A stretch of 40,704 nt of DNA from Bacteroidota bacterium (GTDB taxonomy: Bacteria > Bacteroidota > Bacteroidia > UKL13-3), in the NCBI GenBank assembly GCA_947453415.1, contig CANGGG010000023.1, positions 1-40,704 of the forward strand. The letters are read 5' to 3'. How positions within the stretch are numbered: position 1 is the first letter of the stretch; each line of letters starts with the position of its first letter. This document shows, in pieces, positions 1 to 40,704 of this stretch. Position numbers and translations under genes: made by a program. A model generated the notes under the pieces. The model saw only the letters and a program-made list of their open reading frames with translations, was not told where the DNA came from and did not search any database.

Positions 1-368
1 ATAACAAAATGAGAGACATAGCGCTTTTAAAAGTTGAAAATACTTTTGAAAAAGCTTTCTTTTTAAGCAGTGAAAAAACTTTCAAAAAATTAATGGATGT
101 ATATGCTGTTGGAACTCCAAAATCGTTAGAATTAGGACAATCAGTTAGTGTTGGAATATTATCGAATGAAAGAAAAAGAAATAACAATAATTTGCTACAA
201 TTAAATATGAGTATAAACTCTGGTAATAGTGGCGGACCATTATTTGATAAAATGGGTGTATTACATGGAATTGTTACTTCAAAATTAGTTGGTCAATCAA
301 CCGAAGGTGTTGCTTTTGCAATTCCATCGTATTTAGTTCAAGATTATTTAAATTTGAAAATTCAATAA
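1..368 (+). CDS. Trypsin-like serine protease, C-terminal part (5' end outside window)
   Basis: The reading frame is open from base 3 and reads into a DIALLKV motif, which carries the catalytic Asp of the trypsin fold. About 70 residues later comes SGNSGGPLF with the nucleophilic Ser. The C-terminal VAFAIPSYLVQDYL is the usual end of an HtrA-like (S1C) protease domain. The His-bearing N-terminal half lies before the window, so the Met at base 9 is internal and not the start. No PDZ domain follows: the protein stops about 50 residues after the active Ser. It probably cleaves misfolded or surface proteins, but location and substrate cannot be judged from this fragment. A strong hairpin terminator follows. 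Confidence 0.85.
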   Translation, partial: NKMRDIALLKVENTFEKAFFLSSEKTFKKLMDVYAVGTPKSLELGQSVSVGILSNERKRNNNNLLQLNMSINSGNSGGPLFDKMGVLHGIVTSKLVGQSTEGVAFAIPSYLVQDYLNLKIQ

Positions 369-380
369 TAGAATATAAAA

Positions 381-424
381 CAATAAAAAGCCCAATTAGA
401 ATTTTCTATTTGGGCTTTTTATTG
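381..424. terminator. Bidirectional intrinsic terminator
   Basis: A 15-bp perfect stem (381-395 pairs with 410-424) carries an A-run on the left and a T-run on the right. The loop region pairs further (397-401 with 404-408). It lies exactly between two convergent stop codons (368 on plus, 425 on minus), so it can serve both genes. Confidence 0.85.
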
Positions 425-661
425 TTAATCTACATTTTGTTGTAAACCTTCTTTGGCTTTTTGTAGAATGTTTTCAAGGGTAATTTCACTAGGTCTAAAA
501 TAAGTTTTATTGAGTAAATCAATGCCTTCTAAAAGTTCTAGATAAATAGTTCTTAATGCATCATCTTCATTGATTGCATTTTCAATTGATAAGGATTCTT
601 GGGGATTTGTTTCCTTATAAATGTAATTTAATAAATCGTCTTCAGTGTAGATTTTTATCAT
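425..661 (-). CDS. Small acidic protein of unknown function
   Basis: A 78-residue cytosolic protein with no signal peptide or membrane segment. It is acidic in the first half and predicted mostly helical (MIKIYTEDDLLNYIY, then an ENAI...DDALRTIYLELLEG helix). The spacing of helices is reminiscent of the cytoplasmic N-terminal part of Bacteroidota anti-sigma factors, but there is no zinc-finger Cys/His set and no membrane anchor, so no function is assigned. It follows the MBOAT-SGNH genes on the same strand after a 58-bp gap and is closed by the terminator at 381-424. It is probably real given the clean codon frame and stop beside the hairpin. Confidence 0.65.
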   Translation of the reverse strand: MIKIYTEDDLLNYIYKETNPQESLSIENAINEDDALRTIYLELLEGIDLLNKTYFRPSEITLENILQKAKEGLQQNVD

Positions 662-719
662 ATAATTTAGTTAATTATAGGTGAAACGAATTTATAGTAT
701 ATTTTAGTATTAATAAAAT

Positions 720-1739
720 TTATTTTATTTGCTTTAGTACATTTTTTGCTAAAATCCACCTCCCATTTTGGTTGTAATGTTCTGTTGTCCAGTTCTGATC
801 AATAAAATCTTTACCGTTTACTAATTCAAAACTATTAACCACAATTGCACCCTTTCTGGTATATCTATCAATCAATAATTGTTTATTTTCATACATAATA
901 TGATGCAATTCTTTTCCAACCAAACTATCGGCATATTGAACATTTTCTGCTAACAAATGGAAAATAAGTTTTAAATTTTTTTGCTTTGCAACATTTACAA
1001 TTTCATCAAAATCTTTTATTCGAGGATTATTTAAAGTATCAATTGAAAACGCATATGTTTTTATATAACTACATGCTAAAGAAATTTTTGGAATATCCCA
1101 ATCACCGTTAGGTAAAAGATAAGTTCCGTTTGCCATTGCATTGTCCCACTGACGAACAGTTTTGTATGGAAATTCTTCAGGGACATTTATCTTGTTTTTT
1201 GACCAATTTTGTTCGTTTATATAATCTCGCATTTGAACAGATTTATTGTCAAATGCGTTAAAGCTTAGTTTTATTCTTTTAAAAATTGGAGGCATGCTTT
1301 CATAAATTATATTGGCTTGCGATAAATTTGTTTCCAATTTTGAATTGATCCAAGGTGAGCCAAAAGAACGAGCATTTAAAGTAACCACTAAGGTTTTAAC
1401 TAAAGCATTTGAATTAATATGTTTTATTAAATTTAAATATGTTTTGGCATGAATGGCACCATGTTCTATAGCATTAATTTTAAGAGGAGAAAGGGTATCC
1501 ATCATTTGAGAAATAGATAACAAACAAGTGTCGGAATAGGCTGTAGTACCGTTACTAGATTCAGCAAAATACAAAACATCACTGTTAAATTGCAAACTAT
1601 CTAATTTCAAAAGCATTTTTGCATCAAACAATTCTAAATCGTTTTTGTAAAAATACTTCGTATAAATAATATTTGAAATATAAATGCTTATAGCTCCAAT
1701 TACCAATGCGGCACAAAGTTTATAAAATAGTTTTTTCAT
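720..1739 (-). CDS. SGNH-like protein partnered with MBOAT acyltransferase
   Basis: A 339-residue protein with one N-terminal membrane segment (about 8-27) and the rest outside the membrane. VLYFAESSNGT (S61/S62) sits where DltD/AlgX-type SGNH proteins have the nucleophile, and NWTTEHYNQNGR near the C-terminus (H321) resembles their catalytic His block. The gene starts 2 bp after the MBOAT stop, so the two are surely one transcript. Known MBOAT/SGNH pairs move acyl groups (usually acetyl) across the membrane: the MBOAT passes the acyl chain and the SGNH protein transfers it to an exported glycan or lipid. That role is inferred from motifs and pairing; the acceptor is unknown. Confidence 0.75.
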   Translation of the reverse strand: MKKLFYKLCAALVIGAISIYISNIIYTKYFYKNDLELFDAKMLLKLDSLQFNSDVLYFAESSNGTTAYSDTCLLSISQMMDTLSPLKINAIEHGAIHAKTYLNLIKHINSNALVKTLVVTLNARSFGSPWINSKLETNLSQANIIYESMPPIFKRIKLSFNAFDNKSVQMRDYINEQNWSKNKINVPEEFPYKTVRQWDNAMANGTYLLPNGDWDIPKISLACSYIKTYAFSIDTLNNPRIKDFDEIVNVAKQKNLKLIFHLLAENVQYADSLVGKELHHIMYENKQLLIDRYTRKGAIVVNSFELVNGKDFIDQNWTTEHYNQNGRWILAKNVLKQIK

Positions 1740-1741
1740 GC

Positions 1742-3130
1742 TTAAAATTGAAAATAAATGAATTGATAACTTTGAATTCCACTAAACAAAAGCAAGCAAA
1801 AAGCTAATAAAATATAAACAGACCAACGAATGGTTATATTTTGATTTTGTAAAAATTTATCGAAACGAGATTTATAAATAGAGATCTCTAACAATATTAA
1901 TACTACCAACATTGCTATAGTTTGGTAATTAAATATCAGTTCTTTTTTAGCATCAAAAGTATAAGTAAAACATTGCTTAAGCACTAAAATAGCTTTAACA
2001 AGATTTTCGGCTCTAAAAAACACCCAAATAAAAGTTACCAAAATAAAAGTAGCTATGGCTCCAAAAGTTAAAAAGATTTTGTTTTTAGCTAAGGTAACAG
2101 GAATTAAATTTGAAAAACCTTTTTCAATTAAATAAAACAAACCATGAAGAAAACCCCAGATAATGAAGGTATAGTTGGCACCATGCCAAAAACCACTTAA
2201 GGAAAACACCAATAAAACATTTGTAATCCAACGAAAAGCATTGACATAACTTCCACCTATTGGAAAAAAAACATAATTACGAAACCAAGTAGTTAAAGAA
2301 ATATGCCAACGTTGCCAAAATTGGTAAAAGCTAGTGGCAAAATATGGTTGTTTAAAATTGTCCATTAAATTTATTCCCAATAGTCGAGCGGCACCAACGG
2401 CAATGGTTGAATATCCATAAAAATCGGCATAAATTTGAATAGAAAAAGCAACTAATGCCAGCCATGCGGAACTTGAATAATACTGAGTTGGATTACTATA
2501 AAATTCATTTACTAATGGAGCTAAATTATCGGCAATACACATTTTTACAAATAAGCCATATAAAATTAACCTTAGTCCTTTACTTATGTTTTTAAATTTA
2601 AATACATGCTTACTTCGTAATTCTTTACCCAAAGAATCGTATCGTTCAATAGGCCCAGCTACCATTTGAGGAAAAAATAATACATAATTGGCAAAATAAC
2701 CAATATGTTTTTCAGCTTTTTGATTTCCTTTATATACTTCAATGGTATAGCTTAACGACTGAAAAGTGTGAAATGAAAGTCCAATGGGAAGTATAATATC
2801 TAGGTGTTTGATGTTTGGTAAATAATTTACCAATACATCAACAAAAAAATTATAGTATTTAAAATATACCAATAAACCAATATTACTGATTATACTGAAT
2901 AAAAGCCAAAATAATTTTGCTTTATTTTTAGTGTTTTCTATTAAAATTCCGCATATATAATCAATGATTATAATGAAATAAAGTATTAAAATATAAGGTA
3001 AAAAAAAAGCCGAATAAAAGTAAGTGCTGGCAATAAAAAGTAGTATCCAACGGTATTTATGTTTTAATAAATAGTATAACAAAGTTACTATTGGAAAAAA
3101 AACAAGAAAATGTAATGAGTTAAAAAGCAT
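1742..3130 (-). CDS. MBOAT family O-acyltransferase (AlgI/DltB-like)
   Basis: A 462-residue polytopic inner-membrane protein. The AlgI-type block ILPIGLSFHTFQSLSYT spans about 113-129, then MVAGPIER at about 156-163. FWQRWHISLTTWFRN (H276) and LSGFWHGANYTFIIWG (H316) hold the two conserved His of the MBOAT family. Length matches AlgI/DltB. The family carries activated acyl groups through the membrane to O-acylate an extracellular polysaccharide or lipid. It lies between tamL (13-bp gap) and the SGNH-like gene (2-bp gap). No alginate or teichoic-acid gene is nearby, so the substrate is open; a surface polysaccharide such as the one served by the genes at 14.4-18.3 kb is a guess. Confidence 0.9.
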   Translation of the reverse strand: MLFNSLHFLVFFPIVTLLYYLLKHKYRWILLFIASTYFYSAFFLPYILILYFIIIIDYICGILIENTKNKAKLFWLLFSIISNIGLLVYFKYYNFFVDVLVNYLPNIKHLDIILPIGLSFHTFQSLSYTIEVYKGNQKAEKHIGYFANYVLFFPQMVAGPIERYDSLGKELRSKHVFKFKNISKGLRLILYGLFVKMCIADNLAPLVNEFYSNPTQYYSSSAWLALVAFSIQIYADFYGYSTIAVGAARLLGINLMDNFKQPYFATSFYQFWQRWHISLTTWFRNYVFFPIGGSYVNAFRWITNVLLVFSLSGFWHGANYTFIIWGFLHGLFYLIEKGFSNLIPVTLAKNKIFLTFGAIATFILVTFIWVFFRAENLVKAILVLKQCFTYTFDAKKELIFNYQTIAMLVVLILLEISIYKSRFDKFLQNQNITIRWSVYILLAFCLLLFSGIQSYQFIYFQF

Positions 3131-3143
3131 ATTTCAAATAAAA

Positions 3144-5492
3144 CTAAAATGGATAACCTATACCAAAGTTAAAAATACTATTATTCCAATACCAATTATA
3201 ATCGTTGGCATTTTTAATTACCCATCTGCTACCATCAGGTTTAGCTGGATCATGAATTGGGAAAGCACCATCTAACCTAAAAATAAAAATACTTAAATTA
3301 AGTCTAATGCCAATTCCAGAACCAACGGCTAATTCATTATAAAAATTTGAAATATTAAAATTTGCTCCTTCCCTACTGTCTTGCCTCACTGCCCAAACAT
3401 TGCCAACGTCGGTAAAAACTGCACCTTCAAATAGTTTTTTATAAATATTGAAACGGTATTCCATGTTCAGTTCTAATTTAATATCGCCCGATTTATCAAT
3501 TTGATTAGTTGAATAATAAACACCAGGACCAATAGACCTTGGTCTGAAAGCTCTTAAACTATTAGCACCGCCAGTAAAAAATCTTTTTTCAAATGGAATA
3601 TAATTTGGCGAATTCCCATAAGGTAAAGCATATCCAAAGGCAATGCGATAAACAACAGTATTATTAGGATCTAACCAATGATTGTATCTAAAATCGACAA
3701 AGGATTTAACATATTGAAAGTAATTTAAGCCAAATAATTCATATTGGTTTTTGATGTTTCTGGTTGAATCAGTAATTTTTGGAGCATCCAATAAAATGTT
3801 TAATGCTGAAACTAAATTACCTGCTAATTCTAATGCATCCCAACGCAAAAAAATATAACTTTTACCTTTACTATTCAGTTGATTATTATAAGTAAAACCA
3901 AGCCTAATATCATTTATAATTAAATTATTGGCAAATACATTTTGAAGAAAAATATCAGTTTTACTTCTTGTTTCTAATTCAGAATTTGTAAAACTAGTTT
4001 TTACAAAACTAATTTCGGGAAATGCAACATAATAACTAATAAGTTTACGATTAATTTGATAAGAAGAACCAATGGTAAAAACTCTTCTTTCATATTGCAC
4101 ATTTTTTTCGTAAATAATAGATGAATTCACAATTGTTTTGGTATTAGCATTGTTTATTTTTCTATCAATTTTATTAAAAAACAATAATTGAGGAATGGTA
4201 ACACTTGCCGAAAACGATTGTTCGTTGCTATTAAAAAAAGGGATAACAGGAATACTATCTCCACTTTGAGCCTCAAAACTTGAGCGAAAACGCAATTGAA
4301 GAATTTCCCCATTATGAAAAATATTTCTATCAGTTAATTGAAGAACAGCTGCTAAACCATAATTTCTATAAGAGTTAACATTAATTAAATTAGCTTGATC
4401 GCTTGTAATTGCTTGCGGTTCTATTGATACATCGTATTTTTTTTGTTGTTTAAGTTCAATATAAAAATCAATCAAATTTTGACTATCGTTTTCAATAATA
4501 GTTGGCGTGATGGTGATTAATTTAAAAAGCTGCAAATCGTTTAACCTTCCATAAGTTTTAATCAAATTATTTTGCTGAAATAAATCTCCGGTTGTTAAAA
4601 AATTCATTTTTGCCAAAATATTAGGATGAATTTTACTGCCATTTTCTAAATATTTAAATCCTTTTGTAAATATTGTATCATGGTTAATATTTAAAGGTTT
4701 AATACTTGGTTCTACTTCTACAGTAATATTTCTTATAAAATAAATTTTGAAAGGCTTCAAATCTTCTTGATTTTTGATGTTAATTTCTAAAGCAATATAA
4801 GCATTTGAATAATTTGTATCTGTTTTAAAATCAATGAATTCTTTTGAAAAAGTATAAAATCCTTTGTTCCTTAATAAATTCAAAATTCTATTTTGTTCAT
4901 TTAATAAATCTTCTCTTTTAAAGGAATGACCCAATTTTATAAAACTTTCATCGAGAGAGGCGTTTACGATATTATAAATATTTTTGTCTGGACAATTTAC
5001 ATGAAGTTTTCCATATTTATATTGGGTATTTAATTTTATAAAATAAGTAACTATTTTTCTTTCCTTTAAAAGTTTGGTATCGGTTACTGTATAATTTATT
5101 TGAGCATAATAATAACCTTGAGATTTTAGGTAATTTTTCATAGCCCTAACGCTCACATTTATCATTGTAGAATCAATAATAACAGGAACTCGGCCTAAAT
5201 CGTCTCTAAAAATACGTTTTAATTTAGAATCACTTTTTGAAGCATCACCAATTCTATAAAAAAACACATTTAGCCTTACTAATCCTAAAAATTTTACGCC
5301 TGGTTTTTGTTTTGTTTGACTTTCTAAATCAGATTCATAAAATCTACTTTTGCTTTTTTCGAAAATTTCAATTTTATTTTTAACTAATTTTGGACCTTCT
5401 CGTTTATGAAATCTACTTATATTGCAAGCGCTAAACAAGCTAGCCAAAGCTAGAATTAGTAAAGGAATTATATTTTTATTTATGCTAAGCAA
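3144..5492 (-). CDS. tamL: TamL, lipidated TamA/BamA-family outer-membrane assembly protein
   Basis: A 782-residue Omp85 protein. A signal peptide ends in a lipobox-like LFSAC (Cys at residue 23 counted from 5492), as in the lipidated TamA homologues (TamL) of Bacteroidota. POTRA-like repeats fill the first half. A 16-stranded barrel region follows, with FTGGANSLRAFRPRSIGPG as the conserved lumenal loop motif, and the protein ends in YPF as outer-membrane barrels do. It should insert or help export envelope components, usually with TamB, which is not in the window. The start is uncertain: the frame has no ATG before the signal peptide. TTG at 5492 is the listed start; an ATA at 5481-5483 giving a better signal peptide (I/M-NKNIIPLLIL) is the alternative. 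Confidence 0.88.
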   Translation of the reverse strand: MLSINKNIIPLLILALASLFSACNISRFHKREGPKLVKNKIEIFEKSKSRFYESDLESQTKQKPGVKFLGLVRLNVFFYRIGDASKSDSKLKRIFRDDLGRVPVIIDSTMINVSVRAMKNYLKSQGYYYAQINYTVTDTKLLKERKIVTYFIKLNTQYKYGKLHVNCPDKNIYNIVNASLDESFIKLGHSFKREDLLNEQNRILNLLRNKGFYTFSKEFIDFKTDTNYSNAYIALEINIKNQEDLKPFKIYFIRNITVEVEPSIKPLNINHDTIFTKGFKYLENGSKIHPNILAKMNFLTTGDLFQQNNLIKTYGRLNDLQLFKLITITPTIIENDSQNLIDFYIELKQQKKYDVSIEPQAITSDQANLINVNSYRNYGLAAVLQLTDRNIFHNGEILQLRFRSSFEAQSGDSIPVIPFFNSNEQSFSASVTIPQLLFFNKIDRKINNANTKTIVNSSIIYEKNVQYERRVFTIGSSYQINRKLISYYVAFPEISFVKTSFTNSELETRSKTDIFLQNVFANNLIINDIRLGFTYNNQLNSKGKSYIFLRWDALELAGNLVSALNILLDAPKITDSTRNIKNQYELFGLNYFQYVKSFVDFRYNHWLDPNNTVVYRIAFGYALPYGNSPNYIPFEKRFFTGGANSLRAFRPRSIGPGVYYSTNQIDKSGDIKLELNMEYRFNIYKKLFEGAVFTDVGNVWAVRQDSREGANFNISNFYNELAVGSGIGIRLNLSIFIFRLDGAFPIHDPAKPDGSRWVIKNANDYNWYWNNSIFNFGIGYPF

Positions 5493-6219
5493 ACGTAATA
5501 TTCAATTTTTAAAAAGTTTAAAAGACAAAGCCAGTCGGTATTCAGAAGGCTTTTTTTTGGTCGAAGGTAGTAAAACTGCTATAGAAATTCTAAATTCAAA
5601 TTTACACATAGAAGCAATTTACGCTACCAATGAATGGTGCAATATATTTCCAAAATATAAAAATAATGCAAAACTTTTTTTATGTACTCAAAATGAAATT
5701 GAACAAATCAGCTCATTAAAAAGTACAAGAGACATTGTAGTACAAGTTGCAATGAAAGACAAGTTCTTTAAATACAATCACTTAAAGAGTGAATTTACCA
5801 TTGTTTTAGATGAAATTCAAGATCCAGGTAACCTTGGAACTATCATTAGAATAGCAGATTGGTATGGAATAAAAAATATAGTTTGTTCAGAAAACACAGC
5901 AGATTGTTATAATAATAAATGCATTCAAGCAACCATGGGAAGCATAGCTAGGGTAAATATTTTTTATGAAGATTTGATTGACTTTTTTGAAGCGAATCAA
6001 TTACCTGTTTATGGTGCTTTTATGGATGGAATTGCGTTAAAAAATGCATCCTTAAATACGCCATCTATATTAATAATTGGAAACGAGGGAAAAGGAATAA
6101 ACGAAAATTTACATCCATATATAACAAAAAAAATTAGTATCAAACGATTTGGAGAAGCAGAAAGTTTGAATGCTGCTATTGCTACCGCAATAATTTGTGA
6201 TCACTTTTTGAATGTATAA
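5482..6219 (+). CDS. SpoU/TrmH-family RNA 2'-O-methyltransferase
   Basis: A 245-residue SAM-dependent methyltransferase acting on rRNA or tRNA. An N-terminal substrate-binding domain (SEGFFLVEGSKTAIE, about 21-35) precedes the knotted SPOUT domain. Motif 1 is DEIQDPGNLGTIIR (N116, R123), motif 2 IIGNEGKGI (199-206), motif 3 AESLNAAIATA (E227, N230). The ATG at 5482 gives MLSKRNIQFLKSL, the normal family beginning. A longer frame from 5422 would add 20 residues that read through the tamL signal sequence and is not used. Its 5' end overlaps the divergent tamL. It converges on mnmA with no intergenic base. Confidence 0.92.
   Translation: MLSKRNIQFLKSLKDKASRYSEGFFLVEGSKTAIEILNSNLHIEAIYATNEWCNIFPKYKNNAKLFLCTQNEIEQISSLKSTRDIVVQVAMKDKFFKYNHLKSEFTIVLDEIQDPGNLGTIIRIADWYGIKNIVCSENTADCYNNKCIQATMGSIARVNIFYEDLIDFFEANQLPVYGAFMDGIALKNASLNTPSILIIGNEGKGINENLHPYITKKISIKRFGEAESLNAAIATAIICDHFLNV
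5490..5497 (-). promoter_or_regulatory. Putative -7 element for tamL
   Basis: On the minus strand this reads TACGTTTG, a perfect TAnnTTTG. It overlaps the proposed TTG start and ends 6 bases before the ATA codon, so if it is used the TTG cannot be the start codon. No TTG is found at the -33 distance. Confidence 0.35.
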
Positions 6220-6227
6220 TTATACAT
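6212..6227. repeat. 16-bp perfect palindrome over two abutting stop codons
   Basis: ATGTATAATTATACAT is its own reverse complement and is centred between bases 6219 and 6220, exactly where the two convergent TAA codons meet. Part of the symmetry comes from both genes ending in GTA TAA. There is no loop or T-run, so it is a poor terminator. Confidence 0.6.
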
Positions 6228-7320
6228 CAAAACTTCCTTGAATCCAACCACCACCAATTACATCGTTACCATCGTAAAAAACGGCACTTTGTCCAGGAGC
6301 AATTGCTTTCACGTGGTTATTAAAAATAACTTTCATTTTATCACCATCTTGTTGAATATTAGCCATACTTCCAGCATCTTTATACCTAATTTTGGTTAAA
6401 GATTCCATGGGTTTTAAAACAGATTCAAACTTACCCATATTTATATTTCGAACCCACATTCCTTTTTGTTGTAATTCTATTTCACGTCCTAAAACTACTG
6501 TATTAGTTTCTGGGTAAATAGCTAATACAAACATTGGTTCACCAAAAGCTATTTCTAAACCTTTACGTTGGCCAATCGTATAAAAAGGATAACCCCGGTG
6601 TTTTCCAATAATTTTACCTTCAGAATTTGTAAAATTTCCACCTTCTACTTTTGCTTCTAAACCGTCTACTTTACGTTTTAAAAAACCACGGTAATCATTG
6701 TCAGGTACAAAACAAATTTCATAACTTTCACTTTTATTGGCTAATTCTTCATAACCCATGTCAATAGCCATTTGCCTGATATCGGTTTTTCTAAATCCTC
6801 CTAACGGAAATTGTGTTTTGGCTAAACTTTGTTGAGTTAATCCCCATAAAACATAGGATTGATCTTTGTTATCGTCCAAACCTTTGCTTATAACAAATCT
6901 ATTATTTTCATTGCGCACTTGCGCATAATGACCAGTTGCAATAAACTCACAATCTAGCATATTTGCACGTTTTAAAAGTGCTTCCCACTTTATATGTGTA
7001 TTGCAAAGCACACAAGGATTTGGGGTTCTTCCAGCTAAATATTCTTCAACAAAATTATCGATTACAAAATCACCAAACTCGTCACGAATATCTAAAATCA
7101 TGTGATGAATTCCATGTTTAACTGCAATAGTTCTTGCATCGTTAATGCTATCGAGGCTACAGCAACCAGTTTCTTTTTTAGAACCTCCACTGTTTTGATA
7201 GTCCCAAGTTTTCATGGTTACACCAATTACTTCGTAACCTTCTTCTCGGAGCATCACTGCAGCCACAGTACTGTCTAAGCCGCCACTCATGGCAACTAAA
7301 ATTTTTCCTTTTTTACTCAT
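6220..7320 (-). CDS. mnmA: tRNA-specific 2-thiouridylase MnmA
   Basis: A 366-residue enzyme making 2-thiouridine at wobble U34 of tRNA(Lys, Glu, Gln) with ATP and a sulfur relay. The PP-loop is MSGGLDSTV (11-19). The catalytic cysteines are C106 in NPCVLCNTHIKW and C203 in YEICFVPD, spaced as in E. coli MnmA (102/199). ATGHYA (128-133) and the C-terminal beta-barrel with APGQSAVFYDG are present. Full length. It lies downstream of uspA on the same strand after a 159-bp spacer carrying palindromes, and its stop touches the stop of the converging methyltransferase. Confidence 0.97.
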   Translation of the reverse strand: MSKKGKILVAMSGGLDSTVAAVMLREEGYEVIGVTMKTWDYQNSGGSKKETGCCSLDSINDARTIAVKHGIHHMILDIRDEFGDFVIDNFVEEYLAGRTPNPCVLCNTHIKWEALLKRANMLDCEFIATGHYAQVRNENNRFVISKGLDDNKDQSYVLWGLTQQSLAKTQFPLGGFRKTDIRQMAIDMGYEELANKSESYEICFVPDNDYRGFLKRKVDGLEAKVEGGNFTNSEGKIIGKHRGYPFYTIGQRKGLEIAFGEPMFVLAIYPETNTVVLGREIELQQKGMWVRNINMGKFESVLKPMESLTKIRYKDAGSMANIQQDGDKMKVIFNNHVKAIAPGQSAVFYDGNDVIGGGWIQGSFDV

Positions 7321-7334
7321 TTTTCAAAACATTT

Positions 7335-7401
7335 CAGGGTAAATAGCCCTGTTGATTGACTTTATATTTTATTAAAAAATTACAATCCCGATTAATCGGG
7401 A
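7335..7401 (-). other. uspA-mnmA spacer with a small hairpin and a 16-bp palindrome
   Basis: CAGGG (7335-7339) pairs with CCCTG (7347-7351). TCCCGATTAATCGGGA at 7386-7401 is a perfect 16-bp palindrome, notably GC-rich for its surroundings. On the minus strand it is followed by TTGTAATTTTTT, so it could end uspA transcription weakly. The CCCGATTAATCGGG core looks like a dispersed repeat. Confidence 0.45.
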
Positions 7402-7439
7402 GAAAGATTGAAAAGTTGGAAAATTACTATCTATCAAAA

Positions 7440-7478
7440 ACAACTTTGTAATCTTTTAATTTTTACAACTTTGTAATC
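7440..7478. repeat. Two copies of a 14-bp direct repeat after uspA
   Basis: ACAACTTTGTAATC occurs at 7440-7453 and 7465-7478, 25 bp apart, right behind the uspA stop codon. Read on the minus strand it is GATTACAAAGTTGT. The GATTACAAAG core recurs at 14111-14120. Confidence 0.6.
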
Positions 7479-7479
7479 A

Positions 7480-8364
7480 TTAAATAACAAATTCTGCTTT
7501 AAATAAATCTCTATTTGGATTTACACACATAACAGGAACAGTTCCCTCCGCATTTACAATACGTTGAGCATAAGTGTCAATTATATATTCTGAAAGACCT
7601 TTATCTTCTGATTGAGTCATTATCATAATTAAATCAGCTTGACTATATTCAGCATACTTTAAGGTTTCTTCTGCAAAATCACTGTTTGATTCATCAACTT
7701 CTTTTACTGTAAATTCAATTCCATTTTCAATAAAAATATTTTCTACTTGACGAAGATTTGCAATCATTTTATTATTTAAAAACTCGTCACTTACTTTATT
7801 ATAAATAATATGAATAGTAGCATGATAAGAATGTGCTAAATGAATTGCCATTTTAACTTTTTGTTTTGATTCAACACTTAAGTCTAAAGGGAAAACGATG
7901 TTTTTATAAGCATTGTTTGCTCTTGCACTTTTAACAACAATTACAGGCACATTACTGTAATTAATAACTTTACTAGAATTTGTACCTAAAATACGTGTAA
8001 AGCCACTGGCACCATGAGTTCCCATTATGATGCAATCACAATGAAACTCTTCAGCAGTTTCAATGATTGTTTTATATATTCTACCTACTCTAACTTCAGT
8101 TTTACAATGAATTCCGTATTTATTAAATATATGACTAGCTAATTTTTCTAACTCAGGCATTATTTTTTCACGAGCCAATGTTTCTTTTTCTTCATTGTTT
8201 CCAAAATTAAATAACGAAGTTAAAAGGTATTCTTCAACTATGTTTAAAAGCACTAAATCATTGTCAAAATGTTTAGCTGCTTGGGCAGCATGTTCTAATG
8301 CATTTAAGCTAATTTCGCTAAAATCAACGGGAACAAGCATTACATTTTTTTTAGTTTGAGTCAT
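7480..8364 (-). CDS. Tandem universal stress protein (UspA domains)
   Basis: A 294-residue cytosolic protein made of two Usp domains. Domain 1 (about 7-145) has the core MLVPVDFSEISLNALEHA and the nucleotide-binding glycine motif MGTHGASGFTRILGTNSSKV, so it should bind ATP. Domain 2 (about 150-285) keeps the fold (IVFPLDLS, ADLIMIMTQSEDKGLSEYI) but its glycine motif is degenerate, so it may not bind nucleotide. Tandem Usps are usually tied to stress and redox responses; the exact role cannot be read from sequence. It is transcribed alone from a likely promoter at 8400-8407, ahead of mnmA. Confidence 0.92.
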   Translation of the reverse strand: MTQTKKNVMLVPVDFSEISLNALEHAAQAAKHFDNDLVLLNIVEEYLLTSLFNFGNNEEKETLAREKIMPELEKLASHIFNKYGIHCKTEVRVGRIYKTIIETAEEFHCDCIIMGTHGASGFTRILGTNSSKVINYSNVPVIVVKSARANNAYKNIVFPLDLSVESKQKVKMAIHLAHSYHATIHIIYNKVSDEFLNNKMIANLRQVENIFIENGIEFTVKEVDESNSDFAEETLKYAEYSQADLIMIMTQSEDKGLSEYIIDTYAQRIVNAEGTVPVMCVNPNRDLFKAEFVI

Positions 8365-8399
8365 CGTATTTAAATTTAAATTTCTTATTTTTTCGTTTA

Positions 8400-8407
8400 C
8401 AAATGTA
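8400..8407 (-). promoter_or_regulatory. Putative -7 element for the Usp gene
   Basis: TACATTTG on the minus strand matches TAnnTTTG, 35 bases before the ATG. A clear TTG at -33 is not visible. Confidence 0.45.
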
Positions 8408-8433
8408 GTTGTAATATTTAATTTTATAAAATA

Positions 8434-9207
8434 TTAATTAACCAATTGGTCGGCACCGCTAACAAACCAAGTTCTTTCATGTTGAATATAACTTGTTACT
8501 CTCGATTGTTTTAGACTAAATCCTTTGGGCACTAATATAAAAGCAGTTCCTTTATTAACTAATACTTTTTCTGTTTTAAATGCCCTAACTACATTATGAT
8601 GATGAAGCAATTTACCTTTGTTTTCACCAGCAGTAACTTTGGTATAAATATCGTTCTCAACTAAAGCAAAATTGATTAGCAAACTATCCGTTTTACCAAA
8701 AATTTCATATTCAATTACAACGGTGTCTTTATTGGTTTGATAAGCATTTATTTTTAAAAAATTATCACTTGGCCTAGCTAATGTTTGCTTAATAAAACTA
8801 GCAATACTTTTTTTGTCAGAACCTGGAACAGAGAGAATTCCATTTAAAAAACTTTGAGGTGTATACATTGGAATATCTTTCATTTTTCCAATGTAATTTA
8901 TTTGCCTAACGGTATTTAAAGAGTCACTGTATTTGTCAACCCAACCACTTCTATTCCAAACATCCACATGAAAATCAATAACATAAACGGGTTGTTCTGC
9001 ACTGTCAGCCACATGAATTAATTCTCCTAAAAATTTATCAGCATCAGGACAGCTGCTACAACCTTCAGAGCTAAAATTTTCAATTAATACAACGGGCATA
9101 AACGCTTTAGATGTTGGTTGCTTCAGCAATTGACCAAAACTTATTTTACTAAAAAAAAGTAAGCTAATTACAGATATTACAAGTTTATAAATTATTTTAA
9201 ATTTCAT
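8434..9207 (-). CDS. DUF1223 thioredoxin-like secreted protein
   Basis: A 257-residue exported protein. The signal peptide runs to about SFGQ (residue 26). The mature part opens with VVLIENFSSEGCSSCPDAD, the DUF1223 signature with a CxxC at C50/C53 in a thioredoxin-like setting. VIDFHVDVWNRSGWVDKY is the second conserved block. The family is extracytoplasmic and of unsettled function; the CxxC suggests thiol-disulfide chemistry, but this is inference. It stands alone between the Usp gene and a divergent aminotransferase. Confidence 0.88.
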   Translation of the reverse strand: MKFKIIYKLVISVISLLFFSKISFGQLLKQPTSKAFMPVVLIENFSSEGCSSCPDADKFLGELIHVADSAEQPVYVIDFHVDVWNRSGWVDKYSDSLNTVRQINYIGKMKDIPMYTPQSFLNGILSVPGSDKKSIASFIKQTLARPSDNFLKINAYQTNKDTVVIEYEIFGKTDSLLINFALVENDIYTKVTAGENKGKLLHHHNVVRAFKTEKVLVNKGTAFILVPKGFSLKQSRVTSYIQHERTWFVSGADQLVN

Positions 9208-9227
9208 TATTTATTAAAAATATTTGT

Positions 9228-9235
9228 CAAAAATA
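9228..9235 (-). promoter_or_regulatory. Putative -7 element for the DUF1223 gene
   Basis: TATTTTTG on the minus strand, 20 bases before the ATG. No convincing -33 TTG. Confidence 0.35.
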
Positions 9236-9391
9236 AATGATTGTTTGGTTTAAAAAAGGTATTACCTAAATTTAGAATGATTAAAATGAAAAATATTAGT
9301 TGCATTTAATAATTGTCAAACAAGAACAGTTTTTTTTGATTATTAGAAATTACTATAAAATAAAAGCTAATTATTTAAAGTGATTGAAAAA

Positions 9392-9427
9392 TAAAGGAAA
9401 TTAAATTCCACAATTTAATTTCCTTTA
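9392..9427 (-). terminator. 16-bp perfect hairpin in a divergent intergenic region
   Basis: 9392-9407 pairs perfectly with 9412-9427 around a CCAC tetraloop. On the minus strand it is followed by TTTTTC, giving it terminator form for antisense or divergent transcripts. On the plus strand the following bases are GCAAAAAA. It lies in the 290-bp gap between the DUF1223 gene and the aminotransferase, which otherwise shows nothing recognisable. Confidence 0.5.
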
Positions 9428-9497
9428 GCAAAAAACATTTTATTCACAATATTTTGAAAGGTTTGGAGATGTTAGGGTAATAATAGCATATTGCAGG

Positions 9498-10652
9498 ATG
9501 CAATTTAACGGTTCCATCAAATCAAAATTACCAAAATCCAATACTAGTATTTTTGCGGTAATGACAGCATTAGCTAACGAACACAATGCAATTAATTTAG
9601 CTCAAGGTTTTCCCGACTTTGATGTATCGCCAAAATTAATAGAATTGGTAAATAAATACATGAAATTGGGCATGAATCAATATGCACCAATGCCAGGTTT
9701 ATTAAGTCTGCGCGAAAAAATAGCTCAAAAAACTTACGATTTATATTCAGCCCAATATGATGCAAATTCTGAAATAACAATTGTTCCTGGAGCTACACAC
9801 GGAATATATGCAATTATGAGCGCCATGATTAGAGAAGGTGACGAGGTAATAGTTATTGAACCTTGTTATGATAGTTATGTACCAGCCATTGAATTAAATG
9901 GTGGTCGTGCAATTCATGTAGAGTTAAAATTACCGGAATTTAAAATTGACTGGAATGAAGTAAAGAAATTAGTGAATTTTAAAACTAAAATGATTTTAAT
10001 TAATACGCCTCACAATCCTACAGGAAGTATATTAAATGCGCAGGATTTACAAAAACTGGAAAAAATAGTTCGTGGAACAGATGTTATTATTTGTAGTGAT
10101 GAAGTTTATGAACACATGATTTATGACATGGTTGAACATCAAAGTGTGGCACGTTTTCCTGCATTGGCCGAACGTAGTTTTATTGTTTCATCATTTGGAA
10201 AAACTTATAGTACCACTGGTTGGAAAATGGGATATATATTAGCTCCAGCAAATTTAACAGTAGAGTTAAGAAAAGTACATCAGTTTATGGCTTTTAGTAC
10301 CAATACACCTATTCAATATGCCATGTCTGAGTTTATGGATGACAAAAGTATTTACTTAGAACTATCGGGTTTTTACCAGGAAAAAAGAGATTATTTCAGG
10401 AAACTTTTAAAAGGTTCAAATTTCAAATTATCACATTGCCAAGGGAGTTATTTTCAGTTATTGAATTATTCAAAAATAACACAAGAAAAAGATACAGATT
10501 TTGCTATAAGATTAACAAAAGTAAATAAAATAGCAAGTATTCCTGTTTCTGTATTTTATAGTAAAAAAACAGATAATCAATTATTACGTTTTTGCTTTGC
10601 AAAACAAAATGAAACATTGGAAAAAGCGGCAGAAAAACTAATGAAAATTTAA
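9498..10652 (+). CDS. Class I aminotransferase, methionine/glutamine transaminase-like (YbdL type)
   Basis: A 384-residue PLP enzyme of fold type I. NLAQGFPDFDVSPKL (33-47) and QYAPMPGLLSLR (61-72) are typical of the YbdL/kynurenine aminotransferase (glutamine transaminase K) branch. PHNPTG has N173, SDEVYEHM has D201, and SSFGKTYSTTGWKMGY holds the PLP-binding K235. The C-terminal LLRFCFAK supplies the substrate-carboxylate Arg. This branch transaminates methionine, aromatic amino acids and glutamine. The omega-amidase gene 15 bp downstream supports glutamine as donor or product partner, as in methionine salvage. Exact substrate is inferred. Confidence 0.92.
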   Translation: MQFNGSIKSKLPKSNTSIFAVMTALANEHNAINLAQGFPDFDVSPKLIELVNKYMKLGMNQYAPMPGLLSLREKIAQKTYDLYSAQYDANSEITIVPGATHGIYAIMSAMIREGDEVIVIEPCYDSYVPAIELNGGRAIHVELKLPEFKIDWNEVKKLVNFKTKMILINTPHNPTGSILNAQDLQKLEKIVRGTDVIICSDEVYEHMIYDMVEHQSVARFPALAERSFIVSSFGKTYSTTGWKMGYILAPANLTVELRKVHQFMAFSTNTPIQYAMSEFMDDKSIYLELSGFYQEKRDYFRKLLKGSNFKLSHCQGSYFQLLNYSKITQEKDTDFAIRLTKVNKIASIPVSVFYSKKTDNQLLRFCFAKQNETLEKAAEKLMKI

Positions 10653-10667
10653 AGCAAAATAACAAAA

Positions 10668-11459
10668 ATGACTACAAGCGATTCGTTAAAAATTACATTG
10701 ATTCAAAGCAACTTGTTTTGGGAAGATAAAATTACAAATATTAAACAATTTACTAATAGAATATTTGATATAACGGAACAAACAGACTTATTTGTTTTAC
10801 CCGAAATGTTTTCAACAGGATATACCATGAACAGCGAAAAATTAGCTGAAACCATGGATGGATTTACAGTTACTTGGATGAAAGAAGTGGCAATGGTAAA
10901 AAATGCTGCTATTTGTGGAAGTTTAATTATAACTGAAAACAATGAAATATTTAATCGGTTTTTGTTTGTAGAACCAAATGGAAATGTTCAATTTTATAAC
11001 AAAGCACATTTGTTCAGAATGGCTGAAGAAAACAAGTACTATACTGCTGGAAATAATAGAATTATTATTGAATATAAAGGGTGGAAAATTGCCCCATTTG
11101 TTTGTTATGATTTAAGGTTTCCGGTTTGGTTAAAACGCTGCGAAAATTTTGAATATGATTTGATGATTTTAGTAGCAAGTTGGCCTGAAAAACGTGTTAC
11201 ACATTGGCAAGTATTAACACAAGCAAGAGCTATAGAAAATCAATGTTATGTGGTAGCAGTAAATAGAGTTGGCGAAGACGGAAAACAAATAAATTATAAT
11301 GGTCAAAGTGCTTTATTTAATCCACAAGGAAAAATACTAAATGAGTTAACGCATGAAGAATTTGAAACAACATTTACCATTTATCTACCAGAATTAAAGA
11401 CATATAGAAAAGCATTTCCAGTTAACTTAGATGATGATAATTTTGAAATAAATTTTTAA
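10668..11459 (+). CDS. Omega-amidase, nitrilase superfamily (YafV-like)
   Basis: A 263-residue carbon-nitrogen hydrolase. The catalytic Glu-Lys-Cys triad is E46 in VLPEMFSTGY, K112 in YNKAHLF and C146 in VCYDLRFPVW. Overall length and the MFSTGYTM and ILVASWPEKR blocks fit YafV/NIT2 omega-amidases, which hydrolyse alpha-ketoglutaramate to 2-oxoglutarate and ammonia. It follows the aminotransferase by 15 bp. The pair would remove the glutamine-derived keto acid, pulling transamination toward methionine or phenylalanine formation. Cytosolic; no signal peptide. Confidence 0.9.
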   Translation: MTTSDSLKITLIQSNLFWEDKITNIKQFTNRIFDITEQTDLFVLPEMFSTGYTMNSEKLAETMDGFTVTWMKEVAMVKNAAICGSLIITENNEIFNRFLFVEPNGNVQFYNKAHLFRMAEENKYYTAGNNRIIIEYKGWKIAPFVCYDLRFPVWLKRCENFEYDLMILVASWPEKRVTHWQVLTQARAIENQCYVVAVNRVGEDGKQINYNGQSALFNPQGKILNELTHEEFETTFTIYLPELKTYRKAFPVNLDDDNFEINF

Positions 11460-11522
11460 AAATATCTAAGCAACTTTTTATAAATAAAAACAATCAGAAG
11501 AAATAAAAAAAACAAATAAAAA

Positions 11523-12653
11523 ATGAATAAAATTATTGTATTTACACTTTGTATTTTGTTGCAAGGAAATATTGCATTTGCACAGAAAAATAAAAAAAAT
11601 AAAAACACTCCAATTAAAGAAGAAGTTACAGCTCCAGATAAATATTCCAAATTTGTATTGGAAGAAAAAGAATTCGATTTTGGCGTAGTTAATGAAAATG
11701 GAGGGTTATTAATTCATAATTTTTCAATAAAAAACACTGGAAATATTCCATTAATTATAAAAGATATTCAGCCTGAATGTGGATGTACGCGCAGTGAGTG
11801 GACAACCCAACCAATTGCACCGGGTGCGGTAGGAAATATTAGGGCTATTTTTAATCCCGCAGGAAGACCCGGTGTTTTCAGAAAAGCAATTACTGTGTTT
11901 ACAAATACAGAAGTAGAAAAATCGCAAGTATTTGTAAAAGGAAACGTTGCTCCTTCAAAATATCAATTTGGTTCAACTTATACCTTTCAATATGGTTTTA
12001 CTGCAGTAAATAACAATACTTTTAACTTCAATGTATTAAACACCAAAAGTGATAGTGATTACTTAAAATTATATAATTTAAGCAATAAAGTTATAAAAAT
12101 AACACGCATAGAAACGCCACCAAATATAGAAGTAAAAGGTGCTTACTATGAAATGATACCAAATACTGATATTGAATTAAAAATTAAATTCACACCAAAA
12201 AGCAAAATGGATTTTGGCGATTTTAGTCAAGAAGTAAAAATATACACTAACGATGATTCATTTCCTGTGAAATTAATTTATGTAAACGCTAAAATAAAGG
12301 AAGATTTTTCATACCTAACACCTAAAGAATTAAAGAAATCACCCAAATTTACCATTGATAGGTTATCGCATCATTATGGAGATATTGGTTATAAAGACAG
12401 TTCAATTACCTATTTTACACTTACTAATAAAGGCAAAACAGATTTAATCATTAGAAAAGTAAAACGTTCATGTAATTGTGTAAATGTAGATTTAGAAAGC
12501 ATGGTTATAAAACCAAAGCAAAAAGTAAAAATGAAAGTAGATTACACTTCGTTTAATGTGGTGGGATTAGACATTAGAGGTATTAAATTAATAACAAATG
12601 ATCCAAATAATCAAGAAGTAAATATTTCAATAAGTGCAAATATTGTAAGATAA
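11523..12653 (+). CDS. Exported protein with two DUF1573 domains
   Basis: A 376-residue protein with a signal peptide (cleavage near AFA-Q, residue 20). An N-terminal DUF1573 domain (about 43-140) has KEFDFGVV, a KNTGNIPL strand and the PECGCT motif (C86/C88). A middle beta domain follows, and a second DUF1573-like domain (about 280-375) has HHYGDIGY, LTNKGKTDLIIRKV and SCNCV (C317/C319). The folds are Ig/ASH-like. DUF1573 proteins abound in Bacteroidota envelopes but have no settled activity. It precedes htrA by 15 bp on the same strand, so a periplasmic role with that protease is possible. Confidence 0.85.
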   Translation: MNKIIVFTLCILLQGNIAFAQKNKKNKNTPIKEEVTAPDKYSKFVLEEKEFDFGVVNENGGLLIHNFSIKNTGNIPLIIKDIQPECGCTRSEWTTQPIAPGAVGNIRAIFNPAGRPGVFRKAITVFTNTEVEKSQVFVKGNVAPSKYQFGSTYTFQYGFTAVNNNTFNFNVLNTKSDSDYLKLYNLSNKVIKITRIETPPNIEVKGAYYEMIPNTDIELKIKFTPKSKMDFGDFSQEVKIYTNDDSFPVKLIYVNAKIKEDFSYLTPKELKKSPKFTIDRLSHHYGDIGYKDSSITYFTLTNKGKTDLIIRKVKRSCNCVNVDLESMVIKPKQKVKMKVDYTSFNVVGLDIRGIKLITNDPNNQEVNISISANIVR

Positions 12654-12668
12654 AAAAGTTAAAAGTAT

Positions 12669-14108
12669 ATGTTAAAAAAAATAGTATTCGTAGCAGTAAG
12701 CTTCATTAGTGGAATTGCCGGTTCGTATGTGTTTTATAAAATGTATTCACCAGCTATATTAGTTCAAGATTTCAGTAAAAAAAACGATAATAATTTTGAA
12801 TCGGTGAACTATAAGGGTAGTTCAATTACCAGTTTAGATTTTGTAAAAGCATCGGCATCATCTACTCAAAGCGTAGTTTTTATAAAAACATTAAGCAATC
12901 AACAAAACTATGTAGATCCACAATTTGATTTCTTTAGTCAGTTTGATTTCTTTGGTCAACGTGGACCTGTGGCAAGCTCTGGAAGTGGAGTTATTATAAC
13001 TGAAGATGGTTATATAGTTACCAATTACCATGTAATAAAAGGTGCAAATACTATAGAAGTTATTTTAAATAATAAAAAACAATCGTACCAAGCCAAATTA
13101 ATTGGCAGTGATCCTTCTACCGATATTGCTGTTTTAAAAATAGAAGCCAAGGCATTGCCACATATTATTTTTGGCAATAGCGATGATGTAAAAATTGGAG
13201 AATGGGTTTTGGCCGTTGGTAATCCATTTAACCTTACATCCACAGTTACTGCGGGAATAGTTAGTGCTAAAGGAAGGAACATCAATATTGTAAATAATCA
13301 GTTTCCAATTGAATCATTTATACAAACCGATGCGGCTATTAATCCAGGAAATAGTGGTGGTGCATTGGTTGATTTAGAAGGAAGGTTAGTAGGAATAAAT
13401 ACTGCTATTTCTAGTCAAACCGGTAGTTATATTGGTTATGGATTTGCCATTCCTTCCAATATTGTTTCAAAAATTATCAAAGATTTGATTGATTTTAAAG
13501 AAGTACAACGTGGTTACACCGGAATGGACATTACTGATATTGATTCACGTTTGGCACAAAAACTAAATATTAGCAATAATTTAGGAGTTTATGTAAGTTC
13601 TGTATTGGCCGAAAGTCCTGCTGATAAATCTGGCATTAGAACTGGCGATGTAATTGTAAAAATTAATGATAAAGAGATTGATAGCAAAGCTATTTTTGAC
13701 GAGTACATGGCTTATATGCGTCCGGGAGATAAAGCCAAGTTTACTTATTTAAGAAATGGAAAAGAAACCGAGACAACTTTTAATTTAATTAATAAAGAAG
13801 GAAACACCGCCATACTTAGAAAAGGAACCATCACATCTGAGTCATTAGGTGCCGATTTCCAAACATTGCCTAAGCTAGAAAAAGATAAATTAGGAATAAA
13901 AAACGGTATAAAAATTTACAATATAAAGAATGGTAAAATAGCCAATATTGGTTTGAGTGAAGGATTTATATTGATAGCTTTAAACAAAAAACAATACGAA
14001 AAACCAGAAGAATTAATTGCCGATTTTGAACAACTACGAGGACAAGTAGTAATGGAAGGAATTATGCCAAATGGAAGCCGAATGGTGTTTAGTACTTATG
14101 TTTATTAG
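12669..14108 (+). CDS. HtrA/DegP-family periplasmic serine protease
   Basis: A 479-residue protease-chaperone for misfolded envelope proteins. One N-terminal membrane/signal segment (about 5-23) is followed by a linker. The trypsin domain has catalytic H121 (TNYHVIKGA), D152 (STDIAVLKI) and S229 (NPGNSGGAL). A first PDZ domain spans about 280-370 (VLAESPADKSGIRTGDVI) and a shorter second PDZ-like domain follows to the end. A phenylalanine-rich internal duplication, FDFFSQFDFFGQ (87-97), lies in the LA-loop region. Last gene of a plus-strand run that ends at a strong terminator. Confidence 0.95.
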   Translation: MLKKIVFVAVSFISGIAGSYVFYKMYSPAILVQDFSKKNDNNFESVNYKGSSITSLDFVKASASSTQSVVFIKTLSNQQNYVDPQFDFFSQFDFFGQRGPVASSGSGVIITEDGYIVTNYHVIKGANTIEVILNNKKQSYQAKLIGSDPSTDIAVLKIEAKALPHIIFGNSDDVKIGEWVLAVGNPFNLTSTVTAGIVSAKGRNINIVNNQFPIESFIQTDAAINPGNSGGALVDLEGRLVGINTAISSQTGSYIGYGFAIPSNIVSKIIKDLIDFKEVQRGYTGMDITDIDSRLAQKLNISNNLGVYVSSVLAESPADKSGIRTGDVIVKINDKEIDSKAIFDEYMAYMRPGDKAKFTYLRNGKETETTFNLINKEGNTAILRKGTITSESLGADFQTLPKLEKDKLGIKNGIKIYNIKNGKIANIGLSEGFILIALNKKQYEKPEELIADFEQLRGQVVMEGIMPNGSRMVFSTYVY

Positions 14109-14145
14109 AAGATTACAAAGATTAGAAATTTTTGTATTTAATATT

Positions 14146-14180
14146 GAAAAAATCCGTAACAGTTTGTAACGGATTTTTTC
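14146..14180. terminator. Intrinsic terminator after htrA
   Basis: A 12-bp perfect stem (14146-14157 with 14169-14180), ATCCGT core, with an A6 run on the left and a T6 run on the right. It closes the 9.5-14.1 kb plus-strand run. Confidence 0.85.
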
Positions 14181-14359
14181 TTCAAACAATTATTTATTCT
14201 CACCAACCGAATTCGAGCTATCAGCAAACTCAATAATAATTGATAATTTTTTTTTATTCAAAATCCCTTTAGTTGGAACAAAAGTGGATTGTTAGAGATA
14301 CAAACCACGGACAAAAATTATCCATTAAACTTCAACCTATTATTTTGGGCGAATAAATC

Positions 14360-14367
14360 TATATTTG
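14360..14367 (+). promoter_or_regulatory. Putative -7 element for the flippase gene
   Basis: TATATTTG, a perfect TAnnTTTG, lies 8 bases before the ATG at 14376. No TTG at -33. It argues for the 14376 start over an upstream one at 14289. Confidence 0.45.
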
Positions 14368-14375
14368 CGCAGCCA

Positions 14376-15815
14376 ATGAGAAAAACCTTTGTATTAAATC
14401 TAATAATAATGATGGGTGTTAACCTACTCATTAAACCATTTTGGATTTTGGGAATTGATAGAGCCATACAAAACCGTTTGGGTTTTGATGCCTACGGGCA
14501 ATATTATATTCTATTCAATTTTGTGTTATTACTTTCGGTTTTATTAGATTTTGGAATTGCCAATTACACCACCTCTAATTTAGCCAAAAACGCCAATTTA
14601 ATAGAAAAACAGTTTTCAGCATTATTCACCATTAAATTACTTTTTTCAGCGTTATACATTGCGTTAACGCTTGTTCTTGCTGCAGTTTTAGGCTATGACC
14701 AAAGTGTTTGGTATTTAATTCTAATGCTTGCTATCAATCAAGTAATTTCTTTTTTTCATATTTATTTCAGGAGCAATGTAAGCGGATTACAACTCTTTAA
14801 AACCGATTCTATTTTATCTGTTTTAGATAGGTTATTGATGATTTTATTTTGCTCTATTCTATTATTTACAAATCTTTTTGAATTGAATATAACTAACTTT
14901 ATTTATGCGCAAACACTTGGTTATTTAATAAGTGCGGCCATTTCCTTTTCATTTATTCGAACTAAAATATCTAAAGTTAAACTTATTTTTGACAAAGAAA
15001 TTCTTTGGGATATATACAAAAAAACTGCACCTTATGCTTTGCTGGCTTTGTTAATGACACTTTACACTAGAGTTGATAATATTTTGATTGGCAAACTTTT
15101 ACCTGATGGCGATTATCATGGAGGAATATATGCTTTAGGTTACCGGTTGCTAGAAGCAGCAAACATGATGGCAGTTTTGGTTGCCATGCTTTTACTCCCT
15201 ATTTTTTCAAAAATGATAGCAGAAAGACAAAAGTTAGAACCTTTAATAAATACAGCTTTAGGAATACTTGTTGCACCAAGTTTAATATTTGCAATTGCTT
15301 GTTTTTTCTTTCAAAGTGAAATATTAGTAATGCTCTCACCAAAGGCAAATAACTATGCTACACAAGTTTTTGGCTGGATTATTTTGTGTTTTATTCCACT
15401 TTGTTTTATGTATATTTTTGGTTCATTGCTTACAGCAAATGGTTCAATGAAAATATTAAATATTTTAGCATTGATCGCATTGATTACAAATATTGGTTTA
15501 AACATTTGGTTAATTCCAAAATACCAAGCATTGGGTGCTGCTTATGCTGCAATAATTACACAAACATTTATTGGAATTACTAATTGCTTTTTTGCTTATA
15601 AAGTTTTAAAAATGTCATTTGATAAAATTGTATTTTTAAAACTATTATTACTTTTAGTTTTTATAATAGTTACAGCTATTTTTTGCAAAACATATACTAT
15701 TTCATTATTTGTTTCGTTAGGAATACTTAGCATTTTAGGAATGCTATTAATTTTTGTTTTTAAACTGTTGGATATAAAGCAGCTAGGTAGTTTAACAAAA
15801 AGCAAATTCAATTAA
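14376..15815 (+). CDS. Polysaccharide flippase (Wzx-like, MOP superfamily)
   Basis: A 479-residue inner-membrane protein with about 12-14 hydrophobic segments. LIKPFWILGIDRAIQNRLG and FDAYGQYYILFNFV near the N-terminus, and YTRVDNILIGKLLPDGDYHGG mid-protein, are characteristic of polysaccharide-export members of the MATE/MOP superfamily. It should flip lipid-linked oligosaccharides to the periplasm. Start taken at MRKTFVLNL; the frame is open 29 codons further upstream but that stretch contains the putative promoter. It opens a three-gene set with a chain-length regulator and a ligase/polymerase. Confidence 0.88.
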   Translation: MRKTFVLNLIIMMGVNLLIKPFWILGIDRAIQNRLGFDAYGQYYILFNFVLLLSVLLDFGIANYTTSNLAKNANLIEKQFSALFTIKLLFSALYIALTLVLAAVLGYDQSVWYLILMLAINQVISFFHIYFRSNVSGLQLFKTDSILSVLDRLLMILFCSILLFTNLFELNITNFIYAQTLGYLISAAISFSFIRTKISKVKLIFDKEILWDIYKKTAPYALLALLMTLYTRVDNILIGKLLPDGDYHGGIYALGYRLLEAANMMAVLVAMLLLPIFSKMIAERQKLEPLINTALGILVAPSLIFAIACFFFQSEILVMLSPKANNYATQVFGWIILCFIPLCFMYIFGSLLTANGSMKILNILALIALITNIGLNIWLIPKYQALGAAYAAIITQTFIGITNCFFAYKVLKMSFDKIVFLKLLLLLVFIIVTAIFCKTYTISLFVSLGILSILGMLLIFVFKLLDIKQLGSLTKSKFN

Positions 15816-15840
15816 AACTTTACACCTAAATATATTTTTA

Positions 15841-15848
15841 TATTTTTG
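15841..15848 (+). promoter_or_regulatory. Putative -7 element before the chain-length regulator gene
   Basis: TATTTTTG matches TAnnTTTG, 17 bases before the ATG at 15866. A -33 TTG is not seen. Confidence 0.35.
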
Positions 15849-15865
15849 ACCTAATTATTTATAAA

Positions 15866-16870
15866 ATGACACAAGATAAAAGAACGTACTACTTTGAATT
15901 AGTTGATGTAGTAAAATTTTTAATAAAATATAAAAAGCCACTAAGCATTATATCAATTGGAGCTGGAATAGCAGCAATCATTTTTTCAGGACCTTGGTTT
16001 ATAACTCCATTGTATAAATCAACAGCTATATTTTATCCTTCCACCAATAATTCAATTTCAAGTGCATTACTTTCTGATACCAGAGTAAAAGCAAAAGATC
16101 CATTAGAATTTGGGGAACAAGCAACCGCTCAGCAGTTTATTCAAATGTTAGAAAGTGACAATTTAAAGAACAGAGTAATTACCAATTTTAAATTGCGTGA
16201 GCATTATAAAATAGATGAGAACGATGGGGAGAAAAACTTTAAAATGGGAAATCTATACAAAAAGCACATCAGTGTAAAAAAAACTGCTTATGCTTCTATT
16301 GAAGTAAATGTGTTAGATGAAATACCTGAAAAAGCGGCAGAAATTGCCAATGGGGTAGTTTTACTTTTAGACAGTGTAAAAACGGATATTCAAAAACGAA
16401 TTGCACTTCAAGCATTAGCAATTATTGAACAACAATATAAAAATAAGGAAGCTGAAGTAAATAATATCAAACAAACCATGCGAGACTTAGGTGCTAAAGG
16501 CGTTTACAGCTTTGAAGAACAATCTAAAGCCATTACAGAATTAGCAGGAAAAGGCGGAAACCAAGCTTATATTAATAAGCAACAAGCAAGCTTAGCTCAG
16601 TATGGTAGCGAGGCTATTTCATCGCAAGAAACGTTGGTTTTAGAGTTAGAAAAATTAAGTGAATTACGTAAAAAATTAGAACAAGCAAATGTAGATGTGA
16701 GTGCTAATTTAAGTAATGTATTTATCCTTCAGCAGGCTACCACTTCTGAGAAAAAAGCATATCCAGTTAGATGGCTTATTGTAGCAGTTTCCATATTCGG
16801 TTCATTTGTTTTGGGCTGCATTGTATTGCTATTTACCGAAAAAATAAAACAAATAAATATCAACGCATAA
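15866..16870 (+). CDS. Wzz-type polysaccharide chain-length/co-polymerase protein
   Basis: A 334-residue protein with the classic topology: a short cytosolic N-terminus, TM1 (about 25-46), a periplasmic domain starting TPLYKSTAIFYPS, long coiled helices (about 185-290), and TM2 (about 302-325) preceded by KKAYPVRWLI. There is no C-terminal tyrosine-kinase domain. It would set polymer length or bridge the polymerase to export. It sits 50 bp after the flippase and 3 bp before the ligase/polymerase gene. Confidence 0.85.
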   Translation: MTQDKRTYYFELVDVVKFLIKYKKPLSIISIGAGIAAIIFSGPWFITPLYKSTAIFYPSTNNSISSALLSDTRVKAKDPLEFGEQATAQQFIQMLESDNLKNRVITNFKLREHYKIDENDGEKNFKMGNLYKKHISVKKTAYASIEVNVLDEIPEKAAEIANGVVLLLDSVKTDIQKRIALQALAIIEQQYKNKEAEVNNIKQTMRDLGAKGVYSFEEQSKAITELAGKGGNQAYINKQQASLAQYGSEAISSQETLVLELEKLSELRKKLEQANVDVSANLSNVFILQQATTSEKKAYPVRWLIVAVSIFGSFVLGCIVLLFTEKIKQININA

Positions 16871-16873
16871 GTT

Positions 16874-18319
16874 TTGGAATTAAAACAAAGTCAGTATTGG
16901 TTTTATAGCATTGGTATTGGGTTTATTTTACTTAATATTATTGCTTTATGGCTTGGTTTTGAATGGTTAAGTGTTTTACCTTTTGTTGTTTTAGTATTAG
17001 TTGCAGCAGTTTTTCGCTCCGATTTACTAATATTATTTCTCTCATTTATCATTCCTCTTTCCATTGAATTTGATAATATTGGCGGTGGATTAGGCATAAG
17101 TTTACCCGATGAACCCTTACTAATATTATTAACCGCCACGGTACTTTTTAAATTTATTATTGACAGAAATTACGACTACAGAATCTTTAAACAGCCCATT
17201 GCTATTGCCATTTTAATTAACCTTGCTTGGCTTATTTTTGATACTTTTTTTAGCCAAATGGTATTGGTTTCAGTAAAATTTGTTTTAGCAAGAATTTGGT
17301 ATGTAACTACTTTTTATTTTTTAACTGTTGTATTATTTAAAAATATAAAAAATATCCATGCATTTTTATGGTTACATATTGGAGGTTTAATCATTGTTGT
17401 ATTTTACACTTTTGTGCAACATGCAAAATACGATTTTGCTCAAATTGTATCTTTTACCATTAATCAACCTTTTTATATTGGACATGGAGTTTATGCTGCT
17501 GCTTTGGCCTTTTTTATTCCTTATTTATTGCTAAATATAATTTACGCTTTCCGACTTAAAATTCCAACTTGGCTGCTTATAATTACTGCATTTACATTAT
17601 TAGTTTTTGTATTAGGCGTAATATTAAGTTATACCCGAGCTGCATGGATTAGTTTGGCCGGAGCTACTGTTTTGCTTTGTTTAATTTGGTTAAATATAAG
17701 ATTCAAAGTTTTGATCATAGCACTTTCAACTTTGGTATTTTTGATTTTTATTAACAGTGATGAAATTATTTACAGGCTTTCATTGAACAAACAAAACAGT
17801 TCTGAAGGATTTGATAGACATTTGGAATCCGTTAGCAATATTAACAATGATGTTTCAAATTTAGAGCGTGTAAATAGGTATGTGGCAGCTTTAAACATGA
17901 ATAAAGAAAGACCTATTCTAGGTTTTGGGCCAGGAACTTATTCTTTCACATATGGTGTTTACCAAGAGCCAGAATATGAAACTGCAATTACTACATACTT
18001 TGGCGATAATGGCACATGCCATAGCGAATATTTAGGACCATTGGCCGAAAGCGGTTGGTTAGGATTACTTACTTTTTTAGCTATTATCTATTTAGCTTAC
18101 CGAGATGGCTATCAGATTATTTTTAAATCAAAAAACACGGAAGTTAAAATATTAGCTATTTCCATTTTAGTTGGATTAAGTACATTCCTGATTCATGGTT
18201 TTTTAAACAACTACAGCGAAACTGATAAAATAGCCATTATTCTTTGGGGCAGCTTTGCAATAATTACTGCATTAAAGCAATATCATTTTGATGAAGAAAT
18301 AAGCTCATCAACAAAATAA
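16874..18319 (+). CDS. O-antigen ligase/polymerase family membrane protein
   Basis: A 481-residue polytopic protein of the Wzy/WaaL family. Twelve or so membrane segments frame a large periplasmic loop. LSYTRAAWISLAG and RPILGFGPGTYSF are the usual conserved blocks, and CHSEYLGPLAESGWLG holds the conserved His-Glu region. It either polymerises lipid-linked repeat units or ligates finished polymer; sequence alone does not decide. No ATG is available near the N-terminus, so translation should start at TTG 16874, 3 bp after the preceding stop, giving MELKQSQYWFYS. Confidence 0.85.
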   Translation: MELKQSQYWFYSIGIGFILLNIIALWLGFEWLSVLPFVVLVLVAAVFRSDLLILFLSFIIPLSIEFDNIGGGLGISLPDEPLLILLTATVLFKFIIDRNYDYRIFKQPIAIAILINLAWLIFDTFFSQMVLVSVKFVLARIWYVTTFYFLTVVLFKNIKNIHAFLWLHIGGLIIVVFYTFVQHAKYDFAQIVSFTINQPFYIGHGVYAAALAFFIPYLLLNIIYAFRLKIPTWLLIITAFTLLVFVLGVILSYTRAAWISLAGATVLLCLIWLNIRFKVLIIALSTLVFLIFINSDEIIYRLSLNKQNSSEGFDRHLESVSNINNDVSNLERVNRYVAALNMNKERPILGFGPGTYSFTYGVYQEPEYETAITTYFGDNGTCHSEYLGPLAESGWLGLLTFLAIIYLAYRDGYQIIFKSKNTEVKILAISILVGLSTFLIHGFLNNYSETDKIAIILWGSFAIITALKQYHFDEEISSSTK

Positions 18320-18342
18320 TATTACTTTTACAATATTTAAAT

Positions 18343-20427
18343 TTACTTCAAACTTCTATCTAACCAATCAAAGAAAACACGTTGCCAAAGCACACTGTTT
18401 TGAGGTTTGGTTACCCAATGGTTTTCGTCAGGAAAATATAAAAATCTACTAGGTACGCCTTTTAATTGCGCAGCTGTAAAAGCTTCCATTCCTTGTCCTA
18501 GCGGTACTCTAAAATCTTTTTCGTTATGAATTACTAACATGGGCGAATCCCAATTTTTTACAAATTTATGAGGTGATGCATCAAAGTTATTTGGGTGTTC
18601 GGTTTGACTCCAATATGGACCTTTATTATCGTTATTAGCAAAGTACATTTCCTCGGTGGTTCCATACCAACTTTCCATGTTGAACATGCCACAATGAGCT
18701 ATAAATGTTTTAAAACGTTTGTTATGGTTTCCTGCTAACCAATAAACTGAATATCCGCCAAAGCTTGCCCCTACTGCACCTAGCTTTTCTTTATTTACAT
18801 ATGGTTCATTGCTAATATCGTCAATGGCGCTTAAATAATCTTTCATACATTGTCCACCATAATCACCCGTAATGGCATCGTTCCATTCACTTCCGTGGCC
18901 TGGCATTCCGCGCCTATTTGGCGCAATAACAATATAACCATTTGCAGCCATTAATTGAAAATTCCAGCGATAACTAAAAAATTGCGAAAGCGCACTTTGA
19001 GGTCCACCTTGACAATACAATAAGGTTGGATATTTTTTTGTAGCATCAAAATTTGGCGGATAAATAACCCAACTTAACAAATCTTTTCCATCGGTAGTTT
19101 TGGTGATTCGCTTTTCCACTTTACCCATTTGGGTTTGGTTTAATATTACTTGATTGGTAAAAGTAATTTGCGTTTCTGTTTTAGTTTTTAAGTCAATTAC
19201 AAAAAGTTCTGTAGGTAGCGAAATACTCATTTTACCAATTACGAAACTTGTTTTTTTATCATTGGTAATGGCACAAAATGAACCATAATCGGTTTCAGTA
19301 TTCGATATTTTAGTAATGTTTTTATTACCTTTTTTTACTATAAAACTATATTCAAATAATTGTTTAGTTCCCTTAAATGGTGCAGTAAAATAAATGCTTT
19401 TGTTATCGTTACTCCATTGAAAATTTTCAATTGGATAATCAAAATTACTTTTGCCCGTAATTTCTTTAATTAATAAGTCTTTGTTTAACAAATCCATGCA
19501 AACCAATCTATTCAAATCACTTTCATTTCCTTTGCCTTGCATACTTAGCCAAAGAATTTTATTTCCATCGGGTGAAAACTGAGGATTTCTGTCATATCCT
19601 TCGTTCAATGAAGAAATATTTGAAGTTTGTTTTGAAATCAAATCATATAAATAAATATCGCTATTGGTAGAAATTGCTTCAGCAGTTCCTGTTAATTTTC
19701 TGCTATCATAAGCTAATTTATTACCTTCAGGATTCCAATTAAATTGATCATCATCGCCATTCGGTTGAAGCGGACAATCAAATTTTTCATTCTTCATGAT
19801 ATCAATTGCATCACCATTGATTTGACCATTTGAATAAGGTACAATAAACAAATGACTGTATGCGTAATCGTGCCATGAATCCCAATGACGGTAAAACAAT
19901 CCGTCAATAATTCTTGCATTGCATTTATCTAAATCTGGATAAATTTCTTTTACTTCTTTGTCTAATTTTACATCGGCAGTAAAGGCTATGTTGTTCATTT
20001 TAGGCGAGTATTTATAACCACTAATTCCTCCATAAAAATCTGAAACTTCAACTTTATTACTTCCATCAATTTTCATTTCCCATAACTGAACATCACCTGA
20101 TTTTCCACTTAAAAAACTAATTTTTTGTCCGTCAGGTGTAAAACGAGCACTGGTGGCATTCATTTCAGCATTGGTAATTGCTATTTTATTGCCGCCATTG
20201 ATATCACATTTATATATAATATTAGTGCCTTTATTGGCTTTTACATCATAATTTTTAACACCAAAAATTACTGTTTTACCATCTGGAGAAACCTGTTGAT
20301 CAGAAACTCTGCCTAATTGCCACAATTTTTCTATGCTTAAATTTTGCTGCGCAAATGAAGTTGAAAAATTGATACTAAATAAAAAACAAATGGCAAATAA
20401 TTGATTAAAAAATGAAGTCTTTTTCAT
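18343..20427 (-). CDS. S9 family (prolyl oligopeptidase-like) exported peptidase
   Basis: A 694-residue exported enzyme. The signal peptide ends near SFAQ. An N-terminal seven-bladed beta-propeller has repeated blocks such as VSPDGKTVIF, FTPDGQKISF and FSPDGNKILW. The alpha/beta-hydrolase domain has S555 in GASFGGYSV, D638 in NEKDFRVP and H670 in DENHWV. This is the dipeptidyl/acylaminoacyl-peptidase branch that trims oligopeptides in the periplasm. It lies downstream of the carotenoid genes on the same strand (48-bp gap) but has no obvious link to pigment synthesis. Confidence 0.93.
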   Translation of the reverse strand: MKKTSFFNQLFAICFLFSINFSTSFAQQNLSIEKLWQLGRVSDQQVSPDGKTVIFGVKNYDVKANKGTNIIYKCDINGGNKIAITNAEMNATSARFTPDGQKISFLSGKSGDVQLWEMKIDGSNKVEVSDFYGGISGYKYSPKMNNIAFTADVKLDKEVKEIYPDLDKCNARIIDGLFYRHWDSWHDYAYSHLFIVPYSNGQINGDAIDIMKNEKFDCPLQPNGDDDQFNWNPEGNKLAYDSRKLTGTAEAISTNSDIYLYDLISKQTSNISSLNEGYDRNPQFSPDGNKILWLSMQGKGNESDLNRLVCMDLLNKDLLIKEITGKSNFDYPIENFQWSNDNKSIYFTAPFKGTKQLFEYSFIVKKGNKNITKISNTETDYGSFCAITNDKKTSFVIGKMSISLPTELFVIDLKTKTETQITFTNQVILNQTQMGKVEKRITKTTDGKDLLSWVIYPPNFDATKKYPTLLYCQGGPQSALSQFFSYRWNFQLMAANGYIVIAPNRRGMPGHGSEWNDAITGDYGGQCMKDYLSAIDDISNEPYVNKEKLGAVGASFGGYSVYWLAGNHNKRFKTFIAHCGMFNMESWYGTTEEMYFANNDNKGPYWSQTEHPNNFDASPHKFVKNWDSPMLVIHNEKDFRVPLGQGMEAFTAAQLKGVPSRFLYFPDENHWVTKPQNSVLWQRVFFDWLDRSLK

Positions 20428-20475
20428 AAAATATTTTTTTTACGAATAACGAGAAAGTAGCTTGGATATAAAAAA

Positions 20476-21156
20476 TTATTTTTTGTTCAATAAATATTCC
20501 ATCACGGTAATTGGAATTAAAAGGCATGTGAATGCATAAATGGTATCTTCAATTGGAATAGTATAAATGCGCAAACCTATTATTTCATTGGTGTTGTAGC
20601 CAACTACAGGTTCAGGAGTTACAGCACCAGTAAGCACACCATTTACTAATAAAAATGGAATTAAATGAACAAAATAGGCCATCCAAAAATAAGCCATGTA
20701 CTGTTTTTTAAAATAGTACTGATGCAAAAGCAATAAAGCCAATGCCAATGTACAATTGACTAAAGTATAAGTTTTAGTGTTAAATAAAATACTAGCAACA
20801 ATAAGTAAAACAATGAAAGTATAATTGATTATTGATACAAATGGCAGGAAGAATTTATCAGAAAAATATGCTTTGATACATGCATAAATAAATACGCTTG
20901 CAAAAGGAACAACTATAAAAAAAAGCCATTCCTCAATTGGTAAATCATTGAATCGAAAAGGTAAAACATAATCGTTATTGAACCACCAAATTCCAGAACG
21001 AGTAAACCAACCATCCCATAAAATAAACAAAAATGCATTGATAAATATACCTATAAATAAAGGTTTAAACCATTTGTAAAAAGCTACTTTTTTATCGAAG
21101 CTTAAAGCAAATGGTCCAATAAAAGAACCTAACATTAACCAGGCATATAAACTCAT
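20476..21156 (-). CDS. crtYcd: Lycopene cyclase, fused CrtYc-CrtYd type
   Basis: A 226-residue membrane protein with about seven segments, composed of two homologous halves. The first has SGIWWFNNDYVLPFRFNDLP then IEEWLFFIVVPF. The second has PEPVVGYNTNEIIGLR then IYTIPIEDTIYAF. These are the paired signatures of the CrtYc and CrtYd subunits of actinobacterial and fungal-type cyclases, here fused in one chain. It closes ends of lycopene to beta rings without the FAD motif of CrtY/CrtL. Its ATG overlaps the crtZ stop by one base (TAATG), so the two are translationally coupled. Whether one or both ends are cyclised cannot be read here. Confidence 0.9.
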   Translation of the reverse strand: MSLYAWLMLGSFIGPFALSFDKKVAFYKWFKPLFIGIFINAFLFILWDGWFTRSGIWWFNNDYVLPFRFNDLPIEEWLFFIVVPFASVFIYACIKAYFSDKFFLPFVSIINYTFIVLLIVASILFNTKTYTLVNCTLALALLLLHQYYFKKQYMAYFWMAYFVHLIPFLLVNGVLTGAVTPEPVVGYNTNEIIGLRIYTIPIEDTIYAFTCLLIPITVMEYLLNKK

Positions 21157-21608
21157 TAGTTAGTTGAATTTGGGTTTTTCCAATATTTTAAAGGAACGAT
21201 TAACATTCCAAAGTTTTCGCCATCTTCTTTTCCTAAATATTTATGATGAATTTTATGCGCTCTGCGAATGGCTTTAACGTATCTATTATCTAAACGACTC
21301 CATATTTTAAAACGTTGATGTATGATAATTTCATGAATGATAAAATATGCAAAACCATATAACGAAATTCCAATCCCAATATATAATCTAAAATCTTGAT
21401 ACATTAATCCTGTTACATAACAATAAGCACTTGGAATGGCAAAAATCAAAAAAAACGAATCGTTCTTTTCAAAAAAACCAGGTTCTACTTGGTGATGATC
21501 TTTATGCAAATACCATAATAAACCATGCATTACAAACTTATGCGTAAACCAAGCCATGAACTCCATGAACCAAAACGTAACAAATACCACTGAAAAATTA
21601 AATAACAT
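21156..21608 (-). CDS. crtZ: Beta-carotene 3-hydroxylase CrtZ
   Basis: A 150-residue di-iron membrane hydroxylase. All His boxes are present: HKFVMH (H23, H28), HKDHH (H35, H38, H39), HEIIIH (H92, H97) and HKIHH (H118, H121, H122). It adds 3-OH to beta rings. Size and motifs match bacterial CrtZ. It is coupled to the lycopene cyclase through a TAATG overlap and lies downstream of cruF, with a small lipoprotein gene between. Confidence 0.93.
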   Translation of the reverse strand: MLFNFSVVFVTFWFMEFMAWFTHKFVMHGLLWYLHKDHHQVEPGFFEKNDSFFLIFAIPSAYCYVTGLMYQDFRLYIGIGISLYGFAYFIIHEIIIHQRFKIWSRLDNRYVKAIRRAHKIHHKYLGKEDGENFGMLIVPLKYWKNPNSTN

Positions 21609-21661
21609 ATATTTTTAAAAAGCTTTGCAATTATAAACAGATAAAAGGAAAAAAGTTTTTG

Positions 21662-22066
21662 TTAATTTTGTTTAGTAAAATTTAAAGTGTTCCCTCTTTC
21701 TAAATAAATTAAAGATAAATTCTTTGAAGTCAAATAATCGATTGAATAATTAAATTCAATATTGGCTTTTAAATCTATGGTTTTCAGTAATGATTCTTTA
21801 TTTTCAATTACATAACTAAGTGTATCTATTATTTCATTATCATAAATATCAACTAGAAATTCTTTTGTAAAAATCATTTTTGACTTCTTATCATCATTTG
21901 AAATCCAAGTACCAAGTATGTTTATTTTGATTAAATTTTCACTAATTACTTTAGCTTGTTTGCTTTCATCATTTGGTGTTTGAATATTATTTGGCTCATT
22001 TGTTTTTTGATTATTTGAACAGCTAAATAATAAAATTACTGAAGTTATTAATATTGAAATTTTCAT
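21662..22066 (-). CDS. Small lipoprotein of unknown function inside the carotenoid cluster
   Basis: A 134-residue protein with a lipoprotein signal (VILLFSC, Cys16), then a polar Asn/Lys-rich linker. The globular part begins INILGTWISNDDKKSKMIF and is all-beta in character, resembling small lipocalin-like lipoproteins of Bacteroidota (GTW motif). No pigment enzyme motif is present. It lies 53 bp before crtZ and 31 bp after cruF on the same strand. A lipocalin-like fold could bind lipids or pigment, but this is speculation. Confidence 0.7.
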   Translation of the reverse strand: MKISILITSVILLFSCSNNQKTNEPNNIQTPNDESKQAKVISENLIKINILGTWISNDDKKSKMIFTKEFLVDIYDNEIIDTLSYVIENKESLLKTIDLKANIEFNYSIDYLTSKNLSLIYLERGNTLNFTKQN

Positions 22067-22097
22067 TAATCAAATATATTTATTCTTAAAATAAAAT

Positions 22098-22742
22098 CTA
22101 ATACAAGCAATTCAAACCAACAAAAAAAGCCAATTGCAAACCATAAAGCCAAGGTGCTATTTTATTGGTTAAAGGTAATTCCAACTGATGATAAATAAAT
22201 ATAAATGCAAAAGAAAAAATATACCACGCAGTATAATTTTGAATGGGCACAACATTGTTTTTCCAATACCAAAAATCTAATTGTGGAGCAATGTTTTCAA
22301 TAAAAATATCAATAATGAGCATGAGTAATGCACCTATAGCTGCCTTTGCCATCATATGAACGTTTTTGTTTGGTAATATTTTATTTAAAACAATTTGACA
22401 AATATGCATAGAAACATAACAAAGCATTACCCAGTTTAAGCCAATAATTACAGGAACATCGGCTATTTTAAAACCAAGATTATTTCCATAAAAATATTGC
22501 CCAAAAATTCTTCCTGTGGTAACACCCAATAATTCTAAAATATAACCTGCTTGAAAAACACCTAATGTCCAAATCCAAAACATTGCATTTTTAGGCTGGT
22601 GAAAATAAAACAAAATGGCCGCACTAATCATCAAATTGATAGGTGTTAGTTTTATTAAATCAATTTTGAAAACTGTAGAACCAATAAGTCCAACAGCGTA
22701 TAAAATAATTAATATAATTATGGCAATATTTTCTTTTTTCAT
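22098..22742 (-). CDS. cruF: CruF-type carotenoid 1',2'-hydratase
   Basis: A 214-residue polytopic protein. The family blocks are FGQYFYGNNLGFKIADVPVI followed by GLNWVMLCY, and IDIFIENIAPQLDFWYWKNN ending in VVPIQNYTAWYIFSF. These match the carotenoid biosynthesis protein family containing CruF, which hydrates the free psi end of gamma-carotene-type carotenoids to a tertiary 1'-OH. It is preceded by crtD, whose product normally acts on the 1'-hydroxy product; that pairing strengthens the call. A palindromic repeat separates the two genes. Confidence 0.82.
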   Translation of the reverse strand: MKKENIAIIILIILYAVGLIGSTVFKIDLIKLTPINLMISAAILFYFHQPKNAMFWIWTLGVFQAGYILELLGVTTGRIFGQYFYGNNLGFKIADVPVIIGLNWVMLCYVSMHICQIVLNKILPNKNVHMMAKAAIGALLMLIIDIFIENIAPQLDFWYWKNNVVPIQNYTAWYIFSFAFIFIYHQLELPLTNKIAPWLYGLQLAFFVGLNCLY

Positions 22743-22774
22743 ATCAGTTTACTTGTTTTTTTATTCAAAGTTCG

Positions 22775-22816
22775 TTTCAACAAGCTCAACGACCGCGGGC
22801 ATTGAGCTTGTTGAAA
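22775..22816. repeat. Palindromic repeat with 15-bp perfect arms
   Basis: TTTCAACAAGCTCAA (22775-22789) pairs with 22802-22816. The 12-base loop contains CCGCGG. The GC content is well above its surroundings. It lies between crtD and cruF. The CAACAAGCTCAA arm looks like a dispersed Bacteroidota intergenic repeat. Confidence 0.75.
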
Positions 22817-22821
22817 TGCAA

Positions 22822-24300
22822 TTACTTTCCATAATCCTCTTTAATCAAATTTCCAACAATTTTAGCCGAATTCAAACACAATGGAATTCCTCCACCAGGA
22901 TGAACTGAGCCGCCACAAAAGTACAAACCTTTTATGGTAGAACTAAAATTTTTATGTCTTAAAAATGCCGCAAACCTATTATTACTTGCATTTCCATATA
23001 AGGCACCCAAATGACTGCTAGTTTTAGATTCAATACTTCTTGGATCTAAAATGGATTCACTGATTATTAGTTCGGAAATATTTACCTTCAAAATCCTGGT
23101 TAATTTATCAATGATATTTTTTCGAGATTCAATAATTAATTCATCCCAATTTTGCCCTTGATTATTGGGTGTATTTATCATAACAAACCAGTTTTCACAG
23201 CCTGCTGGAGCATCGTCAGTTTTGTATTTTGATGTAATGTTTATATAAATTGTTGGGTCATTATAAATGGTTTTTTTCTCAAAAATATGCTTGAATTCTG
23301 CTTCATAATTTTCAGTAAAAAAAATATTATGTAAATCTAATTCTATAAATTTTTTATTTATTCCCCAATAAAAAATCAATGCTGATGACGACTTTTCTTG
23401 TTTTAAAATATTTTCAGGATGAGGTATGTTAGGCAATAATTTTTTATAAGTTGGGTAAATATCCATGTTTGAAACTACCAAATCAGCTTTATAAAACAAC
23501 TCCCCTACTATTACACCTTTAATTTGTTTATTATTTTCATCCAAAACTATTTCAGAAACCTTTTTATTGAACTCAAAATTAACCCCTAAATCAACAGCCA
23601 ATTGATAAATAATTTCGCTGATTTGGTGCATGCCATTTTTAGGAAAAAAAGTACCAATATTACTTTCCAAATGTGGAATCATATTCAGTAAAGCTGGCGA
23701 TTGGTATGGATTGCTGCCATTATAAGTTGCAAATCGGTTAAAATATTGAACCAATCTTTTATCGGTAAAAATTTGCTCGTTTTCATGGTTCATGGTATTG
23801 AACAAATTTAATTTCGGAATGCTGAAAATTCCTTTGAGCGTAGCTAAATTCAAAAAGTTTTTTAATTTATGCAAACTACTTTCAATAAAAATAGGCACAG
23901 TTGTTTTATACCTAAATTCAGCTGTTTGCAAATAATTAAAAAACGGCTTTACATCAGTCATTCCAAGTTTTTCTTGTAACTCAGAAGTCATTTTTTGGGC
24001 GTTATGAAATGAGGTAAATCGGGTACCATCTTCATAAAAATAATTACATGATTTTTCTAATTGTTGGAATTCAAATTTATACTTGTTTTGCTTTGCAATA
24101 TCAAACAAATCTAAAACCAATTGAGGCAATGTAAATAAAGATGGGCCTGCATCGAATCTAAAACCATTTTGATTAAATTCAGTTAATTTTCCACCAAAAT
24201 AATTGTTGGCTTCTAAAACGGTAACATCAAAACCCATGGCTTGTAAACGAACCGCACTAGCTAATCCCGCTATTCCCGAACCAATTATTATTAATTTCAT
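22822..24300 (-). CDS. crtD: 1-hydroxycarotenoid 3,4-desaturase (CrtD), CrtI-family
   Basis: A 492-residue FAD-dependent desaturase. The Rossmann motif is IIGSGIAGLASAVRLQAMGF (5-24). RFDAGPSLFTLP, NRFATYNGSNPYQSPALL, SHLGALYGNASNNRFAAFLR and LYFCGGSVHPGGGIPLCL follow. The GPSLFT start and the ALYGNASNNR block match Bacteroidota CrtD better than phytoene desaturase CrtI, which usually has MGPSW/YW and a different C-terminal lead. Adjacent cruF supports it. It would introduce the 3',4' double bond after hydration. A CrtI assignment remains possible. A promoter motif lies at 24318-24325. Confidence 0.83.
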   Translation of the reverse strand: MKLIIIGSGIAGLASAVRLQAMGFDVTVLEANNYFGGKLTEFNQNGFRFDAGPSLFTLPQLVLDLFDIAKQNKYKFEFQQLEKSCNYFYEDGTRFTSFHNAQKMTSELQEKLGMTDVKPFFNYLQTAEFRYKTTVPIFIESSLHKLKNFLNLATLKGIFSIPKLNLFNTMNHENEQIFTDKRLVQYFNRFATYNGSNPYQSPALLNMIPHLESNIGTFFPKNGMHQISEIIYQLAVDLGVNFEFNKKVSEIVLDENNKQIKGVIVGELFYKADLVVSNMDIYPTYKKLLPNIPHPENILKQEKSSSALIFYWGINKKFIELDLHNIFFTENYEAEFKHIFEKKTIYNDPTIYINITSKYKTDDAPAGCENWFVMINTPNNQGQNWDELIIESRKNIIDKLTRILKVNISELIISESILDPRSIESKTSSHLGALYGNASNNRFAAFLRHKNFSSTIKGLYFCGGSVHPGGGIPLCLNSAKIVGNLIKEDYGK

Positions 24301-24317
24301 ACTTGTTTTTATAACAG

Positions 24318-24325
24318 CAAATTTA
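24318..24325 (-). promoter_or_regulatory. Likely promoter of the carotenoid gene run (-7 element)
   Basis: TAAATTTG on the minus strand lies 17 bases before the crtD ATG. A TTG (24347-24349) is 21 bases upstream of it, close to the usual 19-20 spacing. Confidence 0.55.
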
Positions 24326-24397
24326 GCATAGGATTTTATTTGTTTTCAACAATAAAAAAAAATTAAAAATACACTTCCTCTCTTCTCTATTTTTTTG

Positions 24398-24404
24398 TAA
24401 TTTG
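24398..24404 (+). promoter_or_regulatory. Weak -7-like element before thiL
   Basis: TAATTTG is one base shorter than TAnnTTTG and is followed by CGCCC and the ATG. The TTTGCG context is the same as at 14364-14369. Confidence 0.3.
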
Positions 24405-24409
24405 CGCCC

Positions 24410-25444
24410 ATGTTCAATGAACCTGAAACCACAAAACTAGAAGAAATTGGCGAGTTTGGCTTAATCAAACAATTAACTCAAAACATTGAATTAAAAAACA
24501 ATACCATAAAAGGGGTTGGTGATGATGCTGCAGTTTTAAATCCAACAGCAGGTAAAGTTACATTAGTTTCTACCGATTTATTATTGGAAGGCGTTCATTT
24601 TGATTTGAGTTATTTCCCTTTGAAACATTTGGGTTACAAAGCAGTAAGCGTAAACGCAAGTGATATATATGCCATGAACGGAACTCCAAAACAAATTACT
24701 GTTTCGGTTGGAATGAGCAGTAAATTCAGCGTGGAAGCCATTGCCGAAATATATGAAGGCATTGAATTAGCCTGCGAAAAATATAAAATTGATTTAGTGG
24801 GTGGCGATACAACCGCTAGTAAACAAGGTTTAATTATTAGTGTTACCGTTATTGGCGAAGCCAACGAAAATGAAGTAGTTTATAGAAATGGTGCACAAGA
24901 GTTTGATTTGATTTGTGTGAGTGGCGATTTGGGTGGTGCGTATGCTGGCTATCAATTGTTAGAGCGTGAAAAACGTGTGTTTATTGACAATCCGCAAATG
25001 CAACCAGACTTGGCAGGACATGATTATATTTTAGAACGTCAGTTAAAGCCAGAAGCCAGAAAAGATATTATTGAGTTTTTTAAAGCAATGGACATTCAAC
25101 CAACTTCCATGATTGATGTGAGTGATGGCTTAGCATCGGAATTGTTTCATATTGCAGAGCAATCAAAGGTTGGTGTTACCATTTACGAAGACAAAATTCC
25201 GATTGATGCTACCACTTATAATATGGCGCGCGAGTTAGATTTAGATCCAACTTTAACAGCCTTAAGCGGTGGCGAAGATTATGAATTGTTATTTACCATT
25301 AAACAAAGTGATTATAATAAATTAGAAAACCATCCTGATTTTACCGTGATTGGTCATGTAACAAAAGCTGAAGAAGGCTTGCACATGATTAGTAAAGGTG
25401 GACAAAAACATGCGTTAAAAGCGCAAGGTTGGAAAGCATTTTAA
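24410..25444 (+). CDS. thiL: Thiamine-monophosphate kinase ThiL
   Basis: A 344-residue AIR-synthase-fold kinase that converts thiamine monophosphate to the diphosphate with ATP. GVGDDAAVL (about 36-44), STDLLLEGVHF, LGYKAVSVNASDIYAMNG (metal-binding Asp residues) and VGGDTT are all present, as are IDVSDGLASEL and LSGGEDYELLF in the second domain. Full length. It is divergent from crtD. A hairpin begins immediately after its stop codon. Confidence 0.96.
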   Translation: MFNEPETTKLEEIGEFGLIKQLTQNIELKNNTIKGVGDDAAVLNPTAGKVTLVSTDLLLEGVHFDLSYFPLKHLGYKAVSVNASDIYAMNGTPKQITVSVGMSSKFSVEAIAEIYEGIELACEKYKIDLVGGDTTASKQGLIISVTVIGEANENEVVYRNGAQEFDLICVSGDLGGAYAGYQLLEREKRVFIDNPQMQPDLAGHDYILERQLKPEARKDIIEFFKAMDIQPTSMIDVSDGLASELFHIAEQSKVGVTIYEDKIPIDATTYNMARELDLDPTLTALSGGEDYELLFTIKQSDYNKLENHPDFTVIGHVTKAEEGLHMISKGGQKHALKAQGWKAF

Positions 25445-25468
25445 AAGGTTGGTGAGGACACCAACCTT
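25445..25468. repeat. Hairpin directly after thiL
   Basis: AAGGTTGGTG (25445-25454) pairs with CACCAACCTT (25459-25468) around AGGA. It starts at the base after the thiL stop. There is no T-run, so it is more like a dispersed palindrome than an intrinsic terminator. Confidence 0.65.
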
Positions 25469-25480
25469 GGACAAAAATAA

Positions 25481-25550
25481 CGTCATTGCGATCACGCCAA
25501 GGCGTGAGAAGCAATCTCATTGTAAGATTGCTTCGTACCTCGCAATGACG
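25481..25550. repeat. REP/MITE-like element folding into a three-stem junction
   Basis: Outer stem CGTCATTGCGA (25481-25491) pairs with 25540-25550 (11 bp). Inside it, CACGCC (25493-25498) pairs with GGCGTG (25501-25506), and GAAGCAATCT (25508-25517) pairs with AGATTGCTTC (25525-25534). The GTCATTGCGA...GAAGCAATCT text is known to me as a dispersed intergenic repeat in many bacterial genomes. It is GC-rich for this genome and sits between thiL and purQ. Confidence 0.85.
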
Positions 25551-25612
25551 ACAATTAATAAATACGTAACAAACGGTCAGAGGCTAGGAGCCAGCAGCCA
25601 AAAGCAAAATAT

Positions 25613-26305
25613 ATGAAAATAGGTGTATTAATTTTTCCAGGAAGTAATTGCGATAAAGACGCAGTATGGGCATTTCAAAACATGTTTGGACAAGAAGTAG
25701 TAGAACTTTGGCATAAAGATACTGATTTACAAAATGTAGATTTAGTATTTTTACCAGGTGGTTTTAGCTATGGCGATTATTTGCGCAGCGGTGCTATTGC
25801 TCGCTTTTCGCCAATTATGCAAAGTGTAATTGAATTTGCCAATAATGGCGGATTGGTTTGGGGAGTTTGTAATGGTTTTCAAATATTATGCGAAAGCGGT
25901 TTATTGCCAGGCGCATTATTGCACAACGACCACCAAAAGTTTAATTGCAAAAATGTTTTTATAAAAACCGAAACCAATAACAGTAAAATTACCAGTTTAA
26001 ATGAAGTGGGAAAAGCTTTAAAAATTCCTATTGCACATGGTGAAGGAAGATTTTATTGCAATGATGAATTACTAAAAGATTTGAAAGCAAACGATCAAAT
26101 TTTATTCAGGTACTGTGATGAAAATGGAAATGTTTCAGTTGAAACAAACCCGAATGGTGCTTTGGATAATATTGCTGGAATTTGTAACAAAAACCGAAAC
26201 GTATTTGGCATGATGCCTCACCCTGAACGCGCTGTTGATGCTGATATTTACAATACTGATGGACGCATTATGTTCGAAAGCTTGTTGCAGTTGGTTAATA
26301 GTTAA
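25613..26305 (+). CDS. purQ: Phosphoribosylformylglycinamidine synthase glutaminase subunit PurQ
   Basis: A 230-residue class I glutamine amidotransferase that supplies ammonia to PurL in purine synthesis. FPGSNCDKDA (8-17), LPGGFSYGDYLRSGAIARF (47-65), the nucleophile C86 in WGVCNGFQIL, and H203/E205 in MMPHPERAVD are all present. As the small stand-alone form, it needs PurL and PurS elsewhere. Its upstream spacer is filled with repeats (25445-25550, and GGAGCCAGCAGCC-like text near 25589-25601), so no clear promoter is visible. Confidence 0.96.
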   Translation: MKIGVLIFPGSNCDKDAVWAFQNMFGQEVVELWHKDTDLQNVDLVFLPGGFSYGDYLRSGAIARFSPIMQSVIEFANNGGLVWGVCNGFQILCESGLLPGALLHNDHQKFNCKNVFIKTETNNSKITSLNEVGKALKIPIAHGEGRFYCNDELLKDLKANDQILFRYCDENGNVSVETNPNGALDNIAGICNKNRNVFGMMPHPERAVDADIYNTDGRIMFESLLQLVNS

Positions 26306-26345
26306 TAGACGATGGACCATAGACCATGGACAATCGTCTATGGTC
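26305..26345. repeat. Inverted repeat with two mutually exclusive pairings
   Basis: ATAGACGAT (26305-26313) can pair with ATCGTCTAT (26333-26341), or GACCATAGAC (26315-26324) with GTCTATGGTC (26336-26345). It fills the gap between the convergent purQ and dtd stops. The GACCATAGAC text looks like a degenerate dispersed repeat. Confidence 0.7.
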
Positions 26346-26351
26346 TATCAA

Positions 26352-26804
26352 CTATTCCTTCAAATTACTATCAATCATAATTGTCACAGGACCATTATTG
26401 GTTAAGCTGATTTGCATATCGGCACCAAATGTTCCTGTGGCTATTTTTTTGCCTAATAGTTCTTCCAACTTTGCTATTATTTTTTCATACAATGGAATAG
26501 CAAATTCTGGTCTGCTTGCTTTGATATATGAAGGTCGGTTGCCCTTTTTAGTGGATGCAAAAAGTGTAAACTGACTCACCAATAAAATATCGAAATTGGC
26601 ATCAATGAGTGAAATATTCATTACACCATTTTCATCGTTAAACACACGAAGATTTACTATTTTTTGTGCTAACCAATTGATGTCTTCATCGGAATCAGCA
26701 TCTTCAATTCCTAATAAAACCAATAAACCATTTCCTATTTCCGAAAATAATTTACCATCTATTTGAACTTGTGCTTGTGTTACTCGTTGGATGATTGCGC
26801 GCAT
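26352..26804 (-). CDS. dtd: D-aminoacyl-tRNA deacylase Dtd (complete copy)
   Basis: A 150-residue enzyme that hydrolyses D-aminoacyl-tRNAs (and glycyl-tRNA(Ala)) to keep D-amino acids out of proteins. SQFTLFA (77-83) and NNGPVTI (136-142) are the two family motifs, the latter carrying the Gly-cisPro site. Full length. Its first 34 codons recur as a truncated copy at 27313-27414 next to rsgA. Two antitoxin-like mini-genes lie between the copies on the same strand, so dtd has been separated from its usual neighbour rsgA. Confidence 0.96.
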   Translation of the reverse strand: MRAIIQRVTQAQVQIDGKLFSEIGNGLLVLLGIEDADSDEDINWLAQKIVNLRVFNDENGVMNISLIDANFDILLVSQFTLFASTKKGNRPSYIKASRPEFAIPLYEKIIAKLEELLGKKIATGTFGADMQISLTNNGPVTIMIDSNLKE

Positions 26805-26818
26805 GGGGAAAGTTAAAT

Positions 26819-26995
26819 TTATCCGGTTTTGTATTCTTCCAAAGCCTCATTTGCCATTGATAATAACACATCTTGTGAAGTTGTAAATGAATTATCCCAT
26901 TTCAAATCTTCAATGATGAGTTGTGCAAAATTATCTTGCTCATTTTCGGGCAATTTGTTTAATTCCTCAAATGCTTTTTCCAATAGTTTTGTCAT
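26819..26995 (-). CDS. Antitoxin-like mini-protein (58 aa)
   Basis: An ORF of 58 residues: MTKLLEKAFEELNKLPENEQ, then DNFAQLIIEDLKWDNSFTTS and QDVLLSMANEALEEYKTG. It is acidic and helical, and resembles the small antitoxin-like family with a LEKAFEEA.KLPE.EQD.FA beginning and a ..DEALAEY..G end that usually sits before a RelE/ParE-type toxin. Family members typically run some 8-12 residues further, so this one may be clipped at the C-terminus. No toxin ORF is next to it; dtd follows 14 bp downstream. A TATATTTG motif lies 4 bases before its ATG. Confidence 0.65.
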   Translation of the reverse strand: MTKLLEKAFEELNKLPENEQDNFAQLIIEDLKWDNSFTTSQDVLLSMANEALEEYKTG

Positions 26996-26999
26996 AACA

Positions 27000-27007
27000 C
27001 AAATATA
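27000..27007 (-). promoter_or_regulatory. -7 element directly before the 58-aa gene
   Basis: TATATTTG on the minus strand, then TGTT and the ATG at 26995. With the usual distance to +1, the transcript would be leaderless or nearly so. No -33 TTG. Confidence 0.4.
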
Positions 27008-27051
27008 TGTGGTTTTGATTAAAATAGAAATTTAAGTTTTATCGTTCCATT

Positions 27052-27267
27052 TTATTTCGAATTCAGCCATTCTTTGGTTCGTTTCATTACCTCATCATTG
27101 CTGCATAAATTGCCATTGAACGATTGTTCCAAACTTATATCCAAAGCTTTTTTTATGTATGGATTCAATTCTTTTTCTTCCGTGATATCAATTCCCAAAT
27201 CCACTAATAAAGTTAAGTCTTTCTTACCCAATTCTGTATTATCATCCATTTCAATTGTATGAATCAT
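27052..27267 (-). CDS. Antitoxin-like small protein (71 aa)
   Basis: A 71-residue acidic protein: MIHTIEMDDNTELGKKDLTL, then a helical segment (PYIKKALDISLEQSFNGNL) and EVMKRTKEWLNSK at the end. The C-terminal (S)xEEVM...KEWL pattern is common in Bacteroidota antitoxins of RelE/ParE systems. The expected toxin gene is missing: just downstream only ATG GAA CGA TAA remains (27041-27050 region). A second in-frame Met (MDDN) is a possible start at 27249. A good promoter lies at 27272-27303. Confidence 0.6.
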   Translation of the reverse strand: MIHTIEMDDNTELGKKDLTLLVDLGIDITEEKELNPYIKKALDISLEQSFNGNLCSNDEVMKRTKEWLNSK

Positions 27268-27271
27268 ATAA

Positions 27272-27303
27272 CAAATTTATAAATCTAATTTGAAAATTAC
27301 AAA
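27272..27303 (-). promoter_or_regulatory. Promoter of the 71-aa antitoxin-like gene
   Basis: TTTG (27300-27303), 20-base spacer, TAAATTTG (27272-27279) on the minus strand, matching the Bacteroidota -33/-7 consensus. The -7 element ends 4 bases before the ATG. The whole promoter lies just beyond the point where the truncated dtd copy stops matching dtd. Confidence 0.6.
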
Positions 27304-27414
27304 CATTCTAAATTCAATTCCTAATAAAACCAGTAAACCATTTCCAATTTCAGAAAATAATTTTCCATCAATATTAACTTGTGCTTGAGTAACTCGTTTG
27401 ATAATTGCGCGCAT
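27277..27414 (-). pseudogene. Truncated 5' copy of dtd beside rsgA
   Basis: From the ATG at 27414 the first 34 codons repeat those of dtd (MRAIIKRVTQAQVNIDGKLF...LLGIE) with two substitutions (Q6K, Q14N). The match ends abruptly at 27313, after which 11 unrelated codons lead to a stop at 27277. I count 11 base differences in 102; eight of the ten changed codons are synonymous, so the sequence diverged under selection and was cut later. It starts 6 bp after the rsgA TAG, in the place an intact dtd would occupy. Confidence 0.85.
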
Positions 27415-27420
27415 GGAAAA

Positions 27421-28344
27421 CTAATTAAACACATCTTCATTGGCCATGATACTTAAGTAACTTTGATAGCGTTCAGCAGGGATTTGTCCGGCTTCTAAAG
27501 CTTCCAAAACTGCGCATTGAGGCTCGTGAATATGCTGGCAATTATTGAATTTACATTTACCAATAAAAGGTTTCATTTCTTTGAAATAATGCGATAGTTC
27601 AGCATTGTTTAAATCTACCACACCAAACTCTCTAATTCCTGGTGTATCAATTATAAAACCTCCAAAACTTAAAGGATGCATTTGCGCAAAAGTGGTGGTA
27701 TGCTGACCGTTAAAACTTGTTTTGGAAATAATACCCGTTCTTAAATTCAAATTGGGTTCAATGGCATTCAACAGCGATGATTTGCCAACTCCTGAATGTC
27801 CGGCTACTAAAGTGGTTTTGTTTTGCAATAATTCTTTCACTTCATCTAAACCAATTTTATCGTTTACCGAAGTTTTTAAATAAGCATAACCTACTTTTTT
27901 ATGGTATAAATCAATGGTTTCTTGTAGCACATCTTCCAAACCATTGGTACATAAGTCTACTTTGTTAAATATAATAGTAGTAGGAATATGATAAGCTTCG
28001 GCTGTAACCAAAAATCTGTCGATAAAACCAAGAGAAGTATTAGGAAAGGCAATGGTTACCATTAAAATGGCTTGATCAATATTACTGGCAATAATATGTG
28101 TTTGTTTGGAAAGATTACTTGACTTACGAATGATATAATTTTTACGTGGTTCAATAGAAAAAATGACTCCATTTTCGCTATTGGGTTCCATTTCGTAATT
28201 TATTTTATCGCCAACAGTAACCGGATTGGTATGTTTTAAACCTTGTAACCTAAATTTACCTTTTAAACGACAGTTGATTATTTCGCCACTTGGTTTCATT
28301 ACTTCGTACCAACTTCCCGTTGATTTTACAACAATTCCTTCCAT
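27421..28344 (-). CDS. rsgA: Ribosome small subunit GTPase RsgA
   Basis: A 307-residue circularly permuted GTPase that assists 30S maturation. An N-terminal OB fold opens with VVKSTGSWYEVM. The G motifs come in permuted order: NKVD (127-130), GHSGVGKSS (182-190), DTPGIREF (233-240). The zinc site is C264, C269, H271, C277 in CKFNNCQHIHEPQC. Full length. Its ATG overlaps the crcB stop by one base, so the two are translationally coupled. It is followed by the dtd remnant. Confidence 0.97.
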   Translation of the reverse strand: MEGIVVKSTGSWYEVMKPSGEIINCRLKGKFRLQGLKHTNPVTVGDKINYEMEPNSENGVIFSIEPRKNYIIRKSSNLSKQTHIIASNIDQAILMVTIAFPNTSLGFIDRFLVTAEAYHIPTTIIFNKVDLCTNGLEDVLQETIDLYHKKVGYAYLKTSVNDKIGLDEVKELLQNKTTLVAGHSGVGKSSLLNAIEPNLNLRTGIISKTSFNGQHTTTFAQMHPLSFGGFIIDTPGIREFGVVDLNNAELSHYFKEMKPFIGKCKFNNCQHIHEPQCAVLEALEAGQIPAERYQSYLSIMANEDVFN

Positions 28345-28709
28345 TAATTTTTAACCGAAAATCCTAAGTAAGCAAAAGCAATACAAGTAATATTGCTCAA
28401 TAAAATATAAGTAAAAGCTTGTTTGAATAATTGTTGTTTAAACATCAAAATTGTTTCAAAAGCAAATGCTGAATAAGTGGTAAATCCGCCTAAAACACCA
28501 ATAATTAGTATCAACTTGATGCTGTCAAAATTATTATTATTCATCAATAAAGCATAGCATAAACCAATTGCAAAGCACCCAATGGCATTCACCAAAAATG
28601 TATTAATTGGAAAATTTATTTGGGTATAATCTTTTAACAAAACCGAAAACAAATAGCGCAAAACTGCACCCATTGCACCTCCGGCTGCTACTAATAAAAT
28701 TGATTTCAT
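28344..28709 (-). CDS. crcB: Fluoride channel CrcB/FluC
   Basis: A 121-residue four-helix membrane protein that dimerises into a fluoride-export channel. GGAMGAVLRYLFS (10-22), TFLVNAIGCFAIG and GVLGGFTTYSAFAFE carry the conserved Asn and the TTFS-like/Phe-box region. It is single-copy, so a homodimer. It overlaps rsgA by one base (TAATG). Promoter at 28715-28743 leaves a leader of about 5 bases, so there is no room for a fluoride riboswitch. Confidence 0.95.
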   Translation of the reverse strand: MKSILLVAAGGAMGAVLRYLFSVLLKDYTQINFPINTFLVNAIGCFAIGLCYALLMNNNNFDSIKLILIIGVLGGFTTYSAFAFETILMFKQQLFKQAFTYILLSNITCIAFAYLGFSVKN

Positions 28710-28714
28710 TGAGG

Positions 28715-28743
28715 CAAATATAATCGAAATTGAAAGATTACAA
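28715..28743 (-). promoter_or_regulatory. Promoter of crcB-rsgA
   Basis: TTG (28741-28743), 18-base spacer, TATATTTG (28715-28722) on the minus strand. The -7 element ends 5 bases before the ATG, predicting a leaderless or near-leaderless mRNA. Confidence 0.6.
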
Positions 28744-28755
28744 GATTAGAAAAAT

Positions 28756-28784
28756 GAAAGATTGAAAGATTGAAAGATTGAAAG
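28756..28784. repeat. Tandem 8-bp repeat GAAAGATT, 3.6 copies
   Basis: GAAAGATT at 28756, 28764 and 28772 and a partial copy at 28780, preceded by looser variants (GAAAGATTACAAGATTAG from 28731). It lies between the divergent crcB and yicC. Similar text occurs at 7402-7411 and 14109-14125. Confidence 0.8.
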
Positions 28785-28856
28785 TATTATGTAATTTTTT
28801 TTGAGCTACAAAATTCAACTTTCATAATTCATAATTTAAACTTCATAATTTTAGTC

Positions 28857-28864
28857 TACTTTCG
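28857..28864 (+). promoter_or_regulatory. -7-like element before yicC
   Basis: TACTTTCG (TAnnTTyG), 19 bases before the ATG at 28884. No -33 TTG. Confidence 0.35.
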
Positions 28865-28883
28865 CCTTCTTTTTTTTAAAATT

Positions 28884-29756
28884 ATGATAAAATCAATGAC
28901 AGGTTTTGGCCAAGCTGAAACAGAAACCGAAACTTTTAACTGCAAAGTTGAAATCAAAGCTTTAAACGGCAAGTTTTTAGACATCAATATTCGCATGCCT
29001 CGCAATTTGCAAAATAAAGAATTGGAACTACGCAATGATTTATCAAAGAAATTAGAACGTGGAAGTATCAGCATTGGAATCATTATTTCTCAGAAAAATG
29101 CAGCAGCGCAATTTTTACCTATCAATCAAGATGTGGCTCAATTTTATTTACAAGAAATCAATAAAATTGCAACGCAAACAGGAATGGAAAGTCAACATTT
29201 ATTCAAATCTGTTTTTGATTTTCCTGGTATCATTCAAAGTAAAGAGGAAGAAGGAACAAATGAAGATGATTGGAAAACAATAGTAAATACAGTTAACAAC
29301 GCATTGGTTGAATTCAATAATTTCAGGTTACGTGAGGGTGAAAATTTATGTGTAGAATTAAGTGCTTTGTGCAATAGTATTCATTCAAAACTGAAAGCTT
29401 TAACACCCTTTGAAACCGCTAGAGTTGAATTTATTAGAAATAAAATTACCAAAGAATTAAGCAGCTTACAAACTGACTTAATTGACAAAAACAGGTTTGA
29501 ACAAGAGTTGATTTATTATATCGAAAAGTTAGATATCAATGAAGAAAAATCGAGATTGAGTGAACATTGTCAATATTTTTTACAAACATTGCAACAAGAA
29601 ACCAATGGTAAAAAATTAGGTTTTATAGCACAAGAAATTGGTAGAGAAATAAACACCATCGGTAGTAAAAGCAATGACAGCAACATGCAACGATTGGTAG
29701 TGGAAATGAAAGACGAATTAGAGAAAATAAAGGAACAAATTAATAATATTTGCTAA
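28884..29756 (+). CDS. yicC: YicC family endoribonuclease
   Basis: A 290-residue cytosolic protein of the YicC/YloC family, recently recognised as endoribonucleases. It starts with the invariant MIKSMTGFGQAE and VEIKALNGKFLDINIRMP. It ends in the DUF1732 block FIAQEIGREINTIGSKSNDS, which is followed by a conserved helix with the acidic EMKDELEKIKEQ. The middle is mostly helical. It is upstream of gmk on the same strand, as often seen, here separated by a tandem palindromic repeat (29786-29992). Confidence 0.95.
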   Translation: MIKSMTGFGQAETETETFNCKVEIKALNGKFLDINIRMPRNLQNKELELRNDLSKKLERGSISIGIIISQKNAAAQFLPINQDVAQFYLQEINKIATQTGMESQHLFKSVFDFPGIIQSKEEEGTNEDDWKTIVNTVNNALVEFNNFRLREGENLCVELSALCNSIHSKLKALTPFETARVEFIRNKITKELSSLQTDLIDKNRFEQELIYYIEKLDINEEKSRLSEHCQYFLQTLQQETNGKKLGFIAQEIGREINTIGSKSNDSNMQRLVVEMKDELEKIKEQINNIC

Positions 29757-29767
29757 GTTTTTATTTC

Positions 29768-29992
29768 CCGCAGATTTCGCAGAATTTCGCTGAGAAACTG
29801 TTTGATTTGCTGTAGAAAACAAAAACATAAACCAACCTGCATTATCTGCGTCCATCAGCGCAATCTGCGGGAGATAATTTTAGTAAAAAAAACAAAGATT
29901 TTCGCAGAGAAACTGTTTGATTTGCTTTACAAAACAATAACTTAAAACAACCTGCAACATCTGCGTTAATCAGCGCTATCTGCGGGAGATAA
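29768..29992. repeat. Tandem pair of a 115-bp repeat unit with palindromic ends
   Basis: Two copies, 29786-29877 and 29901-29992, offset by exactly 115 bp, share GAGAAACTGTTTGATTTGCT, CAACCTGCA, ATCTGCGT, ATCAGCGC and ATCTGCGGGAGATAA. TCCCGCAGATTTCGCAGA (29766-29783) at the left edge is partly complementary to the ATCTGCGGGAGA right ends, so either copy can fold on it. The CCGCAGATTTCGCAGA text looks like a dispersed Bacteroidota intergenic repeat. Confidence 0.85.
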
Positions 29993-30002
29993 AAAAGAAT
30001 AA

Positions 30003-30566
30003 ATGAATAAAGTAATTATATTTTGTGCGCCAAGTGGAAGCGGAAAAACCACCATTGTAAAACATTTGTTAAGTGTTAACAAGCAATTGGCTTTTTCGGT
30101 TTCGGCATGTACGCGCGCGCAAAGAGCCAATGAAGTAAATGGAAAAGACTATTATTTTTTAAGTCATGAAGACTTCAAAAACAAATTGGTTCATGGTGAA
30201 TTCTTGGAATATGAAGAAGTTTATGGTGGAAACTTTTATGGAACTTTAAAATCGGAAATAGATAGGATTTGGAGCGAAGGAAAAGTAGTAATTTTTGACG
30301 TAGATGTGGTGGGTGGTTTAAATTTGAAAAAATATTTTAAAGATAAGGCATTGGCCATTTTTGTAAAACCTCCAAGCATTGAAGCATTGGCCAAACGACT
30401 GAAAGACAGATCGACTGAAACGGAAGAAACACTCCAAATAAGAATTGGAAAAGCGGTGTTAGAATTGGCTTATGAAAATAAATTTGAAACAGTTTTGATC
30501 AATGAAAACTTAGCAGAAGCATTGGCAAAAGCGGAACAATTAGTAACTGATTTTATAGCAAAATAA
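30003..30566 (+). CDS. gmk: Guanylate kinase
   Basis: A 187-residue kinase converting GMP/dGMP to GDP/dGDP. The P-loop is APSGSGKTT (9-17). SVSACTRAQRANEVNGKDYYF is the GMP-binding region, GEFLEYEEVYGGNFYGT and VIFDVDVVGGLNLKK follow, and RLKDRSTET is the lid. Slightly short but complete. Its stop codon abuts the nadD start (TAAATG), so they are co-translated. The ATG at 30003 lies 10 bases after the end of the second repeat copy. Confidence 0.96.
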   Translation: MNKVIIFCAPSGSGKTTIVKHLLSVNKQLAFSVSACTRAQRANEVNGKDYYFLSHEDFKNKLVHGEFLEYEEVYGGNFYGTLKSEIDRIWSEGKVVIFDVDVVGGLNLKKYFKDKALAIFVKPPSIEALAKRLKDRSTETEETLQIRIGKAVLELAYENKFETVLINENLAEALAKAEQLVTDFIAK

Positions 30567-31148
30567 ATGAATATTGGTTTACTTTTTGGATCGTTTAATC
30601 CCATTCACACTGGCCATTTGCTCATAGCAAATTACATGGTGGAATACACTGAAATTGATAAAATTTGGTTTGTAGTGAGTCCGCAAAATCCTTTTAAAAT
30701 AAATGATGATTTGTTAGATGAAAACCTTCGTTTGCAAATGATTGAATTAGCCATTGCCGATGATGAAAGATTTGAAACGTGTGATATTGAATTTACTTTA
30801 CCCAAGCCAAGTTATACTACTTTAACATTAACTACGCTTTCTGAAAAATATCCTGAACATAAATTTATACCAATTATTGGTGGTGATAATTTGCAAAGTT
30901 TCCATTTATGGAAAGATTATGAAACCATTTTGAACAACTATCAATTGTTCGTTTACAGGAGGGTTGGATTTCATGAAAATCCATTGTTGGCTAACCATAA
31001 AAATATCAAAATATTTGAAGTTCCATTGTTAAATATTTCCTCTACTTATGTTCGCGAAACCTTGCAAGCAGGGAAATCAATTAAGTACTTAGTTCCAAAA
31101 TTAGTCAGAGAATTTATTGAAGAAAAAGGTTTGTATCGAATAGGTTAA
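30567..31148 (+). CDS. nadD: Nicotinate-nucleotide adenylyltransferase NadD
   Basis: A 193-residue nucleotidyltransferase that makes deamido-NAD from nicotinate mononucleotide and ATP. GSFNPIHTGH (8-17) holds the T/HxGH ATP site, VSPQNPFK and IIGGDNLQSFHLWKDY follow, and ISSTYVRE is the second ATP motif near the C-terminus with KYLVPKLVREFIEE. It directly follows gmk. A palindromic element and then proS lie downstream. Confidence 0.96.
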   Translation: MNIGLLFGSFNPIHTGHLLIANYMVEYTEIDKIWFVVSPQNPFKINDDLLDENLRLQMIELAIADDERFETCDIEFTLPKPSYTTLTLTTLSEKYPEHKFIPIIGGDNLQSFHLWKDYETILNNYQLFVYRRVGFHENPLLANHKNIKIFEVPLLNISSTYVRETLQAGKSIKYLVPKLVREFIEEKGLYRIG

Positions 31149-31157
31149 TTAGAAGGC

Positions 31158-31208
31158 GGCAGACCAATATGTCTTCCTTAAACATTCGGGCAGACACACG
31201 GGTCTGCC
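31158..31208. repeat. Inverted repeat between nadD and proS
   Basis: GGCAGACC (31158-31165) pairs with GGTCTGCC (31201-31208), and an inner GGCAGAC (31189-31195) can pair with the same right arm, so two folds compete. It is GC-rich for the region and starts 9 bases after the nadD stop. Confidence 0.6.
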
Positions 31209-31263
31209 TCTACAGTTGTTATTTCTATTCACAAATCATCCATCAAAAATCAAAAATCATTGT

Positions 31264-31271
31264 TACATTCG
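31264..31271 (+). promoter_or_regulatory. -7-like element before proS
   Basis: TACATTCG (TAnnTTyG), 17 bases before the ATG at 31289. Confidence 0.35.
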
Positions 31272-31288
31272 CACCTCGATAAAAAATT

Positions 31289-32773
31289 ATGGCAGAATTT
31301 AAAAAAATAAAACGCAGTGAAAACTATTCAGCGTGGTATAATAATTTAGTAGAACAAGCAGATTTAGCACAACATTCGGCAGTAAAAGGATGTATGGTTA
31401 TAAAGCCTTATGGTTATGCCATTTGGGAAAAAATGCAAGCTGACTTAGACAGAAGATTTAAGGAAACAGGTCATCAAAATGCTTACTTCCCGTTATTTGT
31501 TCCTAAAAGTTTATTTGAAGCAGAAGAGAAAAATGCTGAAGGATTTGCAAAAGAATGTGCCATTGTAACACACTATCGTTTAAAAACGGATCCAGATAGA
31601 CCGGGTAAATTAATGGTTGATCCTGAAGCAAAATTAGAAGAAGAATTAATTGTTCGCCCAACTAGTGAAGCCATTATTTGGAATACTTACCGCGATTGGA
31701 TTCAAAGTTACCGCGATTTACCCATTTTAATTAATCAGTGGGCCAATGTGGTTCGTTGGGAAATGCGTACACGTTTGTTTTTACGTACTGCTGAATTTTT
31801 ATGGCAAGAAGGACATACTGCTCACGCAACTAAGGAAGAAGCATTGGCCGAAACTAAACAAATGCTGGAAGTATATGCCGACTTTGCCGAAAATGTAATG
31901 GCGGTTCCAGTTATAAAAGGAATAAAAACCGAAAACGAACGTTTTGCTGGCGCTGATGAAACTTTTTGTATTGAAGGTTTAATGCAAGATGGAAAAGCTT
32001 TGCAAATGGGAACGAGTCACTTTTTAGGTCAAAATTTTGCGAAAGCTTTCGATGTAAAATTTGTTAGCAAAGAAAACGTAAAAGATTATGTTTGGGCTAC
32101 CAGTTGGGGCGTTTCTACAAGATTAATGGGCGCACTAATTATGTGTCATAGCGATGATGAAGGATTGGTTTTACCTCCAAGATTAGCACCTATTCAAGTA
32201 GTAATAGTTCCAATTACAGGTAAAAAAGAGGAAGAAAAAGCATTGGTTTTAGATAAAGCTCGTGAGTATTATACTGCTTTAAAAGCAAAAGGTATTTTAG
32301 TAAAATTAGACGATAGAGATGGCATTTCTCCAGGTTATAAATTTGCTGATTATGAGTTAAAAGGTGTGCCGTTGCGTATAGCAATTGGTGCAAGAGATGT
32401 GGCGGTTGGAAACGTAGAATTAGCCAGACGCGATACCAAAACTAAAGTAGTGATTAGTGCCGAAAATTTACCTGAAACCATCAGTAATTTATTGAATGAA
32501 ATTCAGGAAAATATTTATAATAAAGCATTAGAATATAGAGATTCACATATTCATGTTGTAAATACTTGGGATGAATTTAAAGATGCGCTAGATTACAAAA
32601 CCGGATTTGTAAGTGCGCATTGGGATGGTACTAGTGAAACAGAAGAGAAGATAAAAGAATTAAGTAAAGCCACCATTCGTTGTGTGCCTTTAAATAACCA
32701 ACAAGAAGAAGGTGTTTGCGTGTTAACAGGCAATCCTTCAACTCAAAGAGTATTGTTTGCTAAAGCATATTAA
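31289..32773 (+). CDS. proS: Prolyl-tRNA synthetase, archaeal/eukaryotic type
   Basis: A 494-residue class II synthetase charging tRNA(Pro). The N-terminal [15 protein letters not shown], motif 2 region [32 protein letters not shown], and the C-terminal anticodon-binding domain (from about 300) show the ProS type 3 architecture, which lacks the INS editing insertion of E. coli-type ProRS. Such short forms are common in Bacteroidota. Mis-charged Ala-tRNA(Pro) would need a separate editing protein, not seen here. Confidence 0.96.
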
Positions 32774-32801
32774 TTTATTTTATTTTTACAAAATACATAA
32801 A

Positions 32802-32830
32802 AAAAGCTGCCCAAATATTGAGCAGCTTTT
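32802..32830. terminator. Bidirectional terminator between proS and a lipoprotein gene
   Basis: AAAAGCTGC (32802-32810) pairs with GCAGCTTTT (32822-32830). On the minus strand the stem is followed by seven T residues, on the plus strand by TTTTG, so it is stronger for the minus-strand gene. Confidence 0.75.
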
Positions 32831-32854
32831 GTTGTTAAATATTATTAATTGAAG

Positions 32855-33805
32855 CTATTTTTGACAGATGATTTGAACTTTGATTGAACCGGTTTCGTCT
32901 GAAGCTACTTGAGTAAATTTTAGTAACCCAACTTTTCCGTATACATTTCTAAATGCATAAACATCATTTAATAAAAAATTAGTGATTTTATCTGTAGAAC
33001 CCGTTGAAAAGTCTGTGTTATAAAAAGAATCATCAGACTTGCTAGTACTTTTAATTGAATCAAATTGAACCGAATTGATACTCGTAATTTTAAATTTAGT
33101 GTCATTTTGCCTAGACCAAGTTGCAATTTCAGAAACCCAATAAGAATTTTCTGCCATTACATTATTTGGAGATGCAAAAACATTTAAATTCATTGGATCA
33201 AAATAATAAACAAAATCAATATAATAAGAGTTTATTCCAGCATTTCCCGTTCCTCCATGAGAATAGGATTCAAAATTGTTTACTAATCCCTGAAAGTTTT
33301 TATCTAATAAAGTATTTTGTTGGCCAGCCAATTCAATATCATTAGAAATTAAAACATTATTCTCTCTTTTTACAATATAAAAAATGGAGGCGGTAGCTAC
33401 TAAAAGTTTAGAATCAGTAACTGTAATCATATAGGTAATTATAGAACCCTCTGTTAAAGGAGTGGTAATATTATCCTTAAGAGTGTAAGTAGATTTAAAA
33501 TTAGTTACCGTATCTACTCTGTCATTAAATGAAACAACTTCAGGAGCATCCAAGTCTATTCTTCTTTCAATTTTCAGGGTTTTAAGCGAAACACCTGCTT
33601 TCATTTTAATAGCTACCAAAATATTTGCGGTAGCTTCTTTTCTGTAAATTATATTTGATCCAAAACTATCTGTTAAGGTTACAGAAGTAGTTGGCTCATA
33701 TGGACCTGTATTATTTGTATAAATGTCATCTTTTGAGGGATCCCTGATACAAGAAGCAAAGGCGGCAAAAGCAACAATTAAAACTAATGTGTGAATTTTA
33801 TTCAT
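32855..33805 (-). CDS. Putative outer-membrane/periplasmic lipoprotein of unknown function
   Basis: A 316-residue protein with a lipoprotein signal (AAFASC, Cys19) followed by Asp-rich residues (IRDPSKDDIY), which often direct surface export in Bacteroidota. The rest looks all-beta: a first Ig-like domain (about 40-150, VTLTDSFGSNIIYRKEAT, ITYMITVTDS) and a second unknown domain rich in Asn, Ser and aromatic residues, ending FTQVASDETGSIKVQIICQK. No catalytic motif recognised. It is a single-gene unit with its own terminator and a 338-bp divergent upstream gap. Confidence 0.78.
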   Translation of the reverse strand: MNKIHTLVLIVAFAAFASCIRDPSKDDIYTNNTGPYEPTTSVTLTDSFGSNIIYRKEATANILVAIKMKAGVSLKTLKIERRIDLDAPEVVSFNDRVDTVTNFKSTYTLKDNITTPLTEGSIITYMITVTDSKLLVATASIFYIVKRENNVLISNDIELAGQQNTLLDKNFQGLVNNFESYSHGGTGNAGINSYYIDFVYYFDPMNLNVFASPNNVMAENSYWVSEIATWSRQNDTKFKITSINSVQFDSIKSTSKSDDSFYNTDFSTGSTDKITNFLLNDVYAFRNVYGKVGLLKFTQVASDETGSIKVQIICQK

Positions 33806-33829
33806 GATAATTTCTTTTAAAATCTTTTA

Positions 33830-33837
33830 CGAATTTA
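33830..33837 (-). promoter_or_regulatory. -7-like element for the lipoprotein gene
   Basis: TAAATTCG on the minus strand, 24 bases before the ATG. No -33 TTG. Confidence 0.3.
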
Positions 33838-34116
33838 GTAATATTTGATAATTTATTGATATTACGATTTGTCATATTCGTTTTTTTACATTTAATCTAT
33901 AATTTAAAATTTAAAACTAAAGAAATATTTTTATAATTGATAATAATTTCAATGAAATAACAATGGTAAGTAATTAATATTAAGACCATAAGAAACTTTC
34001 CAAATATTCATACTATTCCATTGCATAAGTTAATAACTATTATAAAAATTCATTGAAGATATTTGTTAAAAATAAAAACTAAAAAGACTTTCGTTTTTTA
34101 AAATCTATAAATTTCA

Positions 34117-34124
34117 TACATTCG
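34117..34124 (+). promoter_or_regulatory. -7-like element for the MFS gene
   Basis: TACATTCG (TAnnTTyG), 19 bases before the ATG at 34144. The same octamer precedes proS at 31264. Confidence 0.35.
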
Positions 34125-34143
34125 TTAGCTAAAAAAATATAGA

Positions 34144-35364
34144 ATGACAGTAAAAAGAAATGCAGCGTTAGGATTTATATTTATAACCATTTTGGTAGAT
34201 GTAATTGGGCTTGGAATTATCATTCCAGTAGTTCCAAAATTAATAGAAAACTTAACAGGAGAAAGCATTTCTGAAGCATCACGTTATGGTGGATGGTTAG
34301 TTTTTAGTTTCGCTATCATGCAATTTATTTTTTCACCTATTTTGGGTGGATTAAGTGATAGATTTGGAAGAAGACCCGTTTTATTACTTTCGCTTTTGGG
34401 TTTAGGATTAGATTATATTTTACATGCGTACGCACCTACCATTGTTTGGTTATTTATAGGCAGATTACTTGCCGGAGTTATGGGTGCAAGTATAACTACC
34501 GCTACAGCATACATAGCCGATATAAGTTCTCCCGAAAAACGTGCACAAAACTTTGGTTTAATTGGTGCCGCCTTTGGTTTAGGATTTATAATTGGACCTG
34601 TAATTGGAGGTGTTTGTAGTAAATGGGGACCAAGTGTTCCGTTTTTAGTTGCAGCCGGATTAACTTTAATAAATGTGTTATATGGTTATTTTGTATTACC
34701 AGAATCTTTATTAAAAGAAAATCAAAGAAAATTTGAATGGAAGCGTGCTAATCCAATTGGATCTTTGAAACATTTAAAAAAATATCCAGTTGTTTCAGGT
34801 TTAGTAGCATCACTAGTTTTAATATATATTGCTTCTCATGCTGTACAATCAAATTGGAGTTATTATACCATTTTTAAATTTAATTGGGATGCAGAAATGG
34901 TTGGATATTCATTGGCTGCTGTAGGTGTATTAGTTTCATTAGTTCAAGGATTTTTAATCAGAATAATTAATCCTAAATTAGGTGTAAATAAATCTATTTA
35001 TTTAGGAATTACCTTATATGCTTTTGGATTAATATTATTTGGAATAGCATGGCAAAGTTGGATGATGTTTGTATTTCTATTACCGTATTGCCTTGGTGGA
35101 ATTGCAGGTCCAGCATTACAAGGATTAATTTCAAACCAAGTTCCTGATACAGAACAAGGCGAATTACAAGGTGCATTAACTAGTTTAATTAGTTTAACAT
35201 CTATAATAGGCCCACTAATTATGACTAATTTATTTGCCTATGCAACTGCTAAAAATTCAATGTTTTATTTGCCCGGTGCACCATTTTTCCTTGCCGCTTC
35301 ACTCATGTTGTTTAGTGGCTATTTAGCTGCTCGTACCTTATCAAAACATCGTTTTGTTAAATAA
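34144..35364 (+). CDS. MFS drug-efflux transporter, TetA-like 12-TM type
   Basis: A 406-residue inner-membrane antiporter. [18 protein letters not shown] is helix 1, [14 protein letters not shown] is the MFS loop 2-3 motif [20 protein letters not shown] is helix 4 with motif B, and [12 protein letters not shown] is motif C of proton/drug antiporters in helix 5. The two halves are joined by a loop near residue 195. The family exports tetracycline-like compounds and other drugs; the real substrate here is unknown and many Bacteroidota carry such genes as ordinary chromosomal genes. No resistance-island features surround it. Confidence 0.9.
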
Positions 35365-35373
35365 AATCAGAAA

Positions 35374-36123
35374 CTAATTATTCAAATTTGCATCAATCAC
35401 TTTTAGTAAATCATCTTTACTAATTATACCAATATTCGTGTAAACTCTTTTCCCGTTTTTATATAAAATTAGGGTTGGCAATTCATCAACAAATAAGAAC
35501 TTAACAATTTCTTGGTTGTTGTCATTATTTAATTTCAAAAAAATTAATTTATTTTTTCTCGCTAAAGCAATTTCTTCTAAATACGGAGCCATAATTTTAC
35601 ATGGGCCACACCATGGAGCATAAACATCCACTAAAACTAATCCTTTTTGATTAATGAAGTTATTAAATTCAGTTAGATTTATACCTTTTTTTTCAACTAG
35701 GGAGCCATTTAAAAAAAGCTGAACAGGTAAATTAGCATTACGCCAAGCATTCATACCTCCTTTTAAATCATAAACAGTTTTAAAGCCTAATTTCTTTAAT
35801 TTTGTTGAGGCACTTGCACTTCTTCCACCTGCTAAGCAATATACATATACGGGTTTAGTTTTGTTAAATTTTAAAACTTCTGTATCAAAACTATTATCAT
35901 TCCAATTTACATTTATTGCATTTGTAATATATCCTTCTGAAAATTCTTCTGGTGTTCTGACATCAATAATTTGAGAAAATTTATCACTAATAATACTCTT
36001 ATAAAATGCCGTAGTATTAAGTTTAATGACCGTGTTATTTTCTGATATATTTTGGCAAATAGAAATATTAATTGATTGAAAAAATAAGAGCAATAATGTT
36101 GTAAAAAATTGAATTGTTTTCAT
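35374..36123 (-). CDS. Exported rhodanese-thioredoxin fusion protein
   Basis: A 249-residue exported protein. Signal peptide to about ICQ (residue 24). A rhodanese domain (about 35-135) has QIIDVRTPEEFSEGYI and the active loop YCLAGGRS with C96, so it can carry a persulfide. A thioredoxin domain (about 145-249) has VLVDVYAPWCGPCKIM with C172/C175 and the cis-Pro in DELPTLILYKNG. The fusion puts sulfur transfer and disulfide reduction in one periplasmic chain. It converges on the MFS gene (9-bp gap) and stands apart from the ribosomal genes upstream. Confidence 0.9.
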   Translation of the reverse strand: MKTIQFFTTLLLLFFQSINISICQNISENNTVIKLNTTAFYKSIISDKFSQIIDVRTPEEFSEGYITNAINVNWNDNSFDTEVLKFNKTKPVYVYCLAGGRSASASTKLKKLGFKTVYDLKGGMNAWRNANLPVQLFLNGSLVEKKGINLTEFNNFINQKGLVLVDVYAPWCGPCKIMAPYLEEIALARKNKLIFLKLNNDNNQEIVKFLFVDELPTLILYKNGKRVYTNIGIISKDDLLKVIDANLNN

Positions 36124-36225
36124 ATTTAAAATTCATGTTGTGTAATATAATTAATTTGTCAACTAAACTTTTTTAGAATATTTAAAATGTAAATAATTGA
36201 AAATAAATTAAAAATTATGCAAAAA

Positions 36226-36253
36226 AAAACCTGAGTAAATTTACTCAGGTTTT
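36226..36253 (-). terminator. Terminator of the ribosomal/rpoA operon
   Basis: AAAACCTGAGTAAA plus its exact complement form a 28-bp perfect palindrome. On the minus strand it is followed by a T9 run. It lies 16 bases after the rplQ stop. Confidence 0.85.
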
Positions 36254-36269
36254 AATTATTAAAAAAAAA

Positions 36270-36752
36270 TTATTCAGCTGTTTCTGTTGCTTCTGTTACA
36301 TCAGCTACTTCAATAGTAGTTTCTTCCTTTTTAACTTTACCACGTCTAGTTTTCTTAGCAGCAGTTTTAACTTCTTTCATTGAAATCATCGCTTCGTTGA
36401 AATCAACTAATTCAATAATTGCCATATCAGCATTATCACCTTTACGGTTCATAAGTTTTAAAATTCTTAAATACCCACCTGGTCTGTCAGCTATTTTAGC
36501 AGCTACTGATCCAAATAATTCTTTAACAGCTTCTGCTTGTTTTAAATAAGCAAAAACAGTTCTACGACTGTGCGTAGAGTCATCTTTCGATTTAGTAATT
36601 AAAGGCTCAGCATATACTCTTAAAGCTTTAGCCTTAGCCAAAGTTGTAGTTATTCTTTTATGCATTATCAATGATGAAGCCATATTAGCTAACATTGCTT
36701 TTCTGTGAGGAGCAGTTCTACCTAAATGATTAAGTTTTTTTCCGTGTCTCAT
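36270..36752 (-). CDS. rplQ: Large-subunit ribosomal protein L17
   Basis: 160 residues. [20 protein letters not shown] is the invariant N-terminus, with [20 protein letters not shown] and [19 protein letters not shown] after it. The L17 core ends near residue 120; a Lys/Glu-rich tail ([12 protein letters not shown]..., ending ATETAE) adds about 40 residues relative to E. coli, as is usual in Bacteroidota. Last gene of the operon, 31 bp after rpoA. Confidence 0.97.
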
Positions 36753-36783
36753 TATTATTTTTATTTATATCGTATTACTACGA

Positions 36784-37776
36784 TTAGTCTTCGTTTAATT
36801 TAAATTTAGCTACGTCCATTCCAAAAGTCAAACCTTTATCGCGAACTAATTCTTCTAATTCTGATAATGATTTTTTACCGAAATTTCTAAATTTCAATAA
36901 ATCAACAATATCAAAACTTACTAATTCTGATAATGATTTAATATCGGCAGCTTTCAAACAGTTGTATGCGCGAACAGATAAATCTAAATCAGATAATGGA
37001 GTTTTTAAAATTTTACGAACATGTAATAAATTTTCATCCACTTCTTGAGGAACTTCTTTTACTTGAGTATCTAAAGTTATCAATTCATCGCTAAACAACA
37101 TAAAATGTTGAATAAGAATTTTAGCAGCTTCTTTTAAAGCTTCTTCTGGATGTATTGTTCCATCAGTACTAATATCAATACTTAATTTTTCGTAATCTGT
37201 TTTTTGTTCAACACGATAATCTTCAACCGAAAATTTAACATTAATAATTGGAGTAAAAACAGCATCTATTGGAATAACACCAATGATTGAATCTTTAGTT
37301 CTATTTTCGTCAGCTGGCATATAACCACGACCTTTTTCCACTATTAATTCAACTTCTAAATGAACAAAACTTTCCATGTTACAAATTACTAAATCAGGAT
37401 TTAGAATTTTGTATGCATTTGTATGCTTTGCAATATCACCAGCAGTAAATTGCTCTTGACCTTTTATATTAATAAAAATTTTCTCATGATCAACTCCATC
37501 CATGGTACGTTTAAAACGTACTTGTTTTAAGTTAAGAATGATTTCAGTTACATCTTCAATAACTCCTTTGATAGTAGAGAATTCATGATCAACACTAGTT
37601 ATTTTAACTGAAGTTATTGCGTATCCTTCTAAAGAAGACAATAAAATTCTTCTTAAAGAGTTACCAATAGTAACCCCGTATCCTTTTTCAAGAGGACGGA
37701 ATTCAAACTGACCAAAGAAGTCAGTGTCTTTATGCATGATAACCTTGTCAGGCTTTTGAAAAGCAAGTATTGCCAT
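36784..37776 (-). CDS. rpoA: RNA polymerase alpha subunit
   Basis: 330 residues. The N-terminal domain has [20 protein letters not shown] and [12 protein letters not shown] for dimerisation and beta/beta' assembly. The linker is at about 235-250. The C-terminal domain has [17 protein letters not shown], carrying the DNA-contact Arg equivalent to E. coli R265, and [13 protein letters not shown]. It lies between rpsD and rplQ in the standard order. Confidence 0.98.
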
Positions 37777-37800
37777 TTATAATAGTCTTTATTAAGTTTA

Positions 37801-38412
37801 TTATTTAGAGTACAACTCTACAATTAATTGTTCTTTTATATTTTCTGGAATTTGATCACGTTCAGGTAAAGATACAAAAACTCCACTTAAAGTTGAACTA
37901 TCCCAAGTTAACCAATTAAAACGTTTAACATTTGAAGTAGTTAAACTAATATTTATTGTTTCTAAAGATTTTGATTTCTCTCTAACCCCAACAACATCAC
38001 CTGGTTTTAATTTATAAGAAGAAATATTTACTACTTTATTGTTAACTGTAATATGTCTATGACCAACTAATTGACGAGCACCTGCTCTTGTAGTTGCTAA
38101 ACCTAAACGGTAAACTGTATTGTCTAAACGAGCTTCTAAGAATTTAATTAAGTTTTCGCCAGTAACACCTTTTATACGAACTGCTTCTTCAAATATTTTA
38201 TAAAACTGACGTTCTAAAACACCGTAAGTATATTTTACTTTTTGTTTTTCGCCTAACTGTATTGCATATTCAGTTTGCTTAGTTCTTCTTCTCGCATTAC
38301 CATGTTGACCGGGAGGAATAGTACTACGTTTTTCGTAATATTTATCGCTTCCAAAAATCGGATCTTTAAAGCGTCTTGCTATTTTGGTTTTAGGACCTAT
38401 ATATCTTGCCAT
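37801..38412 (-). CDS. rpsD: Small-subunit ribosomal protein S4
   Basis: 203 residues. [20 protein letters not shown] is the zinc-free N-terminus (no CxxC-type knuckle). [14 protein letters not shown] and the S4 RNA-binding domain ([20 protein letters not shown], about 92-111; [13 protein letters not shown]) follow. It nucleates 30S assembly and in many bacteria represses its own operon. 25 bp after rpsK. Confidence 0.98.
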
Positions 38413-38437
38413 TTTATAATCTTTCTATTTTAATTTA

Positions 38438-38830
38438 TTATACTCTTCTGCTTTTTGGAGGGCGACAACCGTTATGAGGAAGTGGAGTAATATCTCTAAT
38501 TGATAATACTTCTAAACCACTAGCTTGTAAAGTACGAATTGCACTTTCTCTTCCACTACCAGGTCCTTTAACGAAAACATCAATTTTTTTCATTCCAGCA
38601 TCAACTGCAACTTTTGCGCACTCTGAAGCAGCTGTTTGAGCAGCGTATGGTGTGTTTTTCTTAGAACCTCTAAATCCCATTTTACCAGCAGAACCCCAAG
38701 AAACAACTTGACCAGTACCATTAGTTATAGAGATAATTATATTGTTAAAAGAGGCTTTAATATGTGCTTGACCATGTGTGTCAATCACAACAACTCTTTT
38801 CTTACTAACTTTTTTATTATTTGTAGCCAT
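38438..38830 (-). CDS. rpsK: Small-subunit ribosomal protein S11
   Basis: 130 residues. [55 protein letters not shown] and the C-terminal [17 protein letters not shown] are all hallmark S11 segments. Lies 21 bp after rpsM in the standard order. Confidence 0.98.
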
Positions 38831-38851
38831 TGTATTTTATTATGCTATTAA

Positions 38852-39229
38852 TTATCTAGTAACCTTCTTTTTACCAGCAACAGTTCTACGTTTTCCTTTT
38901 CTAGTTCTAGAATTGGTTTTGGTTCTTTGACCACGAACTGGTAATCCTTTACGATGGCGTAAACCACGATAACAACCAATATCTAACAAACGTTTAATAT
39001 TTAATTGTTTTTCTGATCTTAATTCACCTTCTACTGTTATAAACTCAGTGATATGTTTACGAATTGCACTTAATTCGTCATCACTCCACTCATTAACTTT
39101 CTTGTTTACATCAATATTATTACTTTCCAATATTAATGTAGCAGTTGAACGTCCAATTCCGTAAATATAGGTTAAACCTATTTCACCTCTTTTATTTTTT
39201 GGTAAATCTATACCTGATATACGAGCCAT
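38852..39229 (-). CDS. rpsM: Small-subunit ribosomal protein S13
   Basis: 125 residues. [30 protein letters not shown], and the C-terminal [20 protein letters not shown] followed by a basic tail that contacts tRNA in the P site. 9 bp after rpmJ. Confidence 0.98.
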
Positions 39230-39238
39230 ATTATATTA

Positions 39239-39355
39239 TTATCCTTGACGTTGTTTAAACTTTGGGTTCTTTTTGTTAATAACGTAAACTCTTCCTTTAC
39301 GTTTTACAATTACACAATCTTCGCTGCGTTTCTTTACAGAAGTTCTAACTTTCAT
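39239..39355 (-). CDS. rpmJ: Large-subunit ribosomal protein L36
   Basis: 38 residues: [20 protein letters not shown] then [18 protein letters not shown]. The basic [11 protein letters not shown] end is diagnostic. Only one Cys (C14) of the usual zinc-ribbon set is left, so it is the zinc-free (C-minus) form common in Bacteroidota. It sits in the normal place between infA (16-bp gap) and rpsM (9-bp gap). Confidence 0.95.
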
Positions 39356-39371
39356 TTCTTCTATTTAATTT

Positions 39372-39590
39372 TTATTTGTATCTATAAATAATTCTTCCTT
39401 TTGTCAAATCGTATGGACTCATTTCACATGCAATTTTATCACCTGGCAAAATTTTAATATAATGCATTCTCATTTTACCTGAAATATGTGCAATAATTTG
39501 ATGTCCATTTTCAAGTTGAACTCGAAACATAGCATTACTTAATGCTTCGACAATAATTCCATCTTGTTTTATTACTGATTGTTTTGACAT
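39372..39590 (-). CDS. infA: Translation initiation factor IF-1
   Basis: 72 residues, a single S1/OB domain: [40 protein letters not shown] and [20 protein letters not shown]. Full length. It follows secY by 52 bp that contain a good promoter (39606-39635); map, often found here, is absent from this spot. Confidence 0.97.
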
Positions 39591-39605
39591 TTTTTATTGG
39601 GGTTG

Positions 39606-39635
39606 CGAAAATAACATTTAATTTCAATTTATCAA
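39606..39635 (-). promoter_or_regulatory. Promoter between secY and infA
   Basis: TTG (39633-39635), exactly 19 bases, TATTTTCG (39606-39613) on the minus strand: the best -33/-7 match in the window. It lets infA-rpmJ-rpsM-rpsK-rpsD-rpoA-rplQ be transcribed apart from secY. Confidence 0.65.
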
Positions 39636-39642
39636 CAACTAA

Positions 39643-40704
39643 TTAAGCCGCTGTATTACTTCCGCTTCTTCCTTTTATTTTACCACTTTTCATTAATCCA
39701 TCATATTGACGCATTAATAAATGACTTTCAATTTGCTGTAAAGTATCTAAAACAACACCTACTAAAATTAATAAGGAAGTTCCGCCATAAAACTGTGCAA
39801 ACTGACTGTTAATATTAAATGCTCCTGCAAATGAAGGTAATACAGCAACAAATGCTAAGAAAATAGCTCCTGGCAATGTAATTCTACTCATTACATTATC
39901 AATAAAATCTGCTGTAGATTTTCCCGGTTTAACACCTGGAATAAAACCATTATTTCTTTTCATGTCATCTGAAATCTGATTTGCATTAACTGAAATTGCG
40001 GTATAAAAATAAGTAAATAAAACAATTAATAAACCAAAAGTCATGTTATAAGCAAAAGATAATGGATTAGCAAAAGAAGATAAAAAACTACTTGCTTCTA
40101 CATTTGGAATGAACTGAGCAATATAACCTGGGATAAACATTAATGCTTGAGCAAATATTATAGGCATAACGCCTGCAGCATTAATTTTTAAAGGAATATA
40201 CTGTCTAACACCACCAAATTGTCTATTACCTACTATTCTTTTAGCATATTGAACAGGAATTCTTCGTGTTCCTTGAACTAATAATATGGTAATCATTATT
40301 ACAGCAAATAAAGCAGCTAATTCAATAACGAATATTACTAAACCACCACCACCAGTAGACAATTTGAAATTAAATTCATCCCAAAAAGCAATAGGTAAAC
40401 GAGCTATAATACCAATCATAATGATTAATGAAATACCGTTACCAATACCTTTATCAGTTATTCTTTCTCCTAACCACATTACGAACATTGTACTAGCAGT
40501 TAAAATAATCATTGAACTGAAAGTAAACATAAAGTCTGATAAAACTTCTGGAGAAATAATAGCCAAAGGATTATTATTTTTTAAGTTAATAATAAAACCA
40601 TATGATTGAACAACTGTAATTGCAATAGTCAAATAACGTGTAATTTGATTAATTTTCCTTCTACCGTCTTCACCTTCTTTCTGCATTCTTTGAAATGAAG
40701 GAAG
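39643..40704 (-). CDS. secY: SecY preprotein translocase channel (5' end outside window)
   Basis: The C-terminal 353 residues of SecY. The frame continues unbroken past the Met at 40686 to the window edge (codons reading LPSFQR), so that Met is internal. MWLGERITDKGIGNGISLII, the long cytosolic loop with QGTRRIPVQYAKRIVG, IPLKINAAGVMPIIFAQ and GIIPGVKPGK-like GFIPGVKPGKSTADFID are typical SecY segments. The protein forms the Sec channel in the inner membrane. It heads the visible part of the spc/alpha cluster. Confidence 0.97.
   Translation of the reverse strand, partial: LPSFQRMQKEGEDGRRKINQITRYLTIAITVVQSYGFIINLKNNNPLAIISPEVLSDFMFTFSSMIILTASTMFVMWLGERITDKGIGNGISLIIMIGIIARLPIAFWDEFNFKLSTGGGGLVIFVIELAALFAVIMITILLVQGTRRIPVQYAKRIVGNRQFGGVRQYIPLKINAAGVMPIIFAQALMFIPGYIAQFIPNVEASSFLSSFANPLSFAYNMTFGLLIVLFTYFYTAISVNANQISDDMKRNNGFIPGVKPGKSTADFIDNVMSRITLPGAIFLAFVAVLPSFAGAFNINSQFAQFYGGTSLLILVGVVLDTLQQIESHLLMRQYDGLMKSGKIKGRSGSNTAA

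Follow-up and report, generated by a model that had tools for sequence, protein, structure and literature searches.

The closest described systems are the flexixanthin gene set of Algoriphagus sp. oki45 and the myxol cluster of Nonlabens spongiae and Flavobacterium P99-3. The Algoriphagus set is described as having a fused CrtYcd, cruF replacing crtC and, in addition, crtW; oki45 and two relatives also carry a crtG homologue (PMC10784355). The Nonlabens and P99-3 genes are reported to form a single cluster with CrtI, CrtB, CruF, CrtD and CrtZ, a CrtY-type cyclase and crtA-OH (PMC11855829). According to the same report, N. spongiae CrtY alone gave mainly beta-carotene, CrtY together with CruF in E. 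coli gave 1'-hydroxy-gamma-carotene, and the further addition of CrtD gave 1'-hydroxytorulene, so that CruF, the cyclase and CrtD together yielded a 1'-hydroxy monocyclic carotenoid.

In the window analyzed here, a stretch of 40,704 nucleotides from a Bacteroidota bacterium (contig CANGGG010000023.1), minus-strand crtYcd, crtZ, cruF and crtD occupy exactly positions 20476-24300, all four as intact open reading frames. The features are:

22822..24300, minus strand: crtD, 1-hydroxycarotenoid 3,4-desaturase, 492 aa (NF042421 and tree)
22098..22742, minus strand: cruF-like carotenoid 1,2-hydratase, 214 aa (PF04240 and position after crtD)
21662..22066, minus strand: small ORF between cruF and crtZ, 134 aa (start lipoprotein-like by eye)
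21156..21608, minus strand: crtZ, beta-ring 3-hydroxylase, 150 aa (PF04116 and Polaribacter homologue)
20476..21156, minus strand: crtYcd, fused two-domain lycopene beta-cyclase, 226 aa (PF18916 twice and TIGR03462)

Reading frames and profile models thus agree with the first-pass annotation, which had placed crtD, cruF, crtZ and a fused crtYcd together at this position. The fused cyclase and the hydratase gene cruF are shared with Algoriphagus, whereas crtW was not found here. With the myxol cluster the locus shares the kinds of genes named above for CrtI, CrtB, CruF, CrtD and CrtZ; however, the cyclase is CrtYcd instead of CrtY, crtA-OH was not found, and the genes lie in two places.

The identity of the desaturase was assessed with a curated model and by phylogeny. 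The crtD protein scores 664 bits with NF042421, above the equivalog cut-off of 500. In the tree that the first-pass annotation had proposed as a check, it groups with 27 other CrtD sequences opposite 12 CrtI sequences with a branch support of 100/97. The Bacteroidota sequences in this tree were named through BLAST to the CrtD and CrtI of the present genome, and very long branches lead to the two Roseobacter controls. An assignment of the 22822-24300 protein as CrtI is ruled out by the model and by its position in the tree.

The cyclase ORF contains two stretches matching PF18916 (121 bits, cut-off 27), i.e. two domains in one frame, and also matches TIGR03462 (87 bits, cut-off 39.4). The crtZ protein matches the FA_hydroxylase family PF04116 (46 bits, cut-off 31), histidine clusters are visible in its translation, and it is 54% identical to a CrtZ homologue located between crtB and crtD in a Polaribacter locus (L050); neither protein is matched by an NCBIfam model. 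Among the 30 best CrtYcd loci of the family, 28 have a CrtZ frame adjoining crtYcd; at the remaining two, the available sequence stops within about 150 bases of crtYcd. A second PF04116 match is encoded on contig C12. The cruF product belongs to the PF04240 superfamily (91 bits, cut-off 25) and stays below three CruF equivalog cut-offs (TIGR03460, 75.9 against 154.7; NF045693, 46.4 against 400; NF041333, 40 against 300). We therefore call it CruF-like, an assignment that draws on superfamily level and gene order. The 134-aa ORF, on which the first-pass annotation was silent, has no Pfam or NCBIfam match in the profile search; a 66-residue piece of it is 91% identical in a locus of the same genus (L129), and it is probably no pathway enzyme.

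Of the 80 CrtD loci kept for comparison, 12 show the order crtD, cruF, crtZ, crtYcd again and 45 have cruF no more than 600 bases after crtD, so the arrangement is not due to chance. In five more loci the CruF homologue lies farther than 600 bases away, and in the remaining 30 none was found in the locus DNA examined.

The early genes crtE, crtB and crtI had been noted as absent, which holds for the window but not for the genome. In the genome search suggested at that stage, crtI and crtB were found side by side on contig C81, while for crtE the genome offers two candidates, both polyprenyl synthases; the genome thus holds genes as far as lycopene, for crtE at the level of candidates. The CrtI protein also passes the model for bifunctional phytoene desaturase/3,4-desaturase (NF058655, 723, cut-off 640), and extra desaturation is therefore possible.

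From gene identities, presence and absence (the last within the sensitivity of the searches), which can be read from the sequence, we infer the order of the steps and the product. CrtB and CrtI would provide lycopene, CrtYcd would convert one of its ends to a beta ring, CruF would hydrate the opposite end at C-1',2', CrtD would desaturate C-3',4' beside the hydrated end, and CrtZ would place a 3-hydroxyl group on the beta ring. With neither CrtA-OH nor CrtW detectable, the pathway would be expected to end there. The cluster thus quite probably encodes the late steps in making a monocyclic 3,1'-dihydroxy carotenoid, for which saproxanthin is the most likely identity. As a sequence-based prediction, the earlier proposal of such a product is supported by the gene set, the identity of CrtD and the early genes.

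The branches leading to myxol and flexixanthin were assessed by searches for their enzymes. The CrtA model NF045923 is silent at E<=1 in this genome (G000) and in four genomes of the same genus. The same model matches six of nine other Bacteroidota genomes at 8.4e-54 or better, with 183-196 bits, below its cut-off of 300 bits and hence CrtA-like, as expected for CrtA-OH, and it matches the Roseobacter control at 4.6e-113. Nor did a proteobacterial CrtA find a convincing match in the reading frames at the 80 CrtD loci. As crtA-OH was not detected in the genome, myxol was rejected as the product. For CrtW, the family PF00487, which does pick up CrtW-like proteins, has four matches in the genome, none of which matches a CrtW model. 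One of them, a CrtW-sized protein of 243 aa on contig C1, instead hits the model of a DesA-family desaturase with a score under the cut-off; weak matches to DesB/DesA were obtained for another, and the remaining two are without an NCBIfam match. A CrtW-like query, run without a positive control, was likewise silent at E<=1 in the genome. Flexixanthin was rejected in turn, crtW not being detected. Since both crtA-OH and crtW went undetected, saproxanthin remains the best prediction, and the original designation as a saproxanthin/myxol-type pigment is narrowed to its first half.

Outside the window, the genome encodes a second cyclase, a CrtY (PF05834) fused to the retinal-forming oxygenase Blh, whose gene adjoins a proteorhodopsin gene. 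The fusion is present in 31 of 64 family genomes, in 29 of them as one frame, and a rhodopsin gene lies near it in 30 of the 31. An assembly error is ruled out, as in 29 of 33 loci, the 29 coming from different genomes, both domains lie in a single frame of 665-710 aa; in five of the 29 (G040, G043, G013, G061 and G059) the matched region contains one or two stops, which leave the two-domain frame unbroken. The fusion was not found in the literature searched.

This second, CrtY-type cyclase leaves room for some bicyclic carotenoid. If the fusion's CrtY domain and CrtYcd closed both ends and CrtZ hydroxylated both rings, zeaxanthin would be the main pigment and the products of CruF and CrtD would be minor. 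As the main product of N. spongiae CrtY by itself is beta-carotene, a cyclase of this type of pathway does not necessarily halt after the first ring, and a figure legend of that report assigns the second peak of N. spongiae cells to zeaxanthin (PMC11855829). However, the enzyme in question there is CrtY-type and that of the present cluster is CrtYcd, CruF is described as shifting the N. spongiae system to the monocyclic product (PMC11855829), and cruF is kept after crtD in the 45 loci mentioned and, in most of the family's CrtYcd loci, next to crtZ-crtYcd, which makes a mainly bicyclic outcome unlikely. Rather improbable, too, is a pathway that continues past saproxanthin, by 2-hydroxylation through CrtG or to a glycoside or acyl ester: a related pigment of this sort, 2-hydroxyflexixanthin, is known from Algoriphagus together with a crtG homologue (PMC10784355), but none of the 16 window proteins scanned at 7480-25444 was recognised as an enzyme of these kinds, and the failure to detect crtA-OH and crtW in the genome speaks in the same direction.

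The scores of CruF below the equivalog cut-offs and the match of CrtI to the bifunctional 3,4-desaturase model would also fit an inactive or different CruF, with a non-hydrated 3-hydroxy carotenoid of the torulene or gamma-carotene type as the end product. This is very improbable, given a PF04240 score well over the gathering score, the repeated placement of cruF within 600 bases after crtD, and a CrtD that fits the model of a 1-hydroxycarotenoid desaturase, whose named substrate requires a hydratase. Saproxanthin thus stays the preferred product.

With regard to the rhodopsin, the glycine marking the carotenoid site (G135 here) is kept in 30 of 30 family rhodopsins. It corresponds to Gly156 of XR and Gly153 of Kin4B8 by the common W-G-x-x-S motif and an alignment that includes two plasmid rhodopsins, of which one is XR-like; the XR and Kin4B8 positions were counted by hand. 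In a HMMER alignment with green proteorhodopsin a two-residue insertion lies next to G135, and the facing proteorhodopsin residue is ambiguous. CrtYcd occurs in 30 of 31 fusion genomes versus 29 of 33 without the fusion; for close orthologues (at least 55% identity, two fragments counted) the figures, uncorrected for kinship, are 30 of 31 and 13 of 33, and this co-occurrence is weak evidence.

The CrtY-Blh fusion probably makes retinal for the proteorhodopsin separately. A joint reading, which we put forward tentatively and consider somewhat doubtful, is that the fusion channels lycopene directly into retinal and that the CrtYcd cluster supplies saproxanthin; the 3-hydroxylated beta ring of this pigment might then plug the fenestration at G135, with the pigment acting as a light-harvesting antenna. 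If true, carotenoid synthesis in the family would be split between two unrelated cyclases, and the cyclase-oxygenase fusion could separate retinal supply from pigment supply. The genome offers a system open to experiment: its rhodopsin has the open-site glycine, and its pigment pathway is predicted to end in a 3-hydroxy beta ring, as in the carotenoids shown to act as antenna in Kin4B8. Even for Kin4B8 the native antenna pigment is stated to be unknown (PMC12308411).

When compared with known systems, the gene kinds of the cluster have already been published for Algoriphagus and Nonlabens, and the cluster alone is one more Bacteroidota monocyclic xanthophyll set. Kin4B8 and KR1 are described as 3-hydroxy-xanthophyll-binding rhodopsins (PMC12308411; PMC13093654). 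Kin4B8 and the present rhodopsin have the fenestration glycine in W-G-V-[LI]-S in common, and Y204 of Kin4B8 is matched by Y187 here, whereas its Tyr209 has no tyrosine counterpart by residue count; Kin4B8 binds carotenoid, while the rhodopsin of this genome, closest to the proteorhodopsins 9jov/9jou, is a candidate binder. Fused carotenoid enzymes are reported from Thecamonas trahens, as a CrtI-CrtB-CrtYc/d-Blh protein with a C-terminal Blh, and likewise from Verrucomicrobiota as a crtIB fusion (PMC10016063; PMC10284914). Unlike in either of these, the partner of Blh here is a CrtY-type (PF05834) cyclase in a bacterium, encoded beside a rhodopsin gene.

The four carotenoid genes named in the first-pass annotation were recovered as ORFs at exactly the positions claimed on contig C23 of the genome (G000), which comprises 2.89 Mb in 107 contigs.

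20476-24300, minus strand: crtD, cruF, crtZ and crtYcd, in order of transcription
21662-22066, minus strand: small, lipoprotein-like ORF of 134 aa between cruF and crtZ

The crtYcd product contains two lycopene-cyclase domains, confirming the fused CrtYc-CrtYd cyclase, and the crtZ product is a member of PF04116. The cruF product belongs to PF04240, yet remains under three CruF equivalog cut-offs. For the 134-aa ORF no family match was found; a partial counterpart is present in a locus of the same genus (L129), and in loci L132-L135 the gap between cruF and crtZ is too small for one. Nine window proteins at 7480-18319 and seven around the cluster were scanned:

7480-18319: stress protein, DUF1223, aminotransferase, C-N hydrolase, DUF1573, trypsin-like/PDZ protease, polysaccharide biosynthesis and O-antigen ligase families; one protein without match
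cluster flanks: Dpp5-like peptidase and thiamine-phosphate kinase

Beyond the four crt genes, no carotenoid-modifying enzyme was recognised among these 16 proteins. The late-step cluster is of a known kind. A crtD scan of named genome contigs gave at least 546 stretches with a relative, the best 80 of which, by their names presumably Bacteroidota, were analysed. Among these 80 loci, the complete order crtD-cruF-crtZ-crtYcd is present in 12 and cruF follows crtD within 600 bases in 45; no CruF homologue was found in the available DNA of 30, some of them short contigs. In 13 of the 80 (L011, L017-L026, L028 and L029) crtI and crtD flank the gene of a protein of about 815 aa that, judged by eye, resembles a TonB-dependent receptor; no such protein is encoded near crtD in the window.

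The protein encoded at 22822-24300 was confirmed as CrtD rather than CrtI by a curated model and a tree. It scores 664 bits against the NF042421 equivalog cut-off of 500, which is the stronger evidence. In a tree of 40 proteins from 26 of the best 80 loci, G000 and Roseobacter, one branch parts 28 CrtD from 12 CrtI rows (support 100/97); as the labels of the Bacteroidota rows come from BLAST comparison with the G000 CrtD and CrtI, only the two annotated Roseobacter rows, both on very long branches, are labelled independently. The early genes, described as absent, are indeed missing from the window, but crtI and crtB are present elsewhere in the genome; for crtE there are two candidate polyprenyl synthase genes, on contigs C49 and C13.

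Contig C81, 2861-7050 of locus L097, plus strand: crtI, crtB, a 167-aa ORF and an ORF that we take from its sequence to be photolyase-like, in a row
Contig C81, 2861-4336 of L097: CrtI (NF058655)

This row is possibly a light-response set. Since CrtI passes the model for bifunctional phytoene desaturase/3,4-desaturase (NF058655; 723 bits, cut-off 640), its function may overlap with that of CrtD. Loci L017-L019 hold crtB-crtI and crtD-cruF-crtZ-crtYcd together within 13.5 kb; the two separate places in G000 therefore reflect rearrangement, not loss.

A second, unrelated cyclase is encoded on contig C8 (locus L096), with a cNMP-binding (Crp-like) regulator gene directly upstream of the rhodopsin gene there.

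L096, 4760-6799, minus strand: CrtY-Blh fusion, 679 aa in one ORF (PF05834 and PF15461)
L096, 6873-7589, minus strand: proteorhodopsin, 73 bases upstream of the fusion

The CrtY-type cyclase forms the N-terminal part of the fusion (PF05834, residues 11-376) and the Blh oxygenase the C-terminal part (PF15461, residues 424-667); TIGR03753 gives 137.9 bits (cut-off 95.25), and the CrtY models remain under cut-off. Matching proteins were found in 36 of the 64 family genomes: 29 encode both domains in a single frame of 665-710 aa, in two the fusion is broken up (interrupted in G011, split between two contigs in G060) and five give partial or one-domain matches. The 29 one-frame fusions all conserve H432, H485, H519, H592 and H660 in their Blh part.

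CrtYcd is found in 59 of the 64 genomes. Because it occurs in 30/31 fusion genomes (all but G061, and in two as fragments) and in 29/33 genomes without the fusion, plain co-occurrence says little. Close orthologues (at least 55% identity) occur in 30/31 against 13/33, a contrast that kinship alone may explain. These genomes show that the pigment cyclase CrtYcd is independent of the fusion and that nearly all fusion genomes carry two unrelated cyclases. Judged by gene content, the simplest reading is a division of labour, in which CrtYcd would serve the pigment and CrtY-Blh retinal.

Where the contig allows, 30/31 fusion genomes have a rhodopsin no more than about 4 kb from the fusion (exception G013), upstream on the same strand in 27 of the 30. 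Identity to the G000 rhodopsin is 88.7-100% in the other 29; the fusion halves share only 33-92% identity with the G000 protein. For a carotenoid site in rhodopsins, the available text of two papers (PMC12308411; PMC13093654) gives as primary criterion a glycine (XR Gly156, Kin4B8 Gly153) and as important a tyrosine (XR Tyr207, Kin4B8 Tyr204). By chain counting, this glycine lies in W-G-F-L-S in XR and W-G-V-L-S in Kin4B8; the G000 rhodopsin has W-G-V-I-S with G135, a putative carotenoid-fenestration glycine invariant in 30/30 family rhodopsins. Y187 is invariant as well (30/30), but is not diagnostic, as green proteorhodopsin also has a tyrosine there; by residue count, Kin4B8 Tyr209 has no tyrosine counterpart. 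CrtZ makes the 3-hydroxyl group of xanthophylls; among the 30 best CrtYcd loci, 28 have its gene adjoining crtYcd, and in the remaining two the sequence ends at that point. For Kin4B8, 3-hydroxylated xanthophylls are the better antennas. A literature search of titles and abstract openings found no paper linking saproxanthin to a rhodopsin antenna.

With respect to the product, crtA-OH converts carotenoids of the saproxanthin type to myxol, and crtW would lead to flexixanthin. The CrtA model gave no match at E<=1 in G000 or four genomes of the same genus, which argues against myxol. The model matched a Roseobacter plasmid as positive control and 6/9 other Bacteroidota genomes (8.4e-54 or better, under the model cut-off, as expected for a relative); two of the remaining three were silent as well, and the third gave 0.5. 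Flexixanthin was rejected as crtW was not detected. PF00487, which recognises Mucilaginibacter CrtW-like proteins (best NCBIfam match CrtW, under cut-off), matched four G000 genes, with NCBIfam matches to a DesA-family model (one), weakly to DesB (one) or to no model (two); a CrtW-like query, in a search without positive control, was silent in G000. Since neither crtA-OH nor crtW was detected, saproxanthin is left as the predicted product, so that of the proposed saproxanthin/myxol-type pigment only the former half is retained.

Our full-text literature search, which covered parts of mostly non-subscription papers, found no report of a CrtY-Blh fusion. As far as the consulted sections go, a CrtI-CrtB-CrtYc/d-Blh fusion is known from a protist (PMC10016063) and a crtIB fusion from Verrucomicrobiota, in a paper that cites CrtBY and CrtIBY as precedents (PMC10284914). 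In Algoriphagus, the accessible text reports the same kinds of genes as in the G000 cluster, but together with crtW, accompanying flexixanthin (PMC10784355), and Nonlabens spongiae CruF, CrtY and CrtD are described as yielding 1'-hydroxytorulene in E. coli (PMC11855829, in part). Both agree with the chemistry proposed here.
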